A stretch of 64,000 nucleotides of DNA, taken from Dyella sp. GSA-30 (GTDB lineage Bacteria > Pseudomonadota > Gammaproteobacteria > Xanthomonadales > Rhodanobacteraceae). The stretch covers positions 3,449,524-3,513,523 of the forward strand of contig NZ_AP027042.1 in the NCBI RefSeq assembly GCF_027924605.1, in the 5' to 3' direction. Under the pieces are notes generated by a model that was given only the letters and a program-made list of their open reading frames with translations, had not been told where the DNA came from and made no database searches. Both the position numbers and the translations under genes were made by a program. Positions 1 through 64,000 of the stretch are shown here, in pieces (positions within the stretch are counted from its first letter, which is position 1; every line of letters starts with the position of its first letter).

Positions 1-2721
1 GGCCACGAGCTGACGATGGCCGGGCGTATCCTCGCGGACAACCGCGACCGCATTCTGCACGCCAAGGTGCGTCAGGAGCGCTGCCTCGACTTCGCCAAGC
101 TCGATACGGAAGCCGCGCAGCTTGACTTGCTGGTCCGCGCGTCCGAGGAAATCGAGCTGACCGTTGGCGAGCCAGCGTGCGCGATCGCCACTGCGATACA
201 TGCGCTCGCCGGGTGCACCAAAGGGATTCGCGACGAACCTGTCGGCAGTAAGGTCGGGGCGATTGACATAACCACGGGCCAGCCCGGGACCGGCGATATA
301 CAACTCGCCAGGTACGCCGATCAGTGCAGGATTCAAATGCTCGTCGAGCACGTAGACTCGAAAGTTGCGAATGGGGCGGCCGATCGGCGTGCGTCCGCTA
401 CCGGGAAGGCTTGGTGCAATAGTCGCGCAGACGGTTGTTTCGGTAGGGCCGTAGGCATTGAACATCGCCACGCGCGGCACCCAGCGATCGATCAGTGTGG
501 GCGGGCAGGCTTCACCCGCCGTCACCAGCACGAAGCCCTCCGGTAACGAGGCTTCCGGCATCAAGGCGAGCGCCGAGGGTGGCAGCGTTGCATGCGTCAC
601 ACCGTGCCTGGCGATAAGTGCGGCCAGCGGACCGCCGGGCAGCATCGCTTCGGAGGGAGCGAGCACAAGGCAGGCGCCGCTCAGGATGCCCATGCAGGTT
701 TCCCAGAAGGCCGCGTCGAAACTGGCGGACGCGAACTGAAGAATCCGCGAGGACACACCGACCTCAAGCGTCTCTATCTGCTCGCATACAAGATTGCCGA
801 CACCACGATGCGTGACGGCCACACCCTTGGGGCGGCCTGTCGAGCCTGATGTGTAAATCACGTAGGCCAGATGATCCGGGCATGTCGCAGCCTCCGGGGG
901 CGTGCCCTCGTGCGCGGCAATGTCGTCGGCGTCGGCATCGAGCAGCACCAGGCTTCCCCAGTGCGACGGCAGGCAATCGACCAGCGCACCGACGGTAATG
1001 AGCACCGGTGCCATGGTGTCTTCAAGAATGAAGGCCAGGCGGTCGGCGGGATAGTCCGGATCGAGCGGAACATAGGCGCCACCTGCCTTGGCCACAGCAA
1101 GGATGGCCACGATCAGGTCCAGCGAGCGCGGCAGGCAAATGGCTACGCACACTTCCGGGCCGACGCCGAGACCTTGCAGATGGTGACCCAGCCGATTGGC
1201 TTGTTCATCCAGTTCCCGATAGGTCAACGATGTATCGCCAAAAGCGAGGGCACACGCATCGGGGCGCTCGTGGACATGACGCGCGAATTGCCCGCCCAGC
1301 GTTGCATTGTCGATAGTGGGGGCTGTGGCACTGACGTTGGCTCGTGCTGGTGTATTCCATAGCTCCACGGTCTGCCTGCGCTCCTGCGCATCGGCCAGAT
1401 CGATCGCGGCGATGCACTGATCCGGATCGTCCGCGACGGCATCGAGCAGCCGGCCAAGACGTTCGCCGATCGTGACAACGGTCGCCCGATCGAACAGATC
1501 GAAGGTAAATTCCAGCAGGCAATCCAATCCGTCGGGTGAACCTTGGGCCGTACGTCGCTCGTTGAAATTGAAGCCCAGATCGCAGCGCGAACCCTCGCCG
1601 TCGAGGACGCGAAGGCGAGTATCGATCTGCTCGAAACCAAGCTCGTTTTCGCCGCCCATGCCAAGCATCAGCTTGACCTGGAAAAGCGGGTGATAGGCCG
1701 CCGAACGGGATGGATTGAGCAACTCGACCAGCCGTTCGAACGGCACATCCTTGTGCGCATAAGCGGCAAGGTCGACGTCGCGCACCCGCTCGAGCAATTG
1801 GCGAAACGTCGGATTTCCTGACGTATCGGCACGCAATACCAGTACATTGGTGAAGCAGCCGATCAGGTCGTTGAGGGCTTCATCGCCGCGCCCGGCAAAC
1901 GGGCTGCCCAACGGAATGTCCTCACCGGCGCCCAGGCGCGTCATCAAGCTGGCGACTGCGGCATGCAACACCATGAAAAGCGTGCATTGCCGCTGCCTGG
2001 CCAGGGCATCGAGTCGACCATGCGTGGCTGCATTCACATGAAAACTCACGCTGCCGCCACGGCGCCCGGGCAGGGGCGGCCTTGGTCGGTCTGCAGGTAG
2101 GTCGAGCACATCGGGGAGATCGGACAGCGCATTTTTCCAGTACGCGATGTGTTGCGAGATGTCGCTGTGCGGATCCGATTCTTCCGCCATCCATTCCTGC
2201 TGCCATAACGCATAGTCCGCATACTGCACCGGCAACGGCTCCCATGTCGGAGCGGCCTGCTTGCGGCGAGCGTTGTAGGCCATGGTCAGATCGCGTACCA
2301 GCGGGGCGAACGACCAACCATCGCTGGCGATATGGTGCATCACCAATACCAGGGTATGGCGCTCGGCGGCATGGCGATACAAGGTTGCGCGCAGTGGAAT
2401 TTCGTGGGCGAGTTCGAAACGGTATGCCGCCGCCTGTGCAAGCTCGTGTTCGAACGACGATTCGTCGACCTCGACGGTATAAAAGGGGACGTCGAGGTTA
2501 TCGATAGCCTGTATGTGCTGCGTGGGTGAGCCATCGACTTCTGCGATGACGGTGCGCAGCACTTCATGGCGTGCGACCAGATCGCGCAGCGCCGCGCGGA
2601 GGGCGTCGACATGCAATGGACCGTCGAGATCCAGTGCAAAAGGAATGTTGAAGGTTGCGCTTGGTCCTTCAAGCTTGTTGACGAACCAGAGGCCTTTTTG
2701 AGCGAATGACAAGGGAATCAT
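1..2721 (-). CDS. NRPS, C-A..., partial at left window edge (module 12)
   Basis: This is the fourth NRPS gene of the locus. It opens with ATG at 2721, seven bases after the stop of the preceding NRPS gene, and stays open for 907 codons to the window edge, so its 3' end is missing. The first 440 or so residues are a condensation (C) domain with an intact HHIASDGW active site at about residues 129-136, of the LCL type. An adenylation (A) domain follows, with YTSGSTGRPKG near residue 625, SFDAAFWE (A4) and AYGPTETTVCAT (A5). The ten specificity residues read D-A-W-T-V-A-A-V-C-K (the last Lys is assumed). This is one or two changes from the Phe code of gramicidin and tyrocidine synthetases, so Phe or a close aromatic residue is predicted. 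The carrier domain and any thioesterase lie outside the window. Confidence 0.95.
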   Translation of the reverse strand, partial: MIPLSFAQKGLWFVNKLEGPSATFNIPFALDLDGPLHVDALRAALRDLVARHEVLRTVIAEVDGSPTQHIQAIDNLDVPFYTVEVDESSFEHELAQAAAYRFELAHEIPLRATLYRHAAERHTLVLVMHHIASDGWSFAPLVRDLTMAYNARRKQAAPTWEPLPVQYADYALWQQEWMAEESDPHSDISQHIAYWKNALSDLPDVLDLPADRPRPPLPGRRGGSVSFHVNAATHGRLDALARQRQCTLFMVLHAAVASLMTRLGAGEDIPLGSPFAGRGDEALNDLIGCFTNVLVLRADTSGNPTFRQLLERVRDVDLAAYAHKDVPFERLVELLNPSRSAAYHPLFQVKLMLGMGGENELGFEQIDTRLRVLDGEGSRCDLGFNFNERRTAQGSPDGLDCLLEFTFDLFDRATVVTIGERLGRLLDAVADDPDQCIAAIDLADAQERRQTVELWNTPARANVSATAPTIDNATLGGQFARHVHERPDACALAFGDTSLTYRELDEQANRLGHHLQGLGVGPEVCVAICLPRSLDLIVAILAVAKAGGAYVPLDPDYPADRLAFILEDTMAPVLITVGALVDCLPSHWGSLVLLDADADDIAAHEGTPPEAATCPDHLAYVIYTSGSTGRPKGVAVTHRGVGNLVCEQIETLEVGVSSRILQFASASFDAAFWETCMGILSGACLVLAPSEAMLPGGPLAALIARHGVTHATLPPSALALMPEASLPEGFVLVTAGEACPPTLIDRWVPRVAMFNAYGPTETTVCATIAPSLPGSGRTPIGRPIRNFRVYVLDEHLNPALIGVPGELYIAGPGLARGYVNRPDLTADRFVANPFGAPGERMYRSGDRARWLANGQLDFLGRADQQVKLRGFRIELGEVEAALLTHLGVQNAVAVVREDTPGHRQLVA

Positions 2722-2728
2722 GACGGCC

Positions 2729-5700
2729 TCACTGGGAACGCATGGGACGAAGAGGTTTACGTGTCGACGGTCGCGCGCTGCTAAGGCGTTGGGCAAGCTG
2801 GGCGATCGTGGGAGCTTCGAAAAGTGTGCTCACTGGCAGCTCGAGTCCGAGCACGCTGCGAATCCTTCCCAGCAGACGCATCGCCAGCAGCGAATGACCC
2901 CCCAGGTCGAAAAAGCCATCATCGATGCCGATGTGTTCGCGCTCGAACAGCTCACAGAACATCGCTGCCAAGGCGATTTCTTCTTTCGATACCGGCGGAC
3001 GATAGGCGCTTGTCGTGTACTCAGGATCCGGCAACGCCCTGCGATCGAGTTTGCCGTTGGCGGTGAGCGGGAAGGCGGTCATGCCGACATAGGCGGCGGG
3101 GATCATGTAGTCGGGCAGGCGGGTCGCCAGATGCGCGCGCAGCTCGAGCGCCAGATCGGCGAACTCGCCCTGCGTGACCACATAGGCGACCAGCCGCTTA
3201 TCGCTGCTGCCATCCTGGCGTACCAGTACGGCCACCTCGCGCACTGCCGGATGCTCGGCCAGTCGCGCTTCGATCTCGCCCGGCTCGATGCGGTAGCCGC
3301 GGATCTTCACCTGCTGGTCGTTGCGTCCCAGGAACACCAGGTGACCGTCGGGCAGGTAGCGGCCGAGATCGCCGGTGCGATACATCCGCGCATCCGCTAC
3401 CTGGACGAACGGGTCGGGCAGGAAGCGCTCGGCGGTGAGCTGCGGACGGTGGAGATAACCCAGCGCCACGCCGTCGCCGCCGATATAGATCTCGCCGACC
3501 GCCCCCAAGGGCACCGGTTGGCCCTGCGCATCGAGCAGGTAGATGCGCGCATTGCCGATCGGCCGGCCGATCGGAATGCCGTGCGCTTCGCGCGGATGGC
3601 CTTCCAGGGTATAGGTGGTGGCAAAGGTGGTGGTTTCGGTCGGGCCGTAGCCATTGAGCAGGCGCTGCGGTCGCGGCCCTTGCAGCACCCGCGCCATGAT
3701 CGCCGGATCGAGCGCATCGCCACCGACGATCAAGGTCTTCAACTGCGGTAGGACCGGCGTCAATGCCTCGGCGAGCTGGTTGAACAGCGCCACGGTCAGC
3801 CACAACGTATTGACCGCGCTCTGGAGCAGGGTGTCGATGAAGAGCGGTGTGGCGAGCAGGGTGGCTGCATCGATCACCACCAGCGTGCCGCCATTGAGCA
3901 AGGGCGCCCACACTTCCAGCGTGGCGGCATCGAAGGCCGGGTTGGCGGCGAAGGCGACGCGATCGTCAGGGCCGATCGCGGCATAGCCGTTGTTGCGCAC
4001 CAGGCGATTGATGGCCCGATGGGGCACCAGCACGCCCTTGGGCAGGCCGGTCGAACCGGAGGTGTACATCACGTAGGCGACCGCGTCGGCGGCGCTGTGG
4101 ATCGAGGGGTTGTCGCTGCGCGTCTGACCGGTCAGCAGCGAGGGGATGTCCAGCACCTGGACGGAAGTCGGCGCGACGTGGCCGGCCGGTGCCAGGAGCC
4201 AGGTTACGCCGGCATCGTCGAGCATCCAGGCTTGCCGTGCGGCGGGTAAGGCCGGATCGATCGGCACATAGGCCGCGCCGGCCTTGAGGATCGCCAGCTG
4301 TGCAACGACCAGGGCCGTACTGCGCTCCAGTGCGGTGGCAACCAGGCTGCCTGCATGCACGCCGTGCGCGATCAGCTGATGGGCGAGGCGATTGGCCTGC
4401 GCATTGAGGTCGGCGTAGCTCAGCGATTGCATGCCGTCGATCAGAGCGATCGCGTCGGGAGTTAGCCGCACCTGTGCTTCGAACAGGGCATGCACGCTCG
4501 TCTCGCGTGGGTACTGCGCCGCTGTCGCGTTGAAGGTCTCAAGCAGCTGCTTGCGTTCGGACTCGTCGCACAGGTCGATCCTGTCGAACGGCTGCGCGAT
4601 ATCGGTGACCATCGCTTCGAGCGCGCGCAACAGATAATCGCGATGACGCTCCATCATGGGCTGATCAAACAGTGCAGCGGCATAGTTGAATTCGCCGGCG
4701 ATATTCGCTTCGTCCTCGCCAAGATAGAGTTCGATGTCGTATTTGGCGTGGCTGAGTGCCGGCGCGATGGCTTCCACGTGGAGGCCGGGCAGGTCCAGCG
4801 TGCCTCGATCGTTGCTCTGCCAGGTAAACAGCACCTGGAACAACGGCGTGTGATCCAGACGGCGCGGCGGGTTGACGATATCCACAATCTGCTCAAACGG
4901 CAGGTCCTGGTTGACCTGCGCGTCCAGCGCGCCCTGGCGAATACGTTGCAATAGTTCGACGACCGGTGGCGAACCGGCCAGATCAATGCGCATCGGCAAC
5001 GTGTTGACGAAAAAGCCGATCAGCGGCTCGATCTCGCGCCGTCCACGATTGGCCGTCGGGCAGCCGATAATCAGATCGGTTTGCCCGGACAGGCGACTCA
5101 GCACCGTTGACCACGCAGTCAGCACCACCATGAAAAGTGTGGCGCCGTGTTGCCGGGCAATGCGGCGCAGACCCTGGGTCAACGCGGGAGAAAGTTGCAG
5201 TGGCAAGCGCGCTGCGGAAAAGTCCTGTCGCGCCGGTCGCGGCCGATCGGTCGGCAACGTCAGCAGTGTCGGCGCATCCGCCAGCCAGGATTGCCAGAAC
5301 GCGCGCTGTGCATCGAGACGCTCGCCCTTGAGCCATCGCGTCTGCCAGGCGGCATAGTCGGGATACTGAATCGCCAGTGGCGGCAGTGGATCGTCCTGTT
5401 CGCCGACGAAGGCGCGATAAAGCGAGGTCAATTCATTCAACAAGATCCCCATCGACCAGCCATCGGAGACGATGTGATGCTGGGTGAGCAAGAGCACGTG
5501 CTCGTTGCCAGGCATCCGCACCACACAGGCACGGATGAGCGCATCGTGCGCCAGATCGAACGGGCATGCAGCCTCGTCTGCGGCAAGCCGGTGCATGGCC
5601 AGCTCGGCGTCGTGATGCGAGCTCAGGTCGATGTATTGCCAGGGCATGCCCGCACCGACGGGCAGCAGAACGACAGACGGTTCGCCATCGACGACAGGGA

Positions 5701-5959
5701 AAGTGGTTCGCAAACCTTCATGGCGTTCGAGCAGGCGATCCAGACTGCGCCGCAACGCATCGACATTCAGCGCCCCGCGCAGCCGCAGCGCGACGGGGAT
5801 GTGATAGGTCGCGCTGACCCCCTCAAGCTGAGACAGAAACCATAGCCTTTGCTGGGCAAACGACAAGGGCAACGCATCATCGCGTGGTACCGGCTCGATC
5901 GGGGCGTCGACACTCCGGCGCGTCGACTGGCGGGTCAGCAACACCTGGTCGGCCAGGCC
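2729..5959 (-). other. NRPS module 11: C-A-T, Val
   Basis: Borders are approximate. The C domain has HHIVSDGW (LCL type), so residue 10 should stay L. The A code is D-A-L-W-I-G-G-T-F-K. The terminal carrier domain GGHSLLAM is followed by a basic tail ([10 protein letters not shown]). Confidence 0.7.
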
Positions 5960-8900
5960 AGACAAGGTGGGATGGCTGAATAACGCGGCGAGTGCGAGAT
6001 CGATACCGAAAGCTTGTGAGATGCTGCCGAGCAGGCGAATGGCCAGCAGCGAGTGGCCGCCCAGGTCGAAGAAATGATCGTTACGACCGACACGTGGGAC
6101 ACTCAGCAGCTCCTGCCAGATGCCGGCCAGGGTTGTCTCGATCTCGCCCTTCGGTGCCACATATTCGCGTTGCGCGAGCGCGGTGGCACCAGGATCCGGC
6201 AATGCCCTGCGATCGAGTTTGCCGTTGGCGGTGAGCGGGAAGGCGATCATGCCGACATAGGCGGCGGGGATCATGTAGTCGGGCAGGCGGGTCGCCAGAT
6301 GCGCGCGTAGATCGAGCGCCAGATCGGCGAACTCGCCCTGCGTGACCACATAGGCGACCAGCCGCTTATCGCTGCCGCCATCCTGGCGTACCAGTACGGC
6401 CACCTCGCGCACTGCCGGATGCTCGGCCAGTCGCGCTTCGATCTCGCCCGGCTCGATGCGGTAGCCGCGGATCTTCACCTGCTGGTCGTTGCGTCCCAGG
6501 AACACCAGGTGACCGTCGGGCAGGTAGCGGCCGAGATCGCCGGTGCGATACATCCGCGCATCCGCTACCTGGACGAACGGGTCGGGCAGGAAGCGCTCGG
6601 CGGTGAGCTGCGGACGGTGGAGATAACCCAGCGCCACGCCGTCGCCGCCGATATAGATCTCGCCGACCGCCCCCAAGGGCACCGGTTGGCCCTGCGTATC
6701 GAGCAGGTAGATGCGCGCATTGCCGATCGGCCGGCCGATCGGAATGCCGTGCGCTTCGCGCGGATGGCCTTCCAGGGTATAGGTGGTGGCAAAGGTGGTG
6801 GTTTCGGTCGGGCCGTAGCCATTGAGCAGGCGCTGCGGTCGCGGCCCTTGCAGCACCCGCGCCATGATCGCCGGATCGAGCGCATCGCCACCGACGATCA
6901 AGGTCTTCAACTGCGGTAGGACCGGCGTCAATGCCTCGGCGAGCTGGTTGAACAGCGCCACGGTCAGCCACAACGTATTGACCGCGCTCTGGAGCAGGGT
7001 GTCGATGAAGAGCGGTGTGGCGAGCAGGGTGGCTGCATCGATCACCACCAGCGTGCCGCCATTGAGCAAGGGCGCCCACACTTCCAGCGTGGCGGCATCG
7101 AAGGCCGGGTTGGCGGCGAAGGCGACGCGATCGTCAGGGCCGATCGCGGCATAGCCGTTGTTGCGCACCAGGCGATTGATGGCCCGATGGGGCACCAGCA
7201 CGCCCTTGGGCAGGCCGGTCGAACCGGAGGTGTACATCACGTAGGCGACCGCGTCGGCGGCGCTGTGGATCGAGGGGTTGTCGCTGCGCGTCTGACCGGT
7301 CAGCAGCGAGGGGATGTCCAGCACCTGGACGGAAGTCGGCGCGACGTGGCCGGCCGGTGCCAGGAGCCAGGTTACGCCGGCATCGTCGAGCATCCAGGCT
7401 TGCCGTGCGGCGGGTAAGGCCGGATCGATCGGCACATAGGCCGCGCCGGCCTTGAGGATCGCCAGCTGTGCAACGACCAGGGCCGTGCTGCGCTCCAGTG
7501 CGGTGGCAACCAGGCTGCCTGCATGCACGCCGTGCGCGATCAGCTGGTGGGCGAGGCGATTGGCCTGCGCATTGAGGTCGGCGTAGCTCAGCGATTGCGT
7601 GCCGTCGATCAGAGCGATCGCGTCAGGAGTTAGCCGCACCTGCTCTTCGAACAGGGCATGCACGCTCGTCTCACGTGGGTACTGCGCCGCTGTCGCGTTG
7701 AACGTTTCGAGTAGTTGCTGCCGTTCGGCGGGCGGCAGAATCGTCAGCTCATGCAATGCCGTCGTTGGCGCGCGTTCCAGTGCGTCGACAAGACTGGCAA
7801 GCGATTGCCGCACATAGCCGCAAATTCGTTCCGGACTCAACGGCGCGACGACCTGCGCCGTGATGCCCAGTGCGTTACCGCTGTCCTCCACCGAGATGAC
7901 GAGGGGATAGTTGGTGCGCTCCTGACCACCCAGCACTTGGATGCCCGAATCGTTATCCGGGGAGCCGACGCTGTCTTCGGGCATCGCAGCGTTGTGGCGA
8001 TAGTTGATCAGCGAACTGAATAGCGGCGAGAGCGCGGCCACGCCGCTGCAACGTTGAGCCAATGACAACGGGGCGTGCTCGTGGATCAGCAATTGCGCCA
8101 AGGCTTCGTGCGTTCGTTGCACGCCGGTCCGCACATCCGCCTGACCGAGGCTGAGGCGCAGCGGCAAGGTATTGATAAAAAGCCCCATCGCCGTATCGAC
8201 GCCGACTCCGGCCTGCATGCGCCCAAACAGCACGGTGCCGAAAACCACGTCGCTGCGGTCGCTGGTGCGAGCCACGACCAGCCCCCACGCCAGGTGACAC
8301 ATGCTGGCGACGCTCACGCCAAGACGCCGCGCCTGTGCGCGCACGCGAAGATTAAGCGAATCGGGGAGCATCAGTGTCGTTTCGCTGACATGATGGCCAC
8401 CGCGATACACATCGCCGATCCCGAAGGGAAGGGTCGAGCTATCGATATCGCCAAGCGTGCTGCGGAAAAATACCTCGTGCTCGCTCTCGGAGACGCCGTG
8501 ACGGGCGCGCGCGACAAAATGTCGGAACGGCTGTGGCGCGTCAAGAAGATGGGCGCTGTCGGACAGAAACGCCCTCGCCTCGGCATTCATGATCTCGAGT
8601 GTGGAGTGGTCGCCGATGAGATGATGGAGCCGTTGTATCAGCAGCCAACGATCATGGGCGGCATCGAAAGCTACAGCGAAACTCAATAGTGGCGGCCGGG
8701 CAAGATCGATTCGATGGTGTCGCGGGTCGAAACGCTCAGACAGCTGCGACAAGACATCCCCGTCGCTCGTACTGAGGGAAAGTTCGGTCATGCTCAGGCG
8801 TGCTGCCCGCAATACGAACTGGACCGGTGTCGCTATGCCTTTCCAGACGAATCCCGTGCGAAGGATATCGTGACGCTCCACGACCGACTGAATCGCAGCC

Positions 8901-9361
8901 AGATAGTCGTCGAGCAGCGTGCGGTTGGCAAAGGCGAGGCTGACAACGGACAGATACGGATCGCCATCGTCAGCCATCATATGGTGGAACAGCATGCCCT
9001 CCTGCAGCGGTGCCAACGCATAGATATCCTGGATGTTACCGACGCCACCCGGCGCAGCAGCGACTACCGCATCGATATCCGCCTGCGACAACTCGACCAG
9101 TGTGAGCATGTCCGGCGTTATACGTTCGCAGCCGGAGGGAATGAGGTTCGGCGCAACGGTGGCGGTGTCGCGCGCGCTGCCGATAGCGCCCATTCCCAGG
9201 CCCTGGATATGCTCGATCAGCTGAGCCTTGCATTCGCGTAGCAGCTGCTGGAGCTCGGTTGTCACGGCACCTTTGGGCGCCTTGATAACTAGCGAATCGC
9301 CATCGAGCGCGACGGATACGTCTCGCTCTTGGAGCGTTTTCAGGAGCAGGTCGATATTCAA
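2729..9361 (-). CDS. NRPS, TubC docking-E/C-A-T-C-A-T (modules 10-11)
   Basis: The 2210-aa synthetase starts with ATG at 9361, overlapping the stop of the 6482-aa NRPS by four bases, which suggests translational coupling. Residues 1-55 resemble a TubC-type N-terminal docking domain (leucine-rich helix, [11 protein letters not shown], then [13 protein letters not shown]). A dual condensation/epimerization domain follows, with the extra N-terminal motif [10 protein letters not shown] near residue 127 and HHLIGDH near 248. Next come an A domain, a carrier domain with GGHSLLA near 1100, a plain LCL C domain with HHIVSDGW near 1297, a second A domain and a terminal carrier domain near 2151. Both A domains give D-A-L-W-I-G-G-T-F-K, one change from the Val code, and are almost identical to each other. 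The protein should add two Val-like residues and epimerize the residue delivered by module 9. Confidence 0.96.
3022..4534. repeat. Near-identical A-domain block, copy in module 11
   Basis: One of three copies of a roughly 1.5-kb coding block that covers most of the Val-type A domain. Copies lie at 3022-4534, 6190-7702 and 19332-20844 (constant offsets of 3168 and 13142). Only scattered single-base differences are visible by eye. Borders are approximate. Confidence 0.85.
5960..9361 (-). other. NRPS module 10: docking-dual C/E-A-T, Val
   Basis: Borders are approximate. A TubC-like docking segment is followed by a dual C/E domain ([17 protein letters not shown]) and an A domain with D-A-L-W-I-G-G-T-F-K. 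The A domain is nearly the same DNA as in modules 6 and 11. Confidence 0.7.
6190..7702. repeat. Near-identical A-domain block, copy in module 10
   Basis: Second copy of the 1.5-kb Val-type A-domain block. It is closest to the module 6 copy, and the similarity of these two extends left into the carrier domain (from about 6046) and right to about 7724. Confidence 0.85.
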
Positions 9362-12300
9362 AGCCGGAACTCCACCATTTCCACCAGATTGTCCGCGAGC
9401 GATGCAAGCGTAGGTGCCGCGAACACCGCGCTGATTTCAACGTCCATGCCCATCTGTCTTATGCGCTCCATCATTCGCACGATCAGCAGCGAGTGACCGC
9501 CCAGTTTGAAGAAATTATCCTGTCTGCCTACACGTTCCACGCCGAGCAATTCGCTCCATAGCGCGGCCAGCGCTTGCTCGATGTCGCCGTGCGGCGCTTC
9601 GTACTGGCTGTGCGCATACGCCAGCTCGTCCGGATCGGGCAGGGCCGAGCGATCGATCTTGCCGTTGGGCGATAGCGGTAGCGCGGATACGGACACGAAC
9701 GCGGAAGGAATCATGTATTCGGGCAACCGTGACGTCAGATGACGCTGCAGGTGCGCCGCGCGCTCCGGATCGGCCACGGTGGCAGTGACGACCCAGGCGA
9801 CCAGACGTTTTCCTCCTTGGCCATCGTCCCGTGCCAGCACCAGGGCGTCATGAACGTCCTCGTGCGTGCACAAGGCCTTTTCGATTTCGGCAGGCTCGAT
9901 ACGGAAGCCACGTATCTTCACTTGCTCGTCGTTGCGGCCTTCGAAGATGAGGCTGCCATCCGACCGGTAGCGCGCCAGATCGCCGGTGCGATACATGCGC
10001 GCACCGGGTTCGGCGAATGGGTCGGGAAGGAAGCGCTCGCCGCTCAGCTCTGGCTGCCCCAGATAACCCCGGGCAACGCCTTCGCCGCCGATATGAATTT
10101 CGCCGATGGCGCCCAGCGGCGCCGGAAGCCCCGACTCATCCAGCAGGTAGACGCGCGTATGTGATACAGGCCGCCCAATCGGAACCGATGCGCCGCCGTC
10201 TTCGGGTCTGCAACGCCATGCGGTTGCCCATACGGATGCCTCGGTCGGACCGTATTCATTGAACAAGCTAGCCTGCGGCAGCACGGCGGCAAGCGCCGCT
10301 GGCAGCGAGGGTGGGCATGCTTCACCGGCGACAATGATCTCGCGCAACCGGGCGTGATGCTGCGGCGACAGCGACTCCAGCAGCAGGCTGGCAAGCGAGG
10401 GCACGCACAGCAGGCGCGTGATACGTGCATCGGCGAGCGTCTGCGCAATGGCGCGGCGATCGTGGGCTTCGTCGCGCGCACTGAAGTACAGGCATCCGCC
10501 TTCGGTCAGCGTACCAAACAGGCCGGCGACGGAGCTGTCGAACGCGATCGACGAAAGCAACAGAAAGCGCGTATCGGCGGATGTGCCGTAGTAAGCGTGG
10601 CGGGCGCGTGTCGACGCGACGAGCTGGCGATGTTCGACCATCACGCCCTTGGGAGTGCCGGTCGAGCCGGATGTATAGATCACATAAGCAAGATCATCCG
10701 GTTTTACCAGGGTGGACGGCAGCCTGTCAGCCGATTGTGCAGCCCACACCGGCGACGATGCATCCATGTCGACCGTCGGGATATCGCCGGTAGGTTGCCC
10801 TGCCAGGGATTGACGGCCAGCTGCGTCGGTAAGAAGAAGACGTGGCTGCGCATCGACCAGGATGTAGGCGAGGCGTTCAGCGGGATAGGCCGGATCAAGT
10901 GGAACGTACGCGCCACCCGCTTTCAGTGTCGCAAGGATGGCGACGGCGAGATTCACGCCGCGGTCTAGGCAGATCGCCACACGACTGCCTGGCTGCACGC
11001 CGCGTTCCACAAGAACGCGTGCAAGCTGATTGGCCTGGCGGTCGAGCGTGGCATAGTCGAGGCTGTGTCGTGCATCGGCGACGGCTGGGGCGGTCGGAGA
11101 TTGCGCGGCTCTCGCCTCGATCATGTGGTGTATGCCGCATTCGACCGGACCGACCGGCGCGTTGGCGTTGAATGTCTCGAGCAGGCGAGTCCGCTCCGAC
11201 GCGGGCAGCAGATCGATGGCACGCCATGGGGTGTCCGCGTCGCCCGCAAAGGCCTTGAGCGCGGCAAGCAGATAATCGCGGTGACGCACGATTGTCGTCT
11301 CATCGAATAACGCCGTGGCGTAGTGAAGCCCGCCTTCGATGACGTCGCCTTCGAAACCCAGGTTCAACTCGATATCGAATTTGACCCAATCCACACCCAG
11401 TGGCTCGGGTGCAATGGCGAGATCGGCCAGGCTAAGGTCGACCGTCTCGTTGTTCTGCCACGCGAATACCGCCTGAAAGATCGGCGCATGATCCAGGCGA
11501 CGCGGTGGATTGACCGCCTCCACGACCTGTTCGAACGGCAGCTCCCGATGGTCCTGTGCCGCAAGTGCGGTTTGGCGAACCACGTCGAGCCACTCGCGGA
11601 TGGTATGTGCACCGGAAAGGTCCAGGCGCAGCGCAAGCGTATTGACGAAGAAGCCGATCAGGTTCTCGATGGCTGCATGCTGCCGGTTCGCCGACGGCGT
11701 GCCGATCACGATATCCGTCTGAGCCGACAGGCGGGACAGCACCACCGACCACGCGGCCAGGACGACCATGAACATGGTCGCGCCATGCCGGTCGCATGAT
11801 GCCCGCAAGGCATGCGTCAGCGCCGCATCGATGTGCACCGGCACCATGCCGCCGGCGAACGACTGGCGCGGCGGGCGAGGCCTGTCCGTGGGCAGGGTCA
11901 ATAAAAGCGGGGCATCGGCCAGCTGAGTGCGCCAGTAATCGATTTGCGCGTTCAGCCGCTCGCCTGATAGCCGCTCGCGCTGCCACGCGGCGTAGTCGGC
12001 GTATTGCACGCCCAGTGGCGGCAGTGGGTTGCTTTCCTCGCGGGCGTAAGCCGCGTAGAGCGCGTTGATCTCGCGCACCAGGATGGCGGTCGACCAGCCA
12101 TCGGAGATGATGTGATGCTGGGTTATCTGCAGCACATGATCGTCGCTATCGAGGGTAATCAATTGGGCACGGATCAACGGCCCCTTGGACATATCGAAGG
12201 GTGCCAGTGCACCCGCGCGCACGAGCTCCCGTGCGCGTGTTTCAACATCGTCTTCTCCATGCAGGTTCACATGCTGCAGACCGATACCCTGGCTGGCCGG

Positions 12301-12559
12301 CAGAAAATCGACGAACGGCTTTCCGTCCTCCGTGCCAAATACGCTGCGCAATGCCTCGTGGCGATCGAACAGTGTATCGAGAGTGCGCGCCAGCGCGTCT
12401 TGCCGCAGCTTGCCGCGCAGGCGTAGCGCGAACGGCATGTGGTAGTTGGCGTTATCCGAATCGAGCTGGGCGAGGAACCAAAGGCGCGCCTGCGCGAACG
12501 ATGGCCATCGGCGCTGTGCTTGCCCGGCCGATGGAATGTGTCCGTCCATTCTGCGGATG
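9358..12559 (-). other. NRPS module 9: C-A-T, substrate unassigned
   Basis: Borders are approximate. The C domain has HHIISDGW near residue 5567, an LCL type, so residue 8 should stay L. The A code is D-S-A-L-I-A-E-V-W-K. The nearest code I recall is the bacitracin His code D-S-E-L-T-A-E-V-C-K (7 of 10), which is too weak to assign. The dual C/E domain of module 10 should make this residue D. Confidence 0.6.
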
Positions 12560-15500
12560 TCGCCAGTCCCGCCGGCCGCGATCAAGGCAGCCATTTCCGC
12601 CAGCGAAGGATGGGCGAACAGCTTCGACAAGGGCAGTTCCACACCGAACGTCTGCACTATGCGACCCAGCAGGCGCATGGCCAGGAGCGAGTGACCTCCC
12701 AGCGCAAAGAATCGATCGAAGCGACCGACCTGATCCACGTGCAGCAACGACTGCCAGATGGCTGCGAGTGCGTGTTCCGTCTCGCTTTGTGGTGGGACGT
12801 AATCCTGTTTCGCCAGTGCGGCATCGTCCGGTGCAGGTAGCGCCTTGCGGTCGATTTTTCCGTTGGGGGTAAGCGGAAACACGTCAAGCACCACGAAGGC
12901 CGACGGCACCATGTAGTCGGGCAGGCGGGTCGACACGTAGTGACGAAGCTGCAAGGCCAGGTCCGATGGCGCGGCGTCTTTCGTGATGAGATAGGCCACC
13001 AGTCGTTTCTCGGCGCCGCCATCCGCACGCGCCATCACCAACGCTTCGCGTATGTGGGAATGACTGCCCAGATGAGCTTCGATTTCGCCAGGTTCGATGC
13101 GATAGCCGCGAATCTTGACCTGCTGGTCGTTGCGCCCCAGGAACAGCAGCCGCCCGTCCGGCAGATACATCGCCAGGTCGCCGGTACGGTACATCCGCGC
13201 ATCCGCTGCCTCGACGAACGGATCGTGCAGAAAGCGTTCGGCGGTCAGCTCTTCGCGATTGAGATAGCCCAGCGCAACGCCATCGCCACCGACGTACAAC
13301 TCACCGGGTACACCGTACGGCACGGGCGCACCGGACGCATCGAGCAGATAGATTTTCGTATTGGCGATCGGGCGCCCGATGGGCAGGCGCTGCGCATCGG
13401 CGTCATCGATGGTGAGTCGGCAGGTAGTGGCGAACGTGGTGCTTTCGGTCGGGCCGTAGCAATGCACCAGCCGCAACGACGGGTGCGCACTCAAGACGCG
13501 GGAAACCGCAGCAACGTCGACTGCATCGCCTCCGACCAGCATGAGTCGCAAGCCGCGTATCGCATCGTCGAGCTGATCGACGACCTGTGCGAACAGGCCG
13601 GCGGTGAGATGCAGCACGTTGACGTTCTGCGCGAGCAGTATGTCGCGCAAACCGTCCAGGCTCAGCAGGGTCTCGTGCGATACCACCACGATCCGCGCGC
13701 CATGCAGCAGTGGCGCCCATACTTCGAGTGTGCTGATATCGAAGGCTACGTTACCCAGCCAGGCCATGCGATCGTTCTCGTCCAGGTCGGCATGACCGGG
13801 GTCGAACACCAGCCGGTTGATCGCGCGATGCGGCACCAGTACACCCTTGGGCAACCCGGTCGAACCGGACGTGTACATCACGTAAGCCGCCGTGTCGGCA
13901 GAAACGTCCTGACGTGGGTTGTCAGTCAGGCTGTCACCGTGCAGCAACTCGTCCATGCCCAGGACCTGCGCCGAAACGGCCGGTGCGACATGTCGCGATG
14001 GTGCCAGCATCCACGCTACGCCGGCATCCTCGACAATCCATGCCTGGCGAGCCGCCGGTGCACCCGGATCGATCGGGACATAGGCCGCGCCAGTCTTCAG
14101 TATCGCCAATTGCGCGATCACCAGGTCGGCGCCGCGATCGAGCCATGTTGCGACGAAATTGCCTGTGCCAATGCCACGGGCCATCAGCTGATGCGCAAGC
14201 CGATTGGCGCAGGTGTTGAGATGGGCATAGGTCATCGACCTGCCTGCATCGACCAGGGCAATGGCATCTGGGCGGCGCTGCACCTGTGCTTCGAACAACG
14301 CATGGATCGGCGTGGTGCGCGGATAGCGGCGATCCGTGTCATTCAAGCCCCGGGTGAGCGTGACTAACTCTTCCGCTGGCAGGATGTCCAGTGCACCGAC
14401 CGGAAGGTCCGGTTGGCGATCCAACGCGAACGCCAGGCTTTCCAGCGCGCATTGCATATAGCCGCATAGACGCTCGACGTCGATCGGCTCGACCGCCTGG
14501 GCCGTAAGCCCCAGGCCATGGCCGATGTCTTCCACGGACATGGCGATCGGATAGTTGGTACGCTCTTCGATGCTCAGCCACTCGATGCCGGCCCAGCGCT
14601 CACGCTCATCGGTAGGGTCGGTCAGGACACTGCTGTGCCGGTAATTCAGCATCGTGCTGAACAACGGCGTGGGCGCCGCCACGCCACTGCATCGCTGCGC
14701 TAGAGCCAGCGATGCATGTTCGTGATCGAGCAGCTCGGCAAGACGTTGCTGCGTGCGTCGCGCACTCTCCACCACCGGCGTGTCGCCCATGTCCAGGCGC
14801 AAGGGCAGGGTGTTGACGAACAGTCCCATGGCCCGATCCGCACCCGCGCCGGCATTCATGCGTCCGAACAGTACCGTGCCGAAGACCACGCTATCGCGCC
14901 CGCTGGTGCGTGCGACTACCTGTCCCCAGGCAAGATGGCAAAGGCTCGCCAGACTCAGGCCCAGCCGCTTGGCCTGCTCGCGAAGACGGTCGTTGAGCGT
15001 CTGCGGCAGCATGCGATGCGATTCCCTGACCCGGGTGCCATCGCGATGTGCATCGCCGATACCGAACGGCAAGGTCGGCTCGTCGATATCGCCGAGCGCG
15101 TCGCGGAAGAAACGTTCGTGTTCGTCATCGGACAGGCCCAGTCGTGCCTGCGCCACCATATGCCGGAACGGCTGCGGTGGCGGCAACGAAGGCTCGGCCT
15201 CGCCGAGGAAGGACTGCACCTCGCCGAGCATGGTCTCCATGGTGGAGTGATCGCCGATGAGGTGATGCAGTAGCTGCACCAATAGCCAGCGATCCTGCCT
15301 GGCATCGTGGGCCATGATGAAACGCAGCAAAGGCGCGTTGCCCAGATCGATGCGATGGTGGCGCGGATCGTAGCGTCGCAATAGCTGTTCGCTGATCGAG
15401 CCATCTGCCGGGTCGAGCGTCACCATCTCCACCGACAGTGGTGCATGACGCAGCACGACCTGCGCGGCGTGAGACAAGCCTTCCCACACAAACGCCGTAC

Positions 15501-18500
15501 GCAGGATATCGTGACGATCGACGACACGCTGGAAGGCAGCAAGATAACGATCGAGCAACGCGCGTTCCTTGAAGGCGAGCTGGCCGATCAGTAGATAAGG
15601 GTCGCCCTCAGTGGCGAGCATATGATGGAACAGGATGCCTTCCTGCAGCGGTGCGAGTGCATAGATATCCTGCACATTGGCGAGTCCGCCGGGCACGCGT
15701 GCGAGTATTGCATCGATGTCGGCCTGGGTCAGGTCGATCAGCGGCAACAGCTCGGGCGTGAGCGCCGTGAGCGCTGGGGTAATGCGATTGGGCGGGACCA
15801 CCACCTCGCGATGACTGCCCAGCGTGGTGGCCAGGTCAGCCAATACCGGCGTGGCAAACAGTGCGCGGATGCTCGTGCCCAGCCCCTGCCGACGCAGCCG
15901 CTCCATCAACTGCACGGCCAGCAACGAGTGACCGCCCAGTTCGAAGAAGTGGTCGTAACGACCGATGCGTTCGATCCCGAGCAGGTCCTGCCACAGGCCG
16001 GCCAAGGTGGTTTCGATCTCGCCGATCGGCGCTTCGTAGCCCTGACGCGCAAACGCCATGCCATCGGGAGCCGGCAAGGCCTTCTGATCGAGCTTGCCGT
16101 TGGGCGTGAGCGGGAACGCTGCCAGGGTGACGTAGGCCGCCGGCAACATGTAGTCGGGCAAACGAGTGGCCAGGTGCGTGCGCAGGGCCAGCGCCAGATC
16201 CGTCGGCGCGTCGGCGTGCGGCACCACATACGCGATCAGGCGCTTGTCGCTACCGTCCTGGCGCGCCACCACGACGACTTCGCGCACCGCCGCCTGCTCG
16301 CGCAGACGTGCCTCGATCTCGCCCAGTTCGATGCGGAAGCCACGGATCTTCACCTGCTGGTCGTTGCGGCCCAGGTACAGCAACTGGCCATCGGGCAGGT
16401 AACGCCCCAGGTCGCCGGTGCGATACATGCGTGCCTCGGGCGTACCGACAAACGGATCGGCCAGGAAGCGCTCGGCATTGAGCTCGGGGCGATGTAAATA
16501 ACCGCGTGCCACACCGGCACCGCCCACATACAGCTCGCCCACCGCACCCAGCGGCACCGGCTGGCGATGCGCATCGAGCAGGTACAGGCGCAAGTCCGCC
16601 AGGCGTTCGCCGATCGGACTGCCACTGCGACCGATGTCGGCACGCGACATCGGTCGATAGGTCACATGCACCGTGGTCTCGGTGATGCCGTACATGTTGA
16701 CCAGTTGCGGGGTCTCGTCGCCACGCCGGGCATACCAGGGGGCGAGCATGGCCGGTTCCAGCGCTTCGCCGCCGAAGATCACATAACGCAACCGATCCGG
16801 TCGCGGGTCCTGTCCCTGTGCGTCGATGAAGGCCTTGAACGCACTCGGTGTCTGATTGAGCACCGTGACACCTTGTTCGCAGACCAGGCGATGAAACTCG
16901 GGCATGGAGCGCACGACATCATGCGGCACCACCACCAGACGACCGCCGTAGCGCAACGCACCCCACAGCTCCCACACCGAGAAGTCGAAGGCGAAGGAAT
17001 GGAACAGGCACCACACATCGTGCGCGTCGAAGCCATAGACCGCGTGCGTGCTCTCGAACAGGCGCGCCACCTGCGCGTGCTCGACCATCACACCCTTGGG
17101 CTTGCCGGTCGAGCCGGAGGTGTAGATCACATAGGCCAGATGCGCCGCGGTGAGACCGGCGATCCGTGGATCGCGGTCGGAGCGATCGGCCCATGCGGAG
17201 TGCTCGTGCAGGTCAAGCACCACCGCCGGTCGCGGTGCGTCACCCAGGGCAGACAGGCCATCGGCATCGGCTAGCAGCAAGGTGGGTGCGGCATCGTCCA
17301 GGATCAGCGCGAGGCGCTCGGACGAATAGGCCGGGTCCAGCGGCACATAGCCGCCGCCGGCCTTGAGGATGGCCAGCAAGCCGATCACCATGTCGACGCC
17401 GCGCTCGGCGCATAGCGCCACGCGGTCGTCCGGTTGCACGCCGTGGGCGATCAGGTGATGGGCCAGTCGATTGGCGGCGCGATTGAGTGTGTCGTAGCTG
17501 AGCTCACGCGCGCCGCAGACCAGGGCGATCGCCTCCGGGTGTTGCCGTGCCTGCGCTTCGAAAGCGTGATGCAGGCATTGCGTGGGGTAGACCGGCGACG
17601 TGCCGCCGTTGAAGTGCTCAAGCAGCAGGTGTCGCTCGGCGACCGGCAACACGTCCAGCTCGCGTACGGGCAGGCGCGGCGTTTCCTCCAGCGCGTGCAA
17701 CAGGCTTTCGAGCGCGCGCTGCATATAGCCACAGACCTGCTCAGCCGATACAGCCTCGACGACCTGCGTGGTCAGGCCGAGGGCATGGCCGAAATCTTCG
17801 ACGCAAAGTGTCAACGGATAACTGGTGCGTTCTTCCAGAGTCAGCCATTCGAAACCGGCCGCAGCCGCTGTCGACGCTTCACCTTCGAAGGCCATCTTGT
17901 TATGGCGATAATTGAGCAAGGCGCTGAATAGCGGCGCGGGCGCGGCAACGCCGCTGCAGCGCTGCGCGAGAGAGAGCGGTGCATGCTCGTGATCGAGCAG
18001 GCCGGCAAGGCGATGCTGCGTTTCCCGCACACTGTCCTCGACGGCTGTACCGTCGATATCGACACGTAGCGGCAGGGTATTGATGAATAAACCCATGGCA
18101 CGATCGGCGCCCGCGCCGGCGTTCATGCGACCGAACAACACGGTGCCGAAGACGACGTGTTCGCGGCCGCTGGTGCGGGCGACGACGTTCGCAAAGGCGA
18201 GGTGACACAGGCTGGCGAGGCTCGCGCCAAGCCGCCTGGCCTGCTCGCGCAGGCGGTCGTTGAGCGACTGCGGCAACATGACGTGGTATTCGTTGACCCG
18301 CGTTCCATCCAGATGGACATCACTGAGTCCGAATGGCAGTGTCGGTTCGTCGATGTCACCCAGGGCATCGCGAAAGAAACGCTCGTATTCGTCGGAGGCC
18401 GAGCCCAGGCGTGCCTGCGCCACCATCTGCCTGAAGGGCTGCGAAGGCGCCGGCTCGTTGGTCGGCGTGTCGATCATGTTGCGTACTTCTTCGAGCATCA

Positions 18501-21500
18501 CCTCGAAGGTGGAATGATCGCCGATCAGGTGGTGGAGCAACTGCAGCAGGATCCAACGATCGTTTTCTTTATCGCGCGCAATCACGAAGCGCAGCAAAGG
18601 CGCCTCGCCGAGGTCAATCCGGTGATGCCGCGGATCGTAGCGGTGTTGCAACTGCTCGGTGATCGGTCCGTTCGCCGGGTCGAGATCCAGTGATTCGATC
18701 GACAGCGGCGCATGACGAAGCACGACCTGGGCGGCATGAGAGAGGCCTTCCCAGATAAACGCCGTGCGCAGGATATCGTGGCGATCGACGACCCGTTGAA
18801 AGACCGAGAGATAGCGGTCGAGCAGTGTGCGGTCGGCAAACGCGAGCTGGCCGATCAACAGATAGGGGTCACCCTCGCTGGCCAGCAAATGGTGGAACAG
18901 GATGCCCTCCTGCAGCGGTGCCAGGGCATAGATGTCCTGCACATTCGCCAAGCCACCCGGGACTCGCGCGAGCAGCATGTCGATATCGGCCTGGGTCAGG
19001 TCGATCAGCGGCAGGAGTTCGGGTGTGAGCGCGGTGAGATCGGGCGTAATGCGGTTATCGGGAACGGTCGCTTCGCGGTGACTGCCGAGGGTCTTGGCCA
19101 GTTCGGCCAGCACGGGCGTAGCGAACAGTGCGCGAATGCCCGTACCCAGGCCGAGGCGACGCAGCCGTTCCATCAATTGCACGGCCAGTAGCGAGTGGCC
19201 GCCCAGTTCGAAGAAATGATCGTTACGACCAACGCGTGGGACACCGAGCAGCTCCTGCCAGATGCCGGCCAGGGTTGCCTCGATCTCGCCCTTCGGTGGC
19301 ACGTATTCGCGTTGCGCGAGCGCGGTGGCACCAGGATCCGGCAATGCCCTGCGATCGAGTTTGCCGTTGGCGGTGAGCGGGAAGGCGATCATGCCGACAT
19401 AGGCGGCGGGGATCATATAGTCGGGCAGGCGGGTCGCCAGATGCGCGCGTAGATCGAGCGCCAGATCGGCGAACTCGCCCTGCGTGACCACATAGGCGAC
19501 CAGCCGCTTATCGCTGCTGCCATCCTGGCGTACCAGTACGGCCACCTCGCGCACTGCCGGATGCTCGGCCAGTCGCGCTTCGATCTCGCCCGGCTCGATG
19601 CGGTAGCCGCGGATCTTCACCTGCTGGTCGTTGCGTCCCAGGAACACCAGGTGACCGTCGGGCAGGTAGCGGCCGAGATCGCCGGTGCGATACATCCGCG
19701 CATCCGCTACCTGGACGAACGGGTCGGGCAGGAAGCGCTCGGCGGTGAGCTGCGGACGGTGGAGATAACCCAGCGCCACGCCGTCGCCGCCGATATAGAT
19801 CTCGCCGACCGCCCCCAAGGGCACCGGTTGGCCCTGCGTATCGAGCAGGTAGATGCGCGCATTGCCGATCGGCCGGCCGATCGGAATGCCGTGCGCTTCG
19901 CGCGGATGGCCTTCCAGGGTATAGGTGGTGGCAAAGGTGGTGGTTTCGGTCGGGCCGTAGCCATTGAGCAGGCGCTGCGGTCGCGGCCCTTGCAGCACCC
20001 GCGCCATGATCGCCGGATCGAGCGCATCGCCACCGACGATCAAGGTCTTCAACTGCGGTAGGACCGGCGTCAATGCCTCGGCGAGCTGGTTGAACAGCGC
20101 CACGGTCAGCCACAACGTATTGACCGCGCTCTGGAGCAGGGTGTCGATGAAGAGCGGTGTGGCGAGCAGGGTGGCTGCATCGATCACCACCAGCGTGCCG
20201 CCATTGAGCAAGGGCGCCCACACTTCCAGCGTGGCGGCATCGAAGGCCGGGTTGGCGGCGAAGGCGACGCGATCGTCAGGGCCGATCGCGGCATAGCCGT
20301 TGTTGCGCACCAGGCGATTGATGGCCCGATGGGGCACCAGCACGCCCTTGGGCAGGCCGGTCGAACCGGAGGTGTACATCACGTAGGCGACCGCGTCGGC
20401 GGCGCTGTGGATCGAGGGGTTGTCGCTGCGCGTCTGACCGGTCAGCAGCGAGGGGATGTCCAGCACCTGGACGGAAGTCGGCGCGACGTGGCCGGCCGGT
20501 GCCAGGAGCCAGGTTACGCCGGCATCGTCGAGCATCCAGGCTTGCCGTGCGGCGGGTAAGGCCGGATCGATCGGCACATAGGCCGCGCCGGCCTTGAGGA
20601 TCGCCAGCTGTGCAACGACCAGGGCCGTGCTGCGCTCCAGTGCGGTGGCAACCAGGCTGCCTGCATGCACGCCGTGCGCGATCAGCTGGTGGGCGAGGCG
20701 ATTGGCCTGCGCATTGAGGTCGGCGTAGCTCAGCGATTGCGTGCCGTCGATCAGAGCGATCGCGTCAGGAGTTAGCCGCACCTGCTCTTCGAACAGGGCA
20801 TGCACGCTCGTCTCACGTGGGTACTGCGCCGCTGTCGCGTTGAACGTTTCGAGTAGTTGCTGCCGCTCGGTCGACGGCAGGATATCGAGCCCGCGCAAGG
20901 GGGCGAGAGGGTTCGATTCAAGTGCGTCGAGCAGACTTTCGAGTGCGCGCTGCATGTAGTCGCACAAGCGTTCGGGATCGAGTGGCTCGACGACCTGCGC
21001 GGTCAGGCCGAGCGCATCACCCATATCCTCCACGCATAGCGTCACCGGGTAATTGGTACGTTCGCCGGAACCGAGCTGGCCGATCTGGTCCCACGCGTTG
21101 CCCAGCTGCTCATCCTCGGCCTGGCTTTCCTGGTGACGGTAGTTGAGCAATGCGCCAAAGAGCGGCGCGGAGGCGGCCACGCCACTGCATCGTTGCGCAA
21201 GCGACAGCGATGCGTGCTCGTGACGTAGCAGGTCGGCAAGGCCCTGCTGCGTGCGTCGTAACGCGGCCTCGATGCCGGTGTCATCAACATCCACACGCAA
21301 TGGCAACGTATTGATGAAAAGGCCCATGGCGCGATCGGCACCTTCGGCATTCATGCGCCCGAACAAAACGGTACCGAAAACCACGTTGCTGCGGCCGCTG
21401 GTCCGTGCGACCACGCCGGCGAACGCCAGATGGCAGAGGCTGGCCAGGCTTACGCCAAGTCGCTTCGTGCGTGAGCGCAAGCGTTCATTGAGTGCTTGCG

Positions 21501-24500
21501 GCAGCAGGCGGTGGCAACTGTTGATCTGCGCACCGTCCAGATGCACGTCGCTCAAGCCGAACGGCAAGGTCGGCTCGTCGATATCGCCGAGCGCGGCAGC
21601 AAAGAAGCGCTCGTGCTCGGCTGGCGTAACGCCGAATCGCACCTGCGCGATCAGGTTTCGGAACGGTTGCGGTGGCAGCAATTCGCCCGCGTGACCATGC
21701 AATATGGCGTGTACTTCGCCGTAAAGCAGCCGCAGCGACGAAACATCGTCGACCAAGTGATGCTGAAGCTGAATCAAAATCCAGCGATGGTTTTCGTCGT
21801 CGCGCGCAATGACGAAGCGTAATAACGGCGCCTCGCCCAGATCGATGCGATGGTGGCGCGGATCGTAACGTCGTTCCAGTTGCTCGAGGATCGGGCCGTC
21901 CGCCGGATCGAGTTCCAAGTTTTCCACCGACAGCGGTGCATGGCGCAGCACGACCTGCGCGGCGTGAGACAAGCCTTCCCACATAAACGCCGTACGCATG
22001 ATGTCGTGACGATCGACGACGTGTTGAACAGCGTCTAGATAGCGATCGAGCCGATCGCGGTCGGCGAATGTAAGTTGGATCGCCTGCAGATAGGGATCGC
22101 CTACGGTGGCGAGCATATGATGGAACAGGATGCCTTCCTGCAGCGGTGCGAGTGCGTAGATGTCCTGCACATTGGCGAGTCCGCCGGGCACGCGTGCGAG
22201 TACCGCATCGATGTCGGCCTGGGTCAGGTCGATCAGCGGCAACAGCTCGGGTGTGAGCGCCGTGAGCGCTGGGGTAATGCGATTGGGCGGGACCACCACC
22301 TCGCGATGACTGCCCAGCGTGGTGGCCAGGTCAGCCAATACCGGCGTGGCAAACAGTGCGCGGATGCTCGTGCCCAGCCCCTGCCGACGCAGCCGCTCCA
22401 TCAACTGCACGGCCAGCAACGAGTGACCGCCCAGTTCGAAGAAGTGGTCGTAACGACCGATGCGTTCGATCCCGAGCAGGTCCTGCCACAGGCCGGCCAA
22501 GGTGGTTTCGATCTCGCCGATCGGCGCTTCGTAGCCCTGACGCGCAAACGCCATGCCATCGGGAGCCGGCAAGGCCTTCTGATCGAGCTTGCCGTTGGGC
22601 GTGAGCGGGAACGCTGCCAGGGTGACGTAGGCCGCCGGCAACATGTAGTCGGGCAAACGAGTGGCCAGGTGCGTGCGCAGGGCCAGCGCCAGATCCGTCG
22701 GCGCGTCGGCGTGCGGCACCACATACGCGATCAGGCGCTTGTCGCTACCGTCCTGGCGCGCCACCACGACGACTTCGCGCACCGCCGCCTGCTCGCGCAG
22801 ACGTGCCTCGATCTCGCCCAGTTCGATGCGGAAGCCACGGATCTTCACCTGCTGGTCGTTGCGGCCCAGGTACAGCAACTGGCCATCGGGCAGGTAACGC
22901 CCCAGGTCGCCGGTGCGATACATGCGTGCCTCGGGCGTACCGACAAACGGATCGGCCAGGAAGCGCTCGGCATTGAGCTCGGGGCGATGTAAATAACCGC
23001 GTGCCACACCGGCACCGCCCACATACAGCTCGCCCACCGCACCCAGCGGCACCGGCTGGCGATGCGCATCGAGCAGGTACAGGCGCAAGTCCGCCAGGCG
23101 TTCGCCGATCGGACTGCCACTGCGACCGATGTCGGCACGCGACATCGGTCGATAGGTCACATGCACCGTGGTCTCGGTGATGCCGTACATGTTGACCAGT
23201 TGCGGGGTCTCGTCGCCACGCCGGGCATACCAGGGGGCGAGCATGGCCGGTTCCAGCGCTTCGCCGCCGAAGATCACATAACGCAACCGATCCGGTCGCG
23301 GGTCCTGTCCCTGTGCGTCGATGAAGGCCTTGAACGCACTCGGTGTCTGATTGAGCACCGTGACACCTTGTTCGCAGACCAGGCGATGAAACTCGGGCAT
23401 GGAGCGCACGACATCATGCGGCACCACCACCAGACGACCGCCGTAGCGCAACGCACCCCACAGCTCCCACACCGAGAAGTCGAAGGCGAAGGAATGGAAC
23501 AGGCACCACACATCGTGCGCGTCGAAGCCATAGACCGCGTGCGTGCTCTCGAACAGGCGCGCCACCTGCGCGTGCTCGACCATCACACCCTTGGGCTTGC
23601 CGGTCGAGCCGGAGGTGTAGATCACATAGGCCAGATGCGCCGCGGTGAGACCGGCGATCCGTGGATCGCGGTCGGAGCGATCGGCCCATGCGGAGTGCTC
23701 GTGCAGGTCAAGCACCACCGCCGGTCGCGGTGCGTCACCCAGGGCAGACAGGCCATCGGCATCGGCTAGCAGCAAGGTGGGTGCGGCATCGTCCAGGATC
23801 AGCGCGAGGCGCTCGGACGAATAGGCCGGGTCCAGCGGCACATAGCCGCCGCCGGCCTTGAGGATGGCCAGCAGGCCGATCACCATGTCGACGCCGCGCT
23901 CGACGCACAGCGCCACGCGGTCGTCCGGTTGCACGCCGTGGGCGATCAGGTGATGGGCCAGTCGATTGGCGGCGCGATTGAGTGTGTCGTAGCTGAGCTC
24001 ACGCGCACCGCAGACCAGGGCGATCGCCTCCGGGTGCTGCCGTGCCTGCGCTTCGAAAGCGTGATGCAGGCATTGCGTGGGGTAGACCGGCGACGTGCCG
24101 CCGTTGAAGTGTTCAAGCAGCAGGTGTCGCTCGGCATCGCCAAGCAGATTGACGGCCGTCACGTCGCGCGCCGCATCGGCGACCATGGCTTCGAGCATGC
24201 GGAGCAGATAATCGCGATGCCGCACGATCGACGCTTCGTCGAACAGCGCAGTAGCGAAACTGAAGCCGCCTTCAATACCGCCGTCGACTTCGCTCAATGT
24301 CAGCTCGAGGTCGAACTTCACCAGATCCGCTGGCAAGGGCTGCTGGCCTGCACGCAGGCCATTGAAGTCGAGCACGCCCTCGTCGTTGTTTTGCCAGGCG
24401 AACATGACCTGGAAAAGCGGCGTGTGATCGAGGCGTCGCGGGGGTTGCGCAATCTCTACGACTTGCTCGAACGGCAAGTCCTGGTGCGCTTGTGCCCCCA

Positions 24501-27500
24501 GGGCCATATCGCGAACGCGCCCGACCAGATCGGCCACGCTCGGCGCACCTGACAGGTCAATGCGCAAGGCCAGCGTATTGACGAAGAAGCCGATCAGCGA
24601 TTCGACTTCTCGCCGATTGCGGTTCGCCGTCGGCGTGCCGATGACTAGATCGTCCTGCCCGCTGAGCCGGGCGAGCACGGCGGCCCATCCAGCCAGCATG
24701 GTCATGTAGAGCGTCGCCCCGTGCTGCTGTCCGAGGCGTTTGAGCGCCTGGGTCAGCGATGCATCCAGCGACATCGGCACCCAGGCGGCGGCATAAGACT
24801 GTTCGGCTGGGCGCGGGCGATCGGTTGGCAAAGCCAGCAGCGTCGGCGCACCATCGAGTGTGCGGCGCCAATAGTCTGCCTGCGCGCGCAAGCGTTCACC
24901 GGAAAGCCACTTTCTTTGCCATGCCGCATAGTCCGGATACTGGATCCCAAGCCCTGGCAGTGGATCGGGGCGGTTTTCCGAAAACGCGTTGTAGAGTGCC
25001 GTAAGCTCGCGCACGATGATGCCGATGGACCAGCCATCGGAAACGACGTGGTGCTGGTTGAGCGCGAACACGTGCTCGTCGTCGGCAAGGCGGATCAGGC
25101 TCGCTCGAATCAGCGGACCGGACGCAAGATCAAACGGGGCATGCACCTCATCGTCGAGCAGCGCGAGCAGGGCCAGCTCGGCGTCGGCGCGCCCCCTGAG
25201 GTCGTGTTCGCGCAGCGGCATGCCTTGGTTCGCGGCGAGCAACTGCACATGCGGTACGCCATCGTGAGCGCCAAAGATCGTGCGCAGCGCCTCATGACGG
25301 GCGAACAGGCGGTCCAGCGCGGCGCGCAAGGCAGGCGCCCGCAGTGTTCCGCGCAGACGCAAGGCGATCGGAATATGGTAGGTCCCGCTGACACCATCCA
25401 TCTGTGCCAGAAACCACAGCCGCTGCTGCGCGAACGACAAGGCGAGCGTGCCTTGTCGTTCGACCGTCGGAATCGCCGGCAACGTATCGCCCCGATCCTG
25501 GCATGCGGCAACGCCTTCCACGAAGTCACGCAGAACCGGTTTTTCAAACAGCAGGGACAGGGGGATGGCGATGCCGTAGGCCTTGGCCAGTCGGCTGGTT
25601 ACGCGCGCGGCCAGCAGCGAGTGTCCGCCCAGTTCGAAGAAATGGTCGTTCCGGCCGGCACGCTCGACACCAAGTAACTCTTGCCACAAGCCTGCGGCCA
25701 TGGCTTCCTTGTCGCCGATGGGTGCTTCGTGTTGCTTGCGCACGAGCGAGCTTTCATCGGGTGCGGGCAGAGCGCGGCGGTCGAGTTTTCCGTTGACGGT
25801 GAGCGGCAGGCTATCGAGAGCGACGAATGCCGACGGCAGCATATAGTCCGGCAACCGTGCCGCCAGATGCGTGCGCAGTGTCGCAGCCAAATCGCCCAGA
25901 TCGCTCGATGCGCCATGCCGTGACGGCACCACATAGGCAACCAGGCGGCGCTCGCCGGGCGTGTCCTCGCGCACGACGATCGCCCCCTCGGTGAGGGCGG
26001 GATGCTCCAGCAGGCGATTCTGGATCTCGTTCAATTCGATGCGAAAGCCACGCAACTTGATCTGATCGTCGTTGCGTCCGACGAATACAAGATTGCCGTC
26101 GGCAAGAAACCGCACAAGGTCGCCCGTGCGATACATGCACGCATCAGGGCCTGGCTCGAAGGGATCGGGCAGGAACCGCTCCAGGGTGAGCTCAGGGCGA
26201 TTGAGATAGCCATGCGCGACGCCGTCGCCGCCGATATACAACTCGCCGACGGTGCCTCTGGGCACCAGTTGCCGATGCGCATCGAGCACATAGACACGCG
26301 CATTGGCGATGGGTCGTCCGATCGGCGTCTCCGCGGTCCAGTCCCGCGGGTTCGCTGGCAGCGCATAGGCGGTCGCGACATGCGTTTCGGTCGGGCCATA
26401 GTGATTGTGCAGGCGTCTTGATGACACCTGACCGATCCAAGCTCGCAACGCGCCGCCGCATTGCAATGCCTCGCCGGCCTGGGCGATGTTTGTCAACGCA
26501 GGCAGGCTCGTAGCCGCTTCAGTAGCGGCTTCGCGAACAGCATCGATGACCAGGTTGGGAGCATAGAGCTCGTCCACTTCCTTGGCCTCCAGCCATTGGA
26601 CCAGACGTGCGGGATCGCGGCGGGTATCTTCATCGGGAACGATCAGCGCCTTTCCGTGCAACAGTGCGGCGAAGATTTCCTGTGCCGAAACATCGAAGCC
26701 CAGTGCCGTGAACTGGGCAACGCGGCCATCGACGCACCCAGGAATCTGACGATGGTGCCAGGACAGCAGATTGACGAGCGCCTGATGCGGCATCTGCACG
26801 CCCTTGGGCACGCCCGTCGATCCCGAGGTATAGAGAACATAGGCGGGTTGGCGTGCATGGGTTCCCCGGGCAGCGTGCGCCGGGTCGGTCGTTGGCCCAT
26901 CGATCCACGCCGATGGCAGCTCGAGATCGATGACGCCATAGGCGTCGAGGCCACCGGCGCCGATCGCCTCGCGCCCCTTGCTGTCGACAATAATCAGGGT
27001 CGGTTGCGCATCGTCCAGGATCCGCAGGAGACGCTCGCTGGGATAGGCCGTATCGAGCGGAATGTAATATCCGCCAGCCTTGAGGATCGCCAACACGCCG
27101 ACGATCGCCTGTCCGCCGCGACGCACGCACAGCGCTACGCCACGATGCGGGGATACACCTTGCGCGATCAGGTGATGAGCGAGTCGATTGGCACGGGCGT
27201 TGAGTTCGGCATAGGTCAGCTGGCCATCGTCAGCGTCGATCGCCAGTGCGCGCGGGCGACGTTGCGCCTGCGCTTCGAACAACTGATGCAGGCATAGGTC
27301 GCGCGGATAGTCCGCAGCGGTGTCGTTGAATGCCTGCAGGAGCAGGCAACGCTCGCTTTCATCCAGAATGTCGATCGTCGCCAGCGGGCGCGCGGTATCG
27401 GCGATCATGGCGCGCAACAGGGTGCACAGATACCCCACATGGCGTTCGATCGTCTCCCGATCGAACAGGGCGGTCGCGTAGCGCAGCGAGCCTTCGATGG

Positions 27501-28802
27501 CCTCTTCATGCTCGGACAGGTCGAGCTCCAGCATGAAGCGGACATTGCCTGCCGGTAATTCAATGGTTTCGATCTGCACGCCTTGCGAATGCATTGCACC
27601 GCGCTGGCTTGCCTGCCAGATGAACATGGCCTGGAACAACGGAGTCTGGTCGAGACGACGTAACGGCCTGGCCAGTTCCACGACCTGTTCGAACGGCAGG
27701 TCCTGATGATCCTGCGCCTCCAGCGTCGTCTTGCGTACGCGAGCCAGCGTCTGTGCAACGCTGGGATCGCCCGATAGATCGATGCGCATCGCCAGCGTGT
27801 TGACGAAAAAGCCGACCAGGCCCTCGATGTCGCGCCGATTGCGATTGGCGACCGGGCTGCCTATGACGATGTCGTTCTGTCCACTGAGCCGCGCAAGTAC
27901 GCTGGCCCACGCCGTCATCAACGTCATGTACAAGGTCGTGCCGTGCTCACGACCCAGGCGCTTGAGCTGCCGGGTGATCGTCGCGTCCAGATAGACAGGC
28001 ACGCTGTCGCCCTCGAAAGTCGCGTGCGGCGGCCGTGGGCGATCGGTGGGCAAGGTCAGCAGGGTCGGCGCATCGGCGAGCGCCTGCCGCCAGAACGTCG
28101 CCTGGCCTGCCATTCGCTCGGTTTGCATGCCCTCTCGCTGCCATGCGGAGTAGTCCGGGTATTGCACTTCCAGCGGCAGTAGCGCAGGTGCCTGTCCTTC
28201 GGCAAACGCTGCATACAGCGCACTCAATTCACGCGTGATGATGCCGATCGACCAACCGTCGGAAACGATGTGATGATGGGTAAGCAAGAGCACATGCTGC
28301 TGCTCGTCCAGGCGCAGCAGCTGCGCGCGGATAAGTGGGCCGACGGCGAGGTCGAACGGCGTACGCGCTTCGCGCTGCGCCATGACCGAGCATTCGGCGT
28401 GCGGATCGCGTGCTCCGGCCAGATCGATGTCCTGCCAGGGCATCCGGGTATCGGCTGGCATGATCTGGCAACGCGGCTCGCCATCGCGGGCAAAAAACAC
28501 AGTACGCAAGCCCTCGTGCCTGGCCAGCAACGCATTGAGCGCCTGCCGTAGCGCTGTCTTGTCGAGAGCGCCGGAAAGACGCACGGCGAGCGGCATGTTG
28601 TAGGTGACATTGACGCCGTCGAGCTGCGACAAAAGCCAAAGTCGCTGTTGCGCGAACGACAGCGGCAAATCGCCTTCGCGAGAAACAATGGCGATCCGGT
28701 CGTTCGATGTCTTGCGCCCGGCGACACCTCGCGCCTTGGCCAATTGGCGAAGCCTTTCGATCGCCAGCGCATCCAGGCCGTCGAACGGGGACGTCTTGTC
28801 GG

Positions 28803-28806
<4 letters not shown>
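9358..28806 (-). CDS. NRPS, six modules (modules 4-9)
   Basis: The giant 6482-aa synthetase has an ATG start at 28806 that overlaps the preceding NRPS stop (ATGA). Its order is C-A-T, C-A-T, E/C-A-T, E/C-A-T, E/C-A-T, C-A-T. The carrier serine motif GGHSLL occurs near residues 1060, 2124, 3201, 4289, 5369 and 6434. The predicted substrates are Pro, Thr, Val, Thr, an Hpg-like residue and one unassigned residue, as given in the module entries. Three condensation domains carry the FHHxLAxxGD motif of dual C/E domains and should epimerize the Thr, Val and Thr loaded just upstream. There is no separate E domain, methyltransferase or thioesterase. The A-T regions of modules 5 and 7 are near-identical, and the module 6 A domain is shared with modules 10 and 11 of the next gene. 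Confidence 0.97.
12560..15839 (-). other. NRPS module 8: dual C/E-A-T, Hpg-like
   Basis: Borders are approximate. The C/E domain has [10 protein letters not shown] and HHLIGDH. The A domain has [25 protein letters not shown] and [10 protein letters not shown], giving D-I-L-H-L-G-C-T-F-K. D-I-x-H-L-G matches the first six positions of Hpg codes, while the last positions resemble the Val-type domains around it. Hpg or phenylglycine is predicted, with low certainty. Confidence 0.5.
15622..17641. repeat. Near-identical Thr A-T block, copy in module 7
   Basis: Roughly 2.0-kb block covering the start of the following C/E domain, the carrier domain and the A domain. It matches 22117-24136 at a constant offset of 6495, with very few differences seen. 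Similarity stops abruptly near 17641, at the junction between the condensation and A domains. Confidence 0.85.
15840..19099 (-). other. NRPS module 7: dual C/E-A-T, Thr
   Basis: Borders are approximate. The C/E domain has [10 protein letters not shown] and HHLIGDH. The A code is D-F-W-N-I-G-M-V-H-K (Thr). The A and T domains are near-identical to those of module 5. Confidence 0.8.
19100..22329 (-). other. NRPS module 6: dual C/E-A-T, Val
   Basis: Borders are approximate. The C/E domain has [10 protein letters not shown] near residue 2228. Its second motif reads HHLVDDV, unlike HHLIGDH in the other three dual domains. The A code D-A-L-W-I-G-G-T-F-K is one change from Val D-A-F-W-I-G-G-T-F-K. 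Confidence 0.7.
19332..20844. repeat. Near-identical A-domain block, copy in module 6
   Basis: Third copy of the 1.5-kb Val-type A-domain block, located in a different NRPS gene from the other two. Confidence 0.85.
22117..24136. repeat. Near-identical Thr A-T block, copy in module 5
   Basis: Partner of the block at 15622-17641. The upstream condensation domains differ in type (plain C here, dual C/E in module 7), so the duplication boundary falls inside the C-A linker. Confidence 0.85.
22330..25539 (-). other. NRPS module 5: C-A-T, Thr
   Basis: Borders are approximate. The C domain has HHVVSDGW near residue 1253 (LCL type). The A code is D-F-W-N-I-G-M-V-H-K, the classic Thr code exactly. 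The dual C/E domain of module 6 should convert this residue to the D configuration. Confidence 0.8.
25540..28806 (-). other. NRPS module 4: C-A-T, Pro
   Basis: Borders are approximate. The C domain has HHIVSDGW near residue 180. The A domain has [23 protein letters not shown] and [10 protein letters not shown], giving D-V-Q-Y-A-A-H-V-A-K. This matches the D-V-Q-x-x-A-H-V pattern typical of Pro-activating domains. Pro is predicted with good confidence. Confidence 0.7.
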
Positions 28807-37775
<8,969 letters not shown>

Positions 37776-37780
37776 GATGA

Positions 37781-37787
37781 CCTTCCT
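37781..37787 (-). promoter_or_regulatory. Ribosome binding site deciding the first NRPS start
   Basis: AGGAAGG on the minus strand, five bases before GTG 37775. It is the best Shine-Dalgarno match near the 5' end of this gene and favours that GTG over the upstream TTG at 37823. Confidence 0.7.
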
Positions 37788-37859
37788 TGTTGCGGATCTG
37801 AACTTCGGCGTTGCGTCGGCCAATGGCGATGTTGCCCATGGCTTCGTAGAGCGGCGATC

Positions 37860-39254
37860 TCAACGGGCGAGCGCGACTTCCTCTGCCTGATGGCTTTCAA
37901 TCGCGTCGCCATGGCGTTGCGGCAAGGCGTCGTATGGCATCGGATAGGCGCGGCAAAGTTCGCGCACGCTGCCGTTGACCTGATGACGCAGGCTTTCGTC
38001 CAGCTCGAAACCGCCCTGATCGCTGCGCGTGTGCCTGAGCACCGTATCGATCAGTTCGATCGCCAGGTGCATCTGTTCCTTGCCCATGCCGCGAAGGGAC
38101 GCGGTATTGCTTCCCAGGCGCAGGCCACTGGCCGTGGCCGCGCCACGGAAGTCGCCGGGAATCTTGTTTTTGTTCACCAGGATGCCGCAGTGTTCCAGTG
38201 CACGCGTGGCAACCTCGCCGTTAAGGCCAGCCGGCAAGCGAAACAATACGATGTGGTTATCCGTGCCGCCGCCGATCACTTCATAGCCCCGCAGCTGCAG
38301 TTCGTGCGCCAGCGTGGCGGCGTTCGATTTGATGCGATGGGCCAGTTCGCGGAAGGACGGCTCCAGCAGGCGTCCCATGGCGCGCGCCTTTGCCGCAATG
38401 GTGTGCACCTCGGGAGAGCCCTGCATCAACGGGAACACCGCGCTCTGAATGATCTGCGACAGCGTCTTGCTGCCATCGGGCCCTTTCGATTCGGCATCCC
38501 GGCCGATCAGGATCAGTGCACCGCGCGGACCGAAAAGCTGCTTGAAGGTGCAGGTGGTGGTGAAATGGGCTGCATTGATCGGGCTAGGGTGCACGCCTGC
38601 GGCAACCAGACCTGCGATATGCGTGATATCGGCAAGGACATAGGCGCCGACCTCGTCTGCGACGGCACGGATGCGATCGAAATCGATGACACGCGAATAG
38701 GACGTCGTACCGCAGATGATCAATTTCGGCCGATGCGCCAGAGCCTGTTCGCGCAGCTGGCCATAGTCGATCAATCCTTTCGAATCCAGGCCGTAGCCCA
38801 CTGCTTTATACAGCTTGCCGCTGAGATTGGCGGGCGATCCGTGCGTCAGATGGCCACCTTGATCGAGCGACATGCCCAGGATGGTATCCCCGGGCGATAG
38901 CAGGGACTGCATGACCGTGTGGTTCGCAAAGCTCGCGCAATGGGGCTGCACGTTCACGTATTGCGCACCGAAGACTTTCTTCGCACGGTCGATCGCCAGT
39001 TGCTCGGCCATGTCGACGAAGCGGCAGCCGGCGTGATATCGCTTTCCTGGATAACCTTCGGCGGTGACGTTGACGATGGTCGCTCCAACGGTAGCCAGCA
39101 CCGATGCATCGGTTCCACCACTGGAGGCAATCAGCGACAAGGACTCCGACTGCCGCTCGTGTTCTCTCTCAAGAATATCGAACAACTCCGGGTCTTCGTG
39201 ACGAAGCGTCTGGATGCCCTTGGCCAAATAACGCTCGATGTGACTCTGCTTCAT
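37860..39254 (-). CDS. SHMT-like PLP enzyme with altered active site
   Basis: This 464-aa protein has the fold-type I signature of serine hydroxymethyltransferase: EGYPGKRY, DITHIAGLV, a PLP lysine in TTTCTFKQL (K238) and the usual C-terminal LGSNTASLRG region. I start it at ATG 39254 because GAGGGA lies just upstream; an ATG four codons earlier has no such site. Three conserved SHMT positions differ. The folate-reaction glutamate of the IASEN motif is Ser45 (IASSGG). The RYYGG motif reads RYHAG (His74). The His before the PLP lysine is Phe237. The enzyme is therefore unlikely to be the housekeeping GlyA. SHMT-fold transaldolases and aldolases that make beta-hydroxy or alpha-methyl amino acids are the closest functional models. 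Its place 84 bases before the first NRPS gene suggests it makes a building block. The substrate is not determined. Confidence 0.88.
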   Translation of the reverse strand: MKQSHIERYLAKGIQTLRHEDPELFDILEREHERQSESLSLIASSGGTDASVLATVGATIVNVTAEGYPGKRYHAGCRFVDMAEQLAIDRAKKVFGAQYVNVQPHCASFANHTVMQSLLSPGDTILGMSLDQGGHLTHGSPANLSGKLYKAVGYGLDSKGLIDYGQLREQALAHRPKLIICGTTSYSRVIDFDRIRAVADEVGAYVLADITHIAGLVAAGVHPSPINAAHFTTTCTFKQLFGPRGALILIGRDAESKGPDGSKTLSQIIQSAVFPLMQGSPEVHTIAAKARAMGRLLEPSFRELAHRIKSNAATLAHELQLRGYEVIGGGTDNHIVLFRLPAGLNGEVATRALEHCGILVNKNKIPGDFRGAATASGLRLGSNTASLRGMGKEQMHLAIELIDTVLRHTRSDQGGFELDESLRHQVNGSVRELCRAYPMPYDALPQRHGDAIESHQAEEVALAR

Positions 39255-39352
39255 GTAATCCCTCATGTAGTCAGGTACGTTTTGATTTATCCGGTATGCT
39301 CATGCCGGATATGCGCGATGTCTGTGCGGCTCTTGTGAGGCGAAAAGGCGAG

Positions 39353-40642
39353 CTATTCGGTCGCCGCTTCCGGTATTCGCTTCCCCGTTCCGTGCTCGGG
39401 CGCGGCATGTTTTTCCACTCGGCGCACAATGAACCGAGACAGCGCGGCAACGCCTGCGCGAATGCGATCGGGGCTTTCCGCACTGAATGCAAGACGAATG
39501 CGCCGGTTCTGTGTCTGGTCGAAGGCAAAAAAAGCCATCGGCAGCACAATGACGCCATCGCGTGTGGCGCAATCGGCGACCGCCTCCGCGTCGAAGCTTA
39601 TCGGTACATCCAGGCTCAGGAAAAAACCGCCCTGCGGCTTGTTCCAGTGCACGGGAAAGCCTGCCGGTGAAAAGCTCTGATCCAGTTGTGCGAGCATCGT
39701 GTCTCGGCTGTGTCGATACGCGTCCAAGGTGGGGCCAAGCCATGAACGGAGACTGCAATCGCGCTCGATAAGCAGGCCGCCAACGATCGCCTGGCATAGT
39801 TGGCTGGTGTTGACCGTAACGAAACTCTTGCGCTCCGCAATGCCATTGAACAGCGATACTCGTGCAGCACGATCGCCGAACAGGGTCTCCGGAAGCGTGG
39901 CGGCGCCCACGCGTAGCGCCGGCGCAATGGTCTTCGAATAGGTCGACAGGTAGATTACGCAACCGGCCGTATCGAGTGAGGCCATGGCGGGTACCATGCT
40001 GCCTTCGTAACGGAACATGCCGTAGGGATTGTCTTCAAGCACAACAATGCGGTGACGTTCACACGCGGCCAGTATGGCCAGGCGCTCTTGGACAGGGATG
40101 ACCTCGCCGGTTGGATTGTCAAAGTCCGGAATGAGATAGACGACTCTTGCGCGTCGCCCGTCTGCCGCCAGTTCCTCGACCGCCTTTTCAATCTGTGCGT
40201 CGATGCCCTCGACCGAGCCATCGAGCGGATACAGCGCGACCGACGTGGCTGCCGCCGCACCCGTGATGCCGATGTAAGTCGGGTTACGCACCAGCACGAC
40301 ATCATTCGCTTGCGGGCACAGCTCCGGGAGACACAGTGCCAGTGCCTCCTGGCATCCCGCCGTAACGATCGTGCGATGGGCACCGGCATTTACGCCGTCG
40401 TCGTTGGCGATCTGCCTGGAAACAAGCTCATGCACCAAGCCCGCTGTGCGGCCGTACTGCAGCACGCTCGACAACGGAGCAGTGCCGAGAAACCTCGAAA
40501 GCCAGCGATTCAAGGACTCCGTGCTCGTCCCATCGAACAAGCGGTCTCCTGGCCGTCCTGCAGCCAGCGAGACGGCCGTCGGATACGACTCGGCAACTTC
40601 GTTCAAAAAGTTCATGACAGAGGCGTTATTTGGCGCTGCCAT
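39353..40642 (-). CDS. hpgT: HpgT-like class I PLP aminotransferase
   Basis: This 429-aa protein has the features of the aspartate-aminotransferase fold: LAAGRPG near the N terminus, PDFDNPTG (N176), STYSKT with the PLP lysine K237, ALRVG (R244), and a C-terminal RRIRLAFS that supplies a carboxylate-binding arginine. The N-terminal pattern MNFLNEV, then YP, then LAAGRP, and the LQYGRT motif resemble the hydroxyphenylglycine aminotransferase HpgT of glycopeptide clusters. It would transaminate 4-hydroxybenzoylformate (or benzoylformate) to Hpg (or phenylglycine). I chose ATG 40642 because AGGGGGG lies five bases upstream; the longer frame from TTG 40666 lacks a site. It sits between the dioxygenase and the SHMT-like gene. 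A general 2-aminoadipate-type aminotransferase is the main alternative. Confidence 0.87.
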   Translation of the reverse strand: MAAPNNASVMNFLNEVAESYPTAVSLAAGRPGDRLFDGTSTESLNRWLSRFLGTAPLSSVLQYGRTAGLVHELVSRQIANDDGVNAGAHRTIVTAGCQEALALCLPELCPQANDVVLVRNPTYIGITGAAAATSVALYPLDGSVEGIDAQIEKAVEELAADGRRARVVYLIPDFDNPTGEVIPVQERLAILAACERHRIVVLEDNPYGMFRYEGSMVPAMASLDTAGCVIYLSTYSKTIAPALRVGAATLPETLFGDRAARVSLFNGIAERKSFVTVNTSQLCQAIVGGLLIERDCSLRSWLGPTLDAYRHSRDTMLAQLDQSFSPAGFPVHWNKPQGGFFLSLDVPISFDAEAVADCATRDGVIVLPMAFFAFDQTQNRRIRLAFSAESPDRIRAGVAALSRFIVRRVEKHAAPEHGTGKRIPEAATE

Positions 40643-40647
40643 TATTT

Positions 40648-40654
40648 CCCCCCT
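40648..40654 (-). promoter_or_regulatory. Ribosome binding site of the HpgT-like gene
   Basis: AGGGGGG on the minus strand, five bases before ATG 40642. It supports that start over the upstream in-frame TTG at 40666. Confidence 0.65.
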
Positions 40655-40724
40655 GGATACTCCCAAGCTCCTACAGCCCTTCCTTCGTTGCCCCCCGGCA
40701 AGTTCGGAAACTGGCTCCCGACTT

Positions 40725-41279
40725 TCAGTACTTGTTGCCTTGCTCCAATTGATCGAACAGCGCTTGAACGTTGCTGTCCAGAAACCCTTCTTCGCCTTCG
40801 CGACGTATGAGTTCGAAGCTCATGCCCGTGTTCTGGCATCGCGTCGTGAAGGATTGAGTCAGCCCGGCGCCTCGAATGATATTGGTGTCGAAATTCATCC
40901 CGCGATCGCGCAGTGTCTCGACCGTCTGCTCGACGTCGTCCACCTCGAAGGCGATATGCGCCACTCCAACACCGAAATTTTCAATCAATTGAGATACCTG
41001 AGATTGAGGCTCGGTGCCTTGGCAGAGCACGAACCGCATTCCATTGGCCTCCATTTCCGCGGAGATCATTCCGGTCCGGGCGCCGCGGATCTGCCTGCGG
41101 CCTTTCAATTCGAAACCGAGAACGTTCTCAAAGAAATGCACTGCTTCATCAAGGTTGCCCACTGCTAAGGCTATGTGATCGATGCGTCTATAAGGGGCTT
41201 TGGCACTGGCCCCGGACGGCAACTCGCTTTGCTCTGTATCAACTGGAGACTCGCCGGATATAACAACGTCACGATCCAT
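40725..41279 (-). CDS. Half-size HPPD/HmaS-like VOC dioxygenase
   Basis: This 184-aa protein of the vicinal oxygen chelate fold starts with ATG 41279, with AAGAGGT upstream. It contains RIDHIALAV (His35), GVAHIAFEV (His108) and GMSFELI (Glu156), followed by a C-terminal GFLDSNVQALFDQLE. The order and the last segment match the C-terminal catalytic domain of 4-hydroxyphenylpyruvate dioxygenase (HPPD) and hydroxymandelate synthase (HmaS), which carries the 2-His-1-Glu iron site. The usual enzymes are about 350 aa with two VOC domains; here the N-terminal one is absent. Flanked by an alpha-hydroxy-acid oxidase and an HpgT-like gene, it probably turns (4-hydroxy)phenylpyruvate into (4-hydroxy)mandelate. 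Alternatives are a methylmalonyl-CoA epimerase-like or other small VOC enzyme. Function is inferred from context and metal ligands only. Confidence 0.8.
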   Translation of the reverse strand: MDRDVVISGESPVDTEQSELPSGASAKAPYRRIDHIALAVGNLDEAVHFFENVLGFELKGRRQIRGARTGMISAEMEANGMRFVLCQGTEPQSQVSQLIENFGVGVAHIAFEVDDVEQTVETLRDRGMNFDTNIIRGAGLTQSFTTRCQNTGMSFELIRREGEEGFLDSNVQALFDQLEQGNKY

Positions 41280-41831
41280 GACTACCTCTTAGATTGCCCA
41301 TCTTGGCAGAGAAGATCCATCGCAAAAATACGCAGATAATTGCGATAAAACGAGGAGATATCGACAACTCGGCCACTGACACTACCGAAGTAAATCAGTC
41401 GTAGCAAGCAGGCCATTTACATCAAGCCATGAGATGGCTGGCATTTCCCCCACACCAAAATTACGTGATGACATGGTGAAAGGGCCGTGAAATCGCTTCA
41501 GCTATCCTGATAATCATGGCCAAGCCAGCAACCCGACAAGCCGGGCTGAAAAGAAGCGTAGAGATGCTCTGTTACATCTTGAATAAGATGAAATCGCGGG
41601 GGACTGTCACGACGTGAAATGAGTGATATTCATGGAAGCGCATCTGCGGTAATCCATGGGGGCCGCGTCCGCTGAAATCGTTTTCAGTTGCGTGAAAATC
41701 GAAATTTATGCGACGGACATCGCAAAAAGAAAGAGATGCGCTGTATTGGATCTCAATAGGCGACGGGCAGGGCAAAGCTGTGATCGGCTTCACCTTTTTT
41801 GTGACGGCGAATTCAGCGGATTCCCGATGTC
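41280..41831. other. 552-bp non-coding gap, candidate promoter region of the biosynthetic operon
   Basis: No convincing gene lies here. The segment next to the dioxygenase gene is AT-richer than its surroundings. It is by far the longest gap inside the minus-strand biosynthetic run, so a promoter for the dioxygenase-aminotransferase-SHMT-NRPS genes could lie here. I could not identify firm -35/-10 boxes or a strong terminator for the upstream oxidase gene. Confidence 0.4.
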
Positions 41832-42995
41832 CTATGACGGCAGCGATTCAACCATCGAGGGCAGGGGCGCCGGTGCGATGTGGAGATGTTCGCGGCTGAG
41901 CTCGGCCAGCGAACGACAGCCAACCTGTGCGAGTGTGTCGTCAAGTTGCTCGCGCAGCAGCCCAATGACCTCGTCGACGCCACGCTCGCCACGAGCGGCA
42001 AGCCCATAAAGCGCCGCGCGCCCCACCAGTACCAGGTCTGCGCCTAGTGCAATAGCCTTGGCGATATCGCTTCCGCGCCGAAAGCCGCTGTCGATCAGCA
42101 CTGCCGCGCGCGTGGCGGCGCGCACATCGGCCAATACTTCGATGGGGGCAAGACATTCATCGAGCTGGCGGCCACCGTGGTTGGAAAGCACAACGCCATC
42201 GGTGCCGTATCGCATGCATCGCACCGCATCGGCGGCCGAAAGGATGCCCTTTACCAGCAGCTGATGCGGCCACACATCGCGTAACCAGGCTAGCCCGTCC
42301 CAGTCGAAGGTCGCGTCCATGTTCCGGCTGAGCAGTGCCGCCTGCACATCCAGGTCGTCCGCTGCCACTTCGGTGAAATTGGCCAGCCGGGGCAGGCCGC
42401 GTCGCATGGCCGAGATGGTCCAGCGGGGGTGGGTAAGCCCATCCCATAGCGCACCGGGTGTCATGCTCAGCGGCAGCCTGAAACGATTGCGCAAATCTCT
42501 TTCACGGATGCCGTTCTTGACTACGTCGACCGTAAGAATAAGGGTCGTATAGCCGGCGGCCAGTGCGCGTCGCACCAGTTGTTCGGCCAGTCGACGATGC
42601 ACCACATAAAGCTGAAACCACAGCTCACCATCGACCTGCCGGGCCACGTCCTCGATACTCGACGAAGCCGCGGTTGATAACACGAACGGCAGCCCGTTCC
42701 GGGCTGCAGCTCTGGCTAATGCAAGATCCCCTTCGGGCCAAAAAAGACCATTAAGACCCATGGGGGCAATCGCCAGCGGCATGGGCAGCCGTTTGTGAAA
42801 TATGGGGTGGGATAGATCGCGTGCACTGACATCCAGTAGTCGCTTCGGCCTGAAGCGAATACGCGCCAGGGCAGCACGGTTATGTGCCATGCCGCTCTCG
42901 CTTCCCGCACCACCCTCGAGATAGTCAAATACCCTACGTGGGAGTCGTCGCCTTGCCGCCAAGCGATAATCGTCCACATTGATCAGCAAGCTCAT
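41832..42995 (-). CDS. FMN-dependent alpha-hydroxy-acid oxidase, HmO-like
   Basis: This 387-aa protein of the glycolate oxidase/lactate dehydrogenase/mandelate oxidase family forms a TIM barrel that binds FMN. Visible motifs are FDYLEGGAGSE (substrate-side Tyr25), IAPMGLNGLFWP, QLYV (Tyr130), LTVDV (Asp157), LSNHGGRQLD with the catalytic His273 and Arg276, and the phosphate-binding IDSGFRRG and LVLVGRAALYG. The ATG at 42995 is preceded by AGGGA. The length is normal and all catalytic residues are present. Next to the HmaS-like and HpgT-like genes, its likely role is the 4-hydroxymandelate (or mandelate) oxidase step that gives the aryl-glyoxylate for transamination. An L-lactate dehydrogenase role cannot be excluded from sequence alone. 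It is 552 bases upstream of the dioxygenase gene, so it may have its own promoter. Confidence 0.88.
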   Translation of the reverse strand: MSLLINVDDYRLAARRRLPRRVFDYLEGGAGSESGMAHNRAALARIRFRPKRLLDVSARDLSHPIFHKRLPMPLAIAPMGLNGLFWPEGDLALARAAARNGLPFVLSTAASSSIEDVARQVDGELWFQLYVVHRRLAEQLVRRALAAGYTTLILTVDVVKNGIRERDLRNRFRLPLSMTPGALWDGLTHPRWTISAMRRGLPRLANFTEVAADDLDVQAALLSRNMDATFDWDGLAWLRDVWPHQLLVKGILSAADAVRCMRYGTDGVVLSNHGGRQLDECLAPIEVLADVRAATRAAVLIDSGFRRGSDIAKAIALGADLVLVGRAALYGLAARGERGVDEVIGLLREQLDDTLAQVGCRSLAELSREHLHIAPAPLPSMVESLPS

Positions 42996-43271
42996 CGAAT
43001 CAATTCCCTGATGCCGGCTTTGGCGTTGTCTGAATGCCCCGAGTCCATCGCTAAGGATGCGGCAGGGCTCGAAATTAAATCATTTACCGACTGCGCACAA
43101 TCAAGAAGATGACTAATTCTGCTTGAGTAGGTTTTCTATCAAGGCAGCAAAATAGCTTTCTTCTGTTGTGATCCAGATGGGAGCCTCGATTGGGCCCATA
43201 AACTCGACTGAGGCTCTCTTCAAGCAGTCGAATCGCAGGCTGCCATCATGTTGGATGGCGATCTGGGCGCT

Positions 43272-44495
43272 TCACGTGAATGGTGCAGAGATCACCAACG
43301 ATGCACCGACACACCAGGCCACCATGATCAATACAGGCCATCGTGCCCAGGCGATGCCCGCAAAAGCGATCGCGGCAACCGCGATGTCTTGGCGGCTGCG
43401 CATCGCACCCACCCATACGGGGTTATAGAACGCAGAGGCCAGTAGCCCTACGACGATCGCGTTGACGCCGGCGAGCATGCTCGCGACCCATGCCTTCGAG
43501 GCCAGCGAACGCCAATAGGGCAGTACGCCTGAGATCAGGAGCAAGCCTGGCAAAAAAATCATCAGAACGCTTACCGTCGCGCCCAGCCATCCTCCCGCGC
43601 CACTATAGATCTGCTTGCCCAGGAAAGCCGACAACGTGAACATCGGGCCTGGCATGGCTTGCGCTGCTCCGTAGCCAGAAAGAAAAGCGTCCGGCATAAC
43701 CCAGCCAGGATCGACCACGGCCTGTTTGAGCAAAGGAAGAACTACATGCCCGCCGCCAAAGACGAGCGCTCCGGTCCGATAGAAAGCACTCGCGACCTGG
43801 CCCAAGCGGGGTAGGTCAGGCGCCGCCGTGATCGCGATAGTCAGTAGAGCGCCATACAAAACCAGAAGCCAGGCTCCTGCCTTCGGGCCATAGCGAAGCG
43901 AGAATGTTTCTCCTTGCCTTCCATTGAGATCACGGCAGGCCCACAGACCCAGTGCGGCGCCACAGGCAACGATCAGCAGTTGAGTCCACGCACTGGTATT
44001 GAGGATGCTCGCGGCAGTCGCGGCGACGGCAAGAAGTGCGCGTGGCCAATCGGGACAAAGTTTGCGTGCCATGGCCATTACGCCTTGCGCAACGATGGCC
44101 ACGGCGACCAACTTGAGCCCGTGAACAACGCTCTGTCCCCATGGGCTGGCCAAGTGGTTGCTCCACAGGGCAAAGGCGAACATGAGCAGTGCGGACGGCA
44201 AGGTGAAGGCCAGGAAGGCTGCAATCGCGCCAGGCCAACCCGCACGCAGCAACCCAATCGAAAACCCAAGTTGGCTGCTGGCAGGCCCAGGCAGGAACTG
44301 GCACAAGGCAAGCAATTGCCCGAAGTGTTCTTCGTCCAGCCAGCGACGCCGATCCACAAACTCACGACGGAAATAGCCCACATGAGCCACGGGCCCACCA
44401 AACGATGTCAGCCCAAGCCGAAGAAAAATCCGACCGACCTCCAGAGGATGGCGTGCTTCGTCAGGAGGCGGCGGCGTAGTAGTGGGCAAGTCCAT
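43272..44495 (-). CDS. chrA: Chromate transporter, ChrA family
   Basis: This integral membrane protein of the CHR superfamily has about 407 aa from ATG 44495. The frame stays open upstream to a TTG at 44585, but that extension is hydrophilic and the ChrA homology begins at FLRLGLTSFGGPVAH. Two homologous halves are visible, each with a glycine-rich signature: SFGGPVAHVGYFRREFV with QFLPGPASSQLGF in the first, and VFGGGHVVLPLL with QAMPGPMFTLSAFLG in the second. About ten to twelve hydrophobic segments are present. ChrA proteins export chromate by proton exchange, and many homologues have unproven substrates. No chromate regulator (ChrB-type) is adjacent. It lies 276 bases before the oxidase gene, on the same strand, between the NRPS locus and the mobile island, and is probably unrelated to peptide synthesis. 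Confidence 0.9.
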   Translation of the reverse strand: MDLPTTTPPPPDEARHPLEVGRIFLRLGLTSFGGPVAHVGYFRREFVDRRRWLDEEHFGQLLALCQFLPGPASSQLGFSIGLLRAGWPGAIAAFLAFTLPSALLMFAFALWSNHLASPWGQSVVHGLKLVAVAIVAQGVMAMARKLCPDWPRALLAVAATAASILNTSAWTQLLIVACGAALGLWACRDLNGRQGETFSLRYGPKAGAWLLVLYGALLTIAITAAPDLPRLGQVASAFYRTGALVFGGGHVVLPLLKQAVVDPGWVMPDAFLSGYGAAQAMPGPMFTLSAFLGKQIYSGAGGWLGATVSVLMIFLPGLLLISGVLPYWRSLASKAWVASMLAGVNAIVVGLLASAFYNPVWVGAMRSRQDIAVAAIAFAGIAWARWPVLIMVAWCVGASLVISAPFT

Positions 44496-44796
44496 GGGTA
44501 TGCGAAGAGGCCATACAGCAAGAGTGCCGGGATCGTATGGGGTCTCTCGACCGGACGTCTTTGCGCGGATTGAAAAAAAATTCAATTAAATCATATATGT
44601 TGGGTTGCTTATTGACCTTTAAAAACCGGACTCGCGGCTAGAGGGCGAATTTTTGCGGGGAATATTTCCGGAATCGTCAAGAATTCCGGCCTATTGGTTC
44701 ATTGGCTAATAACAAGAGGGGATGTACCTTACTCATAGCGCAGCAGTACCCTTTTTGGAGGGGCTCCGCTCAAAAAACTAAGCAAGGTGATTCGGG
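44496..44796. other. Intergenic region, likely left end of the transposon
   Basis: About 300 bases without a gene. Base composition drops sharply to AT-rich here and stays lower through the tni genes. A TGT-starting stretch occurs near 44598, as expected for ends of Tn7/Tn5053-type elements, but I found no matching inverted repeat to its right. A short palindrome TTCCGGAA occurs near 44666. Confidence 0.35.
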
Positions 44797-46656
44797 ATGC
44801 CAAGACCGATTACCTCCACTCTGCCGGTCTTAAGTTGTCGACCGGGTGCTAGGGTGCTCTTTCGAAACCGACCATGCGTGATCGAGCGCATTGAGTCGTT
44901 CGAGCGCGTTGTGATTACAGACGAGCTAAGTGATGAGGTGATCCCAGTGTCACCTACGTCGCTAAAGCTTCGACTTGGGGACGGTGCATCCGAGCGGACT
45001 CCTCTTAAGGTCGAAGAGAAGGAGATCCTGATTGCTTCTCACAGGGCGTCAGCTCTGATGCCGTTTGCGCTCTCGGGCGAACCAATTCATCTAGAAGAAA
45101 TGCGCAAACTAGAGCTTGCCCTTGGACTTCATCGGACGCAGATTTATCGATGCATTTCCCTGCTGCGACAGTCGCCATGCCCCATGGCATTAGTAAGAGG
45201 GGCGCGAGGCGCAAAGCGTGGCAGGTTGAAGCTTGATGCAGAAGTTGAGCGAATCGTAGCGCGTGAAATTAGAGTCGCATCCAGATCTGGAAATGTGCTT
45301 CAGCTGGAAACCATTAGAGATAGGATTGATGTCGCTTGTGATGATATAGGCAAGAAATGCCCATGCCTAAAAACTATTAGAGCTCGTATCGCTGATAAGC
45401 GCTACGAGATTCTCTTGCGAAAAAAGCTTGGCAGGAGGCGAGCCATTGAGCGAACAAAGGCATTTCCAGGAAAAATATCGACAAACGGAGCCTTGGCGAT
45501 GGTTGAAATCGATCATTCTCCTTTGGATATCATTCTTGTTAGTTCAGAAACAAGAAAGCCGATTGGTCGTGCACATTTGACGATAGTGATTGATACTCAT
45601 ACACGTGTCATTCTTGGCTTTCATTTGGGTCTTGATGATCCGCAGGTGCTCTCTGTTGCACTTGCGTTGGTACATGCAATCCTGCCAAAAGATGCGTGGT
45701 TGGCAGAGCATGGTTTATCTGAACTCGAGTGGCCCATGTATGGTCTGATGCGTGCCGTAAGATTGGATGGTGGTGCGGAGTTTAAATCGTTAGCATTTAA
45801 GAATGCCTGTAAGAAATGGGGCGTCGAAATTAGCTATCGAAATAAGAAGGAAGATGGCGCAATCGTCGAGCGGGTAATAGGAACGATTCAAACACGAGCC
45901 TCGCAGGAGCCTGGCGCAACGGGTAGCGACCCAAAGAAAAGGCGGCGAGAAAGAGCGCCTTCTGAAGATGCACAAATGACACTCTTTGAGGCAAATAGAT
46001 GGCTCGGAAGAGAGGTTGCTCAGCGATATCACTATCGCAGGCACGAGGGTATTGGCATGTCACCTCATCAGAGCTGGGTTGCCGAGCATACTTGCACTAG
46101 TGGTATAACACTGCCTGCCATAGTTACGGATGCAAAAAGCTTACTCCTTTCGTTCCTTCCTGAGATTAAGCGTGTTATCGGGCATGACGGTATTCATGCT
46201 TTTAACGAACGCTATTTTAATCATGAGATTGCGCGATTTATCAAGCCTGGCGTAAAAAGAACAATTAAATATGACGCTAGGGCGATGGGCCTAATCTATG
46301 TTGACTGTGATACAGGATCGTACATTGAGGTTCCATATGCAGATCTGAGTAAGCCAAATTTGCCAAAGTTCGAGCTAGACCACTTGAAGCGGGAGAAGAG
46401 GCGCCAGTTTCCGAGCGAGTTTGATGGGCAGTCAAACCGTCGCTTCCTAAGGTCGCAAGATGCAGAGAGGAGGTCGGCTCACACGGCGACAAAGGAGGCG
46501 CGCCGTCAGGAGCGCCTTTTGCAAGGGCGGAAGGTAGCTTCCGGCGGGGCGTCAGATGACCGCCATCTGGAGGCTTTGGCCAATTCGCAAGAGGATGTAG
46601 TACAGGCTATTGATTACTCGCGCCCTGCCAAAGTTAGCTCAGATGGTGACATATGA
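44797..46656 (+). CDS. tniA: TniA/TnsB-type DDE transposase
   Basis: This 619-aa transposase belongs to the Mu/TniA/TnsB group of the retroviral integrase superfamily. The catalytic core has EIDHSPLD (Asp239), RLDGGAEF (Asp324) and GAIVERVIG (Glu359), a D-D-35-E spacing. The N-terminal half contains helix-turn-helix-like segments (LGLHRTQIYRCISLL), and a Mu-C-like beta region with a basic, arginine-rich tail follows the core. It cuts and joins the transposon ends and normally needs the AAA+ partner TniB and the target-selection protein TniQ, whose genes follow directly. The stop codon overlaps the tniB start (ATGA). Codon use is clearly more AT-rich than in the genes on either side, a sign of recent transfer. 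Confidence 0.93.
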   Translation: MPRPITSTLPVLSCRPGARVLFRNRPCVIERIESFERVVITDELSDEVIPVSPTSLKLRLGDGASERTPLKVEEKEILIASHRASALMPFALSGEPIHLEEMRKLELALGLHRTQIYRCISLLRQSPCPMALVRGARGAKRGRLKLDAEVERIVAREIRVASRSGNVLQLETIRDRIDVACDDIGKKCPCLKTIRARIADKRYEILLRKKLGRRRAIERTKAFPGKISTNGALAMVEIDHSPLDIILVSSETRKPIGRAHLTIVIDTHTRVILGFHLGLDDPQVLSVALALVHAILPKDAWLAEHGLSELEWPMYGLMRAVRLDGGAEFKSLAFKNACKKWGVEISYRNKKEDGAIVERVIGTIQTRASQEPGATGSDPKKRRRERAPSEDAQMTLFEANRWLGREVAQRYHYRRHEGIGMSPHQSWVAEHTCTSGITLPAIVTDAKSLLLSFLPEIKRVIGHDGIHAFNERYFNHEIARFIKPGVKRTIKYDARAMGLIYVDCDTGSYIEVPYADLSKPNLPKFELDHLKREKRRQFPSEFDGQSNRRFLRSQDAERRSAHTATKEARRQERLLQGRKVASGGASDDRHLEALANSQEDVVQAIDYSRPAKVSSDGDI

Positions 46657-47540
46657 ATGCACTGAGCCACCTTGATCCTAGAATACACAAAATGATGGAA
46701 AGATCTAGCGAAGAGCGGGTGGGGTATATCATGGCCGAAAAATTCGTGCCCTATCCTTTAGCTGTATATCTTATAGACGAAGTGAAGAGCATCCTTTCTC
46801 AGGACGCGGCTGATAGATACAAGTGCATGTTGATCTATGCTGCGCCGGGCGGCGGCAAGACAATGATACTTAATGAATGTCGCCGGGTTTTTGCGAATAA
46901 GCGAATTCGGTTTAATGCGGATCTTTCGAGCGGAAAGGATCCTTTCGTTCTTGTTTCATTGCCACCTATTTCCGATTTGAGGGTCATGTATTTCCGAATA
47001 CTTGATATTTTACATATTCCATATGCCCAAAATGACAAGATTGGTCCATTGCATGAGCAGGTCTGTAGAGCTCTGCATAATGCAGGAACAAGGATTCTTG
47101 GAATAGACGAGATTCACAATATCTTGCTTGCCAAGAAGGACCTTGAGGCGTGCATGGCGGCAATTAGAGATCTAGCGAATCTTCCACTAAGCTTGTTGTG
47201 CGCAGGCACGCTTGCGGCGCGACATTGCATTGCGGCTGACGAGCAGTTGAGAGTGCGTTTTCGTTGTCATGAGCTTCTTGCATGGCAAATAAGTGAGAAT
47301 ACGCGAAATTTTCTTGCAACCTTGGAGGCCCGTCTGCCGTTAGAGAAGCCTTCGCATTTGTCTGGCTCAGAAATGATGCCGCTAATTATTAGATTATCCC
47401 AGGGACACATAGGAACCATGGTTGTCGCTGTGCGTGAGGCCGCTCGCGATGCGGTTAGGAGTGGCGAGGAGGTAATATCCGAAAAAGGCATTAAGTTATC
47501 GGTAGAGCGTGTTCTTTCGCAGCGCCTCAAGGTTGCCTAG
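46653..47540 (+). CDS. tniB: TniB AAA+ ATPase, transposition regulator
   Basis: This 295-aa AAA+ ATPase has a Walker A motif APGGGKT near residue 65 and a Walker B motif LGIDEIH near residue 150. It continues with an arginine-rich sensor region (AADEQLRVRFRCHEL) and a C-terminal helical segment. The length matches TniB of Tn5053/Tn402-type elements (about 300 aa). It presumably forms filaments on target DNA and recruits TniA. Its start overlaps the tniA stop by four bases, and the tniQ frame begins before or at its stop, so the three genes form one coupled operon. Confidence 0.92.
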   Translation: MNALSHLDPRIHKMMERSSEERVGYIMAEKFVPYPLAVYLIDEVKSILSQDAADRYKCMLIYAAPGGGKTMILNECRRVFANKRIRFNADLSSGKDPFVLVSLPPISDLRVMYFRILDILHIPYAQNDKIGPLHEQVCRALHNAGTRILGIDEIHNILLAKKDLEACMAAIRDLANLPLSLLCAGTLAARHCIAADEQLRVRFRCHELLAWQISENTRNFLATLEARLPLEKPSHLSGSEMMPLIIRLSQGHIGTMVVAVREAARDAVRSGEEVISEKGIKLSVERVLSQRLKVA

Positions 47541-48645
47541 TTTGCGTAAATTTTCCGCTAGCAATGACTTTCGCGCACCCAGAGGTGGGGAGACGCTTTC
47601 ATCATACCTTGCGGCTTGGCGTGGCTATTTCCACGTACGTCGTCAAGCACTTGATGAGGCGATAGCAAGGGTCGATCCAACGGTTGTCATTGCGCTATCG
47701 CGTGACCCTGACTATCCCAATCATCCGGGATGGTCGCAAACATTGGCCGGGGTTACCAATCTGAGTGCGAGCGTGCTCGAAGAGCTCGCGCAGTTGTGGG
47801 GTCCTTGGCCATTGCTTCCTGAGGCTCGAACAAATGCGTGTTTGGGTTGTCTAGAGTTGGCTGGCTACGTCACAAATCAAGTTGCGCAGAAATTCTGGAC
47901 ATACAGCACTATGACCCAGTGCTTATGCTGCGGCTTGCCTTTCGTAGAGGTGCCTGCAGTGGGGTGGGGGTGGGCAGATATCCCCAGGGAAGTTCGGCGT
48001 CAACGCTATATGCTTATGGAACATCCGGGAGTGGCGCGTGTCGGGTTAGAGCAGGAGTGGGCAAAAGTTGGGGAAGGGCTTAAGACGGCCTCATACTTTG
48101 CTGAACTGAGCTGTTGGGCGACATGTGCTCCCAATCGGAAGTACATGGACTATCTGGGGTGTCAGCCGCATGAGACTGCGCTCGTTTGGGAGAACATGCT
48201 AACTCTACTATGCGCATCCTGGCAGCCTTTTGCCGCTCCTTCGGTCGCAATGCACGGAATTCCTTGCTCTCTTTGGAGTGAGCATTCAACGGCTAAGTTT
48301 GGGGGAGCAAACATGGGGATTTTGCAGGGTAAGCCGACAATGGAGCTGTTTCGTTCTATCGCGAATCCTGCAGAGCGGCGTAGTTGCATACTTATTGCCT
48401 TGGATGCAATTCGCCATGATTACCTGCAGAAGATATATCCTCGCCCGGAGTATCCGCGCTTTGGATCCCAGCTTGGCTGGCTTCCTGTTGTGGCATCAAT
48501 GCCAGAGCTTGCTTGGGATTGGCTGATCGAGCGTGCGCAGTACTGGCCACCTCCCTGGGCTGTCACCATAAGTGGCTGGGAGCAGGTTCGGTGTAAAACA
48601 AAGTCAGCCCGAGAGCGCGGCGCTCGCAAGCGTTGGTTGCGATAG
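47509..48645 (+). CDS. tniQ: TniQ family transposition target-selection protein
   Basis: This protein of about 370 aa has GETLSSYLAAW near the N terminus, as in the ESLxSWL segment of TniQ proteins. A zinc-binding arrangement follows, NACLGCLE and TQCLCCGLPF (two Cys-x2-Cys pairs). The start is uncertain: GTG 47509, inside tniB, or TTG 47542, two bases after the tniB stop. There is no nearby ATG. The C terminus is basic (SARERGARKRWLR). TniQ/TnsD-type proteins select the target site for the TniA-TniB machinery. No Cas genes or crRNA array accompany it, so this is not a CRISPR-associated transposon as far as the window shows. Confidence 0.88.
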   Translation: MFFRSASRLPSLRKFSASNDFRAPRGGETLSSYLAAWRGYFHVRRQALDEAIARVDPTVVIALSRDPDYPNHPGWSQTLAGVTNLSASVLEELAQLWGPWPLLPEARTNACLGCLELAGYVTNQVAQKFWTYSTMTQCLCCGLPFVEVPAVGWGWADIPREVRRQRYMLMEHPGVARVGLEQEWAKVGEGLKTASYFAELSCWATCAPNRKYMDYLGCQPHETALVWENMLTLLCASWQPFAAPSVAMHGIPCSLWSEHSTAKFGGANMGILQGKPTMELFRSIANPAERRSCILIALDAIRHDYLQKIYPRPEYPRFGSQLGWLPVVASMPELAWDWLIERAQYWPPPWAVTISGWEQVRCKTKSARERGARKRWLR

Positions 48646-48707
48646 CTTCCAACACCTGTGATTTCAAACTATAGCAGAAAGCCTATGATGGATCAGCGCT
48701 TGTCGCG

Positions 48708-49067
48708 CTACGTGCTTTCAGAATCCTTGCCTCGCCGGTGCCTGCGATTTTTGAACGCATCAACATATCGGTCAATAAATTCAGACATGGCGCCGCGATA
48801 GCGGAGCGCTTCAGCGCTTAGAGAAAGCCCAAGTTCTCGGGTGATAGCCGTCGCGTAGAGGATCTGAGCTTCAGTGGGAGGCTTAAGGTCGGGATCCAGA
48901 CATTCGGTCAAGCTGTTTGCAAAACAGTTGGCTAGTCGTTCCCTTAGGATTTCTGTTCCGCCGGCATGGATTGCGCGGTCAAACTGTAATTGCCAAGCCT
49001 CCCGGACGCTCTCATCCAATGGGATAGGGATGCCACCCTCGTCATCAAGTATGAGTTGCAGAGGCAT
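48708..49067 (-). CDS. Conserved-looking 119-aa protein of unknown function
   Basis: I place the start at ATG 49067, preceded by AAGGCG; the frame remains open upstream through the operator region, but that part is palindromic DNA. The 119-aa product is acidic in its first third (LILDDEGGIPIPLDES), helical after that, and ends in a basic stretch (KNRRHRRGK). It has no signal peptide or membrane segment. I do not recognise the family. It is transcribed divergently from the XRE regulator across two palindromic operators, so it is probably controlled by that regulator. Its position in the island suggests an accessory role in element maintenance or defence, but nothing in the sequence proves this. 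Confidence 0.6.
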   Translation of the reverse strand: MPLQLILDDEGGIPIPLDESVREAWQLQFDRAIHAGGTEILRERLANCFANSLTECLDPDLKPPTEAQILYATAITRELGLSLSAEALRYRGAMSEFIDRYVDAFKNRRHRRGKDSEST

Positions 49068-49098
49068 GCTGGAACGCCTTGTCCGGTAACCATACGGG

Positions 49099-49139
49099 CT
49101 TGCGTTGGATACTACGAAACTCGTAGTATCCAACGCAAG
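49099..49139. promoter_or_regulatory. Perfect 19-bp inverted repeat, operator 1
   Basis: Left arm 49099-49117 (CTTGCGTTGGATACTACGA) and right arm 49121-49139 are exact reverse complements around a 3-bp spacer. The core TACGA-AAC-TCGTA recurs 34 bp to the right. It lies between divergent genes, just before an XRE regulator, so it probably binds that regulator. A hairpin in transcripts is also possible. Confidence 0.75.
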
Positions 49140-49146
49140 GCAAAGT

Positions 49147-49159
49147 TACGAATCTCGTA
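49147..49159. promoter_or_regulatory. Operator 2, TACGA-N3-TCGTA
   Basis: TACGAATCTCGTA repeats the core of operator 1 with the same 5-3-5 geometry and lies 25 bases before the XRE start codon. The spacing of centres is 34 bp, a little over three helical turns. It is probably an autoregulatory site. Confidence 0.65.
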
Positions 49160-49183
49160 GGGGCTACCTACCGGGTTCGTGCC

Positions 49184-49501
49184 ATGCCCCGCAAGACCGA
49201 CATTCAGGTGATCTTTCAACGCCGCCTCAAAGAGGCGCGCGAGCGACGATCACTGTCCCAAAAACAGCTTGGTATTCAAGCAGGATTGGACCCCTTCGTG
49301 GCTAGCGCGCGTATCAATCGCTATGAACTGGGCGTGCACCAGCCCGATTTGGCGACCGTTCAACGGCTAGCTGACGTGCTGAAGGTGCCTACGGCTTACC
49401 TCTTTGCGGAGGATGAGCGCTTGGCGCGCATGATTCTGGCCTTTGATGACCTATCGGCTGCGGAGAAAGATCAGCTACTTAAGAAGATCGAGTCACGATA
49501 G
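49184..49501 (+). CDS. XRE-family helix-turn-helix repressor
   Basis: This 105-aa protein has an N-terminal HTH_3/XRE domain of residues 10-75 (RRLKEARERRSLSQKQLGIQ, then INRYELGVHQP and LADVLKVPTAYLFA) and a short C-terminal helix (LSAAEKDQLLKKIES) likely used for dimerization. Its length suits a phage- or plasmid-type repressor. Two palindromes precede it (TACGA-N3-TCGTA, at 49113-49125 and 49147-49159), so autoregulation and control of the divergent 119-aa gene are likely. It is followed after 36 bases by the SseB-family gene and then the recombinase gene on the same strand, suggesting an operon. Confidence 0.88.
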   Translation: MPRKTDIQVIFQRRLKEARERRSLSQKQLGIQAGLDPFVASARINRYELGVHQPDLATVQRLADVLKVPTAYLFAEDERLARMILAFDDLSAAEKDQLLKKIESR

Positions 49502-49537
49502 TCGGCGCTGGTTATCGGAAGAGGCGAGGGCAAAGGC

Positions 49538-50269
49538 GTGGAGGACTTCCTAGGCGTCTTACTAGAGCAGGCAGGCTCAGGGAGTGTAGCCGAGGCCGCT
49601 TTTCTGGAGGCGTTGGCGAACCAGTCGATCCTGGTCATTCTCCGGCAGCCGCCGGGGGAGGGCGACGCTGCGCCCCAGAAGAATCTCGTTCAATGGCAGC
49701 GCGCCGACGGCACGTTCTTAGTGCCGCTGTTTACGGAGACATCGCACGTAACTGGATCCCTACCTGCCCCAGCGAAGTTAGTCCGTGTCCAGATGCGGTT
49801 GCTCTTGAGCGTTGCGGGCGTGCATTCCTATGTGATCAACCCTCTATCACCAGTCTCTTGGACGTTAACCGAGAAACATCTAACGGTGATAAGGGCGGCC
49901 ATTGCTGCAAGAGGGCTGTCGTACGAGAGTCCCTCGCGCGAGCAGCCCTGGGCATTCGAATCAGTGGGCGACGAGTGGTTTCCCGTAGCTCGTGTTTTGG
50001 CCAATTGGTTTACGACCAGTGGACGCATTGACGCGGCATACCTGTATCGGGTGAGGCGACTGCGTACCACTCAGTCACCTCAAGTCGTTCTGGCGATCGA
50101 GGAATCCGCAAATCCTGCCTTGGCCTCAACGCTCACGGAAATTGCGGCGCAGGCTGGCGCGCCCACGGCCGAATTTGTGGTTCGCTTTCTGCGTGACGAG
50201 CCGTCACATCGGGCAGGGATCGACGCACTCCGTCTTGAGCCGTTTTATCGCCGTCCGGCCTCAGATTAA
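49538..50269 (+). CDS. SseB-family protein
   Basis: This 243-aa protein begins with GTG 49538, 36 bases after the XRE gene. It resembles the two-domain SseB family. The N-terminal half has a helical start (FLEALANQSILVIL) and the segment RADGTFLVPLFTETSH, similar to the dG-x-iPvFTs pattern of SseB N domains. The C-terminal half (AAYLYRVRRLR, then PQVVLAIEESAN) fits the SseB C domain. SseB was named for enhanced serine sensitivity in E. coli; its molecular function is poorly defined, and such proteins also occur with type III and type VI secretion or toxin loci. Its role in this island is unknown. Family assignment is by eye and moderate. Confidence 0.65.
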   Translation: MEDFLGVLLEQAGSGSVAEAAFLEALANQSILVILRQPPGEGDAAPQKNLVQWQRADGTFLVPLFTETSHVTGSLPAPAKLVRVQMRLLLSVAGVHSYVINPLSPVSWTLTEKHLTVIRAAIAARGLSYESPSREQPWAFESVGDEWFPVARVLANWFTTSGRIDAAYLYRVRRLRTTQSPQVVLAIEESANPALASTLTEIAAQAGAPTAEFVVRFLRDEPSHRAGIDALRLEPFYRRPASD

Positions 50270-50387
50270 GCATTGCACCTAGCCATTGCGCCCTGATTTT
50301 CTAAGGCGGAGTGCGCCGCATACCAACTTGCTATGCCTGCCAGGAGGGCGTAGCGTCGGCGTGTCGCCGCAAGCGCATCGATATCCC

Positions 50388-51395
50388 ATGCCTACTGAAA
50401 CTCACCACGGGAGGCCGGGCTCGGCCACTCCTGTGGCTGAGTATGTGCGGATGTCCACCGACAAGCAGGACACCTCGGTGGCGAACCAACAAACCGCCAT
50501 TGCCGCCTACGCCAGTGCCCACCACATGGTCGTGGCGCAAAGCTATGTGGATGAAGGACTTAGCGGACTGGACCTGGAAGGCCGCCCCGCGCTTCAGCGT
50601 CTCTTGGATCACGCGCAAATGCATTGCACAGGATGCACTGCCATCCTCGTCCTGGACGTCAGTCGCTGGGGGCGCTTTCAGAACGTGGATGAGTCCGCCT
50701 TCTACGAGTTCCTCTGCACCCAACACGGTCTACGCGTCATCTATGTCGCCGAGCCATTTACAGGAGGCGAAGGGCCACTGCACGCGGTCCTCAAAAGCCT
50801 GAAGCGGTCGATGGCCGCAGAATACAGTCGTGAGCTGTCGGCCAAGGTCTTTGCCGGCCAAGCCCGATTGGTTTGCGCGGGCTTCACCATGGGTGGTCCC
50901 GCCGCCTATGGGTTGAGTCGGATGCTGGTCGACGCTTCGGGTAAGCCTCGATGTATCTTGAAGCCAGGTGAACGTAAAAGCATCGCCACGGACCGCGTTC
51001 GCCTGGTGCTCGGGTCGCGTGATGAGGTGGCCGTCGTACGCTGGATGTTTAAGCAGTCTGCCGCCGGCGTCAGCATGAATGACATCGCAAAGCAGCTCAA
51101 CCAGAAAGGGAAGCGCCCCGCGAGAGGGGGAGCGTCTTGGAGCGCATCCACGATTCGAGGCATGCTTGATGACGAGCGCTACCTGAGAGGGGAGCGGCCC
51201 CTGGACTATTTGATTCTTCCGGCCGTCAGCGCGAAAACCTGGCCGGATGTGATTCAGAACAGTCCCGATGCGGGTGCTCGCTTCTATCTGTTCGATTCGC
51301 TTCGCGTCCTTCGCGAATTGGCTGCCCTCTCCATGGGAGTGCCGGATCATGCATGCGACAGATTAAGAGACGCTGGATACGCGAACAGCAGATGA
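50388..51395 (+). CDS. Serine recombinase (resolvase plus recombinase domains)
   Basis: This protein has about 335 aa from ATG 50388. The frame is open upstream to a TTG at 50286, but the resolvase homology starts at VAEYVRMSTDKQ. The nucleophile is the Ser in YVRMSTDKQ. The conserved LVLDVSRWGRF and YVDEGLSG segments follow, then a long helix (LKRSMAAEYSRELSAKVF), and then a Recombinase domain with AAGVSMNDIAKQLNQKGK and WSASTIRGMLDDERYLRG. The C terminus is short, and no zinc ribbon or long coiled coil is visible. It is therefore smaller than phage integrases of the large serine class and larger than Tn3/Tn5053 resolvases. It may resolve cointegrates of the tni element or mobilise the XRE-SseB segment as a separate unit. 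Confidence 0.88.
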   Translation: MPTETHHGRPGSATPVAEYVRMSTDKQDTSVANQQTAIAAYASAHHMVVAQSYVDEGLSGLDLEGRPALQRLLDHAQMHCTGCTAILVLDVSRWGRFQNVDESAFYEFLCTQHGLRVIYVAEPFTGGEGPLHAVLKSLKRSMAAEYSRELSAKVFAGQARLVCAGFTMGGPAAYGLSRMLVDASGKPRCILKPGERKSIATDRVRLVLGSRDEVAVVRWMFKQSAAGVSMNDIAKQLNQKGKRPARGGASWSASTIRGMLDDERYLRGERPLDYLILPAVSAKTWPDVIQNSPDAGARFYLFDSLRVLRELAALSMGVPDHACDRLRDAGYANSR

Positions 51396-51706
51396 TCGCG
51401 TCCCTCGATATGGTCTACCACCTTTGCGCGCGTCATTGTCGCTCCATCACAGCAGCCTGCCTACGCCCGCGTGGCGATCCGGTTTATGAGGATGTTTTGG
51501 AACGTGATGGATATCGGTTATCTACGGTCGCTACAAAGCTTCTTGAAGAGCCTGCGCACGCTCAAGGTACCTCGATGCTACGCCTTGCGGTAACCCGTCG
51601 ATTGCTGCTTCAAGTGATGGATCGTACCGGCGCAACCAGTATGGCTCGCATGAAGCACGGTAACGGCCGTCATCTGTCGGCATCTCTTATGGGATTCGAC
51701 AAGTAA
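51353..51706 (+). CDS. Small ORF after the recombinase, uncertain
   Basis: This 117-aa frame starts with an ATG inside the last 43 bases of the recombinase gene and ends 37 bases inside the convergent LysR gene. The product is basic and helical (MRQIKRRWIREQQ near the start, SMLRLAVTRRLLLQVMD near the end). I recognise no domain. The coupled start is typical of recombinase accessory proteins, but there is no strong ribosome site. It may equally be a displaced 3' part of a longer recombinase, or not a gene. Confidence 0.4.
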   Translation: MRQIKRRWIREQQMIASLDMVYHLCARHCRSITAACLRPRGDPVYEDVLERDGYRLSTVATKLLEEPAHAQGTSMLRLAVTRRLLLQVMDRTGATSMARMKHGNGRHLSASLMGFDK

Positions 51707-52629
51707 TCGTCCGACTTGAAGGGTCTGCGCATTCGCTCGGTGGCGAAATCGACAAACGCGCGAAGCTTCGGCAGTGACTGACTTCGACTCGGATAGTAAA
51801 GGGAAAGACCGGGAACCTCTTCACAATAGGGTTCGAGCACGGTCTGCAGATCGCCACATTCAAGATGAGACATCACAATGGAGTGTGGCAACTGGAAGAG
51901 TCCCACACCTCTCAGCGCTGAGCGAACGCAGCTCTCGATGTCGTTAATCACCAGAGGCCCCGCTACGCCCACCGTGATGCGTTTACCATCGACGACAAAT
52001 TGCCAATGATCGAGCGCGCGCACGGATTGGCGAAGCAGGATGCAACGAAAGTTCTGCAGATCATACGGAGATGCCGGCTGGCCATGCTCCCTAAGAAACG
52101 CCGGGGCGCCGACGACAACGAAGCGCTCCGGTGGCGTCAGCCATTTCGCGACCATGTCGATCTGGACGAAGTTTCCCAATCGTATTCCCGCGTCGAATCC
52201 TTCTTCGACGATGTCAATAGGATGGTCGTCACCTACCAGCTCGAGTTCAATATTTGGGTGAGCGTCGAGAAAGTCCGGCAGCAAGCGATTGACCAGCAGC
52301 GGCACGATCGGCCTGGGCATATTGATGCGCAGTCGGCCGGTGATCTCGCCACCCAAGCCGCTCGCGGCGTCTAATCCTGCGCTGAGCATGTCGACCGCAG
52401 GGCGTGCATGGGCAAGCAGGCGTTCGCCCGCTTCGGTCAGCCTGACGCTTCGTGTTGTACGGGAGAAGAGCGGCGCGCCAACCCTCTCTTCCAGACTGCG
52501 TATGGCCTGGCTGACCGCAGAGGGCGTGACGCCGAGGTGCCGGGCCGCAGCGCGAAATCCTCGGTATTCCGCAACCGTTAGAAACATGACCAACCCATCC
52601 AGGTGGGTTCGAGCGATTGTTAAGTTCAT
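51670..52629 (-). CDS. LysR-family transcriptional regulator
   Basis: This 319-aa regulator has the LysR N-terminal winged helix (GFRAAARHLGVTPSAVSQAI, then SLEERVGAPLFSRTTRSVRLTEAG) and a periplasmic-binding-protein-like effector domain from about residue 95. It starts with ATG 52629, 88 bases from the divergent NmrA-like gene, so it probably controls that gene and itself. The subgroup looks like the CrgA/DsdC-like aromatic or quinone-responsive regulators that often sit beside NAD(P)H-binding oxidoreductases. The effector is unknown. Its 3' end overlaps the small ORF at the edge of the mobile island. Confidence 0.92.
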   Translation of the reverse strand: MNLTIARTHLDGLVMFLTVAEYRGFRAAARHLGVTPSAVSQAIRSLEERVGAPLFSRTTRSVRLTEAGERLLAHARPAVDMLSAGLDAASGLGGEITGRLRINMPRPIVPLLVNRLLPDFLDAHPNIELELVGDDHPIDIVEEGFDAGIRLGNFVQIDMVAKWLTPPERFVVVGAPAFLREHGQPASPYDLQNFRCILLRQSVRALDHWQFVVDGKRITVGVAGPLVINDIESCVRSALRGVGLFQLPHSIVMSHLECGDLQTVLEPYCEEVPGLSLYYPSRSQSLPKLRAFVDFATERMRRPFKSDDYLSNPIRDADR

Positions 52630-52717
52630 CTACACGGCCCGTTCCGAATACGCATCATATTCGAATAATAGCGCACGGGGTACCGTGGATCGTCGAAACC
52701 GATTGAGGCGAACGCAC

Positions 52718-53590
52718 ATGTTCTTGGTCATGGGAATTACGGGAAAAGTTGGCGGCGCAGCGGCAACCCACTTGCTTGCGCAAGACAGGAAGGTGCGCGC
52801 GCTGGTTCGTGACCGCGCAAAGGCTGCAAGCTGGGCCGACCAAGGCGTCGAGCTGGTTGACGGCGACTGGAACGATGCGGCATCCATCAAGCGGGCACTC
52901 AGGGGCGTCGACGGCGCGTTTGTCATGTTGCCTCCCATCTGGGCCCCCTCGCCGGATTTCAGGGAAGCTAGGGGCGTCATCGCGAACTATGTGGAGGCGC
53001 TCAGCCAAGTGCCGGTGCCGCGGGTCGTCGCGCTTTCGTCGATGGGCGCAAACAGAACGAGCGACATGGGGCTGATCACGGCGCTGTCGCTTCTGGAGCA
53101 GGCGTTTCGCGACCTGACCTTGCCGATCGCTTTTGCGCGAGCCGGCGGATTCTTCGAAAACTTCCTTTACGGCTTGCACGTCGCCCAGGGAGGCACGTTG
53201 CCCGTCTTCAACGATCCGACCCATCGGAGATCGACCATGGTTGCGACCAACGACATCGGCGGCGAGATCGCATCGCTTCTGAGCGGACCGGCGTGGTTGG
53301 GTCATCGGATCATCGAACTCGGCTCAATGGTGAGCGCAGATGAAGTGGCGGCGCAACTAGGCGAAGTGATGCAGCGCGACGTCAAGGCCGTTGCCGTCCC
53401 GCGGGCAAACTGGCCGGATACATTCGAGCAGTTCGGCATTCCGAAGGGCAAGTCTGCACCGGCCGAAACCATGTATGAGGCCGTCAACGCCGGAGGGATG
53501 GACCTCGGGGGCGTGGGTACGGAGCACGTCCCCGGTGCAACGTCTGCTCGCGATGTTTTCGCGGCGGCTCAGAAGATCGTTAGATCCTAG
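52718..53590 (+). CDS. NmrA-like NAD(P)-binding protein
   Basis: This 290-aa protein starts at ATG 52718. The N terminus MFLVMGITGKVGGAAATHL is a Rossmann GxxGxxG dinucleotide-binding loop. The rest follows the atypical short-chain dehydrogenase NmrA/HSCARG pattern (ALVRDRAKA, DGDWNDAASIKRAL, VVALSSMGAN, FARAGGFFENFL). The NmrA group includes redox sensors and NAD(P)H:quinone oxidoreductases of the QOR2 type. It is divergent from the LysR regulator and followed after 85 bases by another NAD(P)-binding gene, suggesting a small redox-response operon with the DoxX-like gene. Confidence 0.88.
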   Translation: MFLVMGITGKVGGAAATHLLAQDRKVRALVRDRAKAASWADQGVELVDGDWNDAASIKRALRGVDGAFVMLPPIWAPSPDFREARGVIANYVEALSQVPVPRVVALSSMGANRTSDMGLITALSLLEQAFRDLTLPIAFARAGGFFENFLYGLHVAQGGTLPVFNDPTHRRSTMVATNDIGGEIASLLSGPAWLGHRIIELGSMVSADEVAAQLGEVMQRDVKAVAVPRANWPDTFEQFGIPKGKSAPAETMYEAVNAGGMDLGGVGTEHVPGATSARDVFAAAQKIVRS

Positions 53591-53675
53591 GACCGCGGAT
53601 CCCGACAGGAAGGCCGAAAGTGCCCATTGTCTTGGGGAGTGCGGAGTCCATATCGAACAAAGATCGAGATCGAAT

Positions 53676-54299
53676 ATGAAAATTCTTGTTTTGGGTGCGA
53701 CGGGTGGAACCGGACGGCTAATTGTCCGCGACTCCCTGGAGAAAGGGCATTCGGTCGTGGCGCTGGTTCGCTCGACCGTAGGGGCCGATCTGCCGGGAGC
53801 AGAATTGATCGAGGGCGATGCCCGCAATGAGATAATTCTCAAGCGCGCCCTGGACGGCTGTGATGTCGTCATCAGCGCATTAGGCACCGGCATGGGCCTC
53901 CGCAAGGTCAGTCTTCTGGCCGAAGCGACACGTGCGTTGATTCTGGCGATGACGCGAAGCGGCGTACACCGCCTGATCTGCATCTCCGCTCTGGGCGTGG
54001 GAGACAGCCGCGGCCATGGTGGCTTCGTCTTCGACCGATTCTTTCAGCCTCTGTTGCTTAGCCAAGCTTACAAGGACAAGGAACGCCAGGAAGCCGCGAT
54101 CCGTGCCAGCTCACTCGATTGGGTCATCGTCCGGCCCGGCATGCTCACCAACGACCCTTCTCGCGGAAGCATCAGAGCTATCGTCGACCTCGCCGGCGTC
54201 AAGGGCGGAAAAATCTCTCGTGGCGATGTCGCCCGGTTCGTGGTGGAGCAACTGGCGACGAACACCTGGTTGAAACAGACACCCTTACTCCTGTGGTGA
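53676..54299 (+). CDS. NAD(P)H-binding SDR-like protein
   Basis: This 207-aa atypical SDR starts at ATG 53676. The dinucleotide-binding loop is MKILVLGATGGTGRLIV. DARNEIILKRALDGCDVVISALG and LICISALGVGDSRG follow, and DWVIVRPGMLTND lies near the C terminus, as in the NAD_binding_10 family of flavin-reductase-like proteins. The substrate is unknown. It sits in a row with the NmrA-like gene and, 18 bases downstream, the DoxX-like gene; the three are probably co-transcribed. Confidence 0.88.
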   Translation: MKILVLGATGGTGRLIVRDSLEKGHSVVALVRSTVGADLPGAELIEGDARNEIILKRALDGCDVVISALGTGMGLRKVSLLAEATRALILAMTRSGVHRLICISALGVGDSRGHGGFVFDRFFQPLLLSQAYKDKERQEAAIRASSLDWVIVRPGMLTNDPSRGSIRAIVDLAGVKGGKISRGDVARFVVEQLATNTWLKQTPLLLW

Positions 54300-54317
54300 G
54301 TATTAAAGGCCAGACAA

Positions 54318-54665
54318 ATGCCAAAGATCTCCTGGCGGCAAGCTTTACCGTTCGTCCTCGCTACTTTCTTCGTTGTCGGTTCCCTGATCAACATCATCGC
54401 TCCAGGATCGATCTATGAGGAATACCTGAAATGGGGATATCCGCCCTGGTTCCATTTCTTCACCGGAACGATGGAACTCACTGCCGCCATTCTTCTTTTT
54501 CGGAAAGCGACGCGCCTGTCGGGTGCGTTGCTCGGGGGCACCGTCATGTTTGCCGCACTCGCGACCGTCGTCATCCGCGGCGAATACGCGCACGCCGTGC
54601 CGCCACTCGCCGCGGCGACGTTATCACTTGTCGTTGGCTGGATAAGTGCCAAGCAGGAGGAGTAA
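54318..54665 (+). CDS. DoxX-like small membrane protein
   Basis: This 115-aa protein has four hydrophobic segments (LPFVLATFFVVGSLINII, the region WFHFFTGTMELTAAILLF, LLGGTVMFAALATVVI and LAAATLSLVVGWI), the usual DoxX-like layout. The motif FFTGTMELTAAILL is typical of the DoxX_2/DUF family. Such proteins are common beside SDR and LysR genes and may take part in membrane redox processes, but the reaction is not known. It ends with TAA at 54663-54665, and an AGGAGG there serves the next gene. Confidence 0.8.
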   Translation: MPKISWRQALPFVLATFFVVGSLINIIAPGSIYEEYLKWGYPPWFHFFTGTMELTAAILLFRKATRLSGALLGGTVMFAALATVVIRGEYAHAVPPLAAATLSLVVGWISAKQEE

Positions 54666-54668
54666 TGC

Positions 54669-55100
54669 ATGTCAACGATACACAGGCGTGAAGGTCGAGC
54701 AATAGCGTTCTACGAGCCACGAAGTGCGTTATTCCTCGCTGCCATCATCGGGCTTACACAGCCCGTACTTGCGCTCGAATTGAATCCTATCCCCTTGACG
54801 CCGCAGCAATGGCAAGCGAACGGAGATGTGTCGTTTCAGCGCGATCCGGCCAGGCAGGATGTGCTCGTCGTCAACAAGGGCTATGCAGAGCTGAAGAACA
54901 CTGACTTCAGCAACGGCACGATTGAGTTCGACACAAAATTTGTCGGCGAACGGATTGCCGGCATCACCTTCCGCCAGCACGACGACCAAGCAGACGCGTT
55001 GTATTTTCGACCTAGCGCGGACTGTGCTGCCTCGGACGAATGCATCCAGTACATGCCTACCGCGCATCATGTGTTCGAGTGGGACTTGTATGGGCAGTAA
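54669..55100 (+). CDS. Secreted LamG/DUF1080-like protein, C-terminally short
   Basis: This 143-aa protein has an AGGAGG site eight bases before ATG 54669. A signal-peptide-like segment (SALFLAAIIGLTQPVLA) precedes the mature start LELNPIPLTPQQW. The rest resembles the beginning of a concanavalin/LamG-type domain (NKGYAELKNTDFSNGTIEFD, GITFRQHDD, YFRP), as in secreted DUF1080-like proteins. Homologues of this type normally continue for another 60-100 residues of beta strands, while this frame stops straight after FEWDLYGQ. The next gene starts eight bases later. It is therefore probably a truncated relic, but a short functional form is possible. Confidence 0.6.
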   Translation: MSTIHRREGRAIAFYEPRSALFLAAIIGLTQPVLALELNPIPLTPQQWQANGDVSFQRDPARQDVLVVNKGYAELKNTDFSNGTIEFDTKFVGERIAGITFRQHDDQADALYFRPSADCAASDECIQYMPTAHHVFEWDLYGQ

Positions 55101-55108
55101 GGGCACCG

Positions 55109-56893
55109 ATGAAACGTATCACTCCAAACCATCTCGCCTCTCAACCGTGGCGCAACGCACTCATTTTTTTTCTATGGCTGCCTGCGTTCTCTCCTGCTGT
55201 ATGTCAAGCGTTTTCAGGGGGGCAAAGGAATGACCTTGATTCGCGCCTTGCTGAGCAGAACGCTCTCTTTGCCCGATATGACAAGGGCGAGAAAGAACGC
55301 GACATCGACAGCTTTCCTGACCGATCATTGCGATCCATTGCAAGAGAGCATCAAGAAAACGAAAGTCTACGGAAGCGACTTGCGGCCATTTCGACCGACG
55401 GCTTCGCAGAACAGGACCTGCTGTCACACGAAGTACTTCTGCGTGAGCTTGACCAAGAGAGCCGCGATTATGATCTGAAGCTCTATGAGCTTCCGCTCGC
55501 ACAGGGGGAGGGCATCTATCAAAGCCTGACCGAGCTTGCCGCCGGCGACTTTCAGTCAACCGCGGACTACAGCGACTATCTGAAAAATCTAAGGGACATT
55601 CCCCGCGTATTGCGACAGACAGAAGATCTCGCAAGGTTAGGCATCAAAGATGACGTGCTTCCGGCGCGTTACCTGTTGGAGAAAGTGGTCGCGGCTTGCG
55701 ACGCCATTATTGAAGAAGATCCCTTTCTCAAGCCGATCAATACATTTCCCGCGTCGATTTCGTCGCATGACCGGGATCGTATGACTGCACAGGTCACTGA
55801 AGTCGTGAACGATGAAGTCATTCCAGCCTATAAACGTTTCCGGGATTTCGTGAAAAGTGATTACGCTCCGCATGCCCGCAGCGGCATTGGTCTGAGCAGT
55901 CTTCCCCGCGGGGCTGAGATGTATCAGAACGCGATCCGCGAACAAACGACGACCAACATGACGCCCGAGGAAATTCACAACCTGGGTTTGCGAGAGGTCG
56001 CGCGAATTGAGGGGCTGTTGCAGGATGTCGCTCATCGAGCCGGATATGCCAGTCTCGCCAGCTATCGCGCTGTATTGAAGGCCGATCCAAAGTATCGACC
56101 TTCCTCTCCAGAACAGATTGTGGATGATTTCCGTCACTACGTGAGCGCGATGGAGCCTCACCTCCCGGAGCTCTTCGAGGAGTATCCCAAGACGCTGCTT
56201 ACCGTGGAAGCCGGGTCTCTCACGGATCCGAGTTTCGGAACGCACATCGTGGTTGGACCAGCGGATGGCAGCAAGCCCGGTCGCGTTATCGTCGCTGTAG
56301 CCAACTTCTCACAACGAAGCCTTATCAGCGACGAGACGCAGGCTTATCACGAGGGCGTCCCTGGCCATGAGCTACAGGTCACCATTCAGCAGCGTCTTAA
56401 AGGATTGCCTAAGTTTCGTTCGGATATTCTAAACACGGCGTATGTCGAGGGCTGGGCGGTTTACGCAGAGGCTCTGGGTAAGGAAATAGGCCTCTTTCAA
56501 GACCCCGCCTCGGATTATGGACGTCTTAATCTTGAGCTCATGCGGGCTGTTCGCCTGGTTGTAGATACAGGGATCAACTCGTACGGATGGACTCGGGCAC
56601 AAGCGGTCTCTTACTTTCGCGAGAGCGGTGCGGCAGACGAACCCTCTTTGCAAGCGGAAATCGACCGATACGTGAACTGGCCGGCGCAAAGCCTGGGATA
56701 CAAGATCGGGCAACTGAAGTTCATCGAACTCAGGGAACGTGCCCGAAGCAAGCTAGGCCCAAACTTTGATATCAGAAAGTATCACGAGGAAGTGCTGTCC
56801 GCTGGCAGCCTGCCCTTGGATCTACTTGAGGGGCGGGTCGATCGCTGGATTGAGCGGCAGGACAGCCTGGACGCGCATCGCGCGCATAGCTGA
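55109..56893 (+). CDS. Secreted DUF885-family metallopeptidase-like protein
   Basis: This protein has about 594 aa from ATG 55109. A signal peptide is visible (WRNALIFFLWLPAFSPAVCQA). The DUF885 hallmarks are present in the second half: ETQAYHEGVPGHELQ, containing the HExxxxH-like zinc motif of this family, and TAYVEGWAVYAEALGKEIG. These are followed by ESGAADEPSLQAEIDRYVNWPAQSLGYKIG near the C terminus. The family is related to gluzincin-type carboxypeptidases, and characterised members are few. The likely place of action is the periplasm or outside the cell. The neighbours are other secreted proteins and M61 peptidases. Confidence 0.88.
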   Translation: MKRITPNHLASQPWRNALIFFLWLPAFSPAVCQAFSGGQRNDLDSRLAEQNALFARYDKGEKERDIDSFPDRSLRSIAREHQENESLRKRLAAISTDGFAEQDLLSHEVLLRELDQESRDYDLKLYELPLAQGEGIYQSLTELAAGDFQSTADYSDYLKNLRDIPRVLRQTEDLARLGIKDDVLPARYLLEKVVAACDAIIEEDPFLKPINTFPASISSHDRDRMTAQVTEVVNDEVIPAYKRFRDFVKSDYAPHARSGIGLSSLPRGAEMYQNAIREQTTTNMTPEEIHNLGLREVARIEGLLQDVAHRAGYASLASYRAVLKADPKYRPSSPEQIVDDFRHYVSAMEPHLPELFEEYPKTLLTVEAGSLTDPSFGTHIVVGPADGSKPGRVIVAVANFSQRSLISDETQAYHEGVPGHELQVTIQQRLKGLPKFRSDILNTAYVEGWAVYAEALGKEIGLFQDPASDYGRLNLELMRAVRLVVDTGINSYGWTRAQAVSYFRESGAADEPSLQAEIDRYVNWPAQSLGYKIGQLKFIELRERARSKLGPNFDIRKYHEEVLSAGSLPLDLLEGRVDRWIERQDSLDAHRAHS

Positions 56894-56900
56894 TCATCCC

Positions 56901-57665
56901 ATGATGCCTATCCTCTTCCCGAAGCCAGTCCGTGTCTTGTCGTTCGCTTTCGCCGCGATCGGGCTGTTCGCTCCTGCCAGGCCGACCTGGTCCGCCACCT
57001 TGCCGACGTCCGGCTCTCCCGGGCTGAAGGCACAGTTAAGGAGGAACGACGAACGGCTCCTCACGGCGGTTCACCGAGGCGATCGCCAGACATGGGCGGA
57101 GCTCACAACGCTGGACTTCATGTACGTTGAGGAGGGGCAGGTCAGCCGGCGTGAGCCATTCCTGGCTGAGCTTGAAGAAGACGGTCTCGACGCGCTCGTC
57201 ATAACGAATTACGAGGTGCAACTCCTGGGCGACACGGCGCAGGTCTTTCACGAGGATGTCGTTCCGCAGCGGCCGGGGGTCGTATCCACCAAAAGTGCAC
57301 GCCTGCTGATGACGGAGACATGGCAGCGTGTCGATGGGAAGTGGTTGCTCCGCATCGTTCACACGGATCGGATCCGTGTGCCGCCTCCTCCTGTCGAGCT
57401 TTCTTCGGCGAAGCTCGACGAACTTGCGGGAACGTATCGTAGCCAGAGCGATACATACGTTATTCGTCGGCACGACAACCGTCTTGTGGGCGCCAAAGCG
57501 GGGAAATCCACTATAGACCTGAAGGTCGAGGCGGCCGATGTCCTCTTCGTTCCCGACGACGTCTATCTGCGAAAGGTCTTTCAGCGCGATGCCCATGGAC
57601 GTATCACTGGGTTCATCGATCGGCGGGAGAACACCGACCGTCTTTGGACACGGACCGGCCCTTAA
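56901..57665 (+). CDS. Secreted DUF4440/SnoaL-like protein
   Basis: This 254-aa protein starts at ATG 56901, seven bases after the DUF885 stop, so the two are probably co-transcribed. A signal peptide is present (VLSFAFAAIGLFAPARPTWSA). The first half is a SnoaL/DUF4440-like cone fold (NDERLLTAVHRGDRQTWAEL, then DFMYVEEGQVSRREPFL, then TETWQRVDGKWLLRIVHTDR). The second half (LAGTYRSQSDTYVIRRHDN and the following beta segment) looks like the small beta-barrel found after beta-lactamase-like or peptidase domains. No catalytic residues can be assigned. Confidence 0.8.
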   Translation: MMPILFPKPVRVLSFAFAAIGLFAPARPTWSATLPTSGSPGLKAQLRRNDERLLTAVHRGDRQTWAELTTLDFMYVEEGQVSRREPFLAELEEDGLDALVITNYEVQLLGDTAQVFHEDVVPQRPGVVSTKSARLLMTETWQRVDGKWLLRIVHTDRIRVPPPPVELSSAKLDELAGTYRSQSDTYVIRRHDNRLVGAKAGKSTIDLKVEAADVLFVPDDVYLRKVFQRDAHGRITGFIDRRENTDRLWTRTGP

Positions 57666-57709
57666 CGCACGAGTTACAGCGGGCAATCGAACTAACCTCA
57701 GGGAAAATC

Positions 57710-59662
57710 ATGCTTTTGCTCATCAAGCAGGTGGGGTGGTTTCTCCTCTGCGCTGGTTTAGTGGTCCTGGCACTGTCTACCTTGACGGCGGGAACTGCGG
57801 TCGCGCAGGTCGGATCGGGGCCGACTGCCGCACCAATGCCACCAGCGCTACCCACCCCGCTGGACAGACCGTTCCGCGGCACGATCGAGTTGACCGTCAA
57901 CGCCACCGATACTGATCACCAGATCTTCTCCATCCGCGAGACGATTCCCGTCCAAGCGACCGGCGATGTTGTCCTGCTCTACCCCGAATGGGAAACGGCC
58001 AGCCATGCACCTACCGCCACGGTTGCAGAACTGGCAGGCTTAGTAGTGCTCATCGATGGCAAGCCATCGGATTGGAGACGCGATCCGGTGGACATGCACG
58101 CCTTTCACGTCGACGTGCCCGAGGGCGCGAGCTCGATCATGCTGGACTTCCAATTCCTTGTGCCTGCTCAGGCGCACCTGTTGCGGCCGGACATGGTGAT
58201 TGTTCCCTGGCAACGCCTGTTGCTTTATCCCGCAGGTTGGTACGTGCGGGACATCCCCGTGGCCGCGACGCTCGCGCTCCCCCATGGGCTAGCGCCTTTC
58301 ACGGCGTTAACCTTCCATGCTATCGACGACGGAAAGCTGGACTTTCAGCCCGTGGCGCTGGATCAGTTGGTCGACGCACCCCTCTATGCCGGGCGATACA
58401 CGCGCCGGATCACGTTGAACGGAGGTACGGCCAAGCCGGTGGCACTGGATCTGCTGGCTGACGCAAAAGAAGACCTTGCGATCACTCAACCAGAGATCGA
58501 CCGCATCAAAGCGCTCATCGCCCAGGGTCTCAAGACCTTCGGCATGGCGCCATATCGCCACTACGATGCAATCGTCACCCTGAGCGATGTCTTGTCGCCT
58601 GACGGAAGCGGCGGCGGAGTCGAGCATCTTGAAGAGGGAGAAAACAATCTCCCGGCCACATACTTCACCGACACTTCGAAACAACTCAATAACCTCGACC
58701 TGATCGCGCACGAATTTGTGCATGCGTGGAACGGCCGGTGGCGACAACCGGCTGACTTGTGGTCCCCCACCTTCAATCGGCCAGTCGGTGGGTCGCTGCT
58801 GTGGGTATATGAAGGGCAAAGCGAATTCTGGGGACGTGTGCTGGCCGCGCGCGCGGCGCTGCGCGATCGCCAGCAGACTCTCGACAAACTCGCTATGGAT
58901 GCAGCCACGGTCGCCAACCGCACCGGCCGACGCTGGAAGGACCTGCAAGACAGCACGAATGACGCTGTCTTTATGGCGAAGCACCGCATCGTGTCGCCCG
59001 ACTGGCAACGCCGCGAGGACTATTACCCGGAAGGGGTGCTGCTCTGGCTGGATGTGGATGCACGTCTTCGCCAAGTGAGCCATGGCGAACGCGACATCGA
59101 CGACTTCGCGCGCGTCTTTTTCGTCAAAGACAGCACGCAATCCACGCGGACCTATACCTTCGAGGATGTCCGTGATGCGCTGAACAAGTTAGCCCCGGAT
59201 GACTGGGCAGCGTTCCTCAATCAGCATCTTCACAACCATAGCGCGGACGACGCGATCGCCGGCTTGGCCCGCGCAGGCTGGACGCTTGTCTACACCGATA
59301 CGCCCACGGAAACTTTCCGCCAGAACGAGGAAGATGCCGGCGCCATCAATCTCGACTATTCGATCGGTCTACAGATCGATGCGAAGGGAGCGATTCAATC
59401 GGTTCGATGGGACAGTCCAGCATTCCGGGCCGGTTTGTCGCCTGGTTTACACGTGATCGAGGTGGAAGGGCAGCCGTTTTCGACCCGCACACTATTGGCA
59501 GCAGTCCAGTCATCTGCATTAAAACCACTAAGCATCCGTGTCGACATTAACGGGAGCAAGCGGGTCGTCAATATCGACTACCGTGGGGGGCTGCGCTATC
59601 CCCATCTAGAGCGCATCGCGGGCACACCCGACCGGCTGTCCGCACTGCTCGACGCCCGCTAA
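57710..59662 (+). CDS. M61-family metallopeptidase with PDZ domain
   Basis: This 650-aa secreted peptidase starts at ATG 57710, preceded by AGGGA; its signal peptide spans about residues 1-30. After an N-terminal beta domain the zinc site is intact: HEFVHAWNG (His334, Glu335, His338) and VYEGQSEFW (Glu368). The C-terminal third holds a PDZ-like domain (SVRWDSPAFRAGLSPGLHVIEVEGQPF). The family is that of glycyl aminopeptidase, of gluzincin fold. The product should hydrolyse peptides in the periplasm or outside the cell. A paralogue lies at 61382-63349, which makes this a tandem pair interrupted by a LysR/DUF4865 insert. Confidence 0.92.
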   Translation: MLLLIKQVGWFLLCAGLVVLALSTLTAGTAVAQVGSGPTAAPMPPALPTPLDRPFRGTIELTVNATDTDHQIFSIRETIPVQATGDVVLLYPEWETASHAPTATVAELAGLVVLIDGKPSDWRRDPVDMHAFHVDVPEGASSIMLDFQFLVPAQAHLLRPDMVIVPWQRLLLYPAGWYVRDIPVAATLALPHGLAPFTALTFHAIDDGKLDFQPVALDQLVDAPLYAGRYTRRITLNGGTAKPVALDLLADAKEDLAITQPEIDRIKALIAQGLKTFGMAPYRHYDAIVTLSDVLSPDGSGGGVEHLEEGENNLPATYFTDTSKQLNNLDLIAHEFVHAWNGRWRQPADLWSPTFNRPVGGSLLWVYEGQSEFWGRVLAARAALRDRQQTLDKLAMDAATVANRTGRRWKDLQDSTNDAVFMAKHRIVSPDWQRREDYYPEGVLLWLDVDARLRQVSHGERDIDDFARVFFVKDSTQSTRTYTFEDVRDALNKLAPDDWAAFLNQHLHNHSADDAIAGLARAGWTLVYTDTPTETFRQNEEDAGAINLDYSIGLQIDAKGAIQSVRWDSPAFRAGLSPGLHVIEVEGQPFSTRTLLAAVQSSALKPLSIRVDINGSKRVVNIDYRGGLRYPHLERIAGTPDRLSALLDAR

Positions 59663-59764
59663 CCCTATCGCCCCACCTTATCCGGACGCCTGGATTCAAA
59701 ACGTTTTTGCCGGCCACGGTGGCTTCATCACTTCACTGCCCCAGGGTAAAAGCATCTCTCAGCC

Positions 59765-60658
59765 TCACGCAGAGGCGTTCCCTAAGGTCTCTGGACCGAC
59801 GCTATCCATATGGCTGTTTATGATGTTCAGGAGTAACGCGGACAGGTGGTCGATTGCCGCGTCGCCACGATGTGACGAACGGACGAGATGAAGGGGCACC
59901 GCATTTAGGTCTGGAAGGCCAAAAGCACCATCGAGGCAAGCTATCTCGTCGGGTACGTGAATCGCCGTGCGCGCGACTAGGCCGAGCCCTGCTTTTGCCG
60001 CGGCCCAGACTGCCGACACACTGCTGCCCGACAATGCGATACGCCAGTTTGTCCCCGCACGGTCGAGGGCATCAATGGCTCGTTGGCGGAACATACAAGG
60101 TTGCTCGAGCACAAGCAGAGGCAACGCTTCGCGTTCGGGCAACTGCCATGTAGCGTGCGCATACCAGTGCACTGGAAGCGTAGTGATCAGTTGGCTGCCC
60201 ATTCCACCGTTGTCACCGAAGGTCAGGGCGAGATCCAGAGCGCCGTCTCGGAGAAGTTGCAGCAGGCGACCGCTTTGCTCGACCAAGATTTCAAGCTGCA
60301 CCTTCGGATGCGCCGACGTGAACAGCGCCAGCGTCTGCGGCAGCCAACTGTCGGCAAAGTCCTGGGGAACGCCCAAACAAATTTTCCCGTGAAGTCCCGT
60401 TCCACGGACGGCCAGAACGGCCTCGTCATTCAGTTCCAGCATCCTTCGAGCAAAACTAACCAACATTTCGCCTTCGCCGGTTAGCCCCTGACGCCGACCA
60501 ATTTTTCGAAACAGTGGTTTTCCCAGTCGCTCTTCCAGGGCTCGCAACTGAAGGCTGACGGTGGATGGTGATAGGTGAAGAACCTCGGCGGCTTTGCCGA
60601 AACCGTCAAGGTCCACCGCCGCGACAAGCGTGCGCAGGCTGGTCAGATCGAGAATCAT
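59765..60658 (-). CDS. LysR-family transcriptional regulator
   Basis: This 297-aa regulator starts at ATG 60658. The N-terminal winged helix reads LTSLRTLVAAVDLDGFGKAA, HLSPSTVSLQLRALEERLGKPLF. The effector-binding domain starts around residue 88 (GKICLGVPQDFADSWLP). It is divergent from the DUF4865 gene, with about 100 bases between them. LysR/DUF4865 pairs are a recurrent arrangement in proteobacteria, so this regulator probably controls that gene. The pair lies between the two M61 genes. Confidence 0.92.
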   Translation of the reverse strand: MILDLTSLRTLVAAVDLDGFGKAAEVLHLSPSTVSLQLRALEERLGKPLFRKIGRRQGLTGEGEMLVSFARRMLELNDEAVLAVRGTGLHGKICLGVPQDFADSWLPQTLALFTSAHPKVQLEILVEQSGRLLQLLRDGALDLALTFGDNGGMGSQLITTLPVHWYAHATWQLPEREALPLLVLEQPCMFRQRAIDALDRAGTNWRIALSGSSVSAVWAAAKAGLGLVARTAIHVPDEIACLDGAFGLPDLNAVPLHLVRSSHRGDAAIDHLSALLLNIINSHMDSVGPETLGNASA

Positions 60659-60770
60659 CGTTTAGCAAACCTCATCAATGACTTTAAAACCGCTCGCTTT
60701 TGTGAGGCGAGGTAACCGTCCAGACTCCCGCGACTGTTTGACGGTTGCGGAGACTATTATGTTGTTAATG

Positions 60771-61317
60771 CAGTACCGGTTCGACCTAGAAGACGACCAT
60801 GACATGAAGGCCCTGCGTGAACGGGTTTCAGTCATCGGTTCCGGATTCAACTCGCTCTCCGGCTTAGTCCAAAAGGCGTTTCTCGTCTCGAGCCGCGCAA
60901 ACGGCCGTCCCAATCGCTATGCGCCATTCTATGTCTGGCAGGACGAGCAAGCGATGCGTGCATTCCTCCTCTCGGACGCGTTCGCCCGGGTCTGCGCCAA
61001 GTATGGTCGCCCCAGGGTACGTGCATGGATGACTGACAACGGGGGGTGTCTCCCAAATGCCGGGGCAAGCGACTCAGGAGTTCATCTCCATCAAACCTTC
61101 CGCTGACCTCAACGCCCTGGTGTCTGAAGAGCGGGCCAAGGCAGATGCCGCAGGACGTGATGGGGAGCTGCACTCGATCCATATCGGACTCGATACAACG
61201 ATGTGGCAGCTGGTCCGTACCTGTTTCTGGCTACAGCCGCCGGGCACGACACATGGCATTGACGCCTACGACCTCGAATACCTCGCTTTTCCTCACAGAG
61301 AGTGCCCCGGCGCATGA
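60771..61317 (+). pseudogene. DUF4865-family gene split by a one-base frameshift
   Basis: The first part, in frame from about 60771 (MQYRFDLEDDHDMKALRERV, then NRYAPFYVWQDEQAMRAFL), has the DUF4865 N-terminal pattern. Reading then runs into a GGGGGG tract at 61041-61046 and continues in the wrong frame to a stop at 61106. The second part (GQATQEFISIKPSADL, then WQLVRTCFWL, then PHRECPGA) is in the next frame, to a stop at 61317. With five Gs instead of six the join reads NGGVSQMPGQ, and one protein of about 180 aa results, the normal length. It is either a genuine pseudogene, a phase-variable tract or a sequencing error. Function is unknown. It is paired with the divergent LysR gene. Confidence 0.8.
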
Positions 61318-61381
61318 AGTCCATCCCCACATACGAGTCTGATTGCTCCGGCGGTGTCGACTGTCACCATGGAGAACATGC

Positions 61382-63349
61382 GTGAAATGCTTGATGACAA
61401 CGATGGCGCTGGCGGCGTCACTGGTCGCGGCCGGCCGCGTGGCTGCAAACGAGGTGCCCGGTGGTTGGCCGCTTCCGCAGGCGACGCCGGCACCCGTGTC
61501 GATCGCGTCCCCGAAGGATGTCGCCTATCCCGGCACCCTTCGCGTCGAAGTGGACGCCACTGACGCCATGCGTGGCATCCACCGCATCCATGAAACCATT
61601 CCCGTACGCGGAATGAAGCAGCTGACGCTGCTGTTCCCCCAATGGGTCCCGGGCGACCCGGTGCCCCCTAACGTACTCGACCAGGTCGCAGGGCTCGTGT
61701 TCACTCTGGGCGGGAAGCGCCTGCCATGGCGGCGCGATCCTTTAGAACAAGCTGCATTCCATGTCGATTTGCCACAGGGGGCACAGGAGTTGGACGTCGA
61801 TTTTGAGTTCCTCTTCCCCGCCAGTGGTGCGATCGGACCGGTGTTGTCAACACCGACGATGGTGGATCTGCAGTGGCAGAGCCATGTGCTCTATCCGGCC
61901 GGCTATTACTCGCGCCGCATCCAGGTCGACCCAACCGTGACGCTGCCACATGACTGGCTGTTCGCTTCGTCGCTCGACGGCGCCACTCGCGTCGGCGATA
62001 CCGTGCGGTTCTCTCCCGTGTCGCTCGATGTGCTCGTGGATTCTCCCGTGATGGCAGCGCGCTGGATGCGGCAGTACGTCCTCAGTGACGACCCGGTGCC
62101 GGTACGACTGGACGTCGCGGCCGATACGGAGTCCGGCCTCTTCGTGCCGCCCGAGGCTCTCGGCAAGTATCGTCGCGAGATCGCACAAGCCTATAAATTA
62201 TTTGGCGGCCAACACTACGATCATTACGACATGCTGGTCTGGCTGGCGAACGACTTCGGCCCGGCCTACTTCGAGCAGAGTCGCTCAGGAGAGAACGGCT
62301 TTCCTGCTGCGTTCTTCACTGACCCGGCGCGCTATGGTCGATCGCTTGGTACCCCGTTTCACGGCTTCGTCCATGCGTGGAATGGCATCTTCCGCGTTCC
62401 TGCGACGATGTGGACGGCGAACCTGAATGTCCCACCTCAGGACTCGCTGCTCTGGGTGTTCGAAGGCTTGACGATGTACTGGAATGGCGTGCTCGACGCA
62501 CGGTCGGGCGTCGAAAGCCGGGAGGATGCGCTCAGGAGCTGGGAGTCCACGGCATCGGCCTATGCAAACCGGCCTGGACTGCAGTGGCGATCGTTGCAGG
62601 ACGCGTCCGAGCAGGTGCTCATCCAGCATGGCAACAGCATCATCTATCCGGAGGGGCGCCTTCAGCCTTGGCCAGATTGGCAACTCAATACCCTCGACGC
62701 ATATATGCAGGGCCAGTTGATCTGGCTGGACATCGACACGCTGATTCGCGAACGCACCAATGGCCGCAAATCGTTGGATGACTTCGCGCGTGGCTTCTTC
62801 GGGATCCGCAACGGTAGTCGGGTCCCTGCGCCTTACACGTTCGAGGACCTCGTCGCGGCCCTAAACGCCGTCACGCCGTACGATTGGGCAACCTACCTGC
62901 GCGCGCGAGTAGACAGCGTCGGCATCAACACGGATCTCGACGGCATCGCACGCGCCGGCTACCGGCTGACTTGGAACGACCAACCATCAGGCGCCCAGCA
63001 GGCCAGAGAAACCAAGAGCGGCGGTGCCAGCCTCAGCTTCTCAGTGGGCGTCGATCTGAACAAGGACGGCGAGGTGACCAGCGTCGTCTGGGGCAGCCCA
63101 GCTTGGCGCGCAGGCTTGGTCATCGGCGCGAAGGTCCTCGCGGTCGACGGCCAGCTCTATCAAGCATCCGTGATCAAGTCGGCAATTTCGGCGTCGCGCA
63201 TCGATCGTCCGATCGAACTACGAGTCGCACGAGGCCAGACAGAGCACTCGCTTTCGCTAACGTGGGAGGGCGGTTTGCGCTATCCACATCTGGAACGGGT
63301 GCCAGGAACACCGAACTTGCTCGACGACATCCTTCAGCCCAGGCCGTGA
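61382..63349 (+). CDS. M61-like peptidase paralogue lacking catalytic Glu
   Basis: This 655-aa secreted paralogue of the protein at 57710-59662 starts at GTG 61382, with GGAGA eight bases upstream; the frame is open from a TTG at 61343. The signal peptide is CLMTTMALAASLVAAGRVAA. The zinc-site motif reads HGFVHAWNG (His327, Gly328, His331), whereas the sister protein has HEFVH. The third ligand, in VFEGLTMYW (Glu361), is kept. The PDZ-like C-terminal part (SVVWGSPAWRAGLVIGAKVLAVDGQ) is intact. With no glutamate to activate water it is probably a non-catalytic or altered peptidase, perhaps a peptide-binding partner of the first copy. Confidence 0.88.
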   Translation: MKCLMTTMALAASLVAAGRVAANEVPGGWPLPQATPAPVSIASPKDVAYPGTLRVEVDATDAMRGIHRIHETIPVRGMKQLTLLFPQWVPGDPVPPNVLDQVAGLVFTLGGKRLPWRRDPLEQAAFHVDLPQGAQELDVDFEFLFPASGAIGPVLSTPTMVDLQWQSHVLYPAGYYSRRIQVDPTVTLPHDWLFASSLDGATRVGDTVRFSPVSLDVLVDSPVMAARWMRQYVLSDDPVPVRLDVAADTESGLFVPPEALGKYRREIAQAYKLFGGQHYDHYDMLVWLANDFGPAYFEQSRSGENGFPAAFFTDPARYGRSLGTPFHGFVHAWNGIFRVPATMWTANLNVPPQDSLLWVFEGLTMYWNGVLDARSGVESREDALRSWESTASAYANRPGLQWRSLQDASEQVLIQHGNSIIYPEGRLQPWPDWQLNTLDAYMQGQLIWLDIDTLIRERTNGRKSLDDFARGFFGIRNGSRVPAPYTFEDLVAALNAVTPYDWATYLRARVDSVGINTDLDGIARAGYRLTWNDQPSGAQQARETKSGGASLSFSVGVDLNKDGEVTSVVWGSPAWRAGLVIGAKVLAVDGQLYQASVIKSAISASRIDRPIELRVARGQTEHSLSLTWEGGLRYPHLERVPGTPNLLDDILQPRP

Positions 63350-63561
63350 AGCAGTCGACACGTGGACAGACGGCGAGCTTCAAGCCGGATGATCGCCAGA
63401 CAGTGCTGCCGCGACGGAGGGCATCGAGCTGCGGGTGCCGCATCGCGGGAAGCGGTTTCTGTGTTCGGGTCGAATAGGGCGCACGAGTAGCTCACCAGCG
63501 GAAGAATCGCGGCAACCGTGATGTGCGCCTCGCAATCACTTTGATGAGTGGAGATCAAGAT

Positions 63562-64000
63562 ATGAAATTTCGACCATGGCAAAAGTCCGCGCGGCGGGTC
63601 CGGTCGCGTGCCGCGCTGGTGACCGGTCTGTGCCTCATGACGGCAATCGTCCACGCGGCTCCTTCAGAAGAGCCGGCGTGGCGCCAGACAGTGCGCGCGT
63701 TCGCAGCGAGCCACTTCAAGAATCCCGCCTGGGGACTTTCGCATTCCGAGCGCGACTACGAGTTGGCCATTCAACTGGCCGCATCTGATCATGTCGCGCT
63801 CGACGACGATGTGCTTTTCGCTGCGGCGTACCTGCACGACATGGCTGCTTTCAAGCCCTGGGAGGTTGAGGGAAAAGACCACAGTGATGTTGGCGCGGTT
63901 TCGATCGACACCGTCCTGAAAGGCACCAGTTTTCCGGTCGACAGGCTGGAGGCGGTCCGCGGTGCGATCCGGACGCACATGTATTACCGCGCGCCTGTTG
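63562..64000 (+). CDS. Secreted HD-domain protein, partial at right window edge
   Basis: The gene starts at ATG 63562 and is open to the window end (146 codons seen). A signal peptide is present (ALVTGLCLMTAIVHAAP). The visible part shows HD phosphohydrolase features: GLSHSERDYELAIQLAASD, DDVLFAAAYLHDMAAF with the central His-Asp pair, and a later conserved His (KDHSDVGAVSIDTVL). Such proteins bind divalent metal and hydrolyse phosphoesters, but an exported HD protein is less usual and its substrate is unknown. About 210 bases separate it from the M61-like gene, with nothing recognisable between. Confidence 0.8.
   Translation, partial: MKFRPWQKSARRVRSRAALVTGLCLMTAIVHAAPSEEPAWRQTVRAFAASHFKNPAWGLSHSERDYELAIQLAASDHVALDDDVLFAAAYLHDMAAFKPWEVEGKDHSDVGAVSIDTVLKGTSFPVDRLEAVRGAIRTHMYYRAPV

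Follow-up and report, generated by a model that had tools for sequence, protein, structure and literature searches.

A candidate single-domain, half-size (hydroxy)mandelate synthase encoded beside NRPS genes in Dyella sp. GSA-30

HPPD and hydroxymandelate synthase (HmaS, or Hms) are the textbook pair of two-domain proteins that direct a shared oxygenating intermediate to different products. We know of no clear need for their N-terminal half in catalysis. The glycopeptide-antibiotic gene set for hydroxyphenylglycine (Hpg), HmaS-HmO-HpgT, brings three enzymes of distinct function together next to an NRPS, and its first enzyme is about 350-370 aa long, with two tandem VOC domains. The window analysed here, a 64,000-nucleotide stretch of Dyella sp. 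GSA-30 contig NZ_AP027042.1, contains candidates for the same three roles beside NRPS genes, but the first enzyme is of half size (184 aa, one domain) and the second is of MdlB type or, at some related loci, of NAD type (Ldh_2). With HmaS/Hms (A. orientalis 2r5v, S. coelicolor 3zgj and AcmP1 7yvv) the half-size protein shares the fold of the C-terminal domain, the 2-His-1-Glu site, an aliphatic residue at what we take to be the Ile335/Ile355 position of the closing helix, and oxidase and aminotransferase genes as neighbours. It differs in its length, in its MdlB-type partner oxidase, in belonging to a separate clade in the best tree and in a distribution mostly within the Proteobacteria. HPPD has the same catalytic-domain fold, metal site, conserved glutamines and closing C-terminal helix, but is twice as long, has Phe where the half-size family has Val, Ile or Thr, and lacks the NRPS context. 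Methylmalonyl-CoA epimerase has the same single-domain VOC size and topology and the same His-His-Glu triad, whereas the half-size family lacks its fourth ligand and Glu62 and has an extra C-terminal helix and HPPD-type glutamines.

We propose that the protein is a stand-alone Fe(II) dioxygenase of one domain which very probably catalyses the HmaS reaction, its substrate being an arylpyruvate and most likely 4-hydroxyphenylpyruvate. The predicted fold, the conservation of ligands and pocket, the gene neighbourhood and an association with an A-domain code are seen directly, and from these we infer catalysis, substrate and stereochemistry. The protein would work like HmaS, with genomic support for that function, yet it stands outside the classical two-domain HmaS (EC 1.13.11.46), since the two-domain feature was tested and its 184 aa include no N-terminal domain.

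The gene and its cluster in the window

The VOC gene lies on the minus strand at 40725-41279, with an ATG start and 184 codons in the window translation, and the ribosome-site-like AGAGG is found just before the ATG. The sequence-only reading had described a 184-aa VOC protein with His35, His108 and Glu156 as iron ligands, the C-terminal tail of HPPD/HmaS and no N-terminal VOC domain, and all of this was borne out. Residues 35, 108 and 156 were read on the minus strand as His, His and Glu (residue 171, considered below, is Val) and align with the ligands of HmaS by both sequence and structure, and the C-terminal GFLDSNVQALFDQLE aligns with the closing helix of HPPD/HmaS. The open frame around the gene totals only 187 aa and no minus-strand ORF of at least 100 aa occurs between it and the gene at 41832-42995, so that no N-terminal VOC domain is concealed upstream. 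A promoter scan gave no minus-strand promoter-like site and nothing useful above shuffles. A broken or truncated HmaS was considered and ruled out: the frame has no upstream extension, the single-domain form is recurrent (at least 43 loci of the family are known) and in two members it is joined to a chorismate mutase domain.

Pfam recognises one Glyoxalase/VOC domain in the protein. Its best NCBIfam model is that for HPPD (TIGR01263, E 8.5e-25, 88 bits) and its second that for methylmalonyl-CoA epimerase (TIGR03081, 58.4 bits); it falls below the curated cut-offs of both (277 and 114.95 bits, respectively). Sequence matches in the PDB are led by HPPDs (5.5e-16), with HmaS 2r5v at 5.5e-12 and an epimerase at 2.3e-9, and the PHROGs matches are to unnamed families only.

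The cluster genes described here are all on the minus strand. The gene at 41832-42995 encodes an FMN-dependent 2-hydroxyacid dehydrogenase (FMN_dh by Pfam, with a PDB match) of MdlB type, which is proposed to convert mandelate to phenylglyoxylate. On the other side, at 39353-40666 and with its start probably at an ATG near 40642, is a fold-type I PLP class I/II aminotransferase, proposed to convert phenylglyoxylate to phenylglycine; it is termed HpgT-like by class and position only, as no HpgT model was among its library matches. The VOC gene had been placed between HmO-like and HpgT-like genes. The position holds, but the term HmO-like needs correcting: the flavoprotein scores 504 bits with (S)-mandelate dehydrogenase (6bfg) and only 212 bits with the actinobacterial 4-hydroxymandelate oxidase (5zzp); HmO is retained below as a label only. 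Its counterpart in Xanthomonas sp. Leaf131 (L026) is about equidistant from several hydroxyacid oxidases (mandelate dehydrogenase 275 and 4-hydroxymandelate oxidase 239 bits), and that in Hahella (L035) scores 354 bits with L-lactate oxidase, 264 with 4-hydroxymandelate oxidase and at most 175 with mandelate dehydrogenase.

A serine hydroxymethyltransferase-like gene (37860-39266), with no obvious role in Hpg supply, lies between the HpgT-like gene and the NRPS genes, and L011 has an 84% identical copy. The NRPS genes have three A domains (28803-37823), six, including the Hpg-type module (9358-28806), and two (2729-9361), and one more A domain (code near 720) is in a gene that the edge of the window truncates. 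In gene order the 12 codes are DICHLGAIDK, DAMFLGCTYK and DILQWGLIWK (the first gene), DVQYAAHVAK, DFWNIGMVHK, DALWIGGTFK, DFWNIGMVHK, DILHLGCTFK and DSALIAEVWK (the second), DALWIGGTFK twice (the third) and DAWTVAAVCK, the tenth letter K being set by convention and not read from the sequence. The eighth, DILHLGCTFK (A-domain core at 13330-13875), is a published code for hydroxyphenylglycine; PMC12283262 gives the Hpg codes as DAMHLGCTFK and DILHLGCTFK. Two extractions of the A domains both read DILHLGCTFK in the window and give the same Asp or Gly at 235 for the loci discussed, with single-letter differences at L015 and L031. The window therefore has both an oxidase and an aminotransferase beside the VOC gene and NRPS and an Hpg-type A domain, as expected of an Hpg gene set.

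Beside the NRPS cluster, at 44797-48645, are genes for a Mu-transposase C-terminal (TniA/TnsB-like) protein and a TniB protein, together with a 378-aa ORF without a Pfam match in a TniQ-like position. Given these adjoining transposition genes, the cluster may have been mobile in the past. A gene for a chromate transporter family protein (43272-44585) also adjoins the cluster, and a resolvase/recombinase gene (50286-51395) is found farther from it.

The family and its neighbours in other genomes

A VOC match at E 1e-15 was found in 8 of 233 genomes of the taxonomic family to which the window belongs, its own genome included. Only one of 369 genomes drawn from the class matched at this threshold, again the window's own, and the VOC family is therefore rare. 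In Trinickia's family 5 of 398 genomes, Trinickia included, matched the profile at E 1e-25. The matching genomes of the window's own taxonomic family include Rhodanobacter sp. DHG33, Dyella choica and Frateuria flava. A scan of named genomes gave at least 79 loci with a clear break, among the matches listed, between 26 family loci (L018-L043; E 6e-25 or better, with the match reaching residue 180-184) and 53 weaker, epimerase-like loci, which served as controls. From plasmid records came loci in Rhizobium, Sinorhizobium, Bradyrhizobium, Paraburkholderia and Vibrio; plasmid matches H3, H4 and H9 fall outside the set. The resulting set, which is not a census, is of at least 43 loci, window included, without duplicates (L018, L029 and L030 are the same as L012, L014 and L015). 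Residues were counted in 35 of the 43 (L022, L042, L102, G966a, G966b, G642, G971 and G925 omitted), in 51 usable rows of the 53 controls and in 24 C-terminal domains of the HPPD family (five longer proteins, L159-L163, omitted). The family rows are related, so neither residue nor neighbourhood counts are independent.

Neighbours were sought by tblastn with the window's HpgT, HmO and NRPS and a Vibrio Ldh_2 as queries, at the same thresholds for the controls. An HpgT-like gene was found at 26 of the 43 family loci listed, in 22 cases within 1.01 kb of the VOC gene, midpoint to midpoint, and at none of the 53 controls listed. Among the same listed loci HmO was present at 13/43 (controls 0/53), Ldh_2 at 5/43 (0/53), one or other of these at 18/43 (0/53), NRPS at 26/43 (1/53) and NRPS or HpgT at 35/43 (1/53). 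In the DNA read, some of it in short stretches, 17 of the 43 listed loci had no HpgT-like gene and 25 neither HmO nor Ldh_2; at the thresholds used 8 had neither NRPS nor HpgT, two of them (L036 and L039) on short contigs. A weak aminotransferase match (E 3e-28) appeared in one control, L071, at a looser threshold only. The controls, for the most part members of other phyla and MAGs, are often NRPS-poor and are not taxon-matched, so that part of the contrast may be taxonomic. Whether single-domain relatives co-occur with hmo and hpgT had been posed as a check by the sequence-only reading: they do, and instead of being epimerases or glyoxalases with no such link they form a separate clade that carries it.

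Ldh_2, of the malate/lactate-dehydrogenase family, takes the place of the oxidase at five loci: L032 of Lysobacter sp. Root916, L098 of Vibrio europaeus, L016 and L017, from two genomes that share a genus, and L034 of a Holophagae MAG. At L016 a homoserine-dehydrogenase-like gene (10133-11305) lies between NRPS and VOC. In genome G580 (L011) IS21-type-like and other transposase-like ORFs (3324-8637) separate HmO from VOC, and the interval, judged by eye, is about 8.5 kb, compared with about 0.55 kb in the window.

A few members are of a different kind. At L042 (Bradyrhizobium sp. Ec3.3, 9974-10475) the VOC match is split across two reading frames. A Sinorhizobium garamanticum plasmid (L102) has two copies (6453-7157 and 10010-10513), near groEL, hemN and fix genes and with no NRPS match, in which the matches extend no farther than residue 170 of the query, inside the C-terminal helix. 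The branch represented by L041 (7851-10453) and L043 (7683-10456) immediately follows a gene for a TPR-sulfotransferase and has no neighbouring NRPS match; its role must differ.

Chorismate and prephenate enzymes lead to arylpyruvates, ie 4-hydroxyphenylpyruvate or, where PabAB joins, 4-aminophenylpyruvate. The VOC domain is fused behind a chorismate mutase domain at two loci, L097 of Sinorhizobium meliloti T073 and L037 of an actinobacterial MAG, and at L097 PabB precedes the fusion gene and prephenate dehydrogenase follows it. Matches to PabB, chorismate mutase and prephenate dehydrogenase occur within 7.1 kb of VOC at L013 and L019, and PabA, PabB and chorismate mutase are near it at L103. 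These fusions and neighbours point to an arylpyruvate substrate. The L097 plasmid cluster (5607-12271), with PabB, chorismate mutase-VOC, prephenate dehydrogenase, a class IV aminotransferase and an aldo/keto reductase beside NRPS, looks like a 4-aminophenyl building-block pathway.

The same reaction could act on another aryl group, with phenylpyruvate or 4-aminophenylpyruvate as substrate and phenylglycine or aminophenylglycine in the peptide. This would suit a partner flavoenzyme nearest to mandelate dehydrogenase, and 4-aminophenylpyruvate fits L013, L019, L097 and L103 because of their Pab and chorismate mutase genes. We nevertheless regard it as rather unlikely, as queries for PabB, prephenate dehydrogenase and chorismate mutase all gave no match in the 22 kb of the window from 30001 to 52000, and the code of the window's module is one given for Hpg in PMC12283262.

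4-Hydroxyphenylpyruvate, the most likely substrate, would lead to Hpg, and one relative is linked to a known Hpg product. PMC12283262 cites Yoshimura 2020 for Hpg and PMC9581180 names that work as the one on haereoplantin, an Hpg lipopeptide of B. plantarii. A Burkholderiaceae genome whose module string matches the haereoplantin cluster has a half-size VOC gene directly upstream, although the haereoplantin peptide differs from that coded in the window. A second locus in G966 has HmO, VOC, HpgT and PabA, and Trinickia (G622) and G642 have VOC-HpgT-PabA-PabB ahead of an NRPS with the code DAMHLGCTFK, HmO in G622 being 24 kb farther on.

The association between code and VOC gene was examined by searching the 233 genomes of the window's taxonomic family with the window's Hpg-type A core at E 1e-25. 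There were matches in 112, and the best match was read in 30 of them, one A domain per genome, the other 82 being outside the test. DILHLGCTFK was the code of 6 of the 30 A domains, and all six genomes have the VOC gene; neither the code nor the VOC gene was present in any of the other 24. Such a coincidence is 1 in 593,775 arrangements of the 30 genomes, with kinship ignored and one A domain each. The remaining VOC-bearing genomes are G002, which has Pab, chorismate mutase and prephenate dehydrogenase-like genes and a weaker A-domain match, and G504, whose A domain carries Gly at 235 and which was not among the matches listed; these two may make other products. On a Paraburkholderia sabiae plasmid (L101:11725) the VOC gene is directly ahead of an NRPS with the code SILHLGCTFK, ie Asp235 replaced by Ser, and that stretch has no HpgT.

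Gly at 235 within an otherwise Hpg-like pocket was found in NRPSs near the VOC gene at L015, L031, L033 and L038, the codes being GVLHLGLVVK, GALHLGLIVK and, in L015, GIVHFGFILK. A domains that load hydroxy or keto acids typically lack Asp235. No HmO homologue was found at E 1e-30 in Frateuria (G504/G624) or in Pseudoalteromonas G626 and G628, and no HpgT homologue at E 1e-20 in G504, G626 and G628; Pelomonas G625 has only distant homologues of both. These A domains, together with the absence of HmO and HpgT from three of the four genomes, suggest that mandelate itself may be the building block at such loci.

Active site and predicted structure

His35, His108 and Glu156 are invariant in all 35 aligned members, and the same positions are conserved in the epimerase-like controls (51/51, 51/51 and 50/51). 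The metal triad alone cannot separate the protein from epimerases; the other pocket residues can. Gln142 is present in 35/35 members and in 24/24 C-terminal domains of the HPPD family, and Gln94 in 33/35 and 22/24, respectively, and neither was found among the 51 controls. They align with positions 334 and 251 of HPPD 1sqi, and PMC3739788 names the human residues Gln251 and Gln334 as equivalents of glutamines with a critical part in the substrate complex. Glu at position 62 is present in 48 of the 51 controls and in none of the 35 members. Position 84, which we take to be the epimerase's fourth metal ligand, is Glu or Gln in 50/51 controls and Val in 35/35 members.

Of the 35 members, 27 have Val at position 171 of the closing helix, 6 have Ile, 2 have Thr and none has Phe. 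The equivalent of this position is Phe in 20 of the 24 HPPD-family domains and Ile in HmaS 2r5v and 7yvv. An HPPD in which this Phe was replaced by Ile lost about 98% of its activity and made some hydroxymandelate as well as homogentisate (Gunsior 2004, as reported in PMC3739788). Ile355 of S. coelicolor Hms, at the same position, is listed among the pocket residues in PMC3720870; the pocket and tunnel residues listed there (208-366) all fall inside 174-367, the range covered by the half-size model.

An AlphaFold2 model of the protein has a mean pLDDT of 86. Superposition on HmaS and HPPD catalytic domains had been suggested as a check. With the predicted model HmaS was the best match (3zgj, Z 20.4; 2r5v, Z 20.1; 156 residues, 2.2-2.3 A), P. 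fluorescens HPPD 1cjx was tied with it (Z 19.5, ie within 1), and methylmalonyl-CoA epimerase (Z 16.0) and HmaS 7yvv (Z 15.7) were lower. Foldseek ranked a glyoxalase-like protein sixth and methylmalonyl-CoA epimerases seventh and lower (E 1e-11 to 1e-9).

It is very improbable that the protein is a homogentisate-forming mini-HPPD, even though the HPPD fold is nearly equal (Z 19.5 against 20.4) and TIGR01263 is the top NCBIfam model: no member has Phe at position 171, the Dyella genome already has an HPPD carrying Phe, and the genes that recur beside the family are those for mandelate oxidation and for aminotransferases.

Origin, proposed pathway and meaning

In a first tree the half-size family, the HPPD catalytic domains, the HPPD N-terminal domains and the epimerase-like proteins formed separate groups. 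Support for the family was 91/82, and its junction with the HPPD catalytic domains was weak (88/54), both with a long-branch warning. When three partial HmaS domains were added HmaS grouped with HPPD (100/97) and the family branched outside both, again with a long-branch warning; on this basis an independent origin is tentatively favoured over shortening of HmaS. A grouping of the family with HmaS, when forced, was not rejected (p-AU 0.279), and a simple HmaS minus its N-terminal domain has no support from the tree. The earlier description of the protein as half-size and HmaS-like agrees with residues, predicted structure and neighbourhood; in the sense of an HmaS less one domain it may not fit.

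All 19 VOC-bearing genomes examined, including the Dyella genome, have an HPPD with Phe. In 15 of them, Dyella again included, the only two-domain homologues at E 1e-20 were this HPPD and longer proteins labelled QuiC-like by frame length. The other four have a further two-domain HPPD-like protein with Leu (G966, G642 and G971) or Val (G627) at the switch, and in these a full-size alternative enzyme is possible. An inactive or auxiliary subunit, with mandelate coming from a full-size enzyme elsewhere in the genome, would be compatible with those four; against the 15 genomes with nothing but Phe-HPPD and QuiC-like proteins, and metal ligands invariant in 35/35 members, we give it very little credence. 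A VOC-fold epimerase, glyoxalase or self-resistance protein in the cluster by chance, for which the single-domain size, the shared triad, the Foldseek ranks from sixth downwards and the Pfam Glyoxalase assignment could be cited, is the least credible reading and was ruled out by residues (no fourth ligand or Glu62, and the Gln94 and Gln142 of HPPD present), by predicted structure (Z 16 against 20), by the tree (a separate clade) and by the neighbourhood (recurrent HpgT linkage).

As a single-domain arylpyruvate dioxygenase, the protein would follow the chemistry of HPPD and HmaS. The 2-oxo acid would chelate Fe(II) bound by His35, His108 and Glu156, and attack by O2 with decarboxylation would give Fe(IV)=O and bound arylacetate. 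The oxo group would then take the benzylic hydrogen and rebound to form (hydroxy)mandelate and not homogentisate; we propose benzylic attack because position 171 is Val and not the Phe of HPPD. The adjoining MdlB-type flavoenzyme would oxidise the product to an arylglyoxylate, the HpgT-like aminotransferase would convert this to (hydroxy)phenylglycine, and the NRPS module with DILHLGCTFK would load it. An (S) product is suggested by the (S)-mandelate-dehydrogenase type of the partner enzyme alone.

A broader reading, which we hold only tentatively and with rather less than even confidence, is that the family consists of independent, originally single-domain arylpyruvate alpha-hydroxylases, which would provide a general 'one-carbon shortening' entry to NRPSs by three routes: a flavin or NAD oxidase with an aminotransferase, giving hydroxy- or aminophenylglycines; a chorismate mutase fusion, channelling from chorismate; and, in Frateuria, Pelomonas and Pseudoalteromonas, direct loading of mandelate as an alpha-hydroxy acid to give depsipeptides.

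The literature consulted, part of it in excerpt, contained no single-domain hydroxymandelate synthase; Yoshimura 2020, the megapolipeptin work and Thongkongkaew 2018 were outside its scope and may name the gene. The dozens of similar genes suggest an overlooked second enzyme family for the mandelate step of Hpg. If the proposal is true, a natural one-domain enzyme would demonstrate that half of the protein is enough, and mandelates and phenylglycines could be made from a small scaffold. The family is also a marker for genome mining: the full-length HPPD/HmaS model misses the protein (88 against 277 bits), and Hpg- or mandelate-containing peptides of Proteobacteria may for that reason be overlooked.
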